A stretch of 64,000 nt of DNA. Source: Haloarcula halophila (GTDB taxonomy: Archaea; Halobacteriota; Halobacteria; Halobacteriales; Haloarculaceae). The DNA lies in NCBI RefSeq assembly GCF_029278565.1, contig NZ_CP119561.1:248001-312000 (forward strand), in the 5' to 3' direction. Positions 1 to 64,000 of this stretch are shown piece after piece. Under the pieces are notes generated by a model that was not told where the DNA came from, did no database searches, and saw nothing but the letters and a program-made list of their open reading frames with translations. Made by a program: the position numbers and the translations under genes. Position 1 is the first letter of the stretch. Each line of letters starts with the position of its first letter.

Positions 1-369
1 CGAGCGAGGCCCATCGTACTGTTGGAGACGGTCGACAAGCTCATCGTGGGGAGTCGATTGCCGATGGATATCGATCGTCTCACCGAGATCATCGAGGATC
101 TGATAGAGCGCTCGAAACCGGGTGTAGTTGCGCCAGCAGTTGACGTAGGTTGCTTCGACGCCCAGTACCTCTTCCCGAAGTCGTTCGGTGACGAATTGTG
201 AGATACATGTCTTGCCCGTCCCGCTGGGCCCGGTGACGATGGCAGTGTCGGCGGGTTCGCCGTTTGTGATTGGTTCGAGAACGCTAGAGAGATGATTGAC
301 TTCGGCGTCGCGATGCTCGACCTCCCGAGGGACGAAACCAGCACGGAGGACACGGGCATCGCGGATCAT
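1..369 (-). CDS. Orc1/Cdc6-family replication initiator, N-terminal part (cut by window edge)
   Basis: The reverse strand reads an open frame from the ATG at 369 to the window edge (123 codons). It begins MIRDARVLRAGFVPREVEHR, the usual start of haloarchaeal Orc1/Cdc6 proteins, and carries a Walker A motif GPSGTGKT near residues 48-55, followed by TYVNCWRNYTRF. Known role: ATP-dependent origin recognition and helicase loading. The Walker B, sensor and winged-helix parts lie outside the window. The upstream region carries TTTCCGGAAA palindromes that could be its binding sites. A second family member lies at 54680-55888. Confidence 0.9.
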   Translation of the reverse strand, partial: MIRDARVLRAGFVPREVEHRDAEVNHLSSVLEPITNGEPADTAIVTGPSGTGKTCISQFVTERLREEVLGVEATYVNCWRNYTRFRALYQILDDLGETIDIHRQSTPHDELVDRLQQYDGPRS

Positions 370-726
370 TGGTATACTGCAATTGTTTTCCAGCCCGATA
401 TAAAATGCTGGCTGGGGTGTTTCCGGAAAGAGGTCTTTCGGAGGGGGTAATACTGCCGTTGGTGGCTTCCGTCTGGTGGTTTTGATTGTGGAAGCTGACT
501 GTTTCCGGAAACTTCCGGAAAATCGGTGAGGTGGTCGATGCGCTAATCGTGATCGTTGTAAGAACTGCTGTGATCTCGATTCCCACGTGAAGCATGACCA
601 GCTGTTACTCAACCACTCATTGTGGGAGTCACCACTGCGAATCAGCCCGAGAAGACGAGGGAGTCTGTACCCATGTGTTCCCACAAGGGGGAACAACTTA
701 TCCGACCGGCCTCCGTACTCCCTACT
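370..726. promoter_or_regulatory. Intergenic region with three TTTCCGGAAA-type palindromes
   Basis: This divergent gap between orc1/cdc6 and a toxin-antitoxin-like operon holds a perfect TTTCCGGAAA at 420-429, a perfect GTTTCCGGAAAC at 501-512 and, abutting it, CTTCCGGAAA at 512-521. Haloarchaeal origin recognition boxes often contain a TTTCC..GGAAA core followed by a G run, and 440-446 does have a G run. These could be Orc1 sites or operators for the adjacent genes. The region also holds a TATA-like AT stretch near 398-404 and a degenerate cassette repeat at 587-600. Confidence 0.5.
587..600 (+). repeat. Cassette-boundary repeat, copy A (degenerate)
   Basis: The sequence GTGAAGCATGACCA matches the GAGAAGCACGACCA form at 12 of 14 positions. 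It lies upstream of the PIN/recombinase module, whose other side is marked by the exact copy at 2944-2957. The orientation is the same as in all other copies. Confidence 0.45.
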
Positions 727-1038
727 ATGAGTCAAGAATCGCTCGACGATACGATTAAATTCCGTGCTGGCCCGCTCAAGGAGGCGGCAAACGAACTCGA
801 TGCCGTCCATCTTGGTGGCATCAATATCAGTGAACTCGGACGTGAGGGGCTTACTGAGATGCTTCGGAGAGCGATGACCGACGACGACAAAATCGCGATT
901 TACGAGCGCTACTCGGCGGGCGATATCTCAGAGGACGCTGCTCGAGTACTCCTTGGCGAGGAGTTCGATTTGCTCCAAGAGGACACTGAGGCCTTCCGCG
1001 AGGCTACTGAGACGGACACCAGCGACTATCTTGTCTGA
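727..1038 (+). CDS. Small acidic protein, probable antitoxin of the PIN module
   Basis: I chose the ATG at 727 (103 residues) over the GTG at 622, because an AT-rich element (acttatcc) lies about 30 bases upstream and the protein then begins MSQESLDDTIKFRAGPLKEA. The product is charged and helical with no recognised enzyme motif. It ends one base before the ATG of a PIN-domain gene, the normal arrangement of a VapB-like antitoxin with its toxin. The order small gene, PIN gene, tyrosine recombinase next to orc1/cdc6 is one I recall from haloarchaeal plasmid regions. The antitoxin role is inferred from position. Confidence 0.65.
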   Translation: MSQESLDDTIKFRAGPLKEAANELDAVHLGGINISELGREGLTEMLRRAMTDDDKIAIYERYSAGDISEDAARVLLGEEFDLLQEDTEAFREATETDTSDYLV

Positions 1039-1644
1039 ATGGCTGGTGGTGACACACGGTATCCGATCCTCGTCGATACGGATACGCTGATTGCTGTTGC
1101 GAATAGCTCGTTGTGGACCCAAATCACTGAACACGTCGGCCTCACAACGACAAACGTCTGTAAACAGGAGCTAGAGCGACACGCCGAGGAGACGCGCGAG
1201 ACCGCGCCTGAAGGGAGTCGCCCGTACCGACTCCATCACGGAAGCCGTGCTGCACTTGCGGCGCTTGCGGATGACGACACACCGCTCACGCAGGTGACGA
1301 GCGTGCCCCGGCCCCACGGCGCGGACGCCGGCGAGGAATCGCTCAGACAGGAAGTGGTACAGAACCCAGAGGCCATCGACTATGTTATTTTGATGGACGC
1401 GGCGGGCCGACGCTCGATCCGCCGCGCTGTTGACGATCAAGACGAAGATATCCGTGTCGTGACGCCGCCGTTTCTGTTCTACATTCTCTACGATAACGAT
1501 CTCATTTCTCGTCGCGAGTTCTGTGAAGCGTGTGGGGAGTTGTTGGAACGAGAAGGGTGGACTGGATACAAGGCTGTGAAAGCCGCATGGGAGGGGATTC
1601 CGATTGATTGCAGCGACATTCTTGACGACAATCTGCTCCCGTGA
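1039..1644 (+). CDS. PIN-domain protein (VapC-like ribonuclease toxin candidate)
   Basis: The 201-residue product begins with the PIN strand YPILVDTDTLIAVANSS, giving acidic residues D13 and D15. A second acidic position follows in CKQELERHAEE (E44), and further candidates lie in AGEESLRQEV and AIDYVILMDAAG. PIN domains are Mg-dependent RNases that usually cleave tRNA or mRNA. The C-terminal 60 residues (PPFLFYILYDNDLISRREF onward) are an extra helical segment. The start abuts the upstream stop and the end overlaps the recombinase start (GTGA), so the three genes should be co-transcribed. Confidence 0.75.
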   Translation: MAGGDTRYPILVDTDTLIAVANSSLWTQITEHVGLTTTNVCKQELERHAEETRETAPEGSRPYRLHHGSRAALAALADDDTPLTQVTSVPRPHGADAGEESLRQEVVQNPEAIDYVILMDAAGRRSIRRAVDDQDEDIRVVTPPFLFYILYDNDLISRREFCEACGELLEREGWTGYKAVKAAWEGIPIDCSDILDDNLLP

Positions 1645-2876
1645 TCGAACTGGCTCCCGCAGCACCACGTGCTGATTCGATATCGCTCGCGGACTCCTTC
1701 GAACGCTACCTCCAAGACAAGGGGAAAGGGCGTGGTGGTGACGGCGGGAACTACCGTCGTAATGCAGCCCGCGAACTCAAACGGTTCGGCCGGTGGGCTG
1801 CCGGCGACTGCGGTCGGAACGAGTGGACGGGAATCGTCCCCGATGATGTCGACCGTGACCCAACTTTCGAAGATCTCGATGAACGAGTGTTCCGGGCGTA
1901 CGCCCGGCATCTCGGCAGTGACCGCGCGCTCAAGCAAAACACCATACACACGTATTACCACTATATCTCCGCATGGTGTGGCTGGTGTACGAACGAGGGA
2001 TATCTTGAGGGGCACTACGCCCGGCGGGCAAGCGCGACGGCACCACTTCCGGATGACGACGGTCGCAAACCCGGCGACCAGCAGATATGGACGCCCCAGC
2101 AGCGTCATACACTCACCCGGTACGTCGACGACCGAGTCACCGATGCAATCGAGACGTACAGAACTCTTCCGGAGGATGTCGATCCTCTCGATAGGCAGCG
2201 AGCGCGATACACGATTCTGAAGGCGGCTCGTGACCGTGCTCTAGTCTTTGTGATCGCATATACAGCTGTTCGAGTTGGTGAACTCCTTCGTGACCCGAAC
2301 GATCCACGGCGGCGTGGTGTCCAGTGGGGAGAGATTTCGCTAGACGACGGGAACATGGATGTCTATCGGAAGAAACAGCAGTGGGATATTGCAAGTCTCC
2401 CCGGTCCGGTGATCGCGCCCCTCCGGAACTATCGAACGCTGATGGATCCACCGACGGTACAATGGCCAGTATTTCCAACGTTCGATCAGCGGACGCTTGC
2501 AACGCTCGTGCGGGACGAACTGGGCGAGCAAGGCGCAATCGATGACCACCGTGATGAGTACGCTCGGGACTTCTTGTTGGCTCTCGACGAGGATATCCAC
2601 CCGCCGTCGATTACGACAGATGGGGCACGGTCGATTCTCCAGCGGCTCTCAGAGGCAGCGGAGGTCGACATTGAGCATCCGAAACACGATTATCTCGCTC
2701 CTCATGGCGGCCGACGGGGAATGGGCGAAATCCTTGTCCGCGGGTTCGGATACACGGTTGCCGCTCGGTATCTCGATAGCTCAGAGAAGATGATTCGTAA
2801 GCGCTACTCGCACATTGAGGCCGATGAATTAGGTGCGCTCGCGACCGAAGCAATCAACGAGATCGATTCCATCTGA
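1641..2876 (+). CDS. Tyrosine-type site-specific recombinase/integrase (XerC/D-like)
   Basis: The 411-residue protein has an N-terminal SAM-like core-binding region (residues 15-125) and a catalytic domain with R211 (YTAVRVGELL), H355-G-G-R358 and the nucleophile Y389 (RKRYSH); K244 or K245 could be the beta-hairpin lysine. All catalytic positions seem intact. The GTG start overlaps the PIN gene stop by four bases, and no other start fits better. Such enzymes resolve dimers or move DNA between short inverted-arm sites. The gene sits between repeat copies at 587-600 and 2944-2957, so it is the prime candidate for acting on that repeat; this is inference. Confidence 0.9.
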   Translation: MIELAPAAPRADSISLADSFERYLQDKGKGRGGDGGNYRRNAARELKRFGRWAAGDCGRNEWTGIVPDDVDRDPTFEDLDERVFRAYARHLGSDRALKQNTIHTYYHYISAWCGWCTNEGYLEGHYARRASATAPLPDDDGRKPGDQQIWTPQQRHTLTRYVDDRVTDAIETYRTLPEDVDPLDRQRARYTILKAARDRALVFVIAYTAVRVGELLRDPNDPRRRGVQWGEISLDDGNMDVYRKKQQWDIASLPGPVIAPLRNYRTLMDPPTVQWPVFPTFDQRTLATLVRDELGEQGAIDDHRDEYARDFLLALDEDIHPPSITTDGARSILQRLSEAAEVDIEHPKHDYLAPHGGRRGMGEILVRGFGYTVAARYLDSSEKMIRKRYSHIEADELGALATEAINEIDSI

Positions 2877-2943
2877 AGATACCGAGACCGCTATTGGTTA
2901 CCGGCCAATGGTGCCACGCCGGTTGAATTCAATTGCATGCTGC

Positions 2944-2957
2944 GAGAAGCACGACCA
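2944..2957 (+). repeat. Cassette-boundary repeat, copy B
   Basis: An exact GAGAAGCACGACCA lies 67 bases after the recombinase stop, in a gene-free stretch (2877-3111). Its upstream side GCATGCTGC resembles that of copy D (ACATGCTGA), while the downstream side is unrelated to other copies. Confidence 0.7.
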
Positions 2958-3111
2958 ACATTCCAGGGGCACATCGTACCCTGCTGACAGACACGAATCA
3001 ATAGTGTATCGTCCACAGTTCGAGCCCTGTGGATAATTTCCTTATTCCCTTACTTACTGTGGTCAGCAATCGTCGAACATTCAGTTGTTTCCCGAGACGG
3101 CGCCAGGCACC

Positions 3112-3801
3112 TTACCGAAGTTGGTCTCGCTGCTCGGACAGGAACGAGACGAGGTCGTCAACCGCATCCGCTGGTAGCGTTTCCTGTCGGAAGACTCCCT
3201 TGAACGAGTCTTTGAAGCCGTCCTGCTGGAGTCGATCTAACACTATTTCGATCTGACCATCGAGCTTCTTCGGGTCTCCTCGATGGACGTGCCGTTCGAT
3301 ACGGTCGAACTCCGCACGCGTGCTGATGACGACGAGGTCGCGGGTATCAGCTTTCCGGCCGCTGTGGAGTTTCATCGCGAAGAGGAGGGCTGGCTCCGGG
3401 ATTCGACCATCGAGGTCTTCGGCGACCTCAAGCGATTCGACGGTGCTGTGTTCGTGGAGATAGCGATACGACCACTCCGCGTCCGTCTGTCGGCACCCCA
3501 TCGCGTCGACGAGTGCCTCGAACTTGACTTCGTTATCTCCAACCTGCTTCGTGTACTGGACCATCCGACCGTCGTACTCGTTCGAGATGTCCTTCTCGAA
3601 TTGCTTCTCGTACCCGAGGTCGCGAAGGAGCGAGTCGTACTCATCGAGTGCCGTGTCCGGAATTACGGTGTCGATGTCCGTCGTGAACCGCGTCTGGAAC
3701 GCCGAGACCGCCCAGCCACCCACGAGAACGTACAGCAGTTCGGCGTCCCGTACCGCCCGATGCGTGTCGACGAGTTCGGATTGGCGCTCAGGGAGACTCA
3801 T
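3112..3801 (-). CDS. AbiEii-like nucleotidyltransferase toxin
   Basis: The 229-residue protein has the minimal nucleotidyltransferase signature VLVGGWAVSAFQTRFTTDID (residues 25-44: GG at 28-29, T-D-I-D at 41-44) and, later, KLHSGRKADTRDLVVI, the K..R..D segment typical of AbiEii/AbiGii toxins. Such toxins transfer nucleotides to tRNA acceptor ends or similar targets and cause growth arrest on phage infection. It follows a winged-helix gene 13 bases upstream on the same strand, the normal type IV AbiEi-AbiEii order. The pair sits between repeat copies B and C. Confidence 0.85.
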   Translation of the reverse strand: MSLPERQSELVDTHRAVRDAELLYVLVGGWAVSAFQTRFTTDIDTVIPDTALDEYDSLLRDLGYEKQFEKDISNEYDGRMVQYTKQVGDNEVKFEALVDAMGCRQTDAEWSYRYLHEHSTVESLEVAEDLDGRIPEPALLFAMKLHSGRKADTRDLVVISTRAEFDRIERHVHRGDPKKLDGQIEIVLDRLQQDGFKDSFKGVFRQETLPADAVDDLVSFLSEQRDQLR

Positions 3802-3814
3802 TTTATCAGCCCCG

Positions 3815-4492
3815 TTAGTCCCCGCTCATCGCGCTGTGGTGCGACGCGTCGACGTCCCTGTCGTACTCGTTAGCGATGATCTCCAAGGCGGGCTCGTATG
3901 CCGGACGGTTCTCCATCATCTGGTCGACGGCGGTATCCAACGGAATTACGGGGTTGCCGTCGACCCACTCGGCGTCGATACCGTCGGTCTTCGGAAACAA
4001 CACGTAGTGGACGTTCCCGTCGACATCGCTGGCGTCCGGGCGCTCGTTGATCGTCGTGTCGACACCGAACTGCTGGAAGAACGAAATCCACCGTTCGATG
4101 TCACGGTCGTGGACTTCGATGAACACCGGGTAGTCGTCGTGACCGCGAGCGATCTGGTAGCCCCCGTGCGTCCAGACGTACGCAGCGTCGATCTCTGTGT
4201 ACGCGAACTCCATGCCGCCGAAGTGCGGGATGACGTACGCGTCCTCCTGGGAGATGGTGTCGCGGCTGTACAACGCGGCAATCATCTCGGCGTACTGCTG
4301 ACGCATTTCGTGGTCGACGATCTGGAGTCCACTATCGGTAATGGCGACAATTTCAGCGTCTTCTAACCGCTCGATCCAGTCGTACACCCACGAGTACGAG
4401 ATGTCAATCTTACTCGCGACACGATTGATAGAATCGCCACGCTGAACTGCCAAAACAATCTTTGCGGCCGTGGCGTCCATTAATTCGATCAT
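3815..4492 (-). CDS. AbiEi-like winged-helix antitoxin/regulator
   Basis: The first 70 residues form a helix-turn-helix (KIVLAVQRGDSINRVASKID, then SYSWVYDWIERLEDAEIV) followed by a wing. The remaining 150 residues (DAAYVWTHGGYQ to FVIEVH-type strands) resemble the C-terminal antitoxin half of AbiEi proteins. The total of 225 residues is normal for the family. A good Shine-Dalgarno (GGAGG) lies about 11 bases before the ATG, unlike the leaderless genes around it. It is the first gene of the operon with the AbiEii-like toxin and probably autoregulates it. Confidence 0.75.
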   Translation of the reverse strand: MIELMDATAAKIVLAVQRGDSINRVASKIDISYSWVYDWIERLEDAEIVAITDSGLQIVDHEMRQQYAEMIAALYSRDTISQEDAYVIPHFGGMEFAYTEIDAAYVWTHGGYQIARGHDDYPVFIEVHDRDIERWISFFQQFGVDTTINERPDASDVDGNVHYVLFPKTDGIDAEWVDGNPVIPLDTAVDQMMENRPAYEPALEIIANEYDRDVDASHHSAMSGD

Positions 4493-4944
4493 TGTTGAAA
4501 TTGCCTCCTAGTCTACGCCGGCGGTCTAGCTCTCAGTTATCGCTAGAGAGATAGTAATGTATAGAACTTCCGGCTAGGTGCAGGAAATACATAGAATCTC
4601 GGAATAGAGGTTCCTAACCAACGTAGCACCCACCAATTACAAAGAGTCTCAACCGAGAGATTAGAATTCGAATAAACGGGGTGAGAATCTCAGTCCAATT
4701 GACCTAGATTACTGAGATAATCACGACCACCACAAGAACGTCACAGTAGAATTTCAATTAGTGCCTTCCTTAGTCTAATCTCACCACAACCGCTATGTAT
4801 CCACCGTGGTGCTGTTCCAATCCCGGTGTGGGTTTCTCCCTCGCTGCAACTTCGCATCCAGTTTCTCATCATCGAAAGGCACGCATAACGTATGAGATGC
4901 AGAGATTCAATGCAGCAGATCGAAGAGAGTTGGTTCGGTCACTC
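4493..4944. other. Gene-free AT-rich stretch with cassette-boundary repeat copy C
   Basis: No convincing gene is seen. The exact core GATAATCACGACCA lies at 4716-4729, preceded by GATTACTGA. The stretch is AT-richer than its neighbours and has several short TCTC/GAGA inverted pairs (for example around 4536-4552 and 4639-4656), but no stem long enough to call. Confidence 0.6.
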
Positions 4945-5979
4945 TCACTGCGTGTACGCTGAGGACAGCCGCGACCTAAGATCGCCGTTCCGGAGGACAA
5001 CGTATCCGACAGTGAGCGCAGCGACACAGAGCCACGCTCCGGTGTTGACCAGCCCGAACACCCCGACGAACTGTGACGGGCCGGCGAACGTCGGCCGGAT
5101 CAGCATCGGCGCAACCTCCGCGGCTTCACTGACGTTGGCCAGGCCGTAGATGTTGTTCGTCGCGAAGTTGATCAGGAAGTGGAGGCCCATCGGCAGCGCC
5201 AGTGAATCGGCCCACACGTACGCTGCGCCGAGGATAACCCCCAGTAGGAGCCGGGATCCGAACGCAGCCGGGGAGTTTGGGAAGTGCGTGATACTGAATA
5301 TCAGCGCGGACGCCACCACGCCTGCCACGACCGCGCCACGGTCGGACAGCCACCGATTTCGGAATCCTTCGACGGCGCCCGTCAGAATGAGGCCCCGATG
5401 GATCAACTCCTCCCAGAAAGCCACCAGCACCCACTGGATGACGAACAGGCCGAACGCGACGGCGAACGGTAGCGCGTTCGCTCCGGTACCACCCGAGAAC
5501 AACTCGGAGACGGTCGCCCACCCGGCGATCAGACTCACGGGGAGTGCCACCGCCATCCCTGCCAGGGCGATGGCACTACCAGCGCCGAAGTCCTTGAGCC
5601 ACGACGGGCCAAATGTGAGTCCGTAGTCGGTCAACGGTCGCCGGTCTACATACTTCGCGAAGCCAACCGCCGTGACGAGGGCGGCGAGGGCAGCAATAAG
5701 ATTTATTGCGGCTCCGGTCACCGACGGCGGGAGTTCAGTACCTGCGAGCGCCAGCGCCGGGACCACGCGCACCCCCACGAATCCGGCGACCACTGCGCCA
5801 AGAATACGCCAGAGTGCACGGGGGCGACCCTCGGTTCGGTTCCATAACACGGAGACGACGTGTCCCGTGATTCCACCGCGATTGGCTCGCTGGTTGGCAT
5901 CACCCGACCGGGAGTCGGTTCGTTCGAAGTTGGTGTCGGTATCTGGTTGGGCCATCGACACCTGAAGATATGGACGCAT
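4945..5979 (-). CDS. CPBP-family intramembrane metalloprotease
   Basis: The 344-residue protein has about eight hydrophobic segments and the CPBP (Abi) motifs: E190-E191..R195 (FWEELIHRG), H232 (SITHF) and H267 (GLHFLINFA). Known members cleave prenylated or other membrane-embedded substrates, and some act in bacteriocin self-immunity. A 50-residue polar N-terminus precedes the first membrane segment. The start could also be the second ATG at 5955, which has a better AGGTG upstream. It stands alone on this strand; a second CPBP gene is at 9363-10118. Confidence 0.85.
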   Translation of the reverse strand: MRPYLQVSMAQPDTDTNFERTDSRSGDANQRANRGGITGHVVSVLWNRTEGRPRALWRILGAVVAGFVGVRVVPALALAGTELPPSVTGAAINLIAALAALVTAVGFAKYVDRRPLTDYGLTFGPSWLKDFGAGSAIALAGMAVALPVSLIAGWATVSELFSGGTGANALPFAVAFGLFVIQWVLVAFWEELIHRGLILTGAVEGFRNRWLSDRGAVVAGVVASALIFSITHFPNSPAAFGSRLLLGVILGAAYVWADSLALPMGLHFLINFATNNIYGLANVSEAAEVAPMLIRPTFAGPSQFVGVFGLVNTGAWLCVAALTVGYVVLRNGDLRSRLSSAYTQ

Positions 5980-6106
5980 AGAAAAAGGGCGGTTTTGCTG
6001 GCTTCACTCGCTGAAGTCAACAACAGAGCTCGGATTCGGTTGTGGCGTCACCACATCACCGGTGCATTCGGCACGCGGACGGTTGTCTGTCTGTGAGCTA
6101 TCGATG

Positions 6107-6421
6107 TCAGTCCCGCCGTGGCACCCACAGCCCGTAGAGGATCAGCCCCAGACCGGCGAACTCGGGGATTTGGAGGAGGCTATTGAGGACCGGGGTGGGA
6201 AGTTCCAAGACGTAACTGAAAACTAGGGCCAGCGGGGCCTGAACGAACAACACTAGCATGAATCCAATCGCGATGTACAACATCGGACGGCTCTGGTTTT
6301 GGCGGTATGCTGTGTAGGCGAGGTAACTAATGGCCAATCCGAGGATCATCGGAACCACCTCGCTCATCTGTCGAATCGTGCGTAGCGTTTCGAGGTCGAT
6401 CTGGAGTGGTATATCAAGCAT
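6107..6421 (-). CDS. Small haloarchaeal membrane protein (DUF7521-like)
   Basis: The 104-residue product has three hydrophobic helices (VVPMILGLAISYLAY, MLYIAIGFMLVLFVQAPLALVF, AGLGLILYGLWV) and a short polar tail. It begins one base after the stop of a winged-helix gene, so the two are translationally coupled. In haloarchaea this HTH plus small membrane protein pair recurs and is thought to form a membrane-linked regulator; that role is not demonstrated here. Confidence 0.7.
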   Translation of the reverse strand: MLDIPLQIDLETLRTIRQMSEVVPMILGLAISYLAYTAYRQNQSRPMLYIAIGFMLVLFVQAPLALVFSYVLELPTPVLNSLLQIPEFAGLGLILYGLWVPRRD

Positions 6422-6422
6422 G

Positions 6423-6764
6423 TCAGGTACCCTCTACGAACTGTGTGAAACGGTCGGCCATCCGTTCCCGACGTGAAATCGTAATCTCGAAGCCGTCTTC
6501 GCTGAGATCAAGTTCGATGCCGTCGAGTTCTGTCCGATAGAGTTTGTAATTCTTCCCATCGGTGACTGGCTGGATATCCTCGGTGACAAGATCATACTCG
6601 CGGAGTCGTTCGAGTCGGCGGTAGACCGTCGGCTCCGATACCCCGGCGCAGTCACTGAGCTCTGCCGCCGAGCAAGGCTCTTTTTTCGCCTCGATGAGAA
6701 TCGTGCGCGCACACTCGTCACCGAGCAGGTCTGCGAGTGCTTCAGGATCCTGCACCTCGGACAC
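6423..6764 (-). CDS. ArsR-like winged-helix transcription regulator
   Basis: The 113-residue protein has a winged helix: ADLLGDECARTILIEAKKEP, SAAELSDCAGVSEPTVYRRL (recognition helix) and a short wing. The start is a GTG at 6764; nearby ATGs are out of frame. A TATA-like tatatt lies about 36 bases upstream. It probably controls the downstream membrane protein gene and itself. No metal-binding cysteine pair is present (single cysteines at C18, C32 and C39), so metal sensing is not supported. Confidence 0.8.
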   Translation of the reverse strand: MSEVQDPEALADLLGDECARTILIEAKKEPCSAAELSDCAGVSEPTVYRRLERLREYDLVTEDIQPVTDGKNYKLYRTELDGIELDLSEDGFEITISRRERMADRFTQFVEGT

Positions 6765-6887
6765 GGTACATGGGTCATCTCTTGATTCGTCAATATAGGT
6801 TGTGCCGTTCTAGGCTTTCTGTCTGGCTTCAGCTAATGAAGCCACGAGAAACAGCCATTCATACGTACGCTCAGTATCCAGGTACGG

Positions 6888-7313
6888 ATGTCGAAGACCC
6901 AGACACAGACTGTATTGCGGACCATCGCACAGACACTGCTTGGCAGCATCGCCGTATGCCTGGCCGTCCCAACCGGAATCGGTCCTGTCGCCGGTGGCTG
7001 GCTCGCAGGGCACGGACTCCAGCGCCAGCGTCGCAGGATCGTGGTGAGTGCCGTAGCCGGCGTGGTGGGGGCACTGCCATGGACAGTAGTAACGTTTCTG
7101 GCCCTGACGGGTGCTATTGAACCGGTAGGGTATCACAGGGGTGTCGTCCACGTGGGCGTACTGACGGCTTCACCAGATGCATTCGTCCTCTGGCAGGAAG
7201 TCGGCCTGTCCGCCGCACTCACGGTAACAGTTGTCACGTTCGCGGTTGCTGGCAGTGTCGTCATCAGTCTGCTAAGTGGCGGAGTCCGGTCTCGCCCTGG
7301 AAAGCTATCATAG
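6888..7313 (+). CDS. Haloarchaeal four-helix membrane protein (DUF5518-like)
   Basis: The 141-residue protein has four hydrophobic segments separated by short basic loops (GLQRQRRR). The first part (SIAVCLAVPTGIGPVAGGWLAGH) resembles DUF5518 proteins, which share a glycine-rich pair of helices. The function is unknown. A glycosyltransferase gene starts 10 bases after its stop and they may be co-transcribed. Confidence 0.6.
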   Translation: MSKTQTQTVLRTIAQTLLGSIAVCLAVPTGIGPVAGGWLAGHGLQRQRRRIVVSAVAGVVGALPWTVVTFLALTGAIEPVGYHRGVVHVGVLTASPDAFVLWQEVGLSAALTVTVVTFAVAGSVVISLLSGGVRSRPGKLS

Positions 7314-7323
7314 TGAGTCATCA

Positions 7324-8238
7324 ATGTCTACACGCATACCGACAAGCGTACTCCTCCCGACGGTGTCTTGGACCGAAGCCTGCGACGACGTCGCCGCACA
7401 GTTGGGTCCCGAGGACGAACTCCTCATCATCCACGATACAAAGGACGATCCGATCGCGGGACGAGCACAGTTCCCGGAGAACGTCCAGTTGGTCACTGCT
7501 GGTGACCCCACTGGGTGCTCCGGCAAAGCGAACGCCATCGCTGCTGGGATGGAAGCCGCTAGCCACGACCGCATCGTCTGGACCGACGACGACTTTCACC
7601 ATCCACCAGATTGGCTCGACCGACTCCAGCAGGATTACGCCGAACACGGCCCGACAACGGAGCTACCGGAGTTTGCCGGCCAGGATCCGCTTGCGGTTCT
7701 ACTGGAACCGATCTACGCGCTCGGCGGCACGCTCGGGACGTACGTCGGCGACCACGCATGGGGTGGAGCTGTCATCTTCGACAGAGATGATCTTGACGAA
7801 GCCGAATTCCGCTCGGAGCTCCGCCAGACCGTCAGCGACGATGGCCTCCTCGGGGAGCACACCGATGTTACGTCGGTACGACGCGTTAGGACGGTACCGA
7901 TCGGCGGCAGTCTCCGTCAGACACTTGAACGTCACGTCCGGTTCAATCAGATCTTCACAACTCACGACCCTACGGCGGCGAAACTCTCGTTCGGGATGCT
8001 CGTGGCTGGCCTCGTCGGGTGTATCGTCTTCCCACCGCTCGCGCTGGCACTGACTGGACTGACAGTCGGTATCTGTGCTATGTTCGGGGTTCGTCGGCTT
8101 TCGCTTCTCCTGACGGTCCCGGCGCTTGCGATAGCCATGCCGCTCGGACTGTACGCCATTGTGCGAGACACGTTTGTCTGGGGAGGGCGACGGTACCGCT
8201 GGCACTCGAAGTTCGATGTTGAGGTGCTGACCGAATAG
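7324..8238 (+). CDS. Membrane-anchored GT2 glycosyltransferase (ceramide-glucosyltransferase-like)
   Basis: The ATG at 7324 gives 304 residues. The GT-A domain shows a nucleotide-binding segment GCSGKANAIAAGMEAA (residues 64-79) and the metal-binding TDDD at 87-90. The LERHVRFNQIF segment resembles the (Q/R)XXRW acceptor motif of GT21 enzymes, here degenerate. Two or three membrane helices follow (near 215-290), and the tail FVWGGRRYRW matches the family end. It probably transfers a sugar to a lipid at the inner membrane face. An earlier in-frame start at 7276 overlaps the previous gene and is less likely. Confidence 0.8.
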   Translation: MSTRIPTSVLLPTVSWTEACDDVAAQLGPEDELLIIHDTKDDPIAGRAQFPENVQLVTAGDPTGCSGKANAIAAGMEAASHDRIVWTDDDFHHPPDWLDRLQQDYAEHGPTTELPEFAGQDPLAVLLEPIYALGGTLGTYVGDHAWGGAVIFDRDDLDEAEFRSELRQTVSDDGLLGEHTDVTSVRRVRTVPIGGSLRQTLERHVRFNQIFTTHDPTAAKLSFGMLVAGLVGCIVFPPLALALTGLTVGICAMFGVRRLSLLLTVPALAIAMPLGLYAIVRDTFVWGGRRYRWHSKFDVEVLTE

Positions 8239-8327
8239 GCTTACTAGAGGAAATCTGATATGCGAAGGTATTCACGCCGTCTTATAGCGGATCGAGGAGA
8301 GTACTCGCGAGTTGACAGAAGATGTCA

Positions 8328-8660
8328 TTAGAGGCGGTTCCAGAGAGTCCGGACTGTTCCCGCGGGGTCGTCGACGAGTCTGCGAATTGCAGGCACGAGA
8401 TCGTACTTGAAACTGCGAGCCAGGAGGATACTCAGCCCGAATGCGAGCGCGGGACCGCCGAAGACGAGTGCGACGAAGGCGAAGGCACCGTCGATCGCTC
8501 GGGGTACCGCTCCGAATGGAACCGGAACAAGCAGAACCCCAGGTAACGTCAAGATGGCCCCGAGTTTCAGGGCCAATTCAGAACGGCGTTTCCAAGCCGA
8601 AGGCTCGTATTCGGCCTCTAGTTCGGCCGCAACCCCGCCTTGACCTCCTCGCGGGTCCAC
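8328..8660 (-). CDS. Small two-helix membrane protein
   Basis: The 110-residue product has hydrophobic segments at roughly 32-52 and 60-85, flanked by charged ends. The only plausible start is GTG at 8660, which overlaps the end of the upstream gene (8618-9013) by 43 bases, suggesting translational coupling. I do not recognise the family. Confidence 0.6.
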   Translation of the reverse strand: MDPRGGQGGVAAELEAEYEPSAWKRRSELALKLGAILTLPGVLLVPVPFGAVPRAIDGAFAFVALVFGGPALAFGLSILLARSFKYDLVPAIRRLVDDPAGTVRTLWNRL

Positions 8661-9013
8661 AGCTCGACCGTTTCAAGGGTTCGCTCGTCAGTGTCGGTTT
8701 CCCGGAGGCGCTCCCTGGCCTGTGCGACCACGTCTTCTTGGTCGAGACCGTGTACCAGTCGTATCCGTTCGCTCACAATTCGCATCTCGGCGAGAGCTCG
8801 TTCAACGGCCTCGTCGTCGCGGTCATCGAACGCCGCCGCCAGTTGGTCGTCAGGGTAGTCGAGCAGGTAGCCGAAATCCTCGACCCCTGCGGCTACCCGC
8901 CGGCGGACCCGCTGTCGGTCCCGGCGGCGTTTCGCCCCCTGTACCGACTCGAATCCGTCAGCCACGCGTTCGCGCTGGTTCTTGGTCAACAGCGATGCCG
9001 GTTCGTCGGACAT
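8618..9013 (-). CDS. Charged soluble haloarchaeal protein of unknown function
   Basis: The ATG at 9013 is preferred because a TATA-like tttatttc lies about 27 bases upstream, which fits a leaderless transcript. The product is 131 residues, arginine- and acid-rich and mostly helical, beginning MSDEPASLLTKNQRERVADG. Proteins with this opening recur in haloarchaea, but I know of no function. It precedes and overlaps the membrane protein gene at 8328-8660. Confidence 0.65.
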   Translation of the reverse strand: MSDEPASLLTKNQRERVADGFESVQGAKRRRDRQRVRRRVAAGVEDFGYLLDYPDDQLAAAFDDRDDEAVERALAEMRIVSERIRLVHGLDQEDVVAQARERLRETDTDERTLETVELWTREEVKAGLRPN

Positions 9014-9103
9014 GCCAACAGCATAGACCGACACGAAATAAAAGCTAGCAGAACCGGTCCGAATCTCCCCCCTGTCGACCGTTTCGATCCTATCTCCGGT
9101 CCG

Positions 9104-9121
9104 GGTGTACGCCCGTACACC
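9104..9121. promoter_or_regulatory. Perfect 8-bp inverted repeat in a 349-bp gap
   Basis: GGTGTACG-CC-CGTACACC is an exact dyad with a two-base spacer. The gap 9014-9362 contains no gene. A second weaker hairpin has arms at 9239-9246 and 9259-9266. The first dyad has the size of a dimeric repressor operator, but it is 240 bases from the next start (9363), so its target is uncertain. Confidence 0.45.
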
Positions 9122-9362
9122 AATTCATGGATCGCCGGTATACGTTCGTATTAGGGAGTGAAGCGTCCTAAACGGTTCCTGGGGTTCAATACGGCGTCGT
9201 CCGATCGACCGACCAGATGCGATGGACTGATTTGGCCCACACACGGGGGGCTTCGCCACCGTGTGTCGCGGCCCACGGTCGACAAGAGCCGTACTGGACC
9301 GAACGAGCCCAAGGCGGGTCACGATTACGCTGCATCGGGGGTAACCACCACGAGGTGGACCG

Positions 9363-10118
9363 ATGAGCGTCATCGCCAGGCAGGCGTCCGCGGTTCCCGA
9401 CCGGATGGCGGTGTGGGCGGTCCTCTCGACGTTCGGACTGGCCGTCACAGGCGGCGTCGCGGCCTTCGGCGGTATCCTCGTGACCTCTCTCCTCGCGTCA
9501 ACCCTCGGTATCGCAGGGACGGATGCATACGCGGTCGTCGCCAGATCCGGCACACAGGTCGGGTTCGCCGTGGTTGCCGTCGTCTTCTTGATGATCGCTG
9601 GCGACCGGGTGCGGTATGTGAAACTGCGGTGGCCGACTCTCGAGGACCTCGGCTGGATAGCGGTGCTGCCGTTCGTACTCTTTGCCGTTAGTGCCGGGTT
9701 GACACTCGTGCTTCCGGCTATCGGGATCTCGACGCCCTCCGCGTCACATGGCGCTGAGGGGACGAAAGCGCTACTCATAGACCGGCCGATCCTCTGGGTG
9801 GTAGTGATACCCGGTCTGTACGTGTTCGCGGCGCCAGTCGAGGAACTGCTCTATCGCGGGATCGTCCAGGGACGGCTCCGGCCCCATTTGGGGACCGTCG
9901 GTATCGTTCTTGTCAGTGCCGTCGCGTTCGGACTGATGCACACAATCGTATTCGCGCTCTCGCCGCCCGAACACTTCGTGTACTCGATCCTCTCCATCAG
10001 TGGCGCTGGCGCCGTCTGGGCGGTCGTCTACGAGCGAACGGAGAACCTCGCCGTGACCGCGGTCAACCACGCGATGTCCTGGACAGTCCCGTTCGGGGCG
10101 TTGATCCCGTTCGTGTGA
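9363..10118 (+). CDS. CPBP-family intramembrane metalloprotease
   Basis: The 251-residue protein has about seven membrane segments and CPBP motifs E160-E161..R165 (PVEELLYRGIVQG), a histidine in FGLMHTI and a histidine in AVNHAMSW. It has a clear Shine-Dalgarno (GAGGTGG) 5-11 bases before the ATG, a contrast with the leaderless neighbours. It is shorter than the copy at 4945-5979 and not closely similar outside the motifs. Substrate unknown. Confidence 0.85.
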   Translation: MSVIARQASAVPDRMAVWAVLSTFGLAVTGGVAAFGGILVTSLLASTLGIAGTDAYAVVARSGTQVGFAVVAVVFLMIAGDRVRYVKLRWPTLEDLGWIAVLPFVLFAVSAGLTLVLPAIGISTPSASHGAEGTKALLIDRPILWVVVIPGLYVFAAPVEELLYRGIVQGRLRPHLGTVGIVLVSAVAFGLMHTIVFALSPPEHFVYSILSISGAGAVWAVVYERTENLAVTAVNHAMSWTVPFGALIPFV

Positions 10119-10167
10119 CCAGTCACCGGCGATCGAATACAGCATTACATAACTCAGGGATCCCCGG

Positions 10168-10180
10168 GGGCCGACGGCCC
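10168..10180 (+). terminator. GC-rich hairpin after the CPBP gene
   Basis: GGGCC-GAC-GGCCC forms a five-pair stem 50 bases after the stop of the protease gene. No T run follows, so it is at best a transcript-end structure. Confidence 0.25.
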
Positions 10181-10341
10181 ACTCGTTCGCATGGCGACAG
10201 GACGACGACAGACGCCGGGCCTGTCTCTGGAACTCAGAACATGTACGACAAGTGCAGCAGTGGGCACTCACGGATAACGACCGTCTCAGCACTGAAAACA
10301 CTGCTCTCCGTTTGATTACGTCGCCACTCACTTCTTCGAGT

Positions 10342-10557
10342 ATGACTGACACCGATGACCAAGACAGTTCCAGTTCCTGGGGTGATGACCATCCACGGCA
10401 ACGTGGTGTTGACACGGCACCGCCACAAGTCGATGCGCTTCTAGACCCTGAGACTGACCAGGTAACCTTCGTCTCGACTCGCTCTGCGGAGAACACGACG
10501 ACTGCGTGGATCACTGTCGACGTCGAGACGGCTGTCGCTGTCTCAGAACGGCGATAA
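10342..10557 (+). CDS. Small acidic haloarchaeal protein (DUF7331-like)
   Basis: The ATG at 10342 gives 71 residues starting MTDTDDQDSSSSWGDD; the end TTAWITVDVETAVAV resembles the conserved tail of a small haloarchaeal family. It is strongly acidic and soluble. An earlier in-frame start at 10252 would add an unlike, less acidic segment and is rejected. Function unknown. Confidence 0.6.
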   Translation: MTDTDDQDSSSSWGDDHPRQRGVDTAPPQVDALLDPETDQVTFVSTRSAENTTTAWITVDVETAVAVSERR

Positions 10558-10643
10558 TGCCCTCTCAATCGGGAGCTCGTATGTCACGCGGCTTCACGTC
10601 TGCTGTCGACGCTGAACTGTTTCATCTTGATACAGCGCGGAAA

Positions 10644-10710
10644 CCCCGCCCTTTCCGTGAGTGACAAGTGTTCCGACACCTGTCGGAACCGAGGAACAAA
10701 CAGGGCGGGG
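10644..10710. repeat. Nested inverted repeats left of the tnpB element
   Basis: An outer pair, CCCCGCCCT (10644-10652) and AGGGCGGGG (10702-10710), encloses a perfect dyad GTTCCGACA-CC-TGTCGGAAC (10670-10689). Read on the minus strand it resembles end sequences I associate with haloarchaeal IS1341-type elements, so it may be the left end of the tnpB element or a relic of a second element in opposite orientation. Confidence 0.55.
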
Positions 10711-10806
10711 AGGAAGCGCGTCTGCCAGGGGATCAACCACACTGTCTAGCCAGTCCTGAATACCGGAAACATAACTTTTTACTTTACTAAAAACATAACT
10801 ATTACT

Positions 10807-10950
10807 GTGAAGATTGACGTAGATATCGAACGCGGAAGCAAACTTCACGAGCGCGTCAAAGCGTATGCGCGGGAGAACGGCGTTCGCCACCCTCGCGCCT
10901 ACCGGGAACTCATCGAAAAAGGTCTCGAAGTCGATGGCAACAGCAACTAA
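10807..10950 (+). CDS. 47-residue partner protein upstream of tnpB
   Basis: GTG at 10807 to TAA at 10950 encodes MKIDVDIERGSKLHERVKAY and so on: a short strand, then helices (YARENGVRHPRAYRELIEKGLEVDG), which looks like a ribbon-helix-helix fold. Its last 17 bases overlap the tnpB start at 10934. Such small ORFs often precede haloarchaeal tnpB genes and may regulate them. A TATA-like element (acttttta, 10772-10779) lies about 30 bases upstream. Confidence 0.7.
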   Translation: MKIDVDIERGSKLHERVKAYARENGVRHPRAYRELIEKGLEVDGNSN

Positions 10951-12193
10951 GACACTCCAAGCCACACTTGCGCCCCCGACAGCCCACAAAGAGCGAAAGC
11001 TTCAGGAAACACTCTCGGGCTACCGAGAAGCACTACACGACGCTTTTGACTCTGGCTGTGGGACGAAAAATGCAGTCAACGAGGTCGTGACTCCCTACGA
11101 CCTGTCCAGCTATGCCAAAGACGCGCTGAAAAACTACGTCCCCGAACTGGTTGATGATACCGACGAACTTGCAGACGACCATCCAGTCCGATTTACCGAA
11201 CGAGGATTCAGTCTTGACCACCAACCAGAGAACGCTATCGAATGGTACGTGAAACTCCCACACCACGAGGACTACCACCTCTGGTTTCCGGTGCGGATCA
11301 ATCCCGCCCAAGCCGATCTGTGGCATGACCTCCTCGATGAGAGTGCCGAAGTGGGAGAGTTCTGTCTCCAGCGTCACCGCACGAGCTGGGAACTGCACGT
11401 CACCGTCGACTACGAGGTGCAAGAACCCGACTACGACAGTACTGACGATGACGTGACGCCAGTCGGCTTCGACATCGGTGAAGCTCACCTGCTCGCGGGC
11501 TGTGCCTGCGAGAATGGGTCACCAAGCAACCCGCTCCTCGTCAACGGCGGGCGTGCCCGCCACCTTCGCAAAGAGATATTCACGACACTCACCCGCCTGC
11601 AAGAGCGTGACGCCGCCCAGTGGCGGATAGACGAGCGATTCGACCACTACCAGAACGCACTCACTGACATCATCGAGAAGGCGTCTCGACGTGCCATCGA
11701 GTACGCCTGTCGATTCGAGAAGCCTGTTGTCGTTCTGGAAGACCTCTCGTACATCCGCGAAGACCTCGATTACGGCGAGTGGATGAACCGACGCCTCCAC
11801 GCATGGGCGTTCGCTCGGTTGCAGGGACGCATCGAAGACAAAGCCAGAGCCGCCGGTATTCCTGTCGAGTACGTCTGGCCGGAGTACACCAGCCAGACCT
11901 GCCACGCCTGCCAACACGTCGGCTACCGCAACGGTGACGAGTTCCGGTGTACGAACGACGAGTGTTGGGTATCGGAATACCACGCAGACATCAACGCGGC
12001 GGTCAACATCGCTGACCGCCATGACCCGTGGGGTGAGAGCCTGCCGCTGAAACCGGCGGGCAATGACATCTCACGGGATGGGAGCGCCTGTGACAGCGCC
12101 ACGACCCACCGAGAGACGAGCGAGGAATCCTCGCAGATGACCCTCTCGACTTTCCACGGGTCAGAACCCTCTGCCAGCAACAGCGAAACGTAG
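10934..12193 (+). CDS. tnpB: TnpB, RNA-guided nuclease of an IS1341-type element
   Basis: The ATG at 10934 gives 419 residues. The RuvC-like site is intact: D near 180 (GFDIGEAHLLAG), E near 268 (VVLEDLSYI) and D near 351 (YHADINAAVNIADRH). The zinc finger CHAC..C...C lies just before the last aspartate (TCHACQHVG, RCTNDEC). TnpB proteins use an RNA from the element's right end to cut DNA and favour element retention. The C-terminal 60 residues are polar and low-complexity. An earlier in-frame start at 10865 overlaps the small partner ORF and is less likely. Confidence 0.9.
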   Translation: MATATKTLQATLAPPTAHKERKLQETLSGYREALHDAFDSGCGTKNAVNEVVTPYDLSSYAKDALKNYVPELVDDTDELADDHPVRFTERGFSLDHQPENAIEWYVKLPHHEDYHLWFPVRINPAQADLWHDLLDESAEVGEFCLQRHRTSWELHVTVDYEVQEPDYDSTDDDVTPVGFDIGEAHLLAGCACENGSPSNPLLVNGGRARHLRKEIFTTLTRLQERDAAQWRIDERFDHYQNALTDIIEKASRRAIEYACRFEKPVVVLEDLSYIREDLDYGEWMNRRLHAWAFARLQGRIEDKARAAGIPVEYVWPEYTSQTCHACQHVGYRNGDEFRCTNDECWVSEYHADINAAVNIADRHDPWGESLPLKPAGNDISRDGSACDSATTHRETSEESSQMTLSTFHGSEPSASNSET

Positions 12194-12245
12194 CTGGTAT
12201 TCCCATGCCGGGAAGCCGCGCCGTTCACGGCGCGGAGGATGTCAC
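12194..12245 (+). ncRNA. Probable 3' end of the TnpB guide (omega) RNA
   Basis: Directly after the tnpB stop, CCGCGCCG-TTCA-CGGCGCGG (12216-12235) forms a perfect eight-pair stem with a tetraloop, followed by AGGATGTCAC. In IS605-type elements the guide RNA overlaps the tnpB 3' end, ends in such a hairpin and continues into flanking DNA as the guide. The guide would begin near 12240. The 5' limit cannot be set by eye. Confidence 0.6.
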
Positions 12246-12349
12246 TCGCCGAGACAGGGGCATGTTTCTCGATCGTCGGATCTCTCTCCGACCGTGAAAT
12301 AGTGACCCGAGTCCTTTATTCGTCGGCAACAAAACCGTATCTGAAACTC

Positions 12350-12553
12350 ATGGCCGAACGCCATTGTCCGGAGTGTGATCTCCAGATGGAGAAGACAGCT
12401 GTCACTGCCGAAGGAATCGGAGACCTCTATGTCGACACTGACAGAGATGGCGGCGTACTCGACCGACTCGGTATCGGACATCAAACCCCGCTCCATGCAT
12501 ATCTCTGTCCGGAGTGTGGGATGACCCGGCTGTATGCAGACCTTTCAGCGTAG
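12350..12553 (+). CDS. Small double zinc-ribbon-like protein (paralogue of 25046-25249)
   Basis: The 67-residue product has two CxxC pairs (HCPECDLQ at the N-terminus, LCPECGMT near the C-terminus) around a conserved middle (GIGDLYVDTDRDGGVLDRLG), suggesting one zinc site. It is about 80 percent identical by eye to the protein at 25046-25249. A TATA-like ctttatt lies about 33 bases before the ATG. Function unknown; perhaps nucleic-acid or protein binding. Confidence 0.75.
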   Translation: MAERHCPECDLQMEKTAVTAEGIGDLYVDTDRDGGVLDRLGIGHQTPLHAYLCPECGMTRLYADLSA

Positions 12554-12627
12554 CTGCTGAAGCCGCCGGTGGTGTTCAGTCCGATACTAGCCCCTCTCAG
12601 TATCACTTGGCTGCTCACATGGACCGC

Positions 12628-12966
12628 TCACAGTTCGTCGACGTCGGCAACCACTCCAGCCATACCGAGGAGCAACAACCCGAACCCAGCAACGCCCGCA
12701 GGAACCGAGGCTTGAAGCAGCAGGGAGCCGGTGAATGCACCCATACCCCCGATAATGGCACCTCGCTTCCGTGCCGACCAATCGGGAGTATCACGGGAAA
12801 GCGAAACCCATTGCTGTCTGTGAGCCAGTATCATCGACGTGACGCTCACGTAGAGTGGGAGGAGCGAAATCAAAAGCAGGTGATCTGTTGTGGCAAACTC
12901 CGCGGCAAGCGCTGTGACTATCGCTCCAACACCTAGTGAACTGACGTATCGGAGGGCAGGGCGCAT
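12628..12966 (-). CDS. Small membrane protein
   Basis: The 112-residue product has about four hydrophobic segments (LGVGAIVTALAAEF, LLLISLLPLYVSVTSMIL, GAIIGGMGAFTGSLLL, GVAGFGLLLLGMAGVVA) and a short cytosolic loop (DTPDWSARKRG). A TATA-like aaatatgg complement lies about 29 bases upstream of the ATG, which fits a leaderless transcript. I do not recognise the family. Confidence 0.65.
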   Translation of the reverse strand: MRPALRYVSSLGVGAIVTALAAEFATTDHLLLISLLPLYVSVTSMILAHRQQWVSLSRDTPDWSARKRGAIIGGMGAFTGSLLLQASVPAGVAGFGLLLLGMAGVVADVDEL

Positions 12967-13153
12967 ACACTAAATGACGATTCCTGGAAACAAATATGGT
13001 GTGAGTTCCCGTGAGATCAGTATATACATTTCCCACCAACTCTTCGCCTGGTTATGAGGCGCCTGATGGACCCCGTGTAACACACAGTGGGGTATCTCTC
13101 TAACTGAGAGACTCCGCTAGTTATTTTTGTAAATCGGTCAGACACCGTAATTG

Positions 13154-14365
13154 ATGCCCTCCACGTTGCGACGTACGTTCCTCGGGACAGTCGTATCCGG
13201 TGCGGTCGCCGGTATCGCCGGGTGCTCCTCGTCCTGTCCTGACACCGACACACCGGAGCCGTCACACACCGTCGGGACGGCCGACGGGTCGGCCTTCGAG
13301 ACACTTCCCGATGGCGCGTGGCCGTCGCCGCGGTTCGACGCGGCGAACACTGGGTACACTCCAGTGGAGTTTCCGTCACCGACGCCGTCAGTCCAGTGGC
13401 GGTCGAGTATCCCCGTCAGTTCGGGAGACGAGACTGAGCGGCTGACGAGTGGACCGATCGTCGCCGAGGAGACGGTCATGGTAGCCACCAAAGCAGGGCT
13501 GTTCGGCCTGTCGCTCCGTGACGGCACCGAACGATGGCGCCGCGACCTCGTGCCGGCGGCCGTTGAGTCAGCACACGGGTACGGCCAGAACCTAGCGTCC
13601 CCGATCGTTACGGACGAGACGGTGATTTGTCCGACGGCCGACGGCGTCGTCGCCCTCGACATCGCGGACGGGGGCAGTCTGTGGCGTGCGGACAACGTGA
13701 CAGGTGCGGGGACGCCGGCGCGAACCGGTGAGGGGGTAATCTGTCCGACAACCGACGGGCTAACGATGGTAGATACTCGTGACGGCAGTCCACGATGGAC
13801 GGCCTCAGTCGACGCCAGGGACCCAGCGGTGGCCGACGACACGATCCTCGTCGGCGGGGAGCAGACGGTCGCTCTCGACGCCGAAACCGGCAAGCGCCAG
13901 TGGACCGTGCCGACGGGTACGAACGAGCACGCCGTCGTCGCGGACGGGACGGTGTATCTCAGCACGGGGGACGGTCTCGTCGGTCGGGCGCTGTCGGACG
14001 GCTCCGAACAGTGGCGGATCGATCGCGGTCGGTTTCTGACCCCGCCGGTCGTCACGCCCGAGACTATCTACGCGGTCGAGTCACCGGGCGAGGCCGGCGA
14101 CGCGACGTTCGCGTTCGACCGGGTGGCAGACGGGAAGCCGACGCCACGGTGGTGCTCGCAGGTCGGTAGCGGCGCCGTGACCGCTGCCGCCGACGACGGC
14201 CTGCTGACGCTCCAGTCGGCCGGGCTGGTCGCGTTCACGGCCGACTACGGCGACGCGACCTGGCGGTATCCGCTGCGGGACGGACTCCAGCCCCCGGCGG
14301 TCCTCGATGGCGGTCTGGTAACGGTCTCGACCGACGGTGTTGTCGCAGCGCTCGGAGGTGACTGA
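13154..14365 (+). CDS. Exported PQQ-like beta-propeller lipoprotein
   Basis: The ATG at 13154 gives 403 residues. The N-terminus has a Tat-type twin arginine (R6-R7 TFLG), a hydrophobic stretch and a lipobox ending at C24 (AGIAGC). At least seven blades follow with repeated segments such as DGTERWRRDL, DGSPRWTASV and TGKRQWTVPT, typical of PQQ_2/BamB-like propellers. No quinoprotein catalytic residues are evident, so a scaffold role is more likely than a dehydrogenase. A membrane protein gene follows two bases after the stop. Confidence 0.85.
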   Translation: MPSTLRRTFLGTVVSGAVAGIAGCSSSCPDTDTPEPSHTVGTADGSAFETLPDGAWPSPRFDAANTGYTPVEFPSPTPSVQWRSSIPVSSGDETERLTSGPIVAEETVMVATKAGLFGLSLRDGTERWRRDLVPAAVESAHGYGQNLASPIVTDETVICPTADGVVALDIADGGSLWRADNVTGAGTPARTGEGVICPTTDGLTMVDTRDGSPRWTASVDARDPAVADDTILVGGEQTVALDAETGKRQWTVPTGTNEHAVVADGTVYLSTGDGLVGRALSDGSEQWRIDRGRFLTPPVVTPETIYAVESPGEAGDATFAFDRVADGKPTPRWCSQVGSGAVTAAADDGLLTLQSAGLVAFTADYGDATWRYPLRDGLQPPAVLDGGLVTVSTDGVVAALGGD

Positions 14366-14367
14366 CC

Positions 14368-15009
14368 ATGTGGCGTCCCTCGACACGGAGTGGGGGACCG
14401 CTGGCCGTCGTCGGCGCGCTGTGTCTGCTCGGCGCGATGCTCCCGATCGGGGTCTGGCCTGCCCCTCGGCCGGGGGATTCGTACGTGTTCGACCCGGCGC
14501 CGTTCAGCGCGGTATGGGCACAGCGCGTCGTCGTCCCGGCGTTAACCGTCAGCGCGAACGTGCTCGTCCTCGCTGGGCTGTACGCACTGTATCGGCGCGA
14601 CGGTCCTACGATGCCGGACTGGCAACGCTGGACTGCCCAGGTGACGCTTCTTGCATCTCTCGTCTGGCTGTTCGGGACCGCTCTAGTCACGTCAGCTGGC
14701 CCGAACGACTTCGTCGGCGGTGTCTACGGTGGGCTGCTGGCTGTGCTCTCCCTGATAGTCATCGTCCCGGGACTCGTCGCCTGGGGCGGGGGCTATCTCC
14801 GGAGCGGCCAGGTGCGACTCGGCGCCGCCCTCGCCGGCGGCCCGTCGTTGACGGCCCTCTACGTGGGCGTTTCGCTGTCCGGCGTCGACTTCGACCCCGC
14901 CGGCGGACTACTGCTTGCTGTTCCGACAGCCGCAATGGCTGCCGTCGTTGGCTACGACCTGTGGGTCGTGACTGCGCCGCCGATCAGCGGCCGGCACGGC
15001 GAGACATAG
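14368..15009 (+). CDS. Multi-pass membrane protein downstream of the propeller lipoprotein
   Basis: The 213-residue product has six hydrophobic segments, short loops and no recognised motif. It starts two bases after the propeller stop, so the two are surely co-transcribed and the products may work together at the membrane. Base composition matches the propeller gene (very GC-rich). Function unknown. Confidence 0.7.
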   Translation: MWRPSTRSGGPLAVVGALCLLGAMLPIGVWPAPRPGDSYVFDPAPFSAVWAQRVVVPALTVSANVLVLAGLYALYRRDGPTMPDWQRWTAQVTLLASLVWLFGTALVTSAGPNDFVGGVYGGLLAVLSLIVIVPGLVAWGGGYLRSGQVRLGAALAGGPSLTALYVGVSLSGVDFDPAGGLLLAVPTAAMAAVVGYDLWVVTAPPISGRHGET

Positions 15010-15047
15010 TGGTATCGTAATCAATTTCATCTTTCATAGGAACTACA

Positions 15048-15224
15048 ATGTGGTCCCCGCAGATGATTGCCAACGCTGCTGTCCTCCAGTCTGGTGCTCC
15101 ACTACAGTACGGTGCGACTGACCCAGTCGGGATGGTACTCACTGTCCTTCTCGTGCTGGCGATCAATGTCGTGATCTACTCTTTCAAGAAGATTCGAGAC
15201 CGATATTTAAGCAGCGATGAGTGA
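15048..15224 (+). CDS. 58-residue single-pass membrane peptide
   Basis: ATG at 15048 to TGA at 15224 encodes MWSPQMIANAAVLQSGAPLQ and so on, with one membrane helix (GMVLTVLLVLAINVVIYSF) and a basic tail (KKIRDRY). A similarly built 57-residue protein is encoded at 15646-15819. It converges on, and overlaps by 41 bases, the possible gene at 15184-15519. It may follow the operon at 13154-15009. Function unknown. Confidence 0.55.
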   Translation: MWSPQMIANAAVLQSGAPLQYGATDPVGMVLTVLLVLAINVVIYSFKKIRDRYLSSDE

Positions 15225-15519
15225 AGCCAACAACCCCTCGGATCCTGCTCTGGCCTGTTGGTTCGAAATTAGACTGCTCGTTCGTCGCGTTACTGCCCCG
15301 CGTCATATTCGGCTGGATCGTACTCGTCAGTGACAGAACGTACAAGCAGCATGGTGAACAGACGAGTACGAACCAGAACCCATCGAACTCGAGGGTAGCA
15401 ATACCGACCGTGTAGCGCCCCGGACGGCCGAGTACGACGGTCAGACTCACTCCCGTGACTCCGATAACTATGTAGCTGTAGGGATGGATCTTCGTCAGCA
15501 TCCGTATCCACCGACGCAT
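15184..15519 (-). CDS. Possible small two-helix membrane protein
   Basis: The frame of up to 111 residues has two good hydrophobic segments (YSYIVIGVTGVSLTVVLG and FDGFWFVLVCSPCCLYVLSL) after a short basic N-terminus. Either ATG (15519 or seven codons later) could be used. The polar 3' part overlaps the peptide gene at 15048-15224 on the other strand, and the last 40 residues look like non-coding sequence. Treat as tentative. Confidence 0.4.
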   Translation of the reverse strand: MRRWIRMLTKIHPYSYIVIGVTGVSLTVVLGRPGRYTVGIATLEFDGFWFVLVCSPCCLYVLSLTSTIQPNMTRGSNATNEQSNFEPTGQSRIRGVVGFTHRCLNIGLESS

Positions 15520-15645
15520 ACAGTTCCCCCCGATCGTCGACAGTAGCTATACACGACCCCTGGAGGTGGTCAAACCGGTAGTCCTGCTGGGGTCGTCCCT
15601 CCGAATATAAATTACTAATATCCGTCATTCGTTCGCTAATGCTGT

Positions 15646-15819
15646 ATGCCCTCCATCCTCCAGAGCCCGCTCGTCCAGTACGGACTCCCAGCTATCAACG
15701 CCGTCATCATCACAGTCATCGCGTTCGCGTTCCTCGACGGGACTATCCGGTGGGCAGCACTCGGCATAGCTGCCCTCGAAGTTATCGTCGTCCCACAGAT
15801 ACTGAAACGCGCTGTGTGA
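15646..15819 (+). CDS. 57-residue two-helix membrane peptide
   Basis: ATG at 15646 to TGA at 15819 encodes MPSILQSPLVQYGLPAINAV and continues with two hydrophobic stretches (INAVIITVIAFAFLDG and RWAALGIAALEVIVVPQIL) and ends LKRAV. A TATA-like aatataaa lies about 38 bases upstream. It resembles the peptide at 15048-15224 in build but not closely in sequence. Confidence 0.55.
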   Translation: MPSILQSPLVQYGLPAINAVIITVIAFAFLDGTIRWAALGIAALEVIVVPQILKRAV

Positions 15820-15905
15820 GTACGTCTGTCACCCTGCCCGAAAATGCCTATCACACGAGTCGATAGACGGGAACCTACGGTACACGCTCAGAGTCGAGGC
15901 CGATC

Positions 15906-16718
15906 ATGAGTCCAGTCAGCCCGAGTGTGATTGCGTACGGGTTCGGTGCGGTCTTCGGTATCCTCGCGGTCGTCTACTTCGCCCGCGATATTCTGCTCTC
16001 GCTTTCGGTTACGTCCAAACTCGCGCTACTGTACGCTGGCTCCCTATCGCTGTTGGCCGTCGGGGTGTTCGGGGACGGTACCGCCTCACTCGTGGGCTTC
16101 GTGACCGGCGGCGCCGGATACGCCGTTTCGTCGTTTTACCTTGTGAAGTGGTACAATCGTCAGCGGGTCGGCCGGTTTGCAATTTCCGCGATCTCGGCGG
16201 TGCTGTTCGTGGGTTTGGGATGGCTGCTGAGTTCGGGTGTCGTTGGCGGGGCCGGGATCGAGCTGGCCGGTACGACCGGAGTGGTTCTCGTCGGCGCGGC
16301 TCTCACACTTGCGGCCGTCGACCGGAACGAAGGCGAGGTAATACGGTACGAGGTGACGATCGCCGAGACGATCGATACAGAGACCGATCGGATTGGTACT
16401 ATCGAAGTCACAAACGAGAGCGCGTTGTTCAGACACGCGTTCGAGCTACCAAGTTTTCGTTGCGTGGTGGGAGACGGAAAGACGAAACAGGATATCCCCG
16501 TCATAGTGGGATCCGTCGTCGATTCAGGTGCAGCGGCCACCATCGGCGCCAGTGAGACACGGGGCGCCCCGATACAGATCGAGTGGCGAGCTGTCGAGAA
16601 GCGATTCGAAGAAGCTGAGCTCCCTTCTCGTGATTCGTACGAGATGTCCGTCGCTGGGGAAGACGCACACAGGTTCACTACCGAAGCGGGAGAGACGATC
16701 ACCGTGGAGCTATATTGA
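15906..16718 (+). CDS. Membrane protein with C-terminal soluble beta domain
   Basis: The 270-residue protein has five hydrophobic segments in the first 140 residues. A polar C-terminal domain follows (EVIRYEVTIAETIDTETDRI onward) rich in strands, ending FTTEAGETITVELY, which looks like an immunoglobulin-like or DUF-type sandwich. I do not recognise the family. It appears monocistronic; the next sequence downstream is a gene relic at 16731-16845. Confidence 0.65.
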   Translation: MSPVSPSVIAYGFGAVFGILAVVYFARDILLSLSVTSKLALLYAGSLSLLAVGVFGDGTASLVGFVTGGAGYAVSSFYLVKWYNRQRVGRFAISAISAVLFVGLGWLLSSGVVGGAGIELAGTTGVVLVGAALTLAAVDRNEGEVIRYEVTIAETIDTETDRIGTIEVTNESALFRHAFELPSFRCVVGDGKTKQDIPVIVGSVVDSGAAATIGASETRGAPIQIEWRAVEKRFEEAELPSRDSYEMSVAGEDAHRFTTEAGETITVELY

Positions 16719-16730
16719 CCTGTGATTTTC

Positions 16731-16845
16731 CGATGGCCACCGCAAGCCCGGGTAGCTCCGCTCCACTCACCGCCCGACTGAACACGAGCCCGGCTGGGAC
16801 GACCAATAGCGAGAGTGCGAGCAACAGCGGGTGCTGAGATCCTTG
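16731..16845 (-). pseudogene. Relic of a DUF6498-like gene C-terminus
   Basis: On the minus strand this stretch translates to LLLALSLLVVPAGLVFSRAV and then SGAELPGLAVAIG, which matches, with only a few changes, the C-terminal membrane segment of the protein at 20510-21898 (LLLALSLLVVPAGLLFSPAV, SDAELAGLAVAIG). No start or remaining domains are present. It is a decayed partial copy of that gene. Confidence 0.75.
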
Positions 16846-16929
16846 TTAGCGGGTGGTACCGGTAGTTTCAAAATCAGCGTCGCTTCACGACGGCTCAGAG
16901 GGCACTATTCAATACAGCATATCGTCCCC

Positions 16930-17136
16930 CTATCGATATAGCGAGACCAGTGAACCAATCATTGATAACGTCCCGACAACAATCAGTGCTCCTCCTGTTT
17001 GTGTTGATTGTTCAAGAACTGTCAGACCAATTCCTATCATCATAATCCCGATTAGAAGAAATAAGAGCTTCCAGACAACAGCAGGAACGAGTTCTAGCAA
17101 TGCATCGAAAACGAATCCCAGAATTTCATCAATCAT
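16930..17136 (-). CDS. 68-residue membrane protein
   Basis: The ATG at 17136 is favoured over the earlier one at 17217 because a TATA-like aaataaaa (minus strand, 17159-17167) lies 27 bases upstream. The product MIDEILGFVFDALLELVPAV and onward has two hydrophobic helices. The gene is AT-richer than the neighbours, as is the gene at 17162-17395 just upstream on the same strand. Function unknown. Confidence 0.55.
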   Translation of the reverse strand: MIDEILGFVFDALLELVPAVVWKLLFLLIGIMMIGIGLTVLEQSTQTGGALIVVGTLSMIGSLVSLYR

Positions 17137-17161
17137 GTTCTGTAGTGCAAGTTGAACTCTT

Positions 17162-17395
17162 TTATTTCCCCTCCCGAACCATTCTATCCCACCGTGGAAT
17201 CCAAGGAATATTCCCACAAACGACTGTCAAAAGGTACGTAAACACTGGCAAGATGAAGGCCAAGCCAACAAAATAATTTATACTAATATTACCGAGTGAG
17301 CCAAAAGCTCCGAGATATTGAAGAACACCAATAGTCGCGAGTACGGTCGCTACGAATTCCACATACTCTCTGTATGAGGGGGAGGGGAACCTCAT
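17162..17395 (-). CDS. 77-residue membrane protein
   Basis: The product MRFPSPSYREYVEFVATVLA and onward has two hydrophobic segments (VEFVATVLATIGVLQYLG and FVGLAFILPVFTYLLTVVCG) and ends with IPRWDRMVREGK. The TATA-like ttattatc (minus strand, 17417-17426) lies 27 bases upstream of the ATG. It precedes another short AT-rich membrane gene. Function unknown. Confidence 0.6.
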   Translation of the reverse strand: MRFPSPSYREYVEFVATVLATIGVLQYLGAFGSLGNISINYFVGLAFILPVFTYLLTVVCGNIPWIPRWDRMVREGK

Positions 17396-17651
17396 ATTGT
17401 CGGTGCACTGGCGCCGGATAATAAATCGTAATGATACGCAATTATGAGTTACGAGCCATTTGTACTATCCGACTCAGTGAAAGCGATACAGCATGAGGAC
17501 TGTTCTCTGAAACCCTGTGTACCAACATATTCTTCCCCGAATCACACCGTAATAAATCGACAGTGATTGTTTTTCTGTCAGGGTGGTTTGAACGAATCTA
17601 CGGTCGGATTCGGACGAGCGTTTTTAATTACTGGTGTGTCAATGGCGGGTG

Positions 17652-18227
17652 ATGTTGATAACCGCGACATCGTGGTCGGAGATATTCACGTTGAGCGGAT
17701 CTATTGTGGGACAGACCACGCCACGTCACGCGTTTGATCCGACGCTGACGACGGTCGTTGCAGTGATAGCCGCGGTTGGGGCTGTCATCTTGTCGGTTAC
17801 CGGTCGGCGGTTCGTAACGAAACGCCAACTGCTGGTTGGCGGTGGAGCGACGTATGCGACGGTGATGCTCGGTCTGTGGGCCGGAGTCCGGCTCATCTTC
17901 TGGCGATTCGCGTTCGATCCAGTCGGAGATGCGCTCATTGTTGCCCCCGTGTTGGTCGGGTTCGCACTCGTAATCGCGGGGCAGTTCGTGGTTCCGGTGT
18001 ACCTGCTGGTCACGCATGACATTTGGACGTCACTTGTCTGGTTGTTTGGTGTGACATGGGCATTCGGCGAGTTTGTTCTCTTGGTGGGTGGTGAGTCTGG
18101 TGGGTTGTTCACCCTGCTTGTGTGGGTTGCTGGACTCCTGCCACTGTGTCTCGGTGTTCTGGTCGTTACGACTGGTAGTGAACTCCTTTTCCGGCGGCTC
18201 AATCTGTCGAACCTACGTGGGTCGTGA
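17652..18227 (+). CDS. Six-helix membrane protein
   Basis: The ATG at 17652 is preferred over the GTG at 17634, because the TATA-like tttttaat near 17620-17627 then sits 28 bases upstream. The 191-residue product has six hydrophobic segments with few charged residues and a basic loop VTGRRFVTKRQ. I see no catalytic or transport motif. Confidence 0.65.
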   Translation: MLITATSWSEIFTLSGSIVGQTTPRHAFDPTLTTVVAVIAAVGAVILSVTGRRFVTKRQLLVGGGATYATVMLGLWAGVRLIFWRFAFDPVGDALIVAPVLVGFALVIAGQFVVPVYLLVTHDIWTSLVWLFGVTWAFGEFVLLVGGESGGLFTLLVWVAGLLPLCLGVLVVTTGSELLFRRLNLSNLRGS

Positions 18228-18355
18228 CTCACCATCGTTCTCTACTGTCGCGTCCTGAGTGTCTATGAGTTAGACAGCACTAACGGTGGTCCCAGTGTTT
18301 CACTTCCGGAAACACGGGAACTGCATATACAATCATAGAATCTAGAGTGATACAC

Positions 18356-18709
18356 ATGCAGATGCATAGATCGGACGGCGACACAACGACCCACCATGCA
18401 GTCGAGAGCGACCGAGGAGAAGCCGAAACCCTCGTTATCCGCAACTATGACCACACAGAGGGGCGCAGGATTACAGTGAGGTTCACTGATACCGATGGCG
18501 ACGGTGTTATTGAACGTACGCTGGCGGTCGGTCCGCTCGAGACGGTGAGTGTTCGAACTTCGCTTGAGCGTGGGGAGTACCAAATTGAGGCCGAGACAGA
18601 ACGTGGGGCGAGTGACTGTGCAGTGTGTGCCATCGGCGAACGCACGAACGAGTGCGGATTGATTGAAATCGGAAACGGTATCGTCAGTATCAGTGACGGG
18701 TACTGGTAG
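18356..18709 (+). CDS. Small soluble beta-rich protein
   Basis: The ATG at 18356 has a TATA-like catataca about 28 bases upstream and gives 117 residues. The middle (ETLVIRNYDHTEGRRITVRF, then TDTDGDGVIERTLAVGPLET) looks like a beta sandwich with a DxDxDG loop that could bind calcium. Three cysteines cluster near the end (CAVCAIGERTNEC). No signal peptide is evident. The next gene starts nine bases after the stop. Confidence 0.6.
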   Translation: MQMHRSDGDTTTHHAVESDRGEAETLVIRNYDHTEGRRITVRFTDTDGDGVIERTLAVGPLETVSVRTSLERGEYQIEAETERGASDCAVCAIGERTNECGLIEIGNGIVSISDGYW

Positions 18710-18717
18710 CGGTTCGG

Positions 18718-19467
18718 ATGGCAACTAGTGACTCAGCACCCCACCACTCCGCAACAGAACTCTCCTTGAATGTCGATACCCGCTGGGGAATCGCGTTCGT
18801 GGCCCTCCTGTTCGTCCACAACGAACTCCATGAAATCGCACACACAGCTGTCGGTCGGCTGATCTGTGGGGCTTGGGGGGCACGGAATTTCAATACCTGG
18901 CAGACTGCTTGTTATAAGACACCGGAGATCGTTCTGGCACCAATCGCGGGACTTGTGTGGAGCTACGGCTTGTTATGGGTCGGATACTTTTTTCTTAAAT
19001 CAGACAGTAATCAGGTAAAAAATTCGCTCGGGTTCTGCCTCGTCTTCGCTACGATGCCCTGGGGACGACTGTCGACTGTCGCGGGTGGTGGCGGTGATGA
19101 GATGGTCATCCTTCGAGGCGTGTTCACTTCGACGGATCCGACAATTCTCCTCGCAACCGGCGTGACGATCGTCGGACTTCTCATCGCCCCACCGCTATAT
19201 CGCGCCTTCCGAATCCTGACCGGCAAGCAACGATGGCTTGTCTTCGTCGGTATGTTCTTTCTCCCGAAACAACTCTTTTCAATAGTTGTCTTGGATATGG
19301 CGAATCCGCTACTCAAACAGGGGGTACTGTCGGGACAGGGTGTTCTCGGTGCTCCAGCCATGGTGAACGTCTGGACTGGCCTCTGGGTACTCGTCTTGGC
19401 GGTGTCGTGGAAACGATTACTGCAGACGTTCGTGGTCAAAGATCCTACGGCAACCGCCGCCCAGTAG
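18718..19467 (+). CDS. Putative membrane metalloprotease with HExxH motif
   Basis: The 249-residue protein has six or so membrane segments. The first contains LFVHNELHEIAHTAVGRLIC, in which HEIAH at residues 38-42 is an HExxH zinc motif followed by a glycine four residues later, as in M50 (site-2) proteases. A second conserved site is not obvious (no clear NxxPxxxxDG), so this may be an unusual or inactive relative. It lies nine bases after the gene at 18356-18709 and probably shares its transcript. Confidence 0.55.
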   Translation: MATSDSAPHHSATELSLNVDTRWGIAFVALLFVHNELHEIAHTAVGRLICGAWGARNFNTWQTACYKTPEIVLAPIAGLVWSYGLLWVGYFFLKSDSNQVKNSLGFCLVFATMPWGRLSTVAGGGGDEMVILRGVFTSTDPTILLATGVTIVGLLIAPPLYRAFRILTGKQRWLVFVGMFFLPKQLFSIVVLDMANPLLKQGVLSGQGVLGAPAMVNVWTGLWVLVLAVSWKRLLQTFVVKDPTATAAQ

Positions 19468-19675
19468 TCGTGTACCATCGGATTACTTGAACTACGGGTT
19501 TAGTCCGAGTGAGAAAATTGTTGTGTGAGCGGTATTTATACATACAATATACCCCGAGTGACACGCTTCACCTCTTGCACACAGCGTGGCGGGGACCTCG
19601 CGCTGCTTTTTGACAGTCTGGCCGATATCGTGTCGTAGCAAAGATCTTATGTCGCTCTCGTTGTCACTACGATAT

Positions 19676-20119
19676 ATGTCGCCCTCCACCATCCAGCGAC
19701 TACGGTCGTCTCCCACATGGCGGTACGCCTTCTTAGCCGGCGTCGCGTCGTTCCCGCTCACGCTTGCACTGAACTGGCAGGACGTCGGTGGGACCTGGGA
19801 TATCTCAGGTGTGGCTCTCGCCGCCCTCGCTGCTGGTTATCTGGCGAAACGCCATGGCCTCGAAAGCACCCCAGTCGGGTTTCGGACTGGGGCCATCGGC
19901 AGCCTGCCCGTGTTGTGGTCGGTCCCCAACGTCATCACCTCCGTCTTGGGGCTAGCCCAGCCCGCATGGTTCACAGTGGTGTCAGTCGTGATGCTGGCGG
20001 TGTTCGTCCCGCTCGTAGTCGGGTTCGCCGCGGTTATCGCCGCGCTCTCGGGGCGGCTGGGCGGGTGGCTGGCAGCAAAGAGCGGTCACCCGCGACAGCC
20101 GGTCAATGTCAGCTCGTAA
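19676..20119 (+). CDS. DUF5518-like haloarchaeal membrane protein
   Basis: The ATG at 19676 gives 147 residues; a TATA-like cttatg lies about 28 bases upstream. The features RYAFLAGVASFPLTLALNW, AALAAGYLAKRHG and GFRTGAIGSLPVLW match the DUF5518 pattern of four glycine-rich helices. Earlier in-frame starts would add an unlike 30-residue segment. An imperfect AT-rich palindrome sits at 19531-19553. Function unknown. Confidence 0.7.
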   Translation: MSPSTIQRLRSSPTWRYAFLAGVASFPLTLALNWQDVGGTWDISGVALAALAAGYLAKRHGLESTPVGFRTGAIGSLPVLWSVPNVITSVLGLAQPAWFTVVSVVMLAVFVPLVVGFAAVIAALSGRLGGWLAAKSGHPRQPVNVSS

Positions 20120-20509
20120 CCGCTGACAGGAGCGAGCAGGTATTCGTCCCCTGTCCTCTCGTCGCCGATATGCACGATATCGCATAGACCTCAAGCTACC
20201 GTAGGTGACTTATGCGAGTGTGATAACCGATATCCGCCGAATTAGGCCTTAACAACCATCCTGCACCACCGCCACTTGCTACAATGAGATAAATTTCCCG
20301 TGAAACCTAGCTCGCTATCGGGTCGGGTTGGTCGCTATCCTATCCCCAATAGTAATAACTAAATTATACATCTCTCAACGTGAGCAAGTATTGCGATAAC
20401 TGTATTCGTTGGCGTCCTTCTCCCGTAACTCATCCGTGTGCGCCACTCGTGATCGGCCTCGGGCAGCACTGGATGGCCCGATTCCGCATTGCGCTGTCGG
20501 CACGTCCGA
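20120..20509. other. Gene-free stretch
   Basis: This 390-bp convergent gap between a plus-strand and a minus-strand gene contains an AT-rich middle (20270-20385) and no supported ORF, repeat or RNA. Confidence 0.6.
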
Positions 20510-21898
20510 TCAGATCCACCGGAGCGCTACCCAGACCAGTGCGACGACCGGGAGCAGGAACATCGGACCGATGGCCACTGCCAGCCCAGCTAGCTCCGCG
20601 TCGCTCACCGCCGGGCTGAACAGGAGGCCGGCAGGGACGACCAACAAGGAAAGTGCGAGCAACAGCGCCGCGGCAATTACGGCAGGATCCCGCTCGGGAC
20701 GGTCCGTCTCGACGACCGGCAGGTCCAGCGTTTCGACCGCGGCGTCGAGATCCGCCACCGGTCCGAACTGTACCGACGTATCGTCGGGATCGAGACGCTC
20801 TATCTCTAACGTTCCGGTACCCAGCAGCCGGTCGGTGGCGGCGTTCCGGACCGAGAACCTCGCTCCGTCGACCGGCACGACCCACTGCGGGGCATCCAAG
20901 AGCGTATCGTGTGCGACGAGATACTCCTCGTGACGGCGGTACTCGATGGTGCCGTATCGCAGGTAGTAGCTGCCGATCCTGGCCCCGACGACGATGAGGA
21001 CCACAGCAACACACGGAGCGAGCCAAACTGGCCCGGCAACTAGGACTGCAAAGCCCAGTAAAGCGAACACTCCCAAGACGCCCCGATGAAGGAATCCCAG
21101 TGCGACGGTCGGGAGCGCCGCCAAGAGGACAGGTGACGGTGCGACGGCGACGCTACTCTGTGGCTCCCCATCGGGCGGGTCGATTTCGGGTGCCGTCTCG
21201 GCGAGGTCCGTCTCGGTGAACCGCCCCTCGAGTCGGTCGGGGACCGGCAGGGCTGGGTGTTCAACGAACAACTGACGAACTGTGGCCCCCGTCTTGACGA
21301 GCACGAGGACGCTGAGTACGAGCGGGCCACCCAGTCGCTCGTCGATCATCCCGATAAATCCCAGGACCGCTAACAGGAGGCCGATCTGTGTCGGTTCGAG
21401 TAGTATCTCCCTGGCGGACGTGTCGGTGTACTCGCGCTTGCGTAGGTAATCGAAGCGGAACTCCCGACCTTGCGCAATCAACAGCCCGGAGATACCAAGC
21501 GCCAGCACGGGTGTCAGGCGAACTTGTGGCGCGACCACGACCCAGTAGGCGGCAGAGGCCGGGACGACCGCAGCCGTCCACAGTCCCAGAACCGAAAGTG
21601 CGAACGGGAGGTTTCGCGGATACACGGGTGGCCAGCCTGCTCGGAGCGATACCCCGCCACGTTTTTCCCGCAGTTCGGAGAGCGGCTCAATCCCGGCGAC
21701 GTCGGGTGAGCCCTGTTGGGCGAGCAGTGCCTTCACTGTCGCAAAGAGTACCGTCGCTCCCCCTTCGACCCAGTAGATGACCAACAGCGAACCGACCGCC
21801 AAGTCGCCGACCCAGACACCCCAGAGTGGGAGCAGATTCGCGACGACGGTAACTGCGGTCGCGGTGACCGACGGGTTAGCTGGCGAGTGGCTACGCAT
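20510..21898 (-). CDS. DUF6498-like membrane protein with C-terminal PH-like domain
   Basis: From the ATG at 21898 the product has 462 residues (a GTG at 21919 is possible). The N-terminal half has six membrane segments and the DUF6498 opening LLPLWGVWVGDLAVGSLLVI then YWVEGG. The second half has two more helices, then a soluble segment YLRYGTIEYRRHEEYLVAHD with VVPVDGARFSVRN that looks like a bacterial PH domain, then two final helices. Decayed partial copies occur at 16731-16845 and 23228-23520, and a relative of the N-terminal half at 25453-26319. Function unknown. Confidence 0.75.
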   Translation of the reverse strand: MRSHSPANPSVTATAVTVVANLLPLWGVWVGDLAVGSLLVIYWVEGGATVLFATVKALLAQQGSPDVAGIEPLSELREKRGGVSLRAGWPPVYPRNLPFALSVLGLWTAAVVPASAAYWVVVAPQVRLTPVLALGISGLLIAQGREFRFDYLRKREYTDTSAREILLEPTQIGLLLAVLGFIGMIDERLGGPLVLSVLVLVKTGATVRQLFVEHPALPVPDRLEGRFTETDLAETAPEIDPPDGEPQSSVAVAPSPVLLAALPTVALGFLHRGVLGVFALLGFAVLVAGPVWLAPCVAVVLIVVGARIGSYYLRYGTIEYRRHEEYLVAHDTLLDAPQWVVPVDGARFSVRNAATDRLLGTGTLEIERLDPDDTSVQFGPVADLDAAVETLDLPVVETDRPERDPAVIAAALLLALSLLVVPAGLLFSPAVSDAELAGLAVAIGPMFLLPVVALVWVALRWI

Positions 21899-22086
21899 CG
21901 TTTCTCGTCGTGAAATCACAACAAATCAGAACTTCGGTTCGGAGTATCACCCAATCACAGGTTTGGGGCTAGCTCTGACCACCGTCCAGGCCGTCGACCG
22001 TTGTCAGATCGGACCCCTGTGGTCGGCCAGTGGACCTCCTCATAGACCACCCACAACTGGAGAGTGAGATCTGTGTGACCAACCGA

Positions 22087-22893
22087 TTAGACCCCCACCG
22101 TGTCGTCCTGGGTTGAATCCGCTACCGTCGAGCCGGTGCGCGGAGCTTGGTCATCCTCCTGAAGTTGCTGGTACGCGCATGTCGCCACAGCGATTCCAAA
22201 CACTGTCGTGATGCCAGTGGTGATCATCCCCAGCGCAAGTGCCGGGAGCGGGCTCAAAAAGAACAACACCGTCGCCGGACTACTCGCGAGCACACTGACG
22301 ACGAAAACGAGCGCCCCAAGTCCGAACAGTTCGAGCCGCTCACCGCGTGACAGTTCCCAACTGTCCCGGAGTGCCGCAACGAAGTTCTTGTTTTGCAACG
22401 CGATCTCCTGTCTGACGAAGAAAAACGAGAGTGCAACGAATACTCCCGGGAGGATCAGCAGCGCTGTACCGAGATACGTGAGAACGGTCGCGATAGTCCC
22501 ACCGACTGCACCGTTCAGCATCGCCAGTGGGAGTCCGTTCCGGAGGGTTGGATCCGTCGGTGACCGTGTCTGTTCGGCTGCAAACGCCCTGATCCCGACG
22601 ATCCGAAGCGCTTCCGCGAGGAGTGCGGTTCCCAGCGCGAGCAGCAAGACGACGGGCAGTGGAAGCGGGACCGCAAGCACTGTTTGTGCCGCACCGAAAC
22701 CGCCAAACGACGATTGCTGTACCGCTTGTGCCGAAATCCCCTGGAACCACTGTTGTACGCCGAGTGACACCGACTGTGAGATCACCGTGTTCAGCGCACC
22801 GAACGCGACAAATACACCGATCAACAGCAGTCCGTTTCGTGTCACTGTCCGGTCGAACCCGTCCTGGAGGGCTTTTCCGATATTCAGGGACAT
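22087..22893 (-). CDS. DUF7847-like multi-pass membrane protein
   Basis: The ATG at 22893 is preferred because a TATA-like ctatattt (minus strand, 22917-22925) lies 28 bases upstream; the earlier in-frame start at 23016 crosses this promoter. The 268-residue product MSLNIGKALQDGFDRTVTRN and onward has six hydrophobic segments and the ALRDSWELSRGERLELFGLG motif common in haloarchaeal membrane proteins related to the glycerophosphodiesterase membrane domain. Function unknown. Confidence 0.75.
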   Translation of the reverse strand: MSLNIGKALQDGFDRTVTRNGLLLIGVFVAFGALNTVISQSVSLGVQQWFQGISAQAVQQSSFGGFGAAQTVLAVPLPLPVVLLLALGTALLAEALRIVGIRAFAAEQTRSPTDPTLRNGLPLAMLNGAVGGTIATVLTYLGTALLILPGVFVALSFFFVRQEIALQNKNFVAALRDSWELSRGERLELFGLGALVFVVSVLASSPATVLFFLSPLPALALGMITTGITTVFGIAVATCAYQQLQEDDQAPRTGSTVADSTQDDTVGV

Positions 22894-23227
22894 TACGTCC
22901 GTAGATGCTGCGGGACAAATATAGGTAGCCATGCTGCGTTTCTTGGGTTGAAACTCCCCACAAATTGTATATCCCTCCAGTGGGAGGGACATGCCGGCCG
23001 GTCGTGCGTACTGCACAGGTTTTCGATGAACTGTGTATGGCTATTGTCGGTCATAAGACCGTTCGTTAGTTGCTCGACGATGCCCAAACCGGACGGTATT
23101 CACTCCGAGGTCCACAGATGAGTGACGCAAACGAGAGGACGTGGGTCTGCAGCGTGTCCGGTTCCCTGACTGGAATATTAGATCTCTTTCAGATACTTGT
23201 CGATCCCCACTGGAACCTACGGCGCGG

Positions 23228-23520
23228 TTGCAGGCCTGATGTCGGAGGACCGATCCGATAGCGCTGTCCTGTAACCACACCCTAGCGCCATCGACCGGAA
23301 CGATGTACATTAACAAGGCGACCGGTTCTGCCGGGAGCTCAGGCGCGGCGAACGCAGCGATCACCACCAGGCCGGTAGTTGAAGCAACCACGTACAGCGC
23401 GATGATAATGGACCTCCCAACCGGTCGAAGGCCCAGTTTGAGTGCCTCTGCTGGCGGCCGGTCCTGATACGATCCGTCGGCGGGAAGCTCGTGCCAGGCC
23501 CGGACCAGTTACGAGACACA
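23228..23520 (-). pseudogene. Decayed fragment of a DUF6498/PH-like membrane protein
   Basis: One minus-strand frame reads RAWHELPADGSYQDRPPAEA, then GRSIIIALYVVASTTGLVVI, a second hydrophobic segment and finally MYIVPVDGARVWLQDSAIGS. The VPVDGAR segment matches VVPVDGARFSVRN in the PH-like part of the protein at 20510-21898. There is no proper start, and the frame becomes nonsense on both sides. Confidence 0.6.
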
Positions 23521-23653
23521 GATGGCAAGAATCGTATGCTGACCGTTCCTGAGAGGAGCGAAAACACGCCCCGATCAGCGATATTCCGGCGAGAAGCAGG
23601 GCCCGTTTCTCCGAAAGAGCTGATGCCGTGAATAGCGCGGGACGTATGAGCAC

Positions 23654-23742
23654 AAATCGAATACACAGATACTGAACCAATAGATAGTACTCACGGAGTT
23701 GATTTCAGAAGCGTTGGGACGAACCAGCTGTTCAGTGGACCT
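23654..23742. repeat. 89-bp dispersed repeat, copy 1
   Basis: This stretch aligns without gaps to 27381-27469 at about four-fifths identity. The shared blocks include AAATCGAATAC, GTTGATTTCAGAA, GGACGA and TCAGTGG. It could be an old insertion-sequence end or a decayed gene; neither copy has a coding frame. Confidence 0.6.
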
Positions 23743-23744
23743 GC

Positions 23745-23930
23745 TTACTGAGCGGTCAACTTGAGTATTCCTTGCACTGCAAGGCCAACTACGACGGTGG
23801 CCGGCAGTCTCACCAACGTAGGCAGGTTGGTCAACGAAACCAGCCCAAAGAGAACGACCAGCCCTGCCAGAGCGGATATGAAAAATCGTTGATTTTCCGT
23901 TGAAACCATAGTTGAGAACTGTATTCTCAT
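23745..23930 (-). CDS. 61-residue two-helix membrane protein
   Basis: ATG at 23930 with a TATA-like tttattat (minus strand, 23957-23968) about 30 bases upstream. The product has a short polar start (MRIQFSTMVSTENQ) and two hydrophobic helices (FFISALAGLVVLFGLVSL and ATVVVGLAVQGIL). It is one of several tiny promoter-equipped membrane genes in this region. Function unknown. Confidence 0.55.
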   Translation of the reverse strand: MRIQFSTMVSTENQRFFISALAGLVVLFGLVSLTNLPTLVRLPATVVVGLAVQGILKLTAQ

Positions 23931-24105
23931 GAAAAGACTCTGTTGGTGCTGCGCCCAATAATAAAAAGACTCACTCCCTGTACTTAATGAAGTAACCTGA
24001 CAGATTGTCTATCTTTCCGACCAATCGATTTGAAATACGCACTCAGTAGATGTGTATAACTACCGCCTCCGACCGCTGAAACTGGCGAGAATGTCCACCA
24101 GTATT

Positions 24106-24384
24106 TTATAGATTTGAGCGCGGCTCCGGTTCACGGCTTTTCTTATATCCAACAAAACCTGCTGAGATGAGGATAGCTACGAGTAAAGACATAACGCCAA
24201 GCTGCATCAAGGAATCATTATTGGACGTATACCCGATTAACGCTACGAGATAAATAATTATCACTAAACAAATCACCCCGAGACGGGTTTTGCTTAACTC
24301 TTCCATGACTGGTGCTAAGTTCTTAACCACAAATAAATCTATTTTATTGTCATTGTTATCATCGGTACTGGGCAATTTGATCAC
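24106..24384 (-). CDS. 92-residue two-helix membrane protein
   Basis: The product has a polar, acidic N-terminus (MIKLPSTDDNNDNKIDLFVV), two hydrophobic segments (LGVICLVIIIYLVALIGYT and LGVMSLLVAILISAGFVGY) and a short charged tail. The gene is notably AT-rich against the GC-rich neighbours. Function unknown. Confidence 0.5.
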   Translation of the reverse strand: MIKLPSTDDNNDNKIDLFVVKNLAPVMEELSKTRLGVICLVIIIYLVALIGYTSNNDSLMQLGVMSLLVAILISAGFVGYKKSREPEPRSNL

Positions 24385-24564
24385 TCAAGAATTGGTGATA
24401 ACACCGTCCGGGACGCGCGTTCCGATTAATCAAATCCGACCGCTCAGGCTTCATTCCAGGTTACCTCCGGAGCCAATATGGGGAGAACGAGAAAGGGAAC
24501 AAGGATATCGAGATCAAGGATTCATAGCATTCCCGCTGCATGTCGTCGGTTCGGCCGAAGAAAT

Positions 24565-24762
24565 TCAGCTACGCCATTCGTTGACGAGTGTCGGAAAGAT
24601 GACACCGACTCCAAGTAGCACAGCGAAATGAATCCACTGACGGTCGGTCACGATCGTTGTCGCAAATACCGATACGAGAGCGAGGATGACAAAGACCGCT
24701 GTGATCTTGGTTCCTGTACTAATGAGACTACTCGACCTATTGGAGGGCTGCTCTGACATCAT
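24565..24762 (-). CDS. 65-residue two-helix membrane protein
   Basis: The product MMSEQPSNRSSSLISTGTKI and onward has two hydrophobic segments (TAVFVILALVSVFATTIV and WIHFAVLLGVGVIFPTLV). Either of two adjacent ATGs (24762 or 24759) may start it. It resembles the other tiny AT-rich membrane genes nearby in build. Function unknown; the stretch 24763-25045 upstream shows nothing further. Confidence 0.5.
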   Translation of the reverse strand: MMSEQPSNRSSSLISTGTKITAVFVILALVSVFATTIVTDRQWIHFAVLLGVGVIFPTLVNEWRS

Positions 24763-25045
24763 CCCGTTATTTGATTGGTGTGTAAAAAATACTTATCGAC
24801 AGTCTCAGAGCCAACAACTGCCGCGGACCGCAGAGCGCACCCTGCGGAGTTGAGACCGGCCGACTGCGAACAGCCCTATGGTACCGTCTATAAATTAGCG
24901 GATCCTCGATACTATAACGCTTCGTCTGTATCTCACACGCCACTACTGACAAATATCTCAATGCTCGGGAAACCCCGCCGTTGTTAGGTGTAGCCCGACT
25001 GGTTACGCGAGGTTCGTTTCCTCTCGGTTCACGCTTGGAAGGCTG

Positions 25046-25249
25046 TCATTCTGAAAGTTCGGTATAGAGCTGTGTCAACCCACACTCGGGACAAAGAAAC
25101 GCATGAAGCGGCGTTTGATGCCCGACACCGAGTCGGTCAAGCACACCACCGTCTCTTTTTGTTTCGACGTAGAGGTCACCGACTCCCTCAGCGGTTACGT
25201 TCGTCTTCTCCATTTGGCCATCACACACCGGACAATGGCGTTCAGTCAT
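25046..25249 (-). CDS. Small double zinc-ribbon-like protein (paralogue of 12350-12553)
   Basis: The 67-residue protein has the same length and layout as the product of 12350-12553: HCPVCDGQMEKTNVTAEGVG at the start, a GDLYVET..DGGVLDRLGVG middle and LCPECGLTQLYTELSE at the end. Both CxxC pairs are intact. The two genes are about 12.5 kb apart in opposite orientation, pointing to an old duplication. Function unknown. Confidence 0.75.
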   Translation of the reverse strand: MTERHCPVCDGQMEKTNVTAEGVGDLYVETKRDGGVLDRLGVGHQTPLHAFLCPECGLTQLYTELSE

Positions 25250-25452
25250 AGGGTCTACGCCTGCCTGTGTTCCCGATTGCTAAAGAAGCCAGGTCACGGT
25301 CTCATGTCAAGAAGCACCGATTCCAACATATGTCTTTGCTGGCCACGGTATTGTTTCTCGCTCGGCCATCGGTTCCACACGTCGCGTCAAGTTTCACTCC
25401 GAGATTCGTAGATGGAAACATCGTTGATTCAGCGATACTGACACCCAGTTGA

Positions 25453-26319
25453 ATGTCTCCAATGACCCTCCGACGGGCAAACGATCAACATTGGTCCACA
25501 CTGATCCTCGTCCTCGTGTCGAACGCGCTCCCGGCCGCAGGGGTGGCCTTTCTGGGATGGCGTGCGTCTGAAATCCTGGTTCTATACTGGGTCGAGGTTG
25601 TCGTGATGGTCGCTGCCTACAGCGTGGCGGCACTGTTCGCGAGGCAGCCAATCGTACTGGACGACCGCGACTTCTACATCGTCGGGTACGGGAGCCATGA
25701 AGAGATTGACCAAGAGCGTTGGAGTGGCGACCCTGAGCCGATCGACTGGATAGAGAATGTTCTTCCGGGCGCAATCGGGTCACGCCTGCCACCGATATAC
25801 CGACGGAACTTCCGCGTTGTCGGCCGGTCTCTGACTGTTACGCTGTTTCTCGCCATGCTGTGGGCGTATCTGAGCGACATCGTCTCGAATCCGGTAGCTG
25901 CCCTTGAGTCACCGGCAGTCATCCTCGGGTCACTGGCGGTTTGTACGTCGCAATTAGCCGAACTCCGACGAGAATACTTCGTCCCGAATACGTACGAAGA
26001 CTGGTCGGCGTATATGACGGTAGAGGCCGCACAGCGGGTTGTTGTTTTTTATATTCTGCTGGGCGTGGCTGTGGTTCCTGTGACTATTATCGGCCTCGTG
26101 GTGTTGGGACTGCTACTGGAGTTGGTCTCGGGCGGGGTTGCCATTCCTAGCCCAGCAGGTGGATCTGCCGGAATCGACTTAGCAGTTCTCGCTCCCGTCG
26201 TCGTTTTTTCACTGGGGAAGGCCGTAGTCGATTGGTCACGCCGGACAGTCGGAATCCGAACCGATGCAGGCGGCCTTGCCGGCTGGTTTACCCCGGAGAA
26301 TCCACACCTGCGCGAGTGA
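25453..26319 (+). CDS. DUF6498-like membrane protein
   Basis: The 288-residue protein has six membrane segments. Its opening LILVLVSNALPAAGVAFLGW followed by ILVLYWVE matches the N-terminal half of the protein at 20510-21898, including the YWVE motif. A soluble loop follows (residues 75-105), then RLPPIYRRNFRVVGRSLTVT, equivalent to PPVYPRNLPF in the paralogue. It lacks the PH-like half. Function unknown. Confidence 0.75.
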   Translation: MSPMTLRRANDQHWSTLILVLVSNALPAAGVAFLGWRASEILVLYWVEVVVMVAAYSVAALFARQPIVLDDRDFYIVGYGSHEEIDQERWSGDPEPIDWIENVLPGAIGSRLPPIYRRNFRVVGRSLTVTLFLAMLWAYLSDIVSNPVAALESPAVILGSLAVCTSQLAELRREYFVPNTYEDWSAYMTVEAAQRVVVFYILLGVAVVPVTIIGLVVLGLLLELVSGGVAIPSPAGGSAGIDLAVLAPVVVFSLGKAVVDWSRRTVGIRTDAGGLAGWFTPENPHLRE

Positions 26320-26658
26320 GAACAGGAGCGTAGATGAACTCATTAGCTCTGTTGAAATCCTCGACCGGTAATATGTTCTCACCGTTCTGCTGAATACGGA
26401 GCGCGAATCTGGCACAAATCGAGATCGGTCTGCAGAGAAAGAATGATCGGTCAGTACAAGGGATCAATACAGCACAGCATCTATGCGTGAGAGACCGCTC
26501 GAACGCCACAAGTTTCACCTCGATCTAATCAGTACAGATCTTTAGGCGGTCAATTCCGGACATAGCGGGTTCAAAAACACAGCCGGCTCGTTCTTCATTC
26601 AGCACCGTCAAACAGGCTAGCCGGTGGAAACATACCCGGTGGGAGGGAATACTACGGT
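26320..26658. other. Gene-free stretch, possible insertion-sequence debris
   Basis: No ORF is supported. The segment CTCTGTTGAAATCCTCGA at 26348-26365 resembles terminal sequences I associate with haloarchaeal insertion sequences, but no partner end or transposase fragment could be recognised, so this is only a suspicion. Confidence 0.3.
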
Positions 26659-27177
26659 ATGAGCACGACCGCTGTGAAGAGGGTCGGTGCATTCTGTAAA
26701 CGCTACGGTCCAGGGCGGCTTCCCGGCGCGAGCCGACCGGCCATCGGTGCCGGCTACGCCGTCGCCACGGCGGCGCTGGCCGCAGCGGTGGCATTCGTCA
26801 CCCTGACCGGCATCCAGACGCTGCTGTTTGGCGGGCCGATTGCGGTCACGGGCGAACTCACGTATGTTGGGCTGCTGGCGATTCCACTCGTCGTCCCGGC
26901 CGCCTTCGCCGGCGGCGCCGTGGCGTGGCTACTGCTTCCCGAGTCAATATCATACCGCGGGCCCCTCGCCGGCTTTATTGCGACGGTGCTGACCTACGTC
27001 GTCGCGACGCTGCTGGTTGTCCCCGTCTTGATCGCCACCAGTCCCTCCCAGCCGAGGGCGTCCGTGGAGCTCGGTCTGCTCGTCGGCATCGTCGGATTCC
27101 TCACCACGTTTTGGCTGACCCTTCCCATTGGCGCCGTCAGCGGCTGGATTCACGAGCGAGCGGTCACCGAGCATTGA
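26659..27177 (+). CDS. Multi-pass membrane protein
   Basis: The 172-residue product has five hydrophobic segments after a basic N-terminus (KRVGAFCKRYGPGRL), with glycine- and alanine-rich helices similar in style to DUF5518 proteins but without a clear match. It appears to be a single-gene unit; the gap downstream holds repeat copies only. Confidence 0.6.
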   Translation: MSTTAVKRVGAFCKRYGPGRLPGASRPAIGAGYAVATAALAAAVAFVTLTGIQTLLFGGPIAVTGELTYVGLLAIPLVVPAAFAGGAVAWLLLPESISYRGPLAGFIATVLTYVVATLLVVPVLIATSPSQPRASVELGLLVGIVGFLTTFWLTLPIGAVSGWIHERAVTEH

Positions 27178-27320
27178 CTGCCTTCGGTGGATGTTGCTGC
27201 GATCAATTCGCACGTTCGTTCTAATAACTTATTCAGAGATACAATTCTGAAAATAACGCAGTCCCTGTGATGACTGCATCCTCTGCATTGATCGTTAGAC
27301 AACTCGATTGAACATGCTGA

Positions 27321-27334
27321 GATAATCACGACCA
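27321..27334 (+). repeat. Cassette-boundary repeat, copy D
   Basis: An exact GATAATCACGACCA is preceded by ACATGCTGA, nearly the same as the left side of copy B. It lies in a 414-bp gene-free stretch (27178-27591). It is directly followed by CAGTTC..GAACTG, a six-pair inverted repeat. This copy does not border a toxin-antitoxin module. Confidence 0.7.
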
Positions 27335-27380
27335 GTTCTCTTGAGGGAACTGCTACCTCTGCTTAGCGTGAAAGGCACCG

Positions 27381-27469
27381 AAATCGAATACGTAGATCCT
27401 GGGCCAAAGAACAGTGCTCACAGTGTTGATTTCAGAACTGTTCGGACGACCTAGCTGCTCAGTGGCCCT
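27381..27469. repeat. 89-bp dispersed repeat, copy 2
   Basis: This is the gapless partner of 23654-23742 at about four-fifths identity. It lies between cassette repeat D and tatA. Confidence 0.6.
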
Positions 27470-27591
27470 CCAAACTGACTGCCGACTGTTCTGAGAACTC
27501 TGGCAGGAGGTGAGCCGTACCGCTGTGGTCACGAACCAGCCAGTAACAGTATCATACTGATGAATATCGCTGTCTAATGTAGTACTGAACT

Positions 27592-27816
27592 ATGACTGCC
27601 TCACTGGTCATCGGTATGCCCGGCGGAACAGAGCTGTTAGCGATACTCGCGATTGCGATACTCCTGTTCGGTGCGAACAAACTACCGGGTCTAGCGCGGT
27701 CTTCTGGCCAAGCGATAGGGGAGTTCAAGAAGGGAAGAGACCAGATAGAACGAGAGATTCGAGAGACTGTCCAGGAATCGTCCGAGATCGCAGAGGAACG
27801 CACCGGGGACGAATAA
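27592..27816 (+). CDS. tatA: TatA-like twin-arginine translocase subunit
   Basis: The 74-residue product has the TatA layout: a short extracytoplasmic start, a membrane helix (ELLAILAIAILLFGANKLPG, with the FGxxKLP hinge), an amphipathic helix (LARSSGQAIGEFKKGRDQIE) and an acidic tail. TatA oligomers form the passage for folded proteins with twin-arginine signals. There is no tatC nearby. The window encodes several Tat-type substrates (13154-14365, 30689-36794, 61087-62496), so an extra TatA may serve them; this is inference. Confidence 0.85.
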   Translation: MTASLVIGMPGGTELLAILAIAILLFGANKLPGLARSSGQAIGEFKKGRDQIEREIRETVQESSEIAEERTGDE

Positions 27817-27953
27817 CTGTCTTTTCTGCTGTGTATTCGAGTCAGTAGCCCGGAGTTCCGTACTACCGTCGATGAGCGCCGTGTCCCTCCACGTCAGTTG
27901 AGGGCAGCGATGTCACACAGGCACTGTAGTCCAGCGATACTGGCGATCCATCG

Positions 27954-28688
27954 TTAGTCTTCGTCCGTTGGAGAGTTGACGGCAGTGGTGTCGGCGCCAG
28001 CCCCCCCGGCCCCGTTCGGACCCAGGTTCGTCGAGGGGTCGTCTACCGTGGCGGTCGAAGGACTCTCAGTCGCACCCTCAGCCGCTGATGCTTCCGATAC
28101 CGCTCGTCTTTGCCTCGGAATCGCGATCTCCGGTGGTTCGTCACTCTCCCGGAGGAATCGCCACCGGTCGTGGAAGACGTGGTATCCGCTCACCGCGAGG
28201 AACCACCCTGATATGAGCATCGCGTACGCGATGTCGGGAACCAGTCCGAACGGCCACACCGAGAGCCAGACACAGACCGCGAGCGTGGCCGAGACCGCGC
28301 CGAGTCCAAGATACACTTGGCTCCACGGGAGGTTTCGCTTGTGGGCCAGTCCAAAGTAGATATCGAACTGTTCGAGCGAATCGGTCATCGTCACTGTGCC
28401 ACGGTTCCGGTCGTATGTGACGATGCCGAGTCGGTCCATCTTCGGGAGGTGGGTCTGATGAAGCGCACTGTAGATTCGTTTTCGTTGCTTTGGGTTGACC
28501 GCATCCGTCCCGACACCGTTTTCCCATGCCGCGAGCTGTTCCGAGAGCTCCCGGATTGGGACCTGACCAGCATCATTGTCCTGTTTCATATAGTGGAGGA
28601 CGTAGCGGCGGCGTCTGTTGCTGAGTGTCGTAAATAGTTCGTCGGTCGTTATTGATTTGAGTTGTCTGTTGTCTGTGTGTTCTTTCAC
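27954..28688 (-). CDS. DUF7344-type winged-helix protein with two membrane helices
   Basis: The 244-residue product begins with a winged helix (ELFTTLSNRRRRYVLHYMKQ, IRELSEQLAAWE, RKRIYSALHQTHLPKMDRLG), then two membrane segments (QVYLGLGAVSATLAVCVWLS and IAYAMLISGWFLAVSGYHVF) and a disordered acidic tail. The start is GTG at 28688 with a strong Shine-Dalgarno (GGAGGGG). Such proteins are haloarchaeal membrane-linked regulators of unknown signal. A shorter paralogue lies at 29786-30322, near the surface operon at 30689. Confidence 0.8.
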   Translation of the reverse strand: MKEHTDNRQLKSITTDELFTTLSNRRRRYVLHYMKQDNDAGQVPIRELSEQLAAWENGVGTDAVNPKQRKRIYSALHQTHLPKMDRLGIVTYDRNRGTVTMTDSLEQFDIYFGLAHKRNLPWSQVYLGLGAVSATLAVCVWLSVWPFGLVPDIAYAMLISGWFLAVSGYHVFHDRWRFLRESDEPPEIAIPRQRRAVSEASAAEGATESPSTATVDDPSTNLGPNGAGGAGADTTAVNSPTDED

Positions 28689-28952
28689 TCACACCCCTCC
28701 GGTAACTAATTGACAACAAAATGGAATAGTAATTGAGGTTGCGTACGAAAACTATTGATATAGCTACTAGAACGTCACAGCTACGATCAAGTTTGCTACG
28801 TGACTGACAGTTACACTCAGTTGTGGCGACATCAGGAATATAAAACACTGTCACACGACCGAAGCGACCGGCCGGGCACCTGACCGGAGAGCGGGATACG
28901 CGAACCATACCTATGATTTCCTCCCTCGTAAGGTCACTGATTGTCAGTCACT

Positions 28953-29789
28953 ATGTCCTCAGATGGCCATACCCCCGCTCGGTCCCGCCTCAGAAATCCC
29001 GAGTACACCGGCCGGAACCGATGTGTTCCCTGTACGGTCGTCAACGTCGCGCTCGCTGTGGTGTTGACTGCACTGGTTGCCATCGAGTCCCGGACGCTGG
29101 CTGTCGGTGTCGGTGTCGGGTCACTGGTACTCATCTACCTGCGTGGCTATCTGGTTCCGGGAACGCCGGCCCTGACTAAACGGTACCTCCCGGCACGGGT
29201 GCTCGTGTGGTTCGACAAGGAACCGATGACCGCGACAGACGGGACGTTCGACCCCGGGTCGGTGCTGTTCCGGGCGGACCTGTTGGCGACGACGCCCGAC
29301 GGGGCGGATCTCAGACTGGACTTGGCGTTTGCGACGCGGTGGGCGTCCAGAACTCAGGCACTGCTCGAAGCGGACGTCGACGGGGAACAGACCGCCCTCG
29401 CAGCGTTGCTTGATGTGTCGACCGACGACCTGCTCATCGCCGACGGTGAGACGGGGCTGGCTGCGTACCTCGACGGCCAATTGCTCGGCTCGTGGCCCTC
29501 ACGGACGGCCTTCTTCGCCGATATGGCCGGCATGGAACTGCTGGCCGAGCGGGTTGACGAGTGGGACAGGCTGTCGGTGTCGATGCGGAGCGAAGTCGCG
29601 GGGACGTTACGCCTGTTTGCGGAGTCCTGTCCCCGCTGTGGTGGTCTCGTTGAACTCGACGAGACGGTTCGGGAGAGTTGCTGTTCGACCCACGAAGTCG
29701 TCACGGCGGCGTGTAGAGCGTGTGGGACCCGGCTGCTGGAACTACCGATCTCCGAGGAAATGCGGGCGGCGATGAACGAGCAGGATTAA
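28953..29789 (+). CDS. Membrane protein with C-terminal zinc-ribbon
   Basis: From the ATG at 28953 the product has 278 residues. Two membrane helices (VVNVALAVVLTALVAI, LAVGVGVGSLVLIYLRGYLV) follow a short start with CVPC. A long soluble domain leads to a zinc-ribbon-like end: CPRCGG, CCSTHE, CRACGT. Its stop overlaps the stop of the DUF7344 gene on the other strand by four bases. The function is unknown; the position between two DUF7344 genes suggests a role in the same regulatory unit. Confidence 0.7.
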   Translation: MSSDGHTPARSRLRNPEYTGRNRCVPCTVVNVALAVVLTALVAIESRTLAVGVGVGSLVLIYLRGYLVPGTPALTKRYLPARVLVWFDKEPMTATDGTFDPGSVLFRADLLATTPDGADLRLDLAFATRWASRTQALLEADVDGEQTALAALLDVSTDDLLIADGETGLAAYLDGQLLGSWPSRTAFFADMAGMELLAERVDEWDRLSVSMRSEVAGTLRLFAESCPRCGGLVELDETVRESCCSTHEVVTAACRACGTRLLELPISEEMRAAMNEQD

Positions 29790-30322
29790 TTCCGCCGGAG
29801 CGACAGCATCACCCGGAACGTTTTGGCGAGCTGGGAGGCTGTCGAGAGTGCGAACACTGCTAGCGCCGCGCTAGTGAGTACCAGTGGGTCGATACCCGGG
29901 ACGTACGGCACCTCGGCGAGGACGACGACCACGCTAAGGAGACTGACGATGCCCAGCAAGCGGTAGTACTCGGCCCACGAGAGTCCGAAACAGGCGACGG
30001 TGTCGATGTACCGATAGAGCGACCGCACTGCCGGCCGTGGGCGGACCAGCTTTCGATCACGATCGTACTCAATGAGTGCGAGCGTCTGGAGTTTCGGTAG
30101 GTGTGTCTGGTGGAGGGCGTTGTAGACGCTCGCGCGATGAGTCCGTGGTGCGGGATCGACGCCTGTCTCCCGCGTTGCGACGCGTTCGGAGAGCTCCCGT
30201 AGCGTTAGTTCGCGTTCGGTGTTGGCAAGCAGCGTCGCGACTGTCTCGCGCCGACGGTCGTTACTGAGCAGTTCGTAGGCGTCGTCCGCCGGGAGCCTGT
30301 CGCGACCGAACATCTTGTTCAC
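29786..30322 (-). CDS. DUF7344-type winged-helix protein with membrane helices
   Basis: The product of up to 178 residues (GTG at 30322 or ATG at 30313) has the same layout as that of 27954-28688: ELLSNDRRRETVATLLANTE, LTLRELSERVA, RASVYNALHQTHLPKLQTLA, then two hydrophobic segments. The C-terminal tail is shorter. It is divergent from the surface-protein operon starting at 30689 and is a good candidate for its regulator. Confidence 0.8.
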   Translation of the reverse strand: MNKMFGRDRLPADDAYELLSNDRRRETVATLLANTERELTLRELSERVATRETGVDPAPRTHRASVYNALHQTHLPKLQTLALIEYDRDRKLVRPRPAVRSLYRYIDTVACFGLSWAEYYRLLGIVSLLSVVVVLAEVPYVPGIDPLVLTSAALAVFALSTASQLAKTFRVMLSLRRN

Positions 30323-30688
30323 GCGTCTGAGAGACCGCCGGGGGATTAGCCATGAGTCGCCTACACTCCGGCACGGCGAGCGTACGCGTCCCGTATGCCC
30401 ACTGGACGGTCGGCACGGTTGTGGGTACGATGGGGCTGTATCTGACTAGTATCCTGAACGTGTGCGGTACAGCCGCTGGACGAACTGGTATGGACACTGT
30501 AGCTATCCGCTCGATACCGGTATGGCGGCGTTGCAATCGCTGCCAGCTGCGGTACGAAGGTCGTATATTTCGGCCACAAAGGCCTGCTATCCGCTCAATC
30601 ACTCAATAAGGAAGTCCCATCCCCCCAAGGTACCAGACAACCCGAAGCGACCCGCCGACATCAGGCGGCGACGCCGGGTGCATGAACC
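30323..30688. promoter_or_regulatory. Intergenic region upstream of the surface-protein operon
   Basis: This 366-bp divergent gap should hold the promoter of the operon 30689-39357 and of the DUF7344 gene. A TATA-like gtatattt lies at 30562-30569 and another AT stretch (ctcaataa) at 30602-30609; neither is at the distance of a leaderless start, so the operon probably has a 5' leader of 60-100 bases. The leader has a short CCGCC/GGCGG stem at 30652-30668. Confidence 0.4.
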
Positions 30689-31570
30689 ATGACCGACGAC
30701 AACCAACAACTGTACAACCTCTCGCGACGCAAAATGCTGGCCGGCCTCGGCGCAGTGGGGCTCGCCTCCGCAGGCGCGGGACTTGGCACCGCCGCGTACT
30801 TCAGCGACACCGAAGAGTTCGAGGGCAACTCGATCACCGCCGGGACGCTCGACATGTCCGTCAGTGCGACCGTCGTGGCCGCAAACGAATACTGGGTCAA
30901 CAACGGTGGCCTCGGGCTTGCCGAAGTCGCGGACAGTCAGGACGCCGTCGTGGGCCTGGAGGTCGACGATGTCAAGCCCGGCGACTGGGGCATCATCTGC
31001 TTCGACATCGACATCGAGTCCAACCCCGGCTACGTGCAGGTGTGCACGGAAGAGTTCGCAGAGACCGGCGGCGCGAACCCCGAACCGGAACAGGAAGCGG
31101 AAGGCGACGCCGACAACGACGCCGACCTCGGCGAGTTCCTGCTGAGCACAGTCTGGCAGGACTACAGCGGCCCGACCGACGGCTCCAGCGGCGGTATGAA
31201 GACCGACCTCTCGGTGCTCGACCCCGTCTTCAACAACGCCGGGAACAGCCTATCGGTCGCGTACGGTGAGCCCGACACCGGCGGCGTGGTCGACGGCGAC
31301 CAGCACCACACCACCGCGCGTGAAGCAAACGGCATCCTCGACGCGGCCAACGGCGGCTACGTCATCAAGGACGACCAGGGTGTGCCCCTCGCAATCGGCG
31401 CCGGGGACACCTACACGTTCTACCTCCTGTTCGAGATCCCTTTCGCGGTGGGCAACGTCATCCAGGGCGACACGCTGAGCTTCGACCTCGCGTTCAAGAC
31501 CGAACAGGTCCGCAACAACGACACCCCGTTCCAGAACGACCCGGCACCGGGGACCCCCACGCCAGAGTAA
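30689..31570 (+). CDS. TasA-like secreted surface/matrix protein
   Basis: The 293-residue protein starts with a signal that combines a twin-arginine-like RRKMLAGLGAVG with the SipW-dependent end GLGTAAYFSDTEEFEGN. The mature part has TasA/camelysin features: ITAGTLDMSV, VDDVKPGDWG, CFDIDIESNPGYVQ and the end FEIPFAVGNVIQGDTLSFDL. TasA-like proteins form extracellular fibres or coats. It is the first of five related secreted proteins encoded ahead of a SipW-like signal peptidase in one operon. A 9-bp gap separates it from the next gene. Confidence 0.8.
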   Translation: MTDDNQQLYNLSRRKMLAGLGAVGLASAGAGLGTAAYFSDTEEFEGNSITAGTLDMSVSATVVAANEYWVNNGGLGLAEVADSQDAVVGLEVDDVKPGDWGIICFDIDIESNPGYVQVCTEEFAETGGANPEPEQEAEGDADNDADLGEFLLSTVWQDYSGPTDGSSGGMKTDLSVLDPVFNNAGNSLSVAYGEPDTGGVVDGDQHHTTAREANGILDAANGGYVIKDDQGVPLAIGAGDTYTFYLLFEIPFAVGNVIQGDTLSFDLAFKTEQVRNNDTPFQNDPAPGTPTPE

Positions 31571-31579
31571 GTACAAACC

Positions 31580-33001
31580 ATGGCTGAAAAGAAACAACTC
31601 CACAACCTGACCCGGCGGAAGATGCTTGCCGGCCTCGGTGCCGTCGGCGTCGCTTCGGCGGGGGCGGGCCTGGGCACCTCGGCGTTCTTCAGCGACGAGG
31701 AGTCATTCATCAACAACAGACTCACCGCGGGGACGGTCGACCTCAAACTCGACTACAAGGCGACGTATACCGGGGGGGAAAACCAATTCGACGCCATTCA
31801 GGAGAACTACCCCGACGCGGAGGCGCTGGGCGACGGCGTCTACCTGCTTGACCAAGCACCCAGCCCCGCTGACATGCAGGAGTGGGAGGACCTCGTCCAA
31901 GGCGAGAATTTCGACTTCTGTTCGCCCGAGGCCGACGAGTACCTCGTTAATGGCGACGAGATTCCCATCTTCACGCTTGACGACGTGAAACCCGGCGACT
32001 CCGGCGAGGTCACTATCAGCTTCCACATCTGTGACAACCCGGCGTACCTCCAGCTCTCGGGCGCTATCACGGAGAACACCGAAAACGGCCAGACCGACCC
32101 CGAAATCGTGGCGGAGGGCGTGGACACCGACGGTATTGGTGAGCTCGCAGACGCCATCGAGGTCTGTGTCTGGTACGACGAGGACTGTGACAACGTCTAC
32201 GAACCGACCGGTACCGGACAGCAACAGGAACTGGAAGTCGCACTTGTCAGTGACGTCTCCGGCTCCATGAGCGGGTCGCCGTTGTCGGCGCTCAAAACCG
32301 CCGCGAGTGATTTTGTCGGCAACCTCTCATCACCGGACGAGGCGGCCGCGGTGTCGTTCAGCAGCGGCGCTACGACCGACCAAGAGCTGACGACGAACTA
32401 CGCGGCCGTCCAGAACGCGATCAATTCTTACACTGCGGGAGGGAGCACCTCCATCGCGGCTGGCGTCAACGAGGGGGCCGACGAACTCCTCAACGGCGCG
32501 AACGCGACCCCCGGTGCGTCCAAGGTGATGATTCTGCTGAGCGACGGTAACTCCAACGCCAGCGCCGCGACCACCGCGGCCGACAACGCCAAGGCCGCAG
32601 GTATCCGCATCTTCACTATCGCGTTAGGCAGTGCGAACACGACGCTCCTAGAGAGCCTCGCGTCCTCGCCCGACGACGCCTTCATCGCCCCCAACCCGAG
32701 CGACCTCGACACCGTCTACGCGGAAATCGCACAGGTCGTTCTCGCGGGGGAACAGAAGATTATCGAGGGGACGATGGCCGAGGTGTTCGACGAACTCTCG
32801 GAGGGCGTCCTCCTCGACGGAGACCGACAGGAAGACAGTACGCAACCGTACCCCGGCGCGACGACCCAGTGTATCGGCTTTGAGTGGGAACTCCCGTTCG
32901 CGGTTGGGAACCACGTCCAGTCAGATTCGCTCACCTTCGACATCGTCGTTGACGCCGAACAGAGCCGCAACAACGACGCACCGTTCGGCACCGCGCTGTA
33001 A
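31580..33001 (+). CDS. TasA-like secreted protein with inserted von Willebrand A domain
   Basis: The 473-residue protein has the same signal as its neighbour (RRKMLAGLGAVGVASAGAGL, FFSDEESF). The TasA-like part starts normally (LTAGTVDLKL, DDVKPGDSGEVTISFHICDN), is broken after VCVWYDEDCDNVYEPTG by a vWA domain with the MIDAS motif DVSGSMSGS near residue 225, and resumes at CIGFEWELPFAVGNHVQSDS. The vWA metal site looks intact and would mediate protein binding or adhesion. It is co-transcribed with the flanking paralogues. Confidence 0.8.
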   Translation: MAEKKQLHNLTRRKMLAGLGAVGVASAGAGLGTSAFFSDEESFINNRLTAGTVDLKLDYKATYTGGENQFDAIQENYPDAEALGDGVYLLDQAPSPADMQEWEDLVQGENFDFCSPEADEYLVNGDEIPIFTLDDVKPGDSGEVTISFHICDNPAYLQLSGAITENTENGQTDPEIVAEGVDTDGIGELADAIEVCVWYDEDCDNVYEPTGTGQQQELEVALVSDVSGSMSGSPLSALKTAASDFVGNLSSPDEAAAVSFSSGATTDQELTTNYAAVQNAINSYTAGGSTSIAAGVNEGADELLNGANATPGASKVMILLSDGNSNASAATTAADNAKAAGIRIFTIALGSANTTLLESLASSPDDAFIAPNPSDLDTVYAEIAQVVLAGEQKIIEGTMAEVFDELSEGVLLDGDRQEDSTQPYPGATTQCIGFEWELPFAVGNHVQSDSLTFDIVVDAEQSRNNDAPFGTAL

Positions 33002-33043
33002 CCGCGCCGCCCATTCTTGTTGAATAACCAATATAGCATTACA

Positions 33044-34753
33044 ATGACTCACAAACCACAACTTCACAACCTCACCCGGCGGAAAATGCTGGCCGGCCTC
33101 GGAGCCGTCGGTATCGCCTCCGCGGGTGCGGGGCTGGGTACGTCCGCGTACTTCAGCGACCGCGAATCGTTTGCCGACAACTCCCTCGTGGCGGGCGAAC
33201 TCGACCTGCTGGTCGACTGGCAACAGACCTACACAGCAAACGACGAGACCGTGTTCGTCAATGCCCACCCGGACCACGACGCTGACGGCGAGCAGTCCAT
33301 CGTCGCCGACAACGACGACGGGCAAATAAAGTACAGCGACTTCCTCGACGAGGACGACCCGGACAGCAACGGGGAGAACCTTCCGGTGCTGAACTGCGAG
33401 AACCTCCCGCCAATCGATGAGGCCGCCTTCGGAACCGACCCGACGACCGGCGACGTTCAGGAGACACTCGTCCAACTGGACGACGTGAAACCCGGCGACG
33501 AGGGCGAGATTACGTTCAGCCTCCACCTCTGTGACAACCCCGGCTACATCTGGATGCAAGCCGACAACGTCACCGAGAGCGAGGGGGTCAACACCGACCC
33601 GGAACTCGCCGTGGACACGCCCGACGGCGGCGACCTCGCGAGCGCAATCCAGGCGAAGCTCTGGTACGACGCCGACTGTGACAACGTCCACGACGAGGCC
33701 GAGCCGGCCGACATCATGCTGACGCTCGACTTCTCCGGTTCGATGCTGTACCGCCAGTACGGAGGCGTCGTCAGCGAGGACTCCATCCAGGTCAACGGCA
33801 GCAACTACGACGAGACGACGAAAATCGACCTTGTCGAGCTGGCGACCCGAGAGTTCGTCCAGTACCTCGACGCCCAGAACGCCGACGTGCAGGTCGGTGT
33901 CGCCTACTTCGACGGGGAAGGCAGCGACGACACCGAGCCACGCACGGGTATCCTGCAGGGGCTGACCAGCGACCTCTCGGTCGTCGACAGCGCCCTCACG
34001 GGGCTGCGCCAGAAACTGGCCAACGTCGTCACCGGCGGCGAACCGTCGGACCCGTTCGACGGCGACGGTGACCCGGACCCCGACAGCAACGCCGGTGGTA
34101 TCGCCACGGGTACCTACATTGGCGAGGGTGTCGACGACGCCCAGGACGAACTGGCGGCCAACGGTCGCTCGGGTGTCGACGCCTCGAACATCGTCCTCTC
34201 GGACGGCGAGTCATTCAACGGCACGGGCTCGACGCAGTTCAGCTTCCCACAGGACGCGGCGACGGACGCGCGAAGTGCCTCGCCGTCCCCGGCAACGGAC
34301 CTTTACACCGTCTCTGTCGGAAGCGCGAACGACAGCGTCCTCCAGGACATGGCCGGCGCGGCCGGCGGACCGGGGAGCAACCCCCTGTTCTTCTTTGATG
34401 TGGACGACCCCGTCACTATCCCGACCGTCTTCGGCGTGCTGGCCAGCCAGTTCGTCGCCGAGAAGGTCATCATGGAGGACACGCTGGACAACGTGCTCGC
34501 GGCGATGGCGGCCGGCAACGGCATTCCGCTGGACGGCAACGTCCTGACGGTGTACGACGAGCTATCGGACCCACCGACCGACGAAGACCGCGACGCCTTC
34601 GAAGGCAACGGCCTGATGTACTGTGTCGCACTCTCGTGGGAACTGCCCTTCGAGGTCGGCAACGAAGTGCAGGGCGACACGCTCGGCTTCGACCTGGGCT
34701 TCTACACCGAGCAGGAGCGCAACAACGACGGGAGCGGCCCAGCGACGGCCTGA
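33044..34753 (+). CDS. TasA-like secreted protein with inserted von Willebrand A domain
   Basis: The ATG at 33044 gives 569 residues beginning MTHKPQLHNLTRRKMLAGLG, like its paralogues; the in-frame start 27 bases earlier adds an unrelated stretch. The layout is as in 31580-33001: TasA-like N-part (LVAGELDLLV, DDVKPGDEGEITFSLHLCDN), a vWA domain with LDFSGSM near residue 229, and the resumed TasA-like end (LSWELPFEVGNEVQGDTLGF). The vWA part carries long acidic inserts (DPDPDSNAGG). Likely an adhesive surface or fibre component. Confidence 0.8.
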   Translation: MTHKPQLHNLTRRKMLAGLGAVGIASAGAGLGTSAYFSDRESFADNSLVAGELDLLVDWQQTYTANDETVFVNAHPDHDADGEQSIVADNDDGQIKYSDFLDEDDPDSNGENLPVLNCENLPPIDEAAFGTDPTTGDVQETLVQLDDVKPGDEGEITFSLHLCDNPGYIWMQADNVTESEGVNTDPELAVDTPDGGDLASAIQAKLWYDADCDNVHDEAEPADIMLTLDFSGSMLYRQYGGVVSEDSIQVNGSNYDETTKIDLVELATREFVQYLDAQNADVQVGVAYFDGEGSDDTEPRTGILQGLTSDLSVVDSALTGLRQKLANVVTGGEPSDPFDGDGDPDPDSNAGGIATGTYIGEGVDDAQDELAANGRSGVDASNIVLSDGESFNGTGSTQFSFPQDAATDARSASPSPATDLYTVSVGSANDSVLQDMAGAAGGPGSNPLFFFDVDDPVTIPTVFGVLASQFVAEKVIMEDTLDNVLAAMAAGNGIPLDGNVLTVYDELSDPPTDEDRDAFEGNGLMYCVALSWELPFEVGNEVQGDTLGFDLGFYTEQERNNDGSGPATA

Positions 34754-34878
34754 TATCCGACCCCTCGCTGACGCCCCGGTGGTCCCCTATCCGGGGTCCA
34801 TACCGATCCGGCAACCACACCATACCTATCGACGATAGCGGTGTTGCAGAGCGTACGAACGACGACGGAGATTCAGAA

Positions 34879-35697
34879 ATGAGAGTTACACGACGAGAAC
34901 TGTTGGCCGCCCTCGGTGTGGGCACCCTCGGGCTCGGCAGCGTCGCCGGGTTGGGCGGACAGCCACGCTACACGCACTACACCTACGCGGCCGACGGGGA
35001 CCCCGACGACCGACGGGTCCGGGTGGCGTGGTACGAACGCTACAACGGTGTCTTCCAGGAGACGCAAAACGGCACGAGCGACCCCGGACTGGACGACACG
35101 CTGGACCCGGCGACGAACCCGGCCTACGTCACGGACGCGGAGTTCGTGATCGAGGCGGCCGGCCCGGTGATTACCGTCGGCGACGTCATGCCCGGCGACG
35201 ACGGGACGCTCGTGGTGGGCCTGGAAGTGGCCGACGACCTGAGCGTCCCCTCAGAGCCTGTCGATATCTGGCTGCAGGCCGCTATCGGGGCCGACAGCGA
35301 GAACGGTATCAACGAACCGGAACAGGCCGCGGGCGACACCTCGCCGACCGACGGCGAACTCGACGACGAACTCGTGGTGGCACTCTGGCGCGACGGCGCG
35401 CCGCTTGGCTCCTGTAACGGCCGCCGTGATTTCGCCGAACAGCTCGAAAGCCCCATCGTCGCGAGCACGCCGCTGAGCGTCGCGTTCGCCGCGACAAGCG
35501 ACGTGGGCGACGACGACGGGCAGCGTGTCCTCGACTCGGTGGCCCCGGGGGAGAGCCGCTGTCTCGCACTCGAATGGGAGTTTCCTGCCGATACCGCGAC
35601 TAACCGCTCGCAGGGCGACGGGGTCGTCTTCGACCTGCGGTTCGGCGCGGTCCCCGTCGGTGCGTCGAGCCCGTTCGACGGAGGGACCGGCCAATGA
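34879..35697 (+). CDS. Divergent TasA-like secreted protein
   Basis: The ATG at 34879, with GGAG eight bases upstream, gives 272 residues. The N-terminus MRVTRRELLAALGVGTLGLG is a twin-arginine-type signal, but the AYFSD cleavage motif of the other paralogues is missing. TasA-like features remain (VGDVMPGDDGTLVVGLEVAD, CLALEWEFPADTATNRSQGD). It ends in an ATGA overlap with the next gene. It may be a minor subunit or an anchor; the changed cleavage site suggests different processing. Confidence 0.7.
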   Translation: MRVTRRELLAALGVGTLGLGSVAGLGGQPRYTHYTYAADGDPDDRRVRVAWYERYNGVFQETQNGTSDPGLDDTLDPATNPAYVTDAEFVIEAAGPVITVGDVMPGDDGTLVVGLEVADDLSVPSEPVDIWLQAAIGADSENGINEPEQAAGDTSPTDGELDDELVVALWRDGAPLGSCNGRRDFAEQLESPIVASTPLSVAFAATSDVGDDDGQRVLDSVAPGESRCLALEWEFPADTATNRSQGDGVVFDLRFGAVPVGASSPFDGGTGQ

Positions 35698-36794
35698 CCC
35701 TCTCACGCCGCGGCCTGCTCAGCGCACTCGCGGTGGGAAGCGTCGGCAGCCTCGCCGGCCACAACGCAGTCGCCCTACTGAGCGACCGGGAAACGATGGA
35801 GACCCAGATGACGGCCGGACTTGTCGATATCGTCGTCGAGTACTGGCGGGATCTCGGGCCCGACGGACCGGACCTGACGGCGCCTGACGGCGTCGGCGAC
35901 GGAACGACCCTCGCCGGTCACGTCGAGGACCTCTCAACCGGCGCGCCCGTCCGTGATCTGTTCAGAATCAGTCTCCCGCAGGACCGCGGCGGCACCAACA
36001 ACCCCGCCCGCATCTGGCTCTGGGCCGACTGTCCCGAAGCGACGACGCTGGGCGAACTCCTCACGGTGACGCTGTCCTACAGTGACGCGGACGGAAGGGC
36101 CGGATCGACCATCGCCTCGGGGTCGCTCCGCCAGGTGGCCGATTCGCTCCGCGAGGGTGTCCGGCTTGCGGAGAGCCCACCGGTCGACGAGAGCGGCTGT
36201 ATTGCCGACGAGCTGTTCATCCTCGCGGAGTACGAACTGGCCGCGTACGTGGGCAGCGAGTCCGTCGCACTGCCGCTTGACATCCGCGCGGTGCAGTGTC
36301 GAAACACCGACGGGACGCTCAACCCATTCAGTGCGAGCGACACCGAACCCTGCCCACCCGGCTACAGCTGTGACTGTTGCTGGATGATCGGGAAGGTCGA
36401 AGTCGACACCGAACTCGAAGTCGGCGAGACCTACTCTTTCGACGAGGGGCTGGCCGGCTACGGCATCGAGGTGACGGCGATGGACGGCGACGGCGGCGTC
36501 GCGTTCACGCTCACGACTGACGAGGAGACCCCCCTGCTCCCGCTCTGTGCGGTCGACGTCAAGGGGGGGCCCGAACCGTACGAACACTACCCGCGCAGCG
36601 CGGACGCGTTCGGTTTCGACACGACTGACCTCGACGGTACCACGGACGGGCTCGTCTACACGCCCGTCAACGACAACAACGGGACCAACTACGGTATCAG
36701 CAACATCGTCGTCAGCGTCTGCGCCCCGACGCTCTCGGACGGGAGCTGTCCGGCCCCGCTGACCCAACTCGCCCGTGGAGGTGGGCGACCATGA
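35694..36794 (+). CDS. Divergent TasA-like secreted protein with Cys-rich C-terminal domain
   Basis: The 366-residue protein starts MTLSRRGLLSALAVGSVGSL, again twin-arginine-like, with ALLSDRETMETQMTAGLVDI in place of the usual AYFSD. After a TasA-like half (IADELFILAEYELAAYVGSE) comes a segment PCPPGYSCDCCWMIGKVEVD with four cysteines in a short stretch and about 130 further residues unlike the other paralogues. It overlaps both neighbours by four bases. It may cap or cross-link the surface structure; no function is known. Confidence 0.7.
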   Translation: MTLSRRGLLSALAVGSVGSLAGHNAVALLSDRETMETQMTAGLVDIVVEYWRDLGPDGPDLTAPDGVGDGTTLAGHVEDLSTGAPVRDLFRISLPQDRGGTNNPARIWLWADCPEATTLGELLTVTLSYSDADGRAGSTIASGSLRQVADSLREGVRLAESPPVDESGCIADELFILAEYELAAYVGSESVALPLDIRAVQCRNTDGTLNPFSASDTEPCPPGYSCDCCWMIGKVEVDTELEVGETYSFDEGLAGYGIEVTAMDGDGGVAFTLTTDEETPLLPLCAVDVKGGPEPYEHYPRSADAFGFDTTDLDGTTDGLVYTPVNDNNGTNYGISNIVVSVCAPTLSDGSCPAPLTQLARGGGRP

Positions 36795-37807
36795 CCGACG
36801 ATACCAATTTCAATACGAACGATACCGAACCGGCGACAGGGCGGCAGAACCAGGGGAGCGACGATCAGCGCGGTATCGATAGCGAGCGGCTCCGACAGGC
36901 AACGAAAGCAGCCGGCACCCTGTGTCTGGTTCTCGCGCTCCTCCCGTTTCTCGTCTTCGCGGTCCCGCAGACGGTCGGCGCCGACCACGGCTTCGTCATT
37001 CTCTCTGGGAGCATGGAGCCCGCACTCTCCCCCGGGGATGTCGTCATCGTCTCGGACGCGGCGTCCGTCGAGGTCGGTGATATCATCACCTTCTCCAACG
37101 GCGGGTCAATACCCGTCACTCACCGAGTCGTCGGTGTTCAGGACGGGCAGTACATCACGAAAGGCGACGCCAATGGCAACCCCGACACCGCCTCGGTCGC
37201 TCCCGGGAGCGTCCTTGGGCGGGTGGTCCACACCATCCCGCTCATCGGCTACGTAATCATCTGGGCGAACACGCCGACCGGACAGATCGCGCTCGTGGTC
37301 GTCCCGCTGTTGTTGTTGGGCGTGAGTTCGCTCCGCCGGTGGGCCACCGAGGATGACGACTCGATGTCGGACGAAACGCCGACCGACGGGACTGACATCG
37401 CGGCGATGTTCGACGCGGTGGCGACGGACAGCGAGGCGGGAGCCGAACTCGTCGAATGGACGCCCCCAGTGACGGTGAGCAAGCCTACGGAGATGGCCGC
37501 CGAACCAGCGGCAGTCGAGAACGACGCGGCGACCGACGACACCGTCGGCGTGCCCGCCCCTGACCTCAAACTGACGCTCCTCTCGACGGCCGTCCTCTGT
37601 GGCTACGCGGGTTGGAACGTCTCCCGCGAGGTGGCCACCACCGGCGTGCCCCATCCGGTCTCGGTCGGGATAGTGACTGCCGGCCTCCTCGGCCTTGCGT
37701 TCGCGCTGTGGACGACCCTAAGTGTCGACCCGACTGCCCCGGAAGCGGCGGAGGAGGCAGCGCCGACCGCCGTCGGCGGTGGCGTCGAGATGGAGGACGG
37801 GACATGA
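36791..37807 (+). CDS. ER-type (SipW-like) signal peptidase I
   Basis: The 338-residue membrane protein has the S26B catalytic set: S74 in VILSGSMEPALSPGD, H111 in VTHRVVGV in place of the lysine of bacterial LepB, and D126 and D132 in TKGDANGNPD. A membrane helix precedes the active domain and another follows; a disordered linker (residues 185-265) leads to two further helices. SipW-type peptidases process TasA-like signals, so this enzyme most likely matures the proteins encoded just upstream. ATGA overlaps on both sides indicate tight co-translation. Confidence 0.85.
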   Translation: MTDDTNFNTNDTEPATGRQNQGSDDQRGIDSERLRQATKAAGTLCLVLALLPFLVFAVPQTVGADHGFVILSGSMEPALSPGDVVIVSDAASVEVGDIITFSNGGSIPVTHRVVGVQDGQYITKGDANGNPDTASVAPGSVLGRVVHTIPLIGYVIIWANTPTGQIALVVVPLLLLGVSSLRRWATEDDDSMSDETPTDGTDIAAMFDAVATDSEAGAELVEWTPPVTVSKPTEMAAEPAAVENDAATDDTVGVPAPDLKLTLLSTAVLCGYAGWNVSREVATTGVPHPVSVGIVTAGLLGLAFALWTTLSVDPTAPEAAEEAAPTAVGGGVEMEDGT

Positions 37808-39357
37808 GCCGGCTGCTTGTCGTGTTCGTCACCGCCGTCACCGTCACGGCGATGATGACCGCTGCCGTTCCGGGGGCACCAATCACCACACACGCGCTGT
37901 TTGGCGACTCGGAGCCAGTGACGGTCACCTTCAGCACGGACGGCACCACCTCGGACCTCGCGGTTCAAGCCGCCCCACCACGAGGGGGTTCGAACGGCGG
38001 ACCGAGCATGTCGTCGCTCCAGACAGCGAGCCAAAGTCCGTCCGGTCCAGAGAGCAGTGACGAGCGCGGCCAAGAGGCGCCCTCGGTTCCGGACGGCGGG
38101 ACGGCCGGTGACGCCGATAGCACGCCGGCAGCCGAGGACGCCCCCTCCGACGACGGAACGGACACCACTGGCGGCTCAGACACGACCGACGGCGACTTGG
38201 CCACGCCACCGGCCGGCGACATGCCGCCCACTCCGGACTCGTCGGACGGGTCGGGCGGCGACAGCGCTACCACCGACTCGGACCCTGCTGTCGGGGTGCC
38301 CAACGACGGCGGCGAGGGGGATTCGACCGGCGGCGGAGACGACGACTCGGACGCCGACGGGGTGTCGGCACCCGACGACGGCAGCGGGTCCGGCGCGTCC
38401 ACCCCGGACGAATCGGACGACGGGTCAGACACGCCACCAACCGACGGTGTAGCGTCTGGGACGGCTGCCGTCCCCGGTGACGGCAGCACCGACGGGGAGG
38501 TTGAGACGCCCCAGACTGTCGGTGACGGGACCGACTCGTCCGCCAGCGACGACGAATCCAGCGGCGTCGACGCATCCGACCAGTCTGCGGGCGACAGCGA
38601 ACCGGGCGGCGACACCGATGCACCGGAAGGTGAACCCGCGTCCAACACCGAGTCGGGCAGTGACGACGGAGCGACTGGGTCGGACGATGCGAGCCAGAAC
38701 TCGGCATCGGCGACGACGGATGACAGCGACGCGACATCAATTGACGGGGAGAGCGCAGACAGCACCAACGATGACGCTTCGGGCAGCTCCGATGGCACCG
38801 AGACCACCGACAGCGACGACGATGCAGCCAGTGACGGCGATCCAACTAGTGACGACGACAGCAGCGACCCGCACACCGCCAGCGGCGGTGACTCGTCCAG
38901 CGACTCCGGCAGCGGTGATGATTCCGGCGGGAGTGACACTGGCAGTGACGACAGTGCAGGCATAGCCAACAGTGGAAACGACGACGGTTCGCCCGGTGAC
39001 TCCACCGGCAGCGACAGTTCCGGTGAGAGTGACTCCTCAACCGACACCAGCAACGGCGACAGTTCAGGAGATACCGAGTCCAACAGCGGTGACAGCGATA
39101 CAAATAGTGACGCCGACAACGGAGACGACAGCGATTCATCCGGCGACACTAGCAGTAGTCAGAGTGACAGACCGGTTGGTGCGGATGACAGTGACTCGTC
39201 CAGCGCCTCCACCAACGGCGGGAATTCAGACGACTCCGCCAGTAGCGACGACAGCGACCCCTCCGGCGACTCCACCAATAGCGGTGACAGTTCCAATGAC
39301 TCCATTAATAGCAGTGATAGTTCTGGCGACATGCCAAATATCGTTGAGACATCCTAA
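37804..39357 (+). CDS. Secreted Ser/Asp/Gly-rich low-complexity protein
   Basis: The ATG at 37804 overlaps the signal peptidase stop and gives 517 residues. A signal peptide (LLVVFVTAVTVTAMMTAAVP) is followed by a short beta-like region (SEPVTVTFSTDGTTSDLAVQ) and then about 430 residues made of S, D, G, T, N, E and A in short imperfect repeats such as GDSSSDSGSGDDSGGSD. There is no C-terminal anchor. It resembles SD-rich stalks of bacterial adhesins by composition only. It may be a soluble or cell-wall spacer or matrix filler of the same surface system. Confidence 0.7.
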   Translation: MSRLLVVFVTAVTVTAMMTAAVPGAPITTHALFGDSEPVTVTFSTDGTTSDLAVQAAPPRGGSNGGPSMSSLQTASQSPSGPESSDERGQEAPSVPDGGTAGDADSTPAAEDAPSDDGTDTTGGSDTTDGDLATPPAGDMPPTPDSSDGSGGDSATTDSDPAVGVPNDGGEGDSTGGGDDDSDADGVSAPDDGSGSGASTPDESDDGSDTPPTDGVASGTAAVPGDGSTDGEVETPQTVGDGTDSSASDDESSGVDASDQSAGDSEPGGDTDAPEGEPASNTESGSDDGATGSDDASQNSASATTDDSDATSIDGESADSTNDDASGSSDGTETTDSDDDAASDGDPTSDDDSSDPHTASGGDSSSDSGSGDDSGGSDTGSDDSAGIANSGNDDGSPGDSTGSDSSGESDSSTDTSNGDSSGDTESNSGDSDTNSDADNGDDSDSSGDTSSSQSDRPVGADDSDSSSASTNGGNSDDSASSDDSDPSGDSTNSGDSSNDSINSSDSSGDMPNIVETS

Positions 39358-39374
39358 TGAGCTTTGAAAGAGTG

Positions 39375-40040
39375 TCAGTCGTCGAGTCCCGCGGCTGTCG
39401 TCGGCAACGGCGAGGATGTGAGAACCTCCTGTACTGCCCGCCGAATCCGGTCCGAGAGCGCCTGTGAACTCACGTCGAACTCCGTTGAGAGTTCCTCCAG
39501 CGTAATTTGCCGGGGGATATCGAAATAGCCGCGTTCGATGGCCGTCACGAGCGTCTCGTGTTGTAGGGGCGTGAGATTGTAGCGGACGTCGTCGCGCATC
39601 GGCGACGCCTCTGTAGCAATGTTGATAACTTCGAAATCGATATCCGCGTCCCGACAGAGCGCGTGGAAATCCCGAAGGGCGGCATGGTTGTCGAATCGGA
39701 GGCGGAACGACCACGAGTTGGTGCCGTGGGCTTCAAGTACTGTCGCTCCGCTGGTGATCAGAATCGAAGTGAACGTGCACACGCTCCCGTCCCACTTGAC
39801 CCTGTACAGGATGCTCCCGTCAACGCGGTTGAGCGCTTCTAGGTTTTCCACCTGAGGTGCCGCCCGGACGCGACGCTCGAACGACTCGAAGTCCACTCCC
39901 TCCACCCAGAAGAAAGGTATTACCTCGTCACCGAGCGGGACGACCCGGTCGAGCAGGATGTGAATATCCTCCTCGCCTGCGGTGATACGACTAAGCGCGA
40001 AATCCTCGGTGTCTATCTCCAAGGCGAGAAGGACCGTCAT
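39375..40040 (-). CDS. HTH-10 (Bat-like) transcription regulator
   Basis: From the ATG at 40040 the product has 221 residues. A regulatory N-terminal domain (residues 10-150) precedes the HTH-10 end: LTPLQHETLVTAIERGYFDI, PRQITLEELSTEFDVSSQAL, SDRIRRAVQEVL. This is the bacterio-opsin activator-type layout found in dozens of haloarchaeal regulators. It converges on the surface operon (18-bp gap) and may control it or be unrelated. An earlier ATG at 40070 lies inside the likely promoter region. Confidence 0.8.
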   Translation of the reverse strand: MTVLLALEIDTEDFALSRITAGEEDIHILLDRVVPLGDEVIPFFWVEGVDFESFERRVRAAPQVENLEALNRVDGSILYRVKWDGSVCTFTSILITSGATVLEAHGTNSWSFRLRFDNHAALRDFHALCRDADIDFEVINIATEASPMRDDVRYNLTPLQHETLVTAIERGYFDIPRQITLEELSTEFDVSSQALSDRIRRAVQEVLTSSPLPTTAAGLDD

Positions 40041-40110
40041 GATAGTCACAATGTTACACGTCATTAACAATATTTCTATACTGATAATTCTACTCAGTCG
40101 AGTATGCGTC

Positions 40111-40124
40111 GATAATCACGACCA
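40111..40124 (+). repeat. Cassette-boundary repeat, copy E
   Basis: An exact GATAATCACGACCA with left flank GTATGCGTC. In this copy GTCG-ATAATCA-CGAC forms an inverted pair with a seven-base spacer, the size of a tyrosine-recombinase crossover region. It starts an array of three module-sized intervals (E-F 896 bp, F-G 1157 bp, G-H 1337 bp). Confidence 0.75.
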
Positions 40125-40145
40125 ATTGCCCAAGACAACGAGAGA

Positions 40146-40547
40146 TTACGGAGCGGCAGTGGCTTCATCTCCGGAGTCGTGAGCAAGCGGCGAGACGACG
40201 AGATCGTCGTAGGGGAACACTGGCTTCTTTGCCCGCCCGACAGCCTCGAAGCGGATGACGCCCAGCGCTTCGAGTGTTGTGAGTTCTTCGTGGACGTTCT
40301 TCTTGTCACGGCCAACCAGTCGTGCTGTCTCACGAATGCTGTCGGGTTCTTCGTCCCTAATTACGCGCAAGAGCGTGTATGTCCGTTCGTTGAACACATC
40401 AGTTAGTTGACTCTCGTTTGGGAACCGGACAGTGGCTGGCCGGTTGAGGGACTCTCCTTCTTTGAGTGTCTGAATCGCTTCGAGGCCTTCTTCGTACGGG
40501 TTGGTCTCGTTGTCGACCGTGACCACGAGCACATTCTGTTCAGTCAT
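40146..40547 (-). CDS. HVO_A0114-type (MarR-like) winged-helix antitoxin/regulator
   Basis: The ATG at 40547 gives 133 residues beginning MTEQNVLVVTVDNETNPYEE. The C-terminal half is a winged helix (YTLLRVIRDEEPDSIRETAR, LVGRDKKNVHEELTTLEALG). It overlaps the end of the upstream DUF6516 gene by eight bases. This DUF6516 plus HVO_A0114-like pair is a recurring haloarchaeal toxin-antitoxin-like unit, which I recall as a predicted module. An earlier in-frame start would read through the DUF6516 gene antisense to sense in another frame and is rejected. Confidence 0.8.
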   Translation of the reverse strand: MTEQNVLVVTVDNETNPYEEGLEAIQTLKEGESLNRPATVRFPNESQLTDVFNERTYTLLRVIRDEEPDSIRETARLVGRDKKNVHEELTTLEALGVIRFEAVGRAKKPVFPYDDLVVSPLAHDSGDEATAAP

Positions 40548-40896
40548 GGGTATCACCATTGTCTTTGGATGGACCGAAGCGTGGCTTCGGAATCTCGTCC
40601 CAGAACTGTTCGTAGAGTTCCTCGATGCCCGGGAACTCGATGAACGCCGGTTCCGGGTCAGGAGCGACGTGTAATTCATGGCCTTTTGTGTCCTCGTGTG
40701 AGTTGTCATAGCGACGGATCGTTCCGTCGTCGAGCGTCTTGGGACCGGCGGTCAACGCTCCGTAGTGAAGCGTGTACCGCCACCCCGACGGATAGGCGTC
40801 GTCGTCCGTCCGCCGGATCGATACACGAACGACAGTCCCATCGTCGTACACTGTTGCGTTATCGTATCCATCGAGATCATCGGCCGTTGGTTCCAT
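40540..40896 (-). CDS. DUF6516-like protein (probable toxin)
   Basis: The 118-residue protein has the DUF6516 pattern: TVVRVSIRRTDDDAYPSGWR, YTLHYGALT, IRRYDNSHEDTKGHELHVAP, then FPGIEELYEQFW. The conserved histidines and acidic residues (NSHEDTKGHE) suggest a nuclease-like site, but activity is not known to me. It is the first gene of a two-gene operon with the winged-helix protein. The module is bounded by repeats E and F. Confidence 0.75.
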   Translation of the reverse strand: MEPTADDLDGYDNATVYDDGTVVRVSIRRTDDDAYPSGWRYTLHYGALTAGPKTLDDGTIRRYDNSHEDTKGHELHVAPDPEPAFIEFPGIEELYEQFWDEIPKPRFGPSKDNGDTHD

Positions 40897-41006
40897 CCGC
40901 TACCACGTTGGTTTCGTGGCCAACGATAAAGGAGTGTTGGTTCCTCAAACAACGCTTTTGAGACTACGCTGTGCAAATCAGTAGAAAACGCGGTCAAGCA
41001 TACCGC

Positions 41007-41020
41007 GATAATCACGACCA
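41007..41020 (+). repeat. Cassette-boundary repeat, copy F
   Basis: An exact GATAATCACGACCA with left flank GCATACCGC. It is followed at once by a CCATA..TATGG inverted pair (41018-41038). It separates the DUF6516 module from the Doc-like module. Confidence 0.75.
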
Positions 41021-41092
41021 TATCTCACTTCCGTATGGCATGCGTGTAGGGTGATGCAAGAGTTTATACAATCACACAGCTAAATTTGAACT

Positions 41093-41197
41093 ATGAGTCT
41101 TGACGAGGCGGTAGACGAGGCGCTCGCGACATACGGGATGTCGCGTAGCGAGGAGGCCGAGGAAACGGGCCGATTAGTCGCTACTCTCCAAGACTAA
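41093..41197 (+). CDS. 34-residue acidic ORF with its own promoter
   Basis: ATG at 41093 to TAA at 41197 encodes MSLDEAVDEALATYGMSRSE and a short helical end. A TATA-like tttataca (41063-41070) lies about 27 bases upstream, the normal spacing for a leaderless gene here. It converges on the Doc-like gene, ending ten bases from its stop. It looks like the stub of a ribbon-helix-helix or coiled antitoxin, or a complete micro-antitoxin. Confidence 0.45.
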   Translation: MSLDEAVDEALATYGMSRSEEAEETGRLVATLQD

Positions 41198-41206
41198 CGC
41201 AGTCTG

Positions 41207-42097
41207 CTAGTCAAGCCGCCGGATTTTCTCTGCGAACTCCGCTTTAGATATCCCCGTAGTGTCGGTCAACTCTGGAAAGCCGGCTCGTTCAACTGCTTGC
41301 TCCACAAATTCTATCCAGAGGTCTTGGTGCTTTTCGGCGTAGAATACCTTCGCTTCATGCGGATACATATCAAGCTCATATTCTGACAAATCGATCATGA
41401 CTTGATGTTTCCGCTCAAGCGTTGTGGCTCCGAACTCACGCAAATGTTTGAACAGGACGTTCTTCCGACGAACGGTCAGGAGACGCTTTGATTCGTTAAT
41501 ATACTCGTTGACCCACTCTCGCCAGTCGTAGGTCTCGGGTTCGATCTCGGTTTTTGTTTCGGGCATCGAAAAGTCGGTGTTGATACGGCGTAGGTAGAAC
41601 TGTACCAGTGCCACAGCAGTCCGGTGATTCCCGTTGGGAAGAGCGTGCTTGAGAATCAGATTCGATGCGAGGCGACCAGCGACATCTGTTGCCGTCCCCT
41701 CCCACGATGTCTCATCAAACGCTTCGGGGAGGGCGTCAATGTCGATGTTCTTGTAGGCCTCCACAGGCGTCCCCTCTTCTTCCTCGTTCTGTGAGAGGAG
41801 CGCCCGATAGATCTCCAGAAGCCGTGCGACAATCGTTCCGTTGTCTTCAGTCATGTCCGCGAGAGCGTCACTAAGGTCAAGTTCGATCTCGCTCACTGCA
41901 CCGCCGCCGACCCGAGATGTGTAGACACCGTAGAACTCTGCATCAAGTTCGTATTCCATGACTTTCACGGCTACATTCCCATCGTAGTCGACGATTTGTG
42001 ACACAAGATTCTCGGGGTCTGGATTGACGAAAGCGAGGGAGAACTGCTTGTCTGCAGGGTGGTGGTAGTGGACGTGCCCCATCTTGCTATCGGACAA
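41207..42097 (-). CDS. Fic/Doc-family protein (probable toxin)
   Basis: The 296-residue protein contains the Doc-type core HALPNGNHRTAVALVQFYLR at residues 151-170, with the catalytic H151 and the N-G-N-x-R phosphate loop (the second glycine of the Fic loop is H158 here). Known Fic/Doc enzymes add AMP or phosphate to targets such as EF-Tu. The N-terminal 110 residues and the C-terminal HTH-like end (FPELTDTTGISKAEFAEKIR) are extra. No adjacent same-strand antitoxin is present. The module is bounded by repeats F and G. Confidence 0.8.
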   Translation of the reverse strand: MSDSKMGHVHYHHPADKQFSLAFVNPDPENLVSQIVDYDGNVAVKVMEYELDAEFYGVYTSRVGGGAVSEIELDLSDALADMTEDNGTIVARLLEIYRALLSQNEEEEGTPVEAYKNIDIDALPEAFDETSWEGTATDVAGRLASNLILKHALPNGNHRTAVALVQFYLRRINTDFSMPETKTEIEPETYDWREWVNEYINESKRLLTVRRKNVLFKHLREFGATTLERKHQVMIDLSEYELDMYPHEAKVFYAEKHQDLWIEFVEQAVERAGFPELTDTTGISKAEFAEKIRRLD

Positions 42098-42163
42098 TAC
42101 TCGGAGAGCATATTAAATGACTTCGTGAACAGATGCAGGTCGGCGGGCGTCCCCGATTGTGTC

Positions 42164-42177
42164 GAGAAGCACGACCA
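42164..42177 (+). repeat. Cassette-boundary repeat, copy G
   Basis: An exact GAGAAGCACGACCA, the same form as copy B, with left flank GATTGTGTC. GTCG-AGAAGCA-CGAC forms an inverted pair with a seven-base spacer, and CAGTT-TC-AACTG follows at once. Confidence 0.75.
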
Positions 42178-42383
42178 GTTTCAACTGCCCTGACGCCGTC
42201 CAATAAACATGACTGCCGCAATCGTCTTTTGACGCCGCCTTCCCCGCAGTAGAGCCGCCAAGAACGGGAGATGACTAAGTTATGGATCCAGTTTGTATGT
42301 GTCGAACGATCGGTCAGAGGATAACACTCGATATAGAATGAACTACCTCAATCTATATTAAGCCAGAGTGCGAACGGTAGACT

Positions 42384-42923
42384 ATGACCGAAGACGAATC
42401 ATATTCTGAGAGCCTGATGAACCGTCAGACGACGGGCGAGGACCGTGTACGGATGGTCGCACGGCAGCTGTCGGAGCCGCGGACAGCGAATTGGATCGCC
42501 TCTGAAGCGGGCTGGTCACACGAGCCTACCAAGCGCGTTCTTGAACGACTCGTTGACGACAGTATTCTCCACCGTGACGAAAGCGGTACCCACACCACGT
42601 ACTACCCTGATTACCGTCGGCAGGCGATGCAGGAAGCGATGCGCCTTCGAGACAGCGGCCATACCGTCGAGGAGCTTACGGATCGGCTGGCCGAGATGAA
42701 GGCACAAATTCGTGACTGGGAGGACACATTCGACGTCGAGTCACCGAATCAGCTTCGTGGGACCCTAGCTGACGAGATCCTCGACGGCGAAGAGGAGGAC
42801 CAGCGCCGTGAAATCGCTCGTGAGTGGGAACACCTGCAGCGGCGCATCAAAATCGTCGGGTTCGCCATCCGCGAGTGGGACTTCCTCGCCCCAACGACAG
42901 ACCCTGCTGAGGCTAGCAGCTAA
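42384..42923 (+). CDS. DUF7342-type winged-helix regulator/antitoxin
   Basis: The 179-residue protein has an N-terminal winged helix (RVRMVARQLSEPRTANWIAS, EAGWSHEPTKRVLERLVDDS) and a long helical C-terminus (EELTDRLAEMKAQIRDWEDT). A TATA-like tctatatt (42352-42359) lies about 28 bases upstream of the ATG. It is followed after three bases by a gene for a small protein, an arrangement seen for toxin-antitoxin-like pairs in haloarchaea. It is the first gene of the module between repeats G and H. Confidence 0.75.
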   Translation: MTEDESYSESLMNRQTTGEDRVRMVARQLSEPRTANWIASEAGWSHEPTKRVLERLVDDSILHRDESGTHTTYYPDYRRQAMQEAMRLRDSGHTVEELTDRLAEMKAQIRDWEDTFDVESPNQLRGTLADEILDGEEEDQRREIAREWEHLQRRIKIVGFAIREWDFLAPTTDPAEASS

Positions 42924-42926
42924 CGA

Positions 42927-43385
42927 ATGTCAGTCCCTCATCCCGGAGGCGACCCAAACGCGAATCTCTACGCCCAACTGAAGCGGGACGTCCTCGATCG
43001 CGTGCCACAAATTACGACAGTCGAGTACGTTCCAAACGATATTGAGGCCAAGCAGCTGCGGGCGAGTTTCGATCCAGACCGTCTTGACCCCCCGACAGGC
43101 CCTGATTCGCCGGAGCTGACCATCAAATGGTACCGGCAGGACCCTCACGATTGGTTCCGTATCAACTACACCGACCCGAACACGGGCTTTCACGCTGGAT
43201 GGCATCAGGACGAGGACCACGCCGATCTTGGACGGGCACATTTCCAATACGCAGCCGACAATGGGGAGGATCGCTGGGGAATCACGTTCACCCAACAGAC
43301 TCCCTCCCTGATTCTCTGGGAAATCGTAGAAGACCTTCTTGAGGAAGTCCGTCCAAACTACCAGTACGCGAACGAGGAACGATAA
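42927..43385 (+). CDS. Partner of the DUF7342 regulator, possible toxin
   Basis: The 152-residue acidic protein contains KWYRQDPHDWFRINYTDPNT, then GFHAGWHQDEDHADLGRAHF, a histidine- and acid-rich stretch reminiscent of the NxHEDTKGHE segment of DUF6516. It ends SLILWEIVEDLLEEVRPNYQ. No fold can be named with certainty. Three bases separate it from the regulator, so co-translation is likely. The toxin role is inferred from context. Confidence 0.65.
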   Translation: MSVPHPGGDPNANLYAQLKRDVLDRVPQITTVEYVPNDIEAKQLRASFDPDRLDPPTGPDSPELTIKWYRQDPHDWFRINYTDPNTGFHAGWHQDEDHADLGRAHFQYAADNGEDRWGITFTQQTPSLILWEIVEDLLEEVRPNYQYANEER

Positions 43386-43755
43386 CCCTTGATAACGCCT
43401 GTGGAGAACGCACCGGACGGTCACTCGCGGATTCGTTGACGGGTACCCCACGACAAGAGGAAAATCCATGGTGGCGAGGGCGGGAACCAATGATTCGGGA
43501 GATAATCACGACCAAAATATCTTCCCACCTGATAATCTGATTACTAAGGTTCGAAACACCGCAGTCCAGACATTACTCAAACCAGGACCCTCTGCGTACC
43601 TCTATGCTCGCACTGTCTCGGATCCGCCTCCAAAGTTAACAGATCCTACTTCAGCTCCAGTTACTCACTGAAGAACCTGTGCAGGAATATTCTGGGCATC
43701 AAAATCAACCTACGATAGGCTAACGCTTTTTATGCTCTATTGATACTCGTGAAGT
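43386..43755. other. Gene-free stretch with cassette-boundary repeat copy H
   Basis: The exact core GATAATCACGACCA lies at 43501-43514, with left flank GATTCGGGA. No gene is supported. A TATA-like cttttta at 43726-43732 sits 27 bases before the ATG at 43756 and should start the defence island's first transcript. Confidence 0.7.
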
Positions 43756-44031
43756 ATGAGCGACGACTCGGACACCAACTCCAGCAGCGATTCTTCAAGC
43801 GGTTCGTCGAGCACGAAGCGGGAGCTCTCAAAAAGCAAAAAGAAAAACCGGGAAGCGTTGTCCGGGTCGAAGCAGCGGGCGAACTCGAAGGGAAAAAAGG
43901 TTGAGACAACCAGATGGTCTCCCGAAGACGGCGCTGGTTATATCCCGACGGAGGAAGGCGGGTCTGGACAAGAGGTTAGCAGTGACACTACCTCTAGCGA
44001 AGATTCTAGCGGTAGTTCTTCAGACGAGTAA
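43756..44031 (+). CDS. Disordered Ser/Lys/Asp-rich protein
   Basis: The 91-residue product has a Ser/Asp start, a lysine- and arginine-rich middle (KRELSKSKKKNREALSGSKQ, RANSKGKKVETTRW) and an acidic Ser-rich end. It lacks a signal peptide and is probably unstructured. The basic block is unusual for a haloarchaeal proteome and could bind nucleic acid. A TATA box is correctly placed upstream and a membrane protein gene follows after nine bases. Function unknown. Confidence 0.6.
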   Translation: MSDDSDTNSSSDSSSGSSSTKRELSKSKKKNREALSGSKQRANSKGKKVETTRWSPEDGAGYIPTEEGGSGQEVSSDTTSSEDSSGSSSDE

Positions 44032-44040
44032 CGATAACAC

Positions 44041-44685
44041 ATGGTCTCGGTTACCACGTTGAGTATCGTTGGGTTAGCCGCACTTGTCGCACCAGGATTC
44101 ATTTCGGTGTTGCTGGCGACCACGATTGGTGTTGTTGAACGCGAACCCTCTCGATTCAAAATCTTAGTTGCAAGTCTGATTTCCAGTCTGCTGATCGACA
44201 CAATGTTTCTAGGCGTATACCAAGTGTTCTACTCCCCAGTCACCAGTCTTGGGCAATTAGAGTCGATTTTCTTCACGCCTCAGTTTCGGCTAGACTTGGT
44301 TGCAATCTACTTTAGCATCGCAATTGCGCTGGGTGTAGTGTATTCGTTGGAGTTGATTTACGAGGTGCGAAGCAAAGTACAGCATGTGTTGTGGAGTCGC
44401 AGTGAGTACCGAAGACATCGCCGTCAGCCGTGGGAGGGGGCGATGGACGATGCGTCTGTTGTGCGTGTGAAAACGCCAAGTGATGCCCGTATCATTGGCC
44501 GGGTAAGTGAATATAGTCGCGCCGAGAAGCCCCACGAACTGTGGCTGGACGACGTCTACTGGGTCGATGAGGAGACAGACGAACCGTTTTCAGACGGAGT
44601 TACCGAATCGATTGTGTTGCTAGAGGGCGATATTGAGCGAGTGACGGTACTTGACTCGGAAACGGAGTCCCGCTTTGGTGATTAG
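44041..44685 (+). CDS. DUF6338-like membrane protein
   Basis: The 214-residue product has three membrane segments (SIVGLAALVAPGFISVLLAT, FKILVASLISSLLIDTMFLG, DLVAIYFSIAIALGVVYSLE) and a cytosolic domain with QPWEGAMDDASVVRVKTPSD, ELWLDDVYWVDEET, the DUF6338 pattern. Proteins of this family often lie near restriction systems. It follows the disordered protein by nine bases and precedes the nuclease-methylase gene by 41. A membrane-linked sensor or effector is possible but unproven. Confidence 0.65.
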   Translation: MVSVTTLSIVGLAALVAPGFISVLLATTIGVVEREPSRFKILVASLISSLLIDTMFLGVYQVFYSPVTSLGQLESIFFTPQFRLDLVAIYFSIAIALGVVYSLELIYEVRSKVQHVLWSRSEYRRHRRQPWEGAMDDASVVRVKTPSDARIIGRVSEYSRAEKPHELWLDDVYWVDEETDEPFSDGVTESIVLLEGDIERVTVLDSETESRFGD

Positions 44686-44726
44686 AGGGAAAGTATGAAG
44701 ATACCATAATTATATATTCAGACAAC

Positions 44727-47700
44727 GTGACCACAGTTTCTAACCTTCGAGATGTCCTCGCTAACTTTCTTGAGGAACTCGAAGATGAATTCGACGACCC
44801 CCACGAAATCGAGCGAATCCTCAACGGTGATCGAAACATCACCAGGAGGGATATTGGGGCCGAACCCGAAACGTGGACAGAAGATATCCTCATCAACCCA
44901 GTCCTGAATGCAGTCGGTCTTCATAAATCTCCTGGGCGACCGACCTCACAGCGTAAAACCCCGGATTTCAAGCTTGAGGAACAGAACGGCGACCAGACCC
45001 TCGAAATTGTCGGGGAGAACAAATCTCTGAACAAGATCGAGGATGCTGAAGATGAGCTTGTAGACGACTATCTGTCCAACATCTCCTTCCCGAACGACGG
45101 AATCGCTACTGATGGGCTCGACTGGGTTGTTTACCGCACTGAACGTGGTGGTGACTTCTTCGAGCACGAAGCTGTCCGACATCACAGCTTCAGAGATGCC
45201 CTCCGGCAGTTAGCACGCAATGAGAACATCATCAGCCAGCAAGCGCTCCCAGACTCTGACATCGATATTGACAACGAGCTGGAAGCGTTCGCGCTGACAT
45301 TCCAACCCGACCATCTTGTTCCGCTCCTCACGAAAACAGCACCCACGGAGTTCCGTGACCAGCGAAAACGAGATGTCGATGACTTCTTCGAGATTTATAT
45401 CGAAGTACTGTTTGGTGAGTCAGACGAGCACAATTACGATACGTGCCTTCGAAACGATATTGACGCGCCTGACGGCGCTTCGAGGAAGGACAAGGATGTG
45501 TTCGCGGTCACACTCGTGAACCGTCTGATGTTCATTCGATTCCTTGAGGAGCGAGGCGTTCTCGAGGAAGGGTTCCTGCACGAGCGTGTCGAAAACTACA
45601 GCGAGGGCATCCCAACTTCTCTCTACGAAACAACTATCAAACCCCTATTTTATGATCTGTTCAACGAACCCCGTGAAGACCGTGAGCTCCACGGCGACTG
45701 GTACGATGAAATCCCGTATCTGAACGGTGGACTGTTCCGTCAAAATCTCAGGCAAGAAGACGACTACGACGTTCGGAACACTTCAATGGTGCTCGTCATC
45801 GACAAACTGATTGAGGGCAACCATGAGATGGACCTCGAAATCGATCCCGCGATTCTGGGAAGCGTTTTCGAAATGACCATCAACCACATTAGCGAGGCGG
45901 AGGACCGACAAAAGGAGACTGGCGCCTACTACACGCCCAACGACGTTACACACCTGATTAACTCCCAAGCCGTTGACGGTGAGGTCAAGGAAACTATCAT
46001 CGAATCGTTTGCAGAAACGCTGGACGAGGAGGTAGAGTCTACGTTCCGACGGCAGGCTGAAGCAGAGTCTCTGGAGGAAATTCTGGCACACATTGAGGAA
46101 GGCGAGGGCTGGTACGGAAGCACCCAGGGTCTTGACAAAGCTCGTGAGGCGGTTCTTAATCTGACTGTTCTTGATCCTGCATGTGGCTCTGGTCACTTCT
46201 TGACGGCTGCGATGGAACAACTGCATCAAGTACTCCAGTCCATTCACCGTGGTCAGCACGGCGGTGATGACCCGTCACCTGAAGAGAAGTACCAGCAGAA
46301 ACGCGATATTGCGTTGAACTCCATCTATGGCGTCGATGTTGACCGTGTTGCCACCGAGATTGCCAAACTGCGAACATGGCTGAAAATTTTGGAGGGGAAC
46401 GACTGGGAGGAGAGCTATGGCCGTCTCCCCAACATTGATGTGAATATCCTCGAGGGGAACTCACTGATTGGCCTGCCGACTGTTGGGTACGGTGCTACAA
46501 CGCTGAATGAGTATAGCGACCGAATGGAAGAAATCCTCACCCAGCGGAAAGAATACAAGCAGGAAAACGAAGGATCGAAAACAGCAATCGACGATCTTCG
46601 AGACGACCTTCGAGATGATCTCAACAAGGAGTATATCGACCGGTTAACCCAAACTGTCGAGAGTGAAATCCGAGATTCAGAGGTCCTGTACGAGCTTGCA
46701 GATGAAATTTCTCCTGTAGAACTACGACAGTACATCGACACAGTATCGATCAAGCGTACTGACAAAGAGAAGTTCACTGATACGCAAATAGCGGATCTCG
46801 AGGATGCTGGGTTCGATGTCCATCATATGCAAAAGAGCGGGAAGATGGATATTGTGAACCACATTGATAGTCTAACTGATAGGAAGAACCGCAACGGGAT
46901 TTCCAGTCAGGCTGAAGCTGCCGAGCAAATCCTTGAGGCGTTGATTGAGTTTGCCGAGAAAGACCAGTTCTATTACAACAAAGTTGAGCGTCGCCCGCTC
47001 CACTCCGATTTAGAGCGTATAGAGGGCAGGCCATTCCATTGGACTGCAGAGTTCCCGGAGGCCCGCAAGGAAGACGAGAACGGGAACTACGATATGGTGT
47101 TCGACATTGTCGTTGGAAACCCACCGTATGGGGACATTCTCTCTAACAATGCGAAGTATCTAGTTAGTGCGTATGAGACGGGCGGAATCAACGATATCGC
47201 TGCACAGTTCGTAGAGCGTGAACTACAGCTACTGAAACTCGGCGGGCACTTCGGGAACATCACAACGCTTCGCATTGCCTACGATCAGCGCGAAGAACCT
47301 GCACGAAAACATCTCACGCGCCGGTTGGAGAAAACACGGATGGCGTGTTTTGCACACCGCCCATCTCGAATTTTTGAGGGTGCACACGTGAAGCCAGCTA
47401 TCATCACTGGAAAGCTAACCGGAGAGCACGACCCGGACATCTACACAAGTCGGTATATCCGGTTCACCACCGAGAATCGAAACGAGACGCTGTCAAATAT
47501 CAGCTACGCGAAGGCGAACGGGCTTGCTCTGGGGGACAAGATTGGTGATGGTCAGAACCTGTCTATCCCGAAGCTTGGCCACGATACTGCGAGAAGTGCG
47601 CTTGAGAAGTTGAAAGAGGCCAGTGACCGAACGTTCTCGGACGCACTTCAAGATAACGAGACAGATTACTTGATGTGGCGTCGTCGTGGTGCCCTGTACT

Positions 47701-48179
47701 GGATTAACCCATTGCTGGTGAATTTGTACGAGGAACAAGGCAAGACCACTCCAACAAGTATGTACCGGATGTACTTCTCGTCGGATCTTGAACGGCGTAT
47801 GAGTTTCATCACGCTCCAGTCTTCACTCTACTACTGGTACTGGATGGTGTACAAGAACGGGCGCAACATTGACTGGTGGGAAATCGAACCGTTCCCCTTC
47901 CCAGATCAAGAAACACTTGAAGCGAATAGGGAAGACATCATTGAGGTAAGCGAGGAGCTATGGGAGGCGATGGAATATCGGTTCGTCGGGAAAGCTCGGA
48001 CTGTGATTGAGAACGCAGCGGAGCTCAAACCGATTGTTGATCGCGTGGACGACTTGATTGGCCCAATGTATGGGCTGGCTGAGGACGAGATAGAGTATAT
48101 GAAAAACTTCGACGCTGAGTATGGTCGGGAGCCGGAGGATATCGACTCGGAGACGTTGGAGTCGTACGCGGACGACTGA
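44727..48179 (+). CDS. Type IIG-like restriction enzyme: nuclease fused to Eco57I-type adenine methylase
   Basis: The 1150-residue protein (GTG start; no later start is usable) begins with a PD-(D/E)xK-like nuclease: D80 (KTPDFKL) and E97-N-K99 (EIVGENK). A helical region leads to the methylase, with motif I LDPACGSGHFL near residue 480 and motif IV NPPY near 798 (DIVVGNPPYGDI). About 300 residues of helical insert lie between them, and a target-recognition-like region occupies 850-1090. This matches single-chain enzymes that methylate N6-adenine and cut nearby. BREX PglX is an alternative, but no other BREX gene is present. The gene is AT-richer than most of the window. Confidence 0.8.
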   Translation: MTTVSNLRDVLANFLEELEDEFDDPHEIERILNGDRNITRRDIGAEPETWTEDILINPVLNAVGLHKSPGRPTSQRKTPDFKLEEQNGDQTLEIVGENKSLNKIEDAEDELVDDYLSNISFPNDGIATDGLDWVVYRTERGGDFFEHEAVRHHSFRDALRQLARNENIISQQALPDSDIDIDNELEAFALTFQPDHLVPLLTKTAPTEFRDQRKRDVDDFFEIYIEVLFGESDEHNYDTCLRNDIDAPDGASRKDKDVFAVTLVNRLMFIRFLEERGVLEEGFLHERVENYSEGIPTSLYETTIKPLFYDLFNEPREDRELHGDWYDEIPYLNGGLFRQNLRQEDDYDVRNTSMVLVIDKLIEGNHEMDLEIDPAILGSVFEMTINHISEAEDRQKETGAYYTPNDVTHLINSQAVDGEVKETIIESFAETLDEEVESTFRRQAEAESLEEILAHIEEGEGWYGSTQGLDKAREAVLNLTVLDPACGSGHFLTAAMEQLHQVLQSIHRGQHGGDDPSPEEKYQQKRDIALNSIYGVDVDRVATEIAKLRTWLKILEGNDWEESYGRLPNIDVNILEGNSLIGLPTVGYGATTLNEYSDRMEEILTQRKEYKQENEGSKTAIDDLRDDLRDDLNKEYIDRLTQTVESEIRDSEVLYELADEISPVELRQYIDTVSIKRTDKEKFTDTQIADLEDAGFDVHHMQKSGKMDIVNHIDSLTDRKNRNGISSQAEAAEQILEALIEFAEKDQFYYNKVERRPLHSDLERIEGRPFHWTAEFPEARKEDENGNYDMVFDIVVGNPPYGDILSNNAKYLVSAYETGGINDIAAQFVERELQLLKLGGHFGNITTLRIAYDQREEPARKHLTRRLEKTRMACFAHRPSRIFEGAHVKPAIITGKLTGEHDPDIYTSRYIRFTTENRNETLSNISYAKANGLALGDKIGDGQNLSIPKLGHDTARSALEKLKEASDRTFSDALQDNETDYLMWRRRGALYWINPLLVNLYEEQGKTTPTSMYRMYFSSDLERRMSFITLQSSLYYWYWMVYKNGRNIDWWEIEPFPFPDQETLEANREDIIEVSEELWEAMEYRFVGKARTVIENAAELKPIVDRVDDLIGPMYGLAEDEIEYMKNFDAEYGREPEDIDSETLESYADD

Positions 48180-48221
48180 CCAAACGCTGATTTTCACCAC
48201 TCCTGTATGAACCTATAGTAC

Positions 48222-48806
48222 ATGGACACGCCTGTCGGAACGGAAGGAGACGAATTTCGAGGTCTTCAGATAGTCAATGTTGTCGCTTCGGGCGTGTTAG
48301 GGGCTGGTGAAATCGATACAGACGTACTGGGTGCTGAACTTTCGGTTGAAAAAACCGTGCTTCCTGGCCGAGTGTATCTCAAGCCGGAGGAGCAATCTCC
48401 GGTAGCGATGGTGTTTCGATCAGGGTCGTACACCGTTGCAGGCGCTTCGTCTTGGGGTGAGGTTCTGGACATTGTCCGCTGGCTGTTCGAGACTCTAAGC
48501 TCAATTGATGTTGGAATAAATCGGGACGAGATGCTGGAGTCTGTATCACTGAAATATCTGGTTGTAACTGGTGATTTTAATTCTAGTCTGAATTTGGCTG
48601 CTGTAGTAGTATCTCTCGGAATGGAACAATCAGAGTATGAACCGGAACAATTCCCTGCGGTAATCCACAATCCAGAGGATATCGATTGTACTGTGTTGCT
48701 ATTCTCTAACGGAAAGGTCACTATCACCGGTGTTCACAATGTTCAAGACGCCTTTGATGTATTCGAGCATATTGAAAACGTTCTCACAGATGGTGCGCTT
48801 ATTTGA
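48222..48806 (+). CDS. Divergent TATA-box-binding-protein (TBP) homologue in a defence island
   Basis: The 194-residue protein has the two-repeat TBP layout. Repeat 1 (about 16-95) has LQIVNVVASGVLG, AMVFRSGSYTVAGASSW and a final helix; repeat 2 (about 108-192) has GMEQSEYEPEQFPAVI, LLFSNGKVTITGVHNVQDAF. Of the four DNA-intercalating phenylalanines, F65, F144 and F161 remain and one is L47. The asparagine of the second repeat (normally QNIVAS) is a tyrosine (LKYLVVT), and one threonine of the TGAKS motif is lost in repeat 1. It lies 42 bases after the nuclease-methylase gene. Plasmid-borne TBPs are known in haloarchaea, but this one is unusually divergent. Confidence 0.8.
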   Translation: MDTPVGTEGDEFRGLQIVNVVASGVLGAGEIDTDVLGAELSVEKTVLPGRVYLKPEEQSPVAMVFRSGSYTVAGASSWGEVLDIVRWLFETLSSIDVGINRDEMLESVSLKYLVVTGDFNSSLNLAAVVVSLGMEQSEYEPEQFPAVIHNPEDIDCTVLLFSNGKVTITGVHNVQDAFDVFEHIENVLTDGALI

Positions 48807-48954
48807 ACTGAAGACATATCTTCCAGTTATGACGGTAGTGTTAGAGGCAGAACTAGGTCAACCTCATTAAATGATTGAAACCTTGCTCAGATGTTTATCC
48901 GGCTGCCAAAGCATTTCATCTTCCATATGTGCAGAGAATTAGAATAATGTTTGC

Positions 48955-50328
48955 TCAACTTTCCTCGACAATCATATCACGAACTGCTTCCAATCCTGTT
49001 GATTCAAGTGTGCCAGCGCTCATTAGGCTCAGCTGATGAACCTGTATTCCTTCGACAGAGAAGGTCTTGATGGATGAACTGTCACCAATACCAAGTAACG
49101 CCGTTGGCGGTGTCTGCTCCAAGCTAGTGTCAATAAAGTCCATCAGATATCCGAGGAAGCGCTGTATGCCTGATATACCCAGTCGATCTAAGTTTTGGAA
49201 TTTTGCATCGGCCAGCCACCTGATTTCGCCATTGAGAACAAACACAAAATCAGGCCGCCCACTCTCTCGTTTTCCAAAAGCATCTTCATTTGCTACATAT
49301 CGACTATGAGAGCTCACACTTGTATCGTAATATAACACTGCGTCAGCTTCCTCAAATACGAACTGGGAGGCTGCACTCCGGTCACGATTCGGGGTCCAGG
49401 AACCATACTCATTTTCAAGAATTTCCAACACCCTATGCAGACACCAGATCTCGAATACTTCGTAAATTGGTTTGATTGCTGTAGCAAAATTTTCGAAGGG
49501 GTCAAGCTGTGCACGTTGATGGAGATATGCCTCCCAGAGGTCCACAATCTCCATTATTACTCCGGATGATTGACCTCGGATTTTAGCGAGGACAGTGGGA
49601 TCTCTGAGGGCAGGACTAGCATCACTGTTTACAACATCTTCTGGAACAGCCGTATTTAAAAAGTTGATATGGTGCTGGAGTTGTTTTGGAATTTTTTCCG
49701 GTAAATGTGCATAGTTCTCAATCAAATGATCGAGGTGAGCTGCCATTTGACTATGAAACTCGTATAGTAAATGGTTGGCAGGTGTATCAAACGTAAATTT
49801 AGTTTCACGTGAAACAAGCATATGCGAGCCTCTTGCCCGTTCTTTAATCACCCCCTGGAGGTCCGGAGGTCCCTCAAATTCGAACCCACGGGACGACTTT
49901 CGCCGTATCTGGACGGGTAGCCGCCCTGCAAGTAGTTCTTCCGTATAGAATAAGAGTGTTTGACTGTAGCGAGGGTATGCAACTTTGCCTTCGACAATTA
50001 AGTCTGGTTGTTCTGGTAAGATAGCATCTGCTATCGGTTTTTTGAATAGGTGGACAAAGCTAGCAACCTCATTTACCATCTTCTCATATTGTTCGGTAGT
50101 AACTTTTTCTGGGGTGACAGAAACCAAGTTATTGTAGTTACCCACCCAAGCCCCGGGGCGGAACTCTTCACTTCCAACAATGCGGGGAGAATTGTTTGAC
50201 GAGTTGACTGCCAGCTCAACAGCATCAACGTAGGTTTTAAAATTGCCCCACTGAGCTTTATTCAAATCAAGATCTTCTTGGGTATAGCGTCCTCTCGTAG
50301 CTACTTCTTTGTAGGCGTTTGAGTTCAC
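48955..50328 (-). CDS. McrC/DUF2357-like nuclease subunit
   Basis: The 457-residue protein has a long helical N-terminal part and a C-terminal PD-(D/E)xK site: D360 (GRPDFVFVLNGEIR), D374 and K376 (WLADAKF). The preceding WCLHRVLEILENEYGSW is typical of the McrC/DUF2357 group. McrC proteins cut DNA when activated by an McrB ring bound to modified DNA. The start overlaps the McrB-like gene stop (ATGA), so the two subunits are made together. D374 replaces the more common glutamate, which is allowed in this fold. AT-rich. Confidence 0.8.
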   Translation of the reverse strand: MNSNAYKEVATRGRYTQEDLDLNKAQWGNFKTYVDAVELAVNSSNNSPRIVGSEEFRPGAWVGNYNNLVSVTPEKVTTEQYEKMVNEVASFVHLFKKPIADAILPEQPDLIVEGKVAYPRYSQTLLFYTEELLAGRLPVQIRRKSSRGFEFEGPPDLQGVIKERARGSHMLVSRETKFTFDTPANHLLYEFHSQMAAHLDHLIENYAHLPEKIPKQLQHHINFLNTAVPEDVVNSDASPALRDPTVLAKIRGQSSGVIMEIVDLWEAYLHQRAQLDPFENFATAIKPIYEVFEIWCLHRVLEILENEYGSWTPNRDRSAASQFVFEEADAVLYYDTSVSSHSRYVANEDAFGKRESGRPDFVFVLNGEIRWLADAKFQNLDRLGISGIQRFLGYLMDFIDTSLEQTPPTALLGIGDSSSIKTFSVEGIQVHQLSLMSAGTLESTGLEAVRDMIVEES

Positions 50329-51539
50329 GTGAACCCACTTGATGCTTGCATATCCCGCAACTGCGCAGCGACACGCTCTAGTCCCAGTGCACTAGCTGCT
50401 CGTACTGTACAATCGAAGTTCTCTGTTACCTCACCCTCCGTTCCGATTGTTTCAGCCTGTCGGAGCTCCGGCATGACAATCTCAAATTGCGGAACAATAT
50501 AGGAAATAACTGCTTGTTCAACAGTCTCGCCGCTCACCTCATCAGGAAACATAAGTGCATATACCACAAGGAACTTTACCGCATCAATGACCATTGCTTG
50601 GCCAATTTCAAGGAGGTCGTTATTGGCCGCAATAAAACAAAATTCAATCAACACATCAATAAAATCGCGTTCACCTTTGTAGTGGTCAAGATCTTCAAAG
50701 AGAGACTCAAACTGTTCCTCAATCAGTTCCTCGCTAGCATAGCTTGGCTCGATAGGGTAGGCGTCCCTTCCAAACGGGCCCTGCTCAGTTTGTGCCTCGG
50801 CCGAAAGTGGGAAAGTCTCAAAGATAGTTCGGGAGTATGAAAGACTCTCAATAACGCTCTCTTTGATAATCTCGTTCTTGAGAGATTCATAGTCAGGTAC
50901 TGCTGGAATATCTATTTCTTCTTCGTCATTTGACTTAGATGAACTGGTCTTCAGGAGGGTTCCGACCTCTACAAAAGCAAATCGTCGTCTAAATGCATAG
51001 CCGAGTTCAAATAGCTGGGCTCGGTCGTAAGTGTTCATTGTCGCGAGAATACGGAAGGAGTGCGGGAGATAGGTTGATTCATCTCCATATTGGAGCCTTT
51101 CGGTATCACGATAATCCGGGTCAAGCAGGGTGAATACTTCTCCGAAGGACTGATCTAGGTTCGCCCGATTCAATTCGTCGATAATCAACCAGGCCGGCCG
51201 TCCATCCGAGCGGAGGCCCTGCTGGCACAATTTAGCGGTTTCTGCGAGTGGTCCCGCCTGTGTCGTGAAGCCACCGTCACTATCAGGTGTGTATCCCCCG
51301 ATAAGGTCATACCGGGTAAGTTCCGCGTGAGCAGTTATGAGGTCAAAGGAATTCCCACCACAAACCCATCGTGAGAGTAGCCGTGCAGCCCGGGTTTTTC
51401 CGGTTCCAGGCGGACCTTGGAAAACCACGTTTTTCCCCGATACAAGATGTGCTAATGATTCCCGGTAAATCTCGGGCCGCTCTTGATCGACGAGACTGGC
51501 GAATGCTTTCGAAAAAATCGTCTCCTCAGTAGACATCAA
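50325..51539 (-). CDS. McrB-like AAA+ NTPase subunit
   Basis: The 404-residue protein has Walker A GPPGTGKT at 42-49, a Walker B IIDELNRANLDQSFGEVFTL near 120, and the sensor segment LATMNTYDRAQLFELGYAFR followed by RRRFAFVEV, which is the McrB/MoxR-like signature (McrB has MNTxDRS). The last 150 residues are helical. There is no N-terminal DNA-binding domain; that role may fall to the product of 51649-52161 upstream. Such rings hydrolyse GTP or ATP to translocate DNA and drive the McrC nuclease. Confidence 0.85.
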   Translation of the reverse strand: MMSTEETIFSKAFASLVDQERPEIYRESLAHLVSGKNVVFQGPPGTGKTRAARLLSRWVCGGNSFDLITAHAELTRYDLIGGYTPDSDGGFTTQAGPLAETAKLCQQGLRSDGRPAWLIIDELNRANLDQSFGEVFTLLDPDYRDTERLQYGDESTYLPHSFRILATMNTYDRAQLFELGYAFRRRFAFVEVGTLLKTSSSKSNDEEEIDIPAVPDYESLKNEIIKESVIESLSYSRTIFETFPLSAEAQTEQGPFGRDAYPIEPSYASEELIEEQFESLFEDLDHYKGERDFIDVLIEFCFIAANNDLLEIGQAMVIDAVKFLVVYALMFPDEVSGETVEQAVISYIVPQFEIVMPELRQAETIGTEGEVTENFDCTVRAASALGLERVAAQLRDMQASSGFT

Positions 51540-51648
51540 ACCGATAACCTCCCAGACATTTGCTTGAATAAAGCCGTTGCAAAGATGTTACATGTTTCTG
51601 TTTATGAAGAGCCATAGTTTCGTTTGTTAAGATATTATCTATTACCAT

Positions 51649-52161
51649 TTATTTAAATTTGACAATTCCACTCGCGCTATCTCCGGCCCGTTGGTCAAAT
51701 GCAATATTAAACGGGTCTAACCTCTCTGGAGAGTTATTATACACCATCCGAGTATGAAACCTTCCTTGTGAGTCACGGACGAAATACAATATGGGAACAT
51801 GATCTGCAGTCATATTCTCGTGTTCATCATCAAAAAGTTCGTCAGCACTAGGTATAAACCCATGTTCTGTTTCCCAAAGCGGATAATCGGTTGAATTGCC
51901 AGGTAATTGCCACTCGTTTCGACCGTTATTGTAGTCGATTTCGATTTCGGCCTTGGTTTCCTCGTACTGTTGGACAGGCGCCAATTGGACGCGGATCGTT
52001 CCATCCGGACCACCATCCCACTCGTTGTGATTGAAAAATTCGGCAATGTCTTCGGGATCACCTGGTAAGTAGATTCTTGCGTGAGCACCGCCGCCGCCAG
52101 GATTCCCCCAATATCCGAGTTTGGCTTTGAGATCAGTCTCCGTTAGCCGCCGCCAGTACAT
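51649..52161 (-). CDS. Accessory protein of the McrBC-like operon, possible DNA-reading subunit
   Basis: From the ATG at 52161 the product has 170 residues, beginning MYWRRLTETDLKAKLGYWGN and continuing with a beta-rich domain (ARIYLPGDPEDIAEFFNHNE). An ATG at 52236 would add 25 residues with little similarity in character. No family is recognised. Its position first in the operon and the missing N-terminal domain of the McrB-like protein suggest that it recognises modified DNA. A 109-bp gap separates it from the McrB-like gene, so the link is contextual. Confidence 0.6.
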   Translation of the reverse strand: MYWRRLTETDLKAKLGYWGNPGGGGAHARIYLPGDPEDIAEFFNHNEWDGGPDGTIRVQLAPVQQYEETKAEIEIDYNNGRNEWQLPGNSTDYPLWETEHGFIPSADELFDDEHENMTADHVPILYFVRDSQGRFHTRMVYNNSPERLDPFNIAFDQRAGDSASGIVKFK

Positions 52162-52392
52162 TGCCTCAGCCGAGCAGACAGTCACAAATGAAGTTCTATT
52201 TTGACGTAATAAAAGATATTTTAAGCTCATTATCATTTTCGACGGAGAAGAGGAAATGATAGTAGAAGGATATCGGGTTTGGTTATCTTCCGATGAGATA
52301 CGCTCAATCTGCTCATTTACAAGAAGGAAGTCCTTCCTACGGTGCCGTTAGAAGTCTGATAACTTATATACTCGACCGACACCGCAGAAAGT

Positions 52393-53199
52393 ATGCCCAA
52401 AATCGGCATCTATGCCCGTGTCTCGACAACAGACCAAGACCCGCAACGACAGCTCGACGAACTCCGGGAGTTTGCCGAAGACAGGTATGATGAGCCAGAA
52501 ATTCACGCCTACGCGGATCTCATCAGCGGGACCGAAACTGACCGCGGTGAAGAGTACCAGCGACTCCGAGCAGATATCAAAAACGGGGCCCTGGACATCG
52601 TCGTTGTCCACGAACTCTCACGTCTTTCTCGACTCGGTGGCGGCGAAATCCACGAGTTCCTGGAGTTCTGTCTCAGTCACGAAACTAGCGTTCAGGATAT
52701 GGAAGTCGGGCTGGAAATTAGCCTTGAGGATGACCTCGTCGACAGAGCAGTGAGTCAGCTTATCGCCGGTGTGATGGGTGACCTCGCCCGGGTTGAGCAC
52801 AAACAGAAGCTCCGCCGGATTCAATCAGGTATTGACGCTGCAAAAGAGGCCGGGCGATGGACTGGCCGGCCGCCAGCCGGGTTTGATGTCGAAGACGGCT
52901 ATCTCCAGGTCAACGCCGACCAGTTCCTTACTATTCGTCGCGCGCTCGAACGCGTTGAGCAAGGCTATACCTATGCTGAAGCAGCTGATGGAACGCCTGT
53001 TGCTGAATCAACGTTGAGGGCCCTCGAAGACGACCGTCGCGACCTCTATTTCTACGCTGAAGCTGAAGATGAGCGGCTCCAAGCTGCCGCTCAAGAGCTT
53101 GAACCACTTGGGAAACCGGATATTCCCGATGACACAGACCTCCCGGAGCAGGACATCAGGACTATCGTTCGCGATGAAATCCACCGACACCAGCAATAG
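52393..53199 (+). CDS. Serine recombinase (resolvase/invertase family)
   Basis: The 268-residue protein has a complete resolvase catalytic domain: KIGIYARVSTTDQDPQRQLD (nucleophile S11 in RVST), VVVHELSRLSRLGGGEIHEF with the catalytic arginines, and the long helix GVMGDLARVEHKQKLRRIQS. The C-terminal 110 residues are an HTH-like and helical region unlike large integrases. A TATA box (ttatata, 52364-52370) sits 26 bases before the ATG. It may resolve plasmid dimers or mobilise the defence island at whose right edge it lies. Confidence 0.85.
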   Translation: MPKIGIYARVSTTDQDPQRQLDELREFAEDRYDEPEIHAYADLISGTETDRGEEYQRLRADIKNGALDIVVVHELSRLSRLGGGEIHEFLEFCLSHETSVQDMEVGLEISLEDDLVDRAVSQLIAGVMGDLARVEHKQKLRRIQSGIDAAKEAGRWTGRPPAGFDVEDGYLQVNADQFLTIRRALERVEQGYTYAEAADGTPVAESTLRALEDDRRDLYFYAEAEDERLQAAAQELEPLGKPDIPDDTDLPEQDIRTIVRDEIHRHQQ

Positions 53200-53268
53200 G
53201 TCTCATTCAAGGGGTTTCGTACTCTCTGCTCAATGTCGCCCCGACAGTTATTACTCAATATATGAATT

Positions 53269-53862
53269 ATGAATCGTATGTCGAAAGCTGCGGGCGATCC
53301 GGAACGGGCTATAAATGGTCTCATGTCGATCGCACAGCTGCTGGAAGAACCACGGCTGGCCCGTCTCTACACGTTCGTCCTTCGCGATGGAGAGGCCACT
53401 ATCGACGATATCGTTGCGACGCTGGATATGCCTCGGACGACGGCGTATTCGGATATGGGGACACTCGTCGACCTCGGTGTAGTCACCCGAGACGAGACTC
53501 AGAAGACGCACACGTATTCTGCAGTCCCGATTACGCTTACTGCGGATCTCGACGGTGACGAATACACTGTCACTCCAACCCTTATCGAGGCTGTTGGCCG
53601 CTCACCGCAGGACCAGGATCTCGATCTTCTCTTGGAAAAATATGGGCTTGGGAAGCTTGCTGCTGCCCTCATGTATGCAATCCCGTATGTCGGTGGTGGG
53701 ATGTCTGAGCGGGTCGCTGCCCGCGAGCTCGATCTCCAATACGCCTTCGCGGTTGCCGTGTTGCATGCACTCCGAGATGTCGTTCAGGATATGGAATCCG
53801 CTGACCCCTACTTCGACGATATCCGAAACGCCCGTGATCAGGAACCGTCAGCGGAGGATTGA
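53269..53862 (+). CDS. DUF7437-type winged-helix antitoxin/regulator
   Basis: The 197-residue product (alternative ATG at 53278) has a winged helix (LARLYTFVLRDGEATIDDIV, ATLDMPRTTAYSDMGTLVDL) and a helical C-terminus. It is followed after nine bases by a PIN-domain gene, the usual haloarchaeal partner. The TATA-like caatatat lies close upstream. It probably represses the pair; since the toxin is truncated it may now be an orphan. Confidence 0.75.
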   Translation: MNRMSKAAGDPERAINGLMSIAQLLEEPRLARLYTFVLRDGEATIDDIVATLDMPRTTAYSDMGTLVDLGVVTRDETQKTHTYSAVPITLTADLDGDEYTVTPTLIEAVGRSPQDQDLDLLLEKYGLGKLAAALMYAIPYVGGGMSERVAARELDLQYAFAVAVLHALRDVVQDMESADPYFDDIRNARDQEPSAED

Positions 53863-53871
53863 TCGACAGAC

Positions 53872-54174
53872 ATGAGTGAGTTATTCGACCCTTTTGACGA
53901 GTCTGTGGCGTGGGTCGCAGACACGGGATTCTTCGTTGCTTGTGGCCGACAGCGGAATAACAAATATACGGCGCTCGAACGCTTCGCGGACCGGAACGAA
54001 CTCACGTTTGTGATTCCACAGTGTGTCTACGAAGAACTTGGCGGAGCCCCGGATTGCAGCACACCGGGGCAGACACCTATCAACAGCGCACGGGACGCTG
54101 GCTGGGTCAGAGTAGCTGATGAACCTGAGTATACGAACAGCACTGACTCTCGAGTGATGGATTATGTAAGGTAG
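53872..54174 (+). pseudogene. PIN-domain toxin gene, truncated at the 3' end
   Basis: The 100-residue frame starts MSELFDPFDESVAWVADTGF with the first PIN aspartate (VADTGFFVACG) and the conserved glutamate (VYEELGG), then ends abruptly at SRVMDYVR. Full-length relatives continue for another 60 or so residues that carry the remaining acidic site. The break is next to the origin repeats, suggesting deletion or recombination there. Activity is unlikely. Confidence 0.7.
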
Positions 54175-54301
54175 AGTCGGAGTCCACTGGCAAACCTCGG
54201 GGCTTGATCCCGAGGCGGTTGACTAGCGGTTCTGGAACTGACTGCAGTGATCGAGTTCTCTCGAATACATAAGGAATAGATGACAAAGGCGAAGAGACAC
54301 A

Positions 54302-54600
54302 CACCAGATTTTGAGTAAGGATTCTATGAGGTGTGTGGCAAAGGAGTGTTCAATTGAATTTAGAGGGGATTTCTTACTCCAAACTATGTGTGTTTCTTTA
54401 GTCTAGTTATCCTAGTAAGTAGTAGTGTAGTAGAAGCAGATACAACAAATCAACTAGGACGAACTCAACTGCTCCTAATCCGCGTCTCACCCTTCCCGAC
54501 TTTCTTACTCCAAACTAGGTGTGTGTCTGTCCTCTCCTTACTCCAAACTAGGTGTGTGTAGACCCGGTTTGGTGTAAGGAGAAAACCCTCAATATTAGAC
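54302..54600. other. Candidate replication origin: repeats upstream of orc1/cdc6
   Basis: Three direct copies of CTTACTCCAAACTAGGTGTG lie at 54373-54392 (one change), 54504-54523 and 54537-54556, with an inverted copy GGTTTGGTGTAAGGAG at 54566-54581 (one change) and a weaker inverted one around 54309-54321. An AT-rich block lies between the outer and inner groups (54395-54480) and another at 54590-54655. Repeats of this kind next to an orc1/cdc6 gene are origin recognition boxes in haloarchaea. The repeat differs from the common TTTCC...GGAAA box and presumably matches the adjacent Orc1. Confidence 0.8.
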
Positions 54601-54679
54601 TTTCAAACGCTATGAAGGAGTTATTACTCATAACTTGGTACCAAATATTTATTTCACTGGCTGTCGTCTGGCCTTAATA

Positions 54680-55888
54680 ATGGATAGCAACGAGGGGTCA
54701 GAGACGGTTCACAGTGTCTTTGAGAGTGTTGATGAGGGGGGTTGTGGGATCTTCGAGCAACGGGAAATTCTTCAAATCGACTATGTCCCCAGTGAGAAGC
54801 GAATAGTCGGTCGCGATGAGCAGATCGAGAAGGTTGCTGGTGAAATCGGACCAATCGTCGTTGGGCAGCCGCCAAATTCTATCATCATCTACGGAAAAAC
54901 GGGCTGTGGAAAGTCACTCGTCGCAAAGCACGTTTCCAAAATCGCTCAAGAAGAAGCCGAGAACCGAGATGTGAGACTTGCTACGGGGTATGTTAATTGC
55001 CAGCAGGCGAAGGGAAATTCCGACGCTCTGAGCAAGTACGGTCGTGAGATTAACCCACCAGAAAGTGGCATTAAGTTCCCAGCACGGGGGATTTCGGAGA
55101 ACGAGTATTTTGAGCGGGTCTGGTCGGTCCTGAACGAGTTTTACGACGCCGCCATCATCGTTCTAGATGAAGTTGATAAGCTCAATAACGACGACTTGTT
55201 GATGGCACTTTCCCGAGCAGGGGAGGATGGAAGTGTTGATGTTCCGATTGGGGTGATTGCGGTGTCGAACAAAATCAATTACCGGGACAATATGAGTGAA
55301 CGCACAAAGAGCTCGTTCGGACACAACGAGTTCATCTTTGAACCCTATGATGCAGCTCAAATCCGAGAAATCCTTCAGAATCGGACTGATGCCTTTGCTA
55401 AGGGAGTTCTCGATGACGGGGTGATTCCTCGTGCTGCCGCACTGAGTGCAAAGGAACACGGTGACGCACGAAAGGCAATGCGCCTTCTCCGGTACGCTGG
55501 TGACCAAGCGAACAAAGAGAATGCCGACCGGGTGAAAGAATCTCACCTCTCTGACGCTCGGGCTTCAGCGGAAGTTGATCGACTGCTTGAACTCATTTCG
55601 GGGCTCCCGCCCCACAGCAAGCACGTCCTGGTAGCGCTCGCGAACCTCACTAAAAACCAACCGGACCGGGAATGGTTCCGGACGATGCGAATACGCGAGA
55701 CGTATCTTGATGTTTGCGATCAGATCGGGACCGACCCGCTATCAGCTGAGCGGACGCGGCAACTACTCAACGAACTTTGCTTCTTAGAGATTGCCGGGAG
55801 TCGACGAGGTACCGGGGAGGGGAAGGGGCATTACAGTCAGTACACTCTCCTTTGGGACGCAGATGTTGTCCTCACTCTCGACAGCTGA
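54680..55888 (+). CDS. Orc1/Cdc6-family replication initiator
   Basis: The ATG at 54680 has a TATA element (aatattta, 54644-54651) about 31 bases upstream and gives 402 residues. It has Walker A IIIYGKTGCGKSLVAKHVSK, Walker B AAIIVLDEVDKLNNDDLL, an arginine-finger region and a C-terminal winged helix (LLELISGLPPHSKHVLVALA onward). Length and layout fit a complete initiator. It probably binds the repeats just upstream and defines a replicon with them. An earlier in-frame start at 54635 lies on the promoter. Confidence 0.9.
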   Translation: MDSNEGSETVHSVFESVDEGGCGIFEQREILQIDYVPSEKRIVGRDEQIEKVAGEIGPIVVGQPPNSIIIYGKTGCGKSLVAKHVSKIAQEEAENRDVRLATGYVNCQQAKGNSDALSKYGREINPPESGIKFPARGISENEYFERVWSVLNEFYDAAIIVLDEVDKLNNDDLLMALSRAGEDGSVDVPIGVIAVSNKINYRDNMSERTKSSFGHNEFIFEPYDAAQIREILQNRTDAFAKGVLDDGVIPRAAALSAKEHGDARKAMRLLRYAGDQANKENADRVKESHLSDARASAEVDRLLELISGLPPHSKHVLVALANLTKNQPDREWFRTMRIRETYLDVCDQIGTDPLSAERTRQLLNELCFLEIAGSRRGTGEGKGHYSQYTLLWDADVVLTLDS

Positions 55889-55910
55889 CGCTATCTGTTT
55901 CTGTGCTTGA

Positions 55911-56129
55911 ACCCTCCAAGAGCAGCGGATCTACGATATCGACGAGCGGGCGTACGTCAGGAAAGCCGACATCAACGAGGACGTGAAAGAGACGCGATTG
56001 CAGGGATTAAAAGACCGACTCGCGGCCACTGAAAGCGAGGAGGCGGATGTCCTCCGCAGCGAAATCGAGGACCTGGAAGACCGAATCGACGAACTCACGA
56101 GCTTTCGAACAGGTTCCGAGGTACAATAG
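55911..56129 (+). pseudogene. C-terminal fragment of a lost gene (coiled-coil)
   Basis: The frame 55911-56129 reads EQRIYDIDERAYVRKADINE, then a coiled-coil (RLAATESEEADVLRSEIEDL, EDRIDELTSFRTGSEVQ) and a stop, with no start codon and a stop just before it. The codon use is typical of real haloarchaeal genes. It is the 3' end of a truncated gene I cannot name. It fills most of the 314-bp gap after orc1/cdc6. Confidence 0.55.
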
Positions 56130-56202
56130 CTGAGTATCGTTGTCGGGTGACTCTCGCAGCAGATCCGGCGAAGAGGTCTTCCTGGGATGACCACGAGTCC
56201 GA

Positions 56203-56871
56203 TCAGTCTAGACGGGTGAGCGAGCCATAGAGTTCTTCGTTTTGAATGTGAGTACAGAACTGTGCGCAGAGCCGACAGCAGTCCGCGGCATCGGTGAAGG
56301 TCCGGACACTGGCGTCCCAGCGCGCGTGGACGGCGCCAAGCATCGCACTTCGAACCGATGGTTCGGTCGCGACCATAACCCGTCGCGCACGCGCGGGCGG
56401 CGTTGCATCGGCTGCCGGTCCCTGCATTCCAACTGTCGACAGAATATCCTCGAGGACGCTCCCGATCTCGATCCCGACACCGAGGTTGTCGCCGACCTGT
56501 GGAGCGATGAAGATCGTTGCATTACTCGCTTGCGCAAAGGCGATACTCTGTGTGGCGGCATCCATCTCGTCGAGCGGAATCCCGACGTCGATTGCGAGAA
56601 AAGCATTAAATCCGCGGTCGCGGAGGCAGTCCCGCGTCTCCTGCAGGAGCCGCAACACCTCGTCTTCGGCGTACTCGCCGCTGGTCTTGTCCCACGTCGC
56701 AAACGACGGGGCATCGGTTTCGACATCGGCGTCCGCCGGCAACAGTGCGTCGACGTCGAATGTCCGGTACGGTCCCATCAGATAGACGAGAAACTGTTCC
56801 CGCCGGACTGGAGCGAGCGCATCTGAATCACCAGCGGCACGGGGGAGATTGTCGATAATCCGTTGCCGCAT
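56203..56871 (-). CDS. DUF7509-like protein, nucleoside-deoxyribosyltransferase-like fold
   Basis: The 222-residue product has FLVYLMGPYRTFDVD (28-42), LLQETRDCLRDRGFNAFLAI, and ATIFIAPQVGDNLGVGIEIG, an order resembling nucleoside 2-deoxyribosyltransferase-like proteins (GP.R start; G.G.EIG end with the catalytic-type glutamate). A C-terminal cysteine- and histidine-containing tail (CCRLCAQFCTH) is extra. It is divergent from an ArsR-like gene at 56984, with a TATA-like catataaatat at 56898-56907. The pair recurs in haloarchaea; an NAD- or nucleoside-consuming toxin is possible but unproven. Confidence 0.6.
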   Translation of the reverse strand: MRQRIIDNLPRAAGDSDALAPVRREQFLVYLMGPYRTFDVDALLPADADVETDAPSFATWDKTSGEYAEDEVLRLLQETRDCLRDRGFNAFLAIDVGIPLDEMDAATQSIAFAQASNATIFIAPQVGDNLGVGIEIGSVLEDILSTVGMQGPAADATPPARARRVMVATEPSVRSAMLGAVHARWDASVRTFTDAADCCRLCAQFCTHIQNEELYGSLTRLD

Positions 56872-56983
56872 TCGGCTCGTCGGTTCGGAACGGTAGCATA
56901 TAAATATCGGTGTTTTCAGGAATATTCTAGTCGAGAACGACTAAGTACGTGGCGTCCCAACGTAGGACCCGAGGCACCCGCAA

Positions 56984-57376
56984 ATGTCCGAAACCGATCG
57001 CCATCCAATAGAGGGGGTTCGTCAGCCGGACCCGCCGCTTCCCGAGGATAGCGGGCTGACGCTTGAGGAGTATCTCGCTATGCAACAGGCGATCGGCCAC
57101 CCGACGCGGTTCCGGATCCTCCGCACGCTCGTCGCCAACGACGAACTGAGTGCTGCCGACCTCAAGACTGCGGTCGATGTTGAATCCCACAATTTCCACT
57201 ACCATCTCGACGAACTCGTCGATGTCGGGCTCGTCGACAAGCGCCAGCGACGGACCGCTGACAGCCAGGGTTTTTATACATACTATCGGCCGACGGCAAT
57301 GGGCCGCGGTATTCTTGAGCACGGTGTCGAAGAGCTGATAAGCCGTGAACGGGAGTTTAATGACGCTTATTCGTAG
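56984..57376 (+). CDS. ArsR-type winged-helix regulator
   Basis: The 130-residue protein has a clear ArsR-like core: QAIGHPTRFRILRTLVANDE, LSAADLKTAVDVESHNFHYH and LDELVDVGLVDKRQRR. It lacks metal-binding cysteines. It is encoded divergently from the DUF7509-like gene with about 110 bases between the starts, so it may repress both. The next feature, an insertion sequence, begins 11 bases after its stop. Confidence 0.8.
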   Translation: MSETDRHPIEGVRQPDPPLPEDSGLTLEEYLAMQQAIGHPTRFRILRTLVANDELSAADLKTAVDVESHNFHYHLDELVDVGLVDKRQRRTADSQGFYTYYRPTAMGRGILEHGVEELISREREFNDAYS

Positions 57377-57387
57377 GCTGTCGTAGG

Positions 57388-58457
57388 GGGGGTGGGATAA
57401 AATCACCCTCATAGCGCTAAGTTCGGACTGCTCGGATCACCTCCTCGTTCGTAATTCGTGATCGCTACGACAAGCCGAAGACACACCGATAAGAACACGT
57501 GTGCCTTCGCCATGGCGCGGTCTCGGGCGGGAACGCGCCCGAGACCGCCCTCCTTGCAGACGTTGATCGTGTTCTCGACCTGTGACCTGTCAGCGTAGGT
57601 CTCGTTGAGCTGTGTCTGCGACACACCGATGTCGTCGAAGTGGTTCGTGACGCGGTCTTCAACCCGGTACTCGATATCGAGGGGATCGTCCGTGTTCCGG
57701 TGATTGTACGGAGCCACTGGCACGACCTGCTCCTCCAGCAGCAGGTCGTGCCAGTTCAAGATGTCGAACGCTGAAGCACCGATCATCCACAGCGGTTTCT
57801 CGACGGCGAGCGCGTCACGCGTGACGCGCATCGCCGTCTCCTCATCAACCTGCTCGCCGTCTGTGAACGCTGCAGCAACCGGGACATTGTTCGCAGTCGT
57901 GACCAGTGTACAGCCGTAGCCAAAGTAGTTCTCATCGGTTGTTGGATCGTAGTTCCACGCCCCGTCGGAGTCATCTCGGGGTGTCGCCCGTACTTCCGTC
58001 GAGTCGATCCGGAACGTCGGGGAGAGCAGGCCGCGCCGGGCGGCCTGCTCGACCAGATGATTAAAAATCGCCTCAGCAGTCATGCTAAAGTCGCTTCTGA
58101 AGCGTTTGATCGGGTCACGCGACGGGGCATGTGGAAAGCCACACTGCCGCCAGACGGTTTCGTCTTGGAGGGCACGATAGACCGCTCGTTGACCGTAGAT
58201 ATCGTTGTGGAAGCAGTACAGATGGGTCAGAAACAGTCCATACGGGTCGAAATCCGGTGTTCGCCCCCGAGCCGCGGGGGCGAACCCCTCGAATTGCTCA
58301 AGGAACGACGAATCAAGATGCTCACCTAACAGTGTGATCTCCGTCTCCAAGAGATTGAAGACGTTCTCAACCGTATCTACTGGTGGCAGGGCTTGTGTCG
58401 ACATTCTATTCCGCTAGCCCTGCCGTCTAACCCTGAGAACGTTTCTATCCCACCCCC
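57388..58457 (-). mobile_element. IS5-like insertion sequence (about 1.07 kb)
   Basis: The terminal inverted repeats begin GGGGGTGGGATA at 57388-57399 and its complement at 58446-58457, with imperfect similarity continuing inward (TCA). One transposase gene fills the element. I could not define a target duplication. The element lies between an ArsR-like gene and the sugar transporter operon and breaks neither. Confidence 0.75.
57409..58404 (-). CDS. IS5-like DDE transposase
   Basis: The 331-residue protein has the N-terminal DUF772-like region (DPYGLFLTHLYCFHNDIYGQ, RAVYRALQDETVWRQCGFPH) and DDE candidates: D in FRIDSTEVRATPRDD, D near PLWMIGASAFDILNW and E in YADRSQVENTINVCKE. Length and layout are normal, with no frameshift, so the element may be active. 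It has haloarchaeal composition. Confidence 0.85.
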   Translation of the reverse strand: MSTQALPPVDTVENVFNLLETEITLLGEHLDSSFLEQFEGFAPAARGRTPDFDPYGLFLTHLYCFHNDIYGQRAVYRALQDETVWRQCGFPHAPSRDPIKRFRSDFSMTAEAIFNHLVEQAARRGLLSPTFRIDSTEVRATPRDDSDGAWNYDPTTDENYFGYGCTLVTTANNVPVAAAFTDGEQVDEETAMRVTRDALAVEKPLWMIGASAFDILNWHDLLLEEQVVPVAPYNHRNTDDPLDIEYRVEDRVTNHFDDIGVSQTQLNETYADRSQVENTINVCKEGGLGRVPARDRAMAKAHVFLSVCLRLVVAITNYERGGDPSSPNLAL

Positions 58458-58653
58458 TTGGATAGTCAAAAGTGATAGCGGCTGCTAATACTCGTCAATA
58501 GGTCGACCCATGCTCGTCGAAATCGAGTACGACTTTTATGAGAGTACTTTCTAAAAGACCTCTGCAGCGATGGAGCGCGCAGAACACAATTGCTGTGATC
58601 AAGAGTATTTCAGAAGTGGCTCGGAGAATAGCAAGACAGCAGACTGTCCACTG

Positions 58654-59307
58654 TCAAGTATCTGCAGGCTCTCTGACCGGTGTTGTTGATGGCGACTGCC
58701 TGGACTGTCCCGCTACCGCCTCCACAACCGTAATTTGAAGCGCGAACGTGGAACCAGCGAACAGTAGGACGAACGCAACAGTTAACAGCGCAAGCAATGC
58801 GAAGAGCACAATCGAAAGTATGCCAGTAGTCAGTGCGGGAGTGGGATGGCGAACCAGCCAGCCAAGACCGAATCGAAGCGCTTCGATGGGGCTATCGCCA
58901 TGGGCTAACCGGACGAACGTCGGCACCAACGCCAACGCGACGTATAACGCCGTATACCCCGTGAGGAGGGCGGCCCCCTCGCCAACCAGCGATCCCTCTC
59001 GCAAAGCTGTGACACCGTAGGTGACCGCGACGGCACCGAAGGCGACGGGGACGCCACTGAACAGCAATGCAGCAACGCCGTTCATTCGCAGCGTGTGACA
59101 GACGCGTGATCGATCAATCCGATTGCGATCACTCCGGAGGTCCAGAATCGCCGCGTAGGCCCCAAGTGTGGCTGGGCCGATCGTCACGAGCGGTAGCGAC
59201 ACAAAAAACCAGACAACACTGATGACCACAAGAGACAGGCTATTCCGGTAGACGAACCCAGGAACGCTCGCCACCGCACGTCGGAACGACTCCTGATCTC
59301 CAGCCAT
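58654..59307 (-). CDS. DUF624/YesL-like membrane protein of the sugar transport operon
   Basis: The 217-residue protein has five or six membrane segments and begins FRRAVASVPGFVYRNSLSLV, then VVWFFVSLPLVTIGPATLGA, the DUF624 (YesL) pattern. Such proteins are often encoded with carbohydrate ABC transporters, role unknown. Its start is four bases after the permease stop, so it is the last gene of the operon. Confidence 0.75.
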   Translation of the reverse strand: MAGDQESFRRAVASVPGFVYRNSLSLVVISVVWFFVSLPLVTIGPATLGAYAAILDLRSDRNRIDRSRVCHTLRMNGVAALLFSGVPVAFGAVAVTYGVTALREGSLVGEGAALLTGYTALYVALALVPTFVRLAHGDSPIEALRFGLGWLVRHPTPALTTGILSIVLFALLALLTVAFVLLFAGSTFALQITVVEAVAGQSRQSPSTTPVREPADT

Positions 59308-59310
59308 AAG

Positions 59311-60174
59311 CTATCCCGTCCCTGCCTGCATCTGCACGCTAGAGATGAGCTTGTCCTGGAACAGTAGGAACACGATGAACAGCGGCAGCGAGATGAGCGC
59401 CAGGTTCGCCATCAAGCGGTTAGATTCCTGAGCGTAGACGCTCTGCAGTGTGGTCGCGCCCACGGGCAGGGTGTACGCCGCCTCGTTCTGCAGAACGATC
59501 AGCGGCCAGAGATACTGGTTCCAGCTCCAGACGAACACGAACAGCGCCAGGGCCGTGATCACCGGCAGCGACAGCGGAAGGATGATTTGGGCGTAGATGC
59601 GGAACGTCGAGAAGCCGTCCAGGCGAGCTGACTCCTCAAGATCCTCGGGGATGTCCCGGAAGAACTGCACTAGCAGGAACACCCCGAGTGGCCCGGCGAC
59701 GAACGGAAAAACAAGGGCCTGGTAGCTGTTGACCCACCCTAGGCGATTGATCAGCGTGAATAGCGGGATAACGTTGATCTGGGGCGGAACCATGAATGAC
59801 GCGATGATGATCCCCAGAATGGCCTTGCGTCCCGGCCACTCTAGGCGCGTCAGCGAGAACGCCACCATGGAGTCGACCACGACGATGAGAGCGGTCGTGG
59901 TGCTGGCGATGATGAACGTGTTGAGGATCCAGCGTCCGAGCAGGTCGCTCGTGGTGATCGTCTCGATCCAGAACGCGAGCGTCACCCGGGTGGGGACCCA
60001 CTGGAAGCCGAACAGTTGTGTCGAGGGGGTCACTGACAGCGCGAACATCCGGAGCAGAGGGATGAACCACAGCAGCGCCAGGCCGTACAGGACCACGTAG
60101 ACGCCGACCTCGTAGAGGGTCTGAACGTCCACCCGGACGTCGATCAGGTCTTTGGCCGTGTCGGCAAACGACAT
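59311..60174 (-). CDS. Carbohydrate ABC transporter permease (MalG/UgpE type)
   Basis: The 287-residue protein has six membrane helices and the EAA loop EDLEESARLDGFSTFRIYAQ, then IILPLSLPVI, which contacts the ATPase. The family pairs with a MalF/UgpA-type permease, encoded just upstream with an ATGA overlap. The size is normal. It forms half of the membrane channel for the sugar taken up by this system. Confidence 0.92.
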   Translation of the reverse strand: MSFADTAKDLIDVRVDVQTLYEVGVYVVLYGLALLWFIPLLRMFALSVTPSTQLFGFQWVPTRVTLAFWIETITTSDLLGRWILNTFIIASTTTALIVVVDSMVAFSLTRLEWPGRKAILGIIIASFMVPPQINVIPLFTLINRLGWVNSYQALVFPFVAGPLGVFLLVQFFRDIPEDLEESARLDGFSTFRIYAQIILPLSLPVITALALFVFVWSWNQYLWPLIVLQNEAAYTLPVGATTLQSVYAQESNRLMANLALISLPLFIVFLLFQDKLISSVQMQAGTG

Positions 60175-61085
60175 CAGCCCTCCACCCCCTGGCCGACGAG
60201 GTAGTAGTTGATGATTGAGACCCCAACGAGGATAATCAGGATGACGTAGCCGACGGCGGCGCCGTACCCAAGGTCGAACGTCTGGAAGCCCAGCTGGTAG
60301 AGGTAGTACACCAGGGTATTGGTCGAACCGTTCGGACCGCCTGTCGTCATCGTCTGGACTTGGCCGAACACCCGGAACTGGAAGACGGTTCCCGCGATCA
60401 GCACGAACATGATGGAGTTGCGCATCTGTGGGAGAGTGACGTCCTTGAACTGCCGGAGAGGACCAGCACCGTCGAGTTGGGCGGCCTCATAGAGGCGCTC
60501 GGAGACGCCCTGTCTGCCCGCCAGCAGGATTGCGAAATAGAAGCCGGCCTGCCACCAGACGGTCACCAGGGCCAGTGCGGGCATCGCGAACGCTTCCTGG
60601 CCGAGGACGTTGCCCACGAGCCAGCCGACGTGATGGGTGAAAGCGCCGTTTGCCGAGTACAGCTGCAGCCAGAGGAACCCGACGATAGAGACGGTCATGA
60701 CGTACGGGACAAAGTAGAAGAACTTCAGCACCTTCGTACCCTTCACGCCGCGGTTGATCCCCAGCGCCATCGCGAGGCTGACGAGCAACAGCAACGGGAC
60801 CGTCAGCACGACGAACCAGGTGGTGTTCTTGAGCGCCTGCCAGAACATCGGGTCCTGAAGCAGAGTCGCGTAGTTCTGGAGGCCGACGAACTCCGACTGC
60901 GCCGGGTTCAGAAGGTTCCACTCGAAGAAGCTCATGTACAGTCCTTTCAATAAGGGGTACACGAGGAACACCGCGAAGATGGCGAGGTACGGCAGCGCGA
61001 AGGCGTACGCCTCGAGTGTCTCCCGGTCGATCCACTGTCGGAGGTCGGCCGCGAACGCCGGTCCGGTATCCGATTCCACCGACAT
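60174..61085 (-). CDS. Carbohydrate ABC transporter permease (MalF/UgpA type)
   Basis: The 303-residue protein has six helices and the EAA loop LYEAAQLDGAGPLRQFKDVT, then LPQM. The N-terminal helix follows a short cytosolic start (DRETLEAYAFALPYLAIFAV). It begins one base after the binding-protein stop and overlaps the next permease by ATGA, so the channel subunits are co-translated. Confidence 0.92.
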   Translation of the reverse strand: MSVESDTGPAFAADLRQWIDRETLEAYAFALPYLAIFAVFLVYPLLKGLYMSFFEWNLLNPAQSEFVGLQNYATLLQDPMFWQALKNTTWFVVLTVPLLLLVSLAMALGINRGVKGTKVLKFFYFVPYVMTVSIVGFLWLQLYSANGAFTHHVGWLVGNVLGQEAFAMPALALVTVWWQAGFYFAILLAGRQGVSERLYEAAQLDGAGPLRQFKDVTLPQMRNSIMFVLIAGTVFQFRVFGQVQTMTTGGPNGSTNTLVYYLYQLGFQTFDLGYGAAVGYVILIILVGVSIINYYLVGQGVEG

Positions 61086-61086
61086 G

Positions 61087-62496
61087 CTAGCTCATCCTGT
61101 CGCTGATGGCGTTGGCCGACTGGGTGAGCGCCTCCTGGGGTTCCATGTTCTGAGCGTAGATCGACGACAGTGACTTCCCGATCTCGGGTGCGTACAGGTC
61201 GATCGTCGCCCGTGGCTGGTAGGTGAGCTGACCATTGCTCGCCATCTCTTGGAGCGTCTTGACAATCTCGTACTTCTGGTAGATCGGGTGGCTGGTCACC
61301 GTGTCCGAGGTCGCCACCTCTGGCGTCGAGGGGAGGTGGGTCGCCTTCGTCGCCCAGATTGGGTTGTTCTGGGTGACGTACTCGACGAACTTCACCCGCG
61401 CCTCCTTCTCGGCCTCGGTATGGTCCGGGTTCGATGGGAAAAAGAAGCCATTGCTCTCACAGAACGTACTCTTGGTGTCGCCGCCGAAACCCCAGGGCTG
61501 GTGGTAGGTAAACTCCAGACCGTCGATAAACTCGTTTTGCTCGTTCTGGAAGTTATTGGCTGTCCAGTTGCCGATGAACCCCATCCCTGCCTGGTCGTTC
61601 TTGAACTCGTTGACGCGGATGTTCGAGTCCGAAATGTCGTCTGCGTTGTCCCAGTTGCGCTGGCCGGTCACTAAGTCGTAGAATTCAGCGGCGGCTATCC
61701 CTGCGTCGCTCTCATGGAACACTGGCTGGCCGAGGTCGCCGTCCTCGCCCTCGAACATTTTGCCACCCTGCTGGCGAAGCAGCGAGTAGTAGACCCGGAA
61801 ACCGGCGAAACTGTTGTTCGCAGTCTGGAGGAAGAACGGCCGCTTGTCGGTGTTCTCTTGGATGGCGTTGGCTGCACTGACGAACTCGTCGTGGGTCGTC
61901 GGCTGCATGGGGGCGCCGGCCTCCTCAAGGACCGTGTCGTTGGTCGCAAGCATCATCGCGTGGATATCCATCGGCAGGGCAACGACGTTGCCACCGGCCG
62001 TCGCAGCGGGTTCGACGAGGTCGTAGTACGGGTTCAGCCCGTCCGACAGGTAGTCGTCGATGGGGTCCAGGATGCCCTTCGCTTCGTAGTACGACGAGAA
62101 CGACATCCAGTAGGTGAACACGTGCGGCGTGTTCCCTGAGGCCGCAGCCGAGACGACCTTTGTTGGGACGTCGCCGAACGGCACCGCCTGCGTGTTGACC
62201 GTGATGTTGGGATTCCGTTCCTCAAACTCGTTTTTCAGCTTCTTCATCTCGGAATCCTCGGTGCCGCCGAAGTAGTCCCAGAATTCGATTTCGACCTGCT
62301 GGTCGGTTGTGCTCCCCGTGGTCGTGCCACTGCCGCCGTCGCTACCATCACTGCCACTGCCTCCATCGCCGCCGTTGCCGTCACCGGTACAGCCCGCGAG
62401 TCCGGCCGCAAGTGCTCCGGCACTGGTCGTAAGGACAGCGCGACGCGAGATGCGATCAGTGTTCGATTCGGTCGTACGGTTGGTATTATCTGACAT
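61087..62496 (-). CDS. Extracellular sugar-binding lipoprotein (UgpB/MalE-like)
   Basis: The 469-residue protein has a Tat signal (ISRRAVLTTSAGALAAGLAG) and lipobox C36, then a Gly/Ser/Asp linker and a family 1 solute-binding fold starting IEFWDYFGGTEDSEMKKLKN. The linker presumably tethers the domain at the outer membrane face. The substrate is not readable from the sequence; the GH32 gene upstream suggests sucrose or fructo-oligosaccharides. A TATA-like element (aaaaatac, minus strand) about 28 bases upstream may give extra transcripts of the binding protein. Confidence 0.9.
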   Translation of the reverse strand: MSDNTNRTTESNTDRISRRAVLTTSAGALAAGLAGCTGDGNGGDGGSGSDGSDGGSGTTTGSTTDQQVEIEFWDYFGGTEDSEMKKLKNEFEERNPNITVNTQAVPFGDVPTKVVSAAASGNTPHVFTYWMSFSSYYEAKGILDPIDDYLSDGLNPYYDLVEPAATAGGNVVALPMDIHAMMLATNDTVLEEAGAPMQPTTHDEFVSAANAIQENTDKRPFFLQTANNSFAGFRVYYSLLRQQGGKMFEGEDGDLGQPVFHESDAGIAAAEFYDLVTGQRNWDNADDISDSNIRVNEFKNDQAGMGFIGNWTANNFQNEQNEFIDGLEFTYHQPWGFGGDTKSTFCESNGFFFPSNPDHTEAEKEARVKFVEYVTQNNPIWATKATHLPSTPEVATSDTVTSHPIYQKYEIVKTLQEMASNGQLTYQPRATIDLYAPEIGKSLSSIYAQNMEPQEALTQSANAISDRMS

Positions 62497-62537
62497 TGGT
62501 CGTGAGTCGCTGGTGTATTTTTGTATGGTGCTGTTCG

Positions 62538-63680
62538 TCAGGATTTGATTGCTGACGCCTCCTCTGACCCCGTGACGCCGGTTTCATCCTCGGTGAGAAG
62601 GTTCTCGTCGGTCATGTCGTCGAAAACGTGGACGTGTTCCTCAGGAAGCGTGAACGCGACTTCCTCTCCCGATCTGAAGTTGGTACTCCCGTCGACGCGG
62701 ACCGTCCATTCCGTGTCGCCGGACGAGAGATAGAGGTAGTTGTCGCTCCCTTCGTGTTCAAGGACATCGAGTGTCGCAGTGACATCGTCTTCGCCAGTGC
62801 CGACTGCAACGTGTTCGGGACGGATCCCGAGCACGAGGGAGTCGCCCGTCGAACGCCGGCGGATACGGGTTGCTATCTCATCCGAAACAGTATAGCTGAA
62901 CGCGTCAGCAACCAGTCGGTCATTATTTAGTGTGACGCCGAAGAAGTTCATCGACGGCGAGCCGATGAAATCAGCGACGAACCGGTTGGCCGGTTCTGCA
63001 TACACTTCGCGGGGTGTGCCGACCTGCTGGATTTCGCCGTCGTTGAGGACGACGATCCGGTCGGACATCGTCATCGCCTCGGTCTGGTCGTGAGTGACGT
63101 ACACCGAGGTCGTCTCCAGGTCTTCCTGAATACGCTGGAGTTCGGTCCGCATGTGGAGCCTGAGCTTCGCATCGAGGTTCGACAGCGGTTCGTCGAACAG
63201 GAACACTTCAGGCTGGCGGACGATGGCACGTCCCGTGGCGACGCGTTGCTGCTGGCCGCCCGAGAGGTTGTTAGGCTTCTTTTCTAGCAGATCCTCAATT
63301 CCCATCATCTCCGCAGTCTCTTCAACTCGCTGTTCGATTGCTCCCTTCGAGAGGTCCGTCGTGAGCTTCAGTCCGTAGGACATGTTCTTCCGGACGGACA
63401 TGTGAGGGTACAGCGCGTAGTTCTGGAACACCATCGCCACGCCGCGATCCTGTGGTGCGACGTTGTTCACCACCTGTTCGCCGATGCGGATCTCGCCGTC
63501 CGTGATGTCCTCCAGGCCGGCGATCATCCGGAGCAACGTCGACTTCCCTGAGCCGGATGGGCCGACGATCGTGAGAAACTCGCCGTCGTTGACGGTAAGG
63601 GTTACATCATCGACGGCCCGGATGATCCCAGAGTCGTCGTCGTACTCCTTTCGTACATTTTCGATCATTATCCTACTCAT
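62538..63680 (-). CDS. ABC transporter ATPase (MalK/MsmK/UgpC type)
   Basis: From the ATG at 63680 the product has 380 residues: Walker A GPSGSGKST at 40-48, signature LSGGQQQR, Walker B VFLFDEPLSNLD, switch histidine VTHDQTEAM, and a C-terminal TOBE/OB domain (LVLGIRPEHVAVGTGEDDVT). A TATA-like attaattt (63706-63713) lies about 30 bases upstream of this ATG, so the earlier in-frame start at 63920, which overlaps the GH32 gene, is rejected. It powers the permeases encoded downstream. Confidence 0.93.
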   Translation of the reverse strand: MSRIMIENVRKEYDDDSGIIRAVDDVTLTVNDGEFLTIVGPSGSGKSTLLRMIAGLEDITDGEIRIGEQVVNNVAPQDRGVAMVFQNYALYPHMSVRKNMSYGLKLTTDLSKGAIEQRVEETAEMMGIEDLLEKKPNNLSGGQQQRVATGRAIVRQPEVFLFDEPLSNLDAKLRLHMRTELQRIQEDLETTSVYVTHDQTEAMTMSDRIVVLNDGEIQQVGTPREVYAEPANRFVADFIGSPSMNFFGVTLNNDRLVADAFSYTVSDEIATRIRRRSTGDSLVLGIRPEHVAVGTGEDDVTATLDVLEHEGSDNYLYLSSGDTEWTVRVDGSTNFRSGEEVAFTLPEEHVHVFDDMTDENLLTEDETGVTGSEEASAIKS

Positions 63681-63730
63681 CACCAGCCACTGTGGACCCC
63701 TTCGTATTAATTTTTTCCCCACAGCTGTGA

Positions 63731-64000
63731 TTAATCCTTTATACTGGTAGAGGGTCGCATCGTTCCCATCTCCCACACATCGAGTGATTGAACGGTTACT
63801 GGCCGGTTTTCGGCGTAGAGATCGATTTCGACTGCGTCTTCTCGCGTGGGATAGATCCGCGAGGTGAGACATTGTGCATCGGCGGTGAACAGTTCTAAGA
63901 CCGACCGGTCTAGAAAACATCGCAGTTCGAACTTACCGTCTTCTGTCAACCGAATCGGCATCGAATGGTTTTGGTCGGCCGGTGCATCATCCAGACTCGA
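63731..64000 (-). CDS. GH32 glycosidase (levanase/sucrase-type), C-terminal end, cut by window edge
   Basis: The open frame runs from the window edge to the TAA at 63731 (89 codons). It contains FELRCFLDRSVLELFTADAQ and SRIYPTREDAVEIDLYAENR, the DxSxxExF and TxRxYP pattern of the C-terminal beta-sandwich of GH32 enzymes, which hydrolyse sucrose, inulin or levan. The catalytic five-bladed propeller lies outside the window. It is encoded 50 bases upstream of the transporter ATPase on the same strand, so uptake and hydrolysis are linked. Confidence 0.85.
   Translation of the reverse strand, partial: SSLDDAPADQNHSMPIRLTEDGKFELRCFLDRSVLELFTADAQCLTSRIYPTREDAVEIDLYAENRPVTVQSLDVWEMGTMRPSTSIKD

Follow-up and report, generated by a model that had tools for sequence, protein, structure and literature searches.

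Divergent TATA-binding proteins (TBPs) of salt-loving archaea are encoded almost only beside restriction, BREX and DISARM genes. Multiple TBPs are a known trait of haloarchaea and are usually explained as sigma-factor-like environmental regulators; the divergent part of this expansion, including the orphan gene tbpC of Halobacterium NRC-1, is almost wholly defence-linked. The genomic association is very strong, and it suggests that these mobile systems bring along a transcription-start factor of their own. No report of a link between haloarchaeal TBPs and defence was found in the literature searched, which included few subscription papers.

The TBP gene of the window and its neighbours

The stretch of DNA analysed, hereafter the window, comprises 64,000 nucleotides and corresponds to positions 248001–312000 of contig C3 in a haloarchaeal genome of four contigs. 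An open reading frame with an ATG start, located at 48222–48806 on the forward strand, encodes a divergent defence-linked TBP of 194 amino acids. The Pfam family PF00352 (TBP) covers two repeats of the protein (whole-protein E=8.7e-26), the AlphaFold2 model represents a complete TBP saddle (pLDDT 91.3), and the top 44 Foldseek matches of this model are TBPs throughout, the Pyrococcus TBP from the TBP–TFB–DNA complex among them; comparison of the model with 1ais_A gave TM-scores of 0.77/0.82. Identity to the chromosomal TBP of the same organism is 33–38%.

Repeat 1 (approximately 48264–48512, forward strand) is eroded, since it scores 28.8 bits against 64.2 bits for the well-kept repeat 2 (approximately 48546–48791, forward strand) when the repeats are scored singly. 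Alignment of 40 canonical TBPs with 72 divergent ones shows that the first intercalating phenylalanine of repeat 1 is lost from the window protein through a three-residue gap in the loop, and the second, F65, is retained; in repeat 2, F144 and F161 are retained, and the asparagine is replaced by Y112. The columns of canonical F42/F59/F135/F152 thus read -/F/F/F, namely, three of four, and the full set of four intercalating phenylalanines and the paired asparagines of the DNA-binding face is absent from the protein. The loop EYEPEQFP (48633–48656, forward strand), which forms the stirrup of repeat 2 and comprises TFB contacts and an intercalating phenylalanine, is intact in the window protein and invariant in A1; the role of these positions in TFB contact is assigned from known TBP–TFIIB/TFB structures.

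The window protein is a genuine but altered TBP homologue. The features listed for it in an earlier sequence-only reading, namely, both TBP repeats, an eroded repeat 1, three of the four intercalating phenylalanines and the replacement of a key asparagine in repeat 2, were all recovered, and the structure prediction and comparison with archaeal TBP proposed there gave the saddle described above. With three of four phenylalanines and tyrosine in place of asparagine, canonical TATA binding is not to be assumed, and the loss of the repeat-2 asparagine and one stirrup phenylalanine may make DNA binding weak.

The gene upstream, in tandem with the TBP gene, encodes a type IIG restriction enzyme-methyltransferase of 1150 amino acids (44727–48179, forward strand), with matches to Eco57I (PF07669, 8e-22) and the PADLOC model REase_MTase_IIG (2e-49). 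The gap between the stop of this gene and the TBP gene, read directly, occupies 48180–48221 of the forward strand and is exactly the 42 bp stated earlier. Just 5′ of the IIG gene, the start codon of which is uncertain, a TATA-like stretch, AATTATATATT (44708–44718, forward strand), was recognized from sequence only. No TBP gene is located up to 1.5 kb from the genes of 13 orthologues of the IIG enzyme; for eight of these, the check extended to approximately 5 kb. TBP is therefore not an obligate subunit of the enzyme, and a stable pairing of the two was rejected.

Two genes on the reverse strand, 50325–51539 and 48955–50328, are convergent with the TBP gene and had been read as a McrBC-like operon facing it. 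The former encodes a McrB-like AAA_5 ATPase (AAA_5, 2.1e-20; NCBIfam McrB, 2.1e-22, below the cut-off), and this half of the description stands; the 457-amino-acid protein encoded in the McrC position gave no family match in Pfam, PADLOC or NCBIfam, so the other half does not. The operon was rejected as a part of the module, as its homologues never accompany TBP elsewhere as a pair. Among the immediate neighbours in the window, no TPR-OB/cold-shock partner or effector was found with Pfam and PADLOC. Further upstream, at 41207–42097 on the reverse strand, a 296-amino-acid protein with a sub-threshold Fic-like match is encoded, a 53% relative of which was found near a DISARM–TBP locus (L052, 13653–14543).

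Contig C3 (363 kb) represents a circular plasmid of approximately 298 kb, assembled with approximately 65 kb of redundant ends that differ by single-base indels; positions 49865–64000 of the window equal C3:1–14111. The same plasmid contains a BREX locus with the gene order pglX–TBP–pglZ–brxL. Given the redundant ends, the second copy of this BREX–TBP locus and a split pglX are probably assembly artefacts; the presence of two BREX copies in the plasmid was accordingly rejected, and the duplicate was removed from the final statistic.

Linkage of divergent TBPs to defence genes

The nearest relatives of the window protein in 391 haloarchaeal genomes comprise one at 59% identity and others at 46–36%. 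Their neighbourhoods contain genes of methylases, HsdR/HsdM/HsdS, DISARM-type helicases or BREX systems, mostly with gaps of 0–100 bp. Because this set had been picked by similarity to the window protein, the linkage was re-tested on 51 genomes drawn evenly across the class and chosen without regard to defence; methylase loci in the same genomes were defined by Pfam N6_Mtase and Eco57I matches (n=140). With short fragments left out, identity to the chromosomal TBP was bimodal, with 79 TBPs at 62% or more (canonical-like) and 26 at 45% or less (divergent). At a distance of up to 8 kb, N6-MTase genes accompany 24/26 divergent TBPs versus 0/79 canonical-like TBPs; the two exceptions are located in BREX-like islands, beside BrxC/PglY and PglZ. 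Within 5 kb, the counts are 19/26 versus 0/79, at a chance level of approximately 1.3%. Without the window gene itself and the one duplicate that arose from assembly, 22/24 divergent TBPs are linked versus 0/79 canonical-like TBPs (p=1.8e-20). The check proposed in the sequence-only reading, namely, whether homologues of the window protein recur beside Eco57I-type methylases and stay apart from ordinary plasmid TBPs, is thus strongly positive; the McrBC-like pair, a neighbour also to be surveyed there, does not recur.

A phmmer search over all loci showed an R-M gene near almost all TBPs of 47% identity or less, and none of the seed R-M genes up to 5 kb away from haloarchaeal TBPs of at least 59% identity. 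On one contig with a non-haloarchaeal label, that of the gut methanogen Candidatus Methanomethylophilus sp. 1R26 (L126), a methylase gene is located 4.5 kb from the gene of a TBP which is 59% identical to haloarchaeal TBP; the label or the binning may be wrong. The neighbourhood tests cover Halobacteria; TBPs of other classes, also listed by a phylum-wide search, lie outside them.

The partners of divergent TBPs are type I and type IIG R-M, BREX and DISARM systems. A defence gene is located no more than 300 bp away in 46 of approximately 65 divergent TBP entries that are not identical to each other; of the 46, 33 are arranged in tandem (12 of these overlapping), nine are divergent and four convergent. 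In the tandem cases, TBP is located downstream of its partner in 27/46 and upstream in 6/46. Only approximately 18% of N6-MTase loci contain a divergent TBP, which indicates that TBP is dispensable for defence operons. A divergent TBP with the EYEPEQFP loop can serve as a sequence marker for finding such operons in haloarchaea.

The linkage is also visible in deposited annotations. Plasmid pNRC200 of Halobacterium NRC-1 contains genes of a methylase split by an insertion element, a helicase-related protein and a TBP with a 4-bp overlap; Halobacterium DL1 contains genes of HsdR, a small ORF and TbpC, in this order; pHLAC01 contains genes of a TaqI_C-type methylase, a helicase and TBP; in two plasmids, pglX of BREX-5 adjoins a divergently transcribed TBP gene. 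At the pNRC200 locus (L201, 103993–120496), a DISARM-like operon ends with VNG_RS11040, and the element that splits its methylase gene is ISH27.

Several loci have particular arrangements. In the genome that encodes the nearest homologue of the window protein, the gene of a type IIG-like methylase is located between two TBP genes (L039, 9525–13787); in the product of the second one (191 amino acids), repeat 1 is not recognised by Pfam. Two different divergent TBPs are encoded within one DISARM or type I operon in L069 (9929–14165), L087, L167 and L067/L083. In L040 and L042 (approximately 8273–10673), the TBP gene is located near a gene of XamI-type restriction endonuclease, and an ORF of approximately 150 amino acids on the opposite strand overlaps its 3′ end.

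Phylogeny, conservation and relation to tbpC

In the maximum-likelihood tree, a branch with 95/95 support (94% of bootstraps) separates canonical TBPs from all defence-linked TBPs, and the proteins of the window and of pNRC200 are both on the non-canonical side. The phylogenetic comparison with chromosomal and plasmid TBPs, proposed from the sequence, thus places the window protein apart from the canonical ones. The window protein forms a sister pair with its 59% relative (100/100), and in the group containing them (85/89), every member is encoded beside a type IIG-like methylase. Types of defence systems are clustered yet intermixed on the tree, with 15 changes for type I versus 21 with shuffled labels; this intermixing indicates that the module moved between systems. 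Several branches are long, and deep placements are uncertain.

Across the 72 divergent TBPs, the canonical consensus is kept at 31% in repeat 1 and 47% in repeat 2. The EYEPEQFP loop is 95% canonical, and its repeat-1 counterpart 36%; the three positions of TFB/TFIIB contact are 96% canonical, and their mirror positions in repeat 1 are 28% canonical. The phenylalanine pattern Y-Y-F-F was found in 37/72. The dN/dS ratio is 0.06–0.16 in 11 measurable pairs of divergent TBPs, a range that excludes the window gene, for which dS with the nearest relative is saturated. With these values, pseudogene status or relaxed selection of the clade is not supported. Taken with the conservation pattern, dN/dS shows that the proteins are under selection, with the TFB side of the saddle held and its downstream half remodelled; since the EYEPEQFP loop also holds a DNA-intercalating phenylalanine, its conservation cannot be attributed to TFB alone.

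Canonical haloarchaeal paralogues (TbpA, B, D, E, F; tbpX–Z) have the same fold, length and TFB loop as the divergent TBPs, but they share at least 59% identity with the chromosomal TBP, and they are unlinked to defence genes. Loss of the N-terminal phenylalanine pair was reported for a tbpC-like clade of 21 homologues, called non-functional or specialised (Becker et al. 2014, PMC4230888); tbpC in that work also holds one member with a single loss and two members with no loss, and no link of the clade to R-M, BREX or DISARM was drawn there. Most of the divergent TBPs described here share with tbpC-like proteins the loss of this pair and the retention of the C-terminal one. Unlike typical tbpC-like proteins, the window protein keeps one N-terminal phenylalanine (-FFF) and lacks the repeat-2 asparagine, whereas most of the clade has lost both phenylalanines. 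In contrast to tbpC as published, the defence linkage found here holds generally, and purifying selection acts on the genes. The linkage suggests where to look for a role of proteins earlier called possibly non-functional.

The tbpC gene of NRC-1 is VNG5142 (PMC1971269), and it was deletable without an apparent phenotype (PMC2121645). VNG_RS11040 of pNRC200 reads Y/Y/F/F and falls within the divergent clade, from which we infer that it is tbpC. An insertion element interrupts the methylase gene in the operon of VNG_RS11040, which may explain the absence of a deletion phenotype.

Possible role of the defence-linked TBPs

The clade of divergent haloarchaeal TBPs probably travels as an optional defence module, which tunes its own operon via the host TFB. 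Such an accessory-TBP mechanism is plausible, its functional step being proposed from genomic and sequence comparison. The divergent TBP would bind in or close to the promoter region of the defence operon to which it belongs. On a TATA-like box, repeat 2 would contact the BRE-side half and would also dock the host TFB, and the remodelled repeat 1 would bind the other, downstream half, differing in stability or specificity. The protein could thereby set how strongly the defence genes and its own gene are transcribed, and activation is favoured somewhat over autorepression as its net effect. Only 1/26 divergent TBPs has a linked TFB gene within 10 kb; a dedicated TFB partner was rejected on these grounds, and host TFB would be used instead. 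Upstream of the partner operons, the start codons of which are uncertain, no shared non-canonical promoter element was found by eye, and most of them appear to have an ordinary TTTATA-like box near −30. On this inspection by eye, a single non-canonical promoter common to all linked operons was rejected, and dedicated promoter recognition, the direction of regulation and the target promoter are conjectural.

In bacterial R-M systems, C proteins have a helix-turn-helix fold. The accessory TBP might be a counterpart, at archaeal promoters, to C proteins or RptR of such systems. Similar to C proteins and RptR (PMC12255303), the window TBP is a small DNA-binding protein, encoded next to an R-M operon and proposed as a regulator, and its gene has the R-M-adjacent position typical of controllers, with the 42-bp gap and recurring linkage. 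C proteins and RptR, however, are bacterial, of unrelated fold and not paralogues of a general factor, and regulation was shown for them, whereas here it is proposed. By its fold, the window protein does not belong to either family.

It is also conceivable, albeit doubtful, that the divergent TBP acts as a portable basal factor and forms with host TFB a separate initiation complex at defence promoters, similar to a sigma factor for defence. If so, a portable TBP would keep defence genes on in any new host and also under infection by a virus that redirects the host TBP. The testable question raised here is whether mobile defence systems have a general transcription factor of their own.

The systematic loss of the repeat-1 phenylalanine pair (YYFF in 37/72), the ordinary look of the partner promoters and the position of TBP downstream of its partner in 27/46, as feedback would predict, are also consistent with an autorepressor, namely, a half-disabled TBP which binds TFB and promoters poorly and restrains a toxic restriction enzyme, mainly after transfer to a new host. 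This reading is rather unlikely, as TBP also accompanies BREX, DISARM and single-chain IIG enzymes, for which the timing of nuclease and methylase is no issue. Still less likely is a response to viruses, in which the protein would sustain defence transcription when a virus takes over, outcompetes or replaces the host TBP, or would be a decoy or sensor for viral TBPs. Some haloviruses do encode TBPs, and the divergent TBPs retain the TFB-binding loop with changed DNA reading. Viral TBPs, however, are rare, with 11 IMG/VR loci and three phage records, and wide carriage of TBPs by viruses was rejected. Moreover, two of them are themselves linked to R-M genes: in Halorubrum virus HRTV-9 (L199, 31319–35615), TBP follows a type IIG enzyme after 16 bp, and in Haloarcula virus HJTV-2 (L200, 31047–34324), it is near an N4-cytosine methylase and Eco29kI endonuclease. 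They therefore look like copies of the module, not takeover tools.

It is very improbable that the TBP fold was recruited by the restriction machinery to read or bend DNA as one of its subunits. Overlapping genes and tight linkage would fit such a recruitment, and so would the fact that RNase HIII and members of the RNase LS family contain TBP-like domains acting on nucleic acid (PMC3710099) and that TBPs are encoded by the bacterial TOTE and TALON conflict systems (PMC12458937); against it, one clade serves very different enzymes, with types intermixed on the tree, no TBP accompanies the orthologues of the enzyme encoded in the window, and the TFB contacts are specifically retained. Of the three roles suggested in the sequence-only reading, a dedicated transcription factor is favoured over DNA reading by a recruited fold, on the grounds of the conserved TFB-binding loop, purifying selection and IIG orthologues without TBP; the third, a sensor of phage transcription, is less likely. 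The nearest precedent is represented by the TOTE and TALON systems of that 2025 preprint (Aravind 2022, cited there): they are likewise prokaryotic conflict operons with a TBP-family protein, bacterial and containing TPR-cold-shock proteins and effectors, whereas the TBPs described here are archaeal, of normal length, encoded beside R-M, BREX or DISARM genes, and keep the TFB loop. The least probable reading is that of a neutral passenger, in which accessory TBPs and defence genes merely share genomic islands; both are accessory and often plasmid-borne, but canonical-like accessory TBPs (62–77% identity), many of them on plasmids, show no association, and the gaps of 0–50 bp, overlaps and strong purifying selection also argue against it. 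As a full account, it is refuted by the linkage statistics and selection.

Some divergent TBPs have an additional N-terminal part. In L080 (8590–9414, reverse strand) and L161 (9546–10421, forward strand), the TBP gene encodes an N-terminal extension of approximately 85 amino acids with weak matches to PqqD and VpaChn25_0724, which is possibly a fused winged-helix domain.
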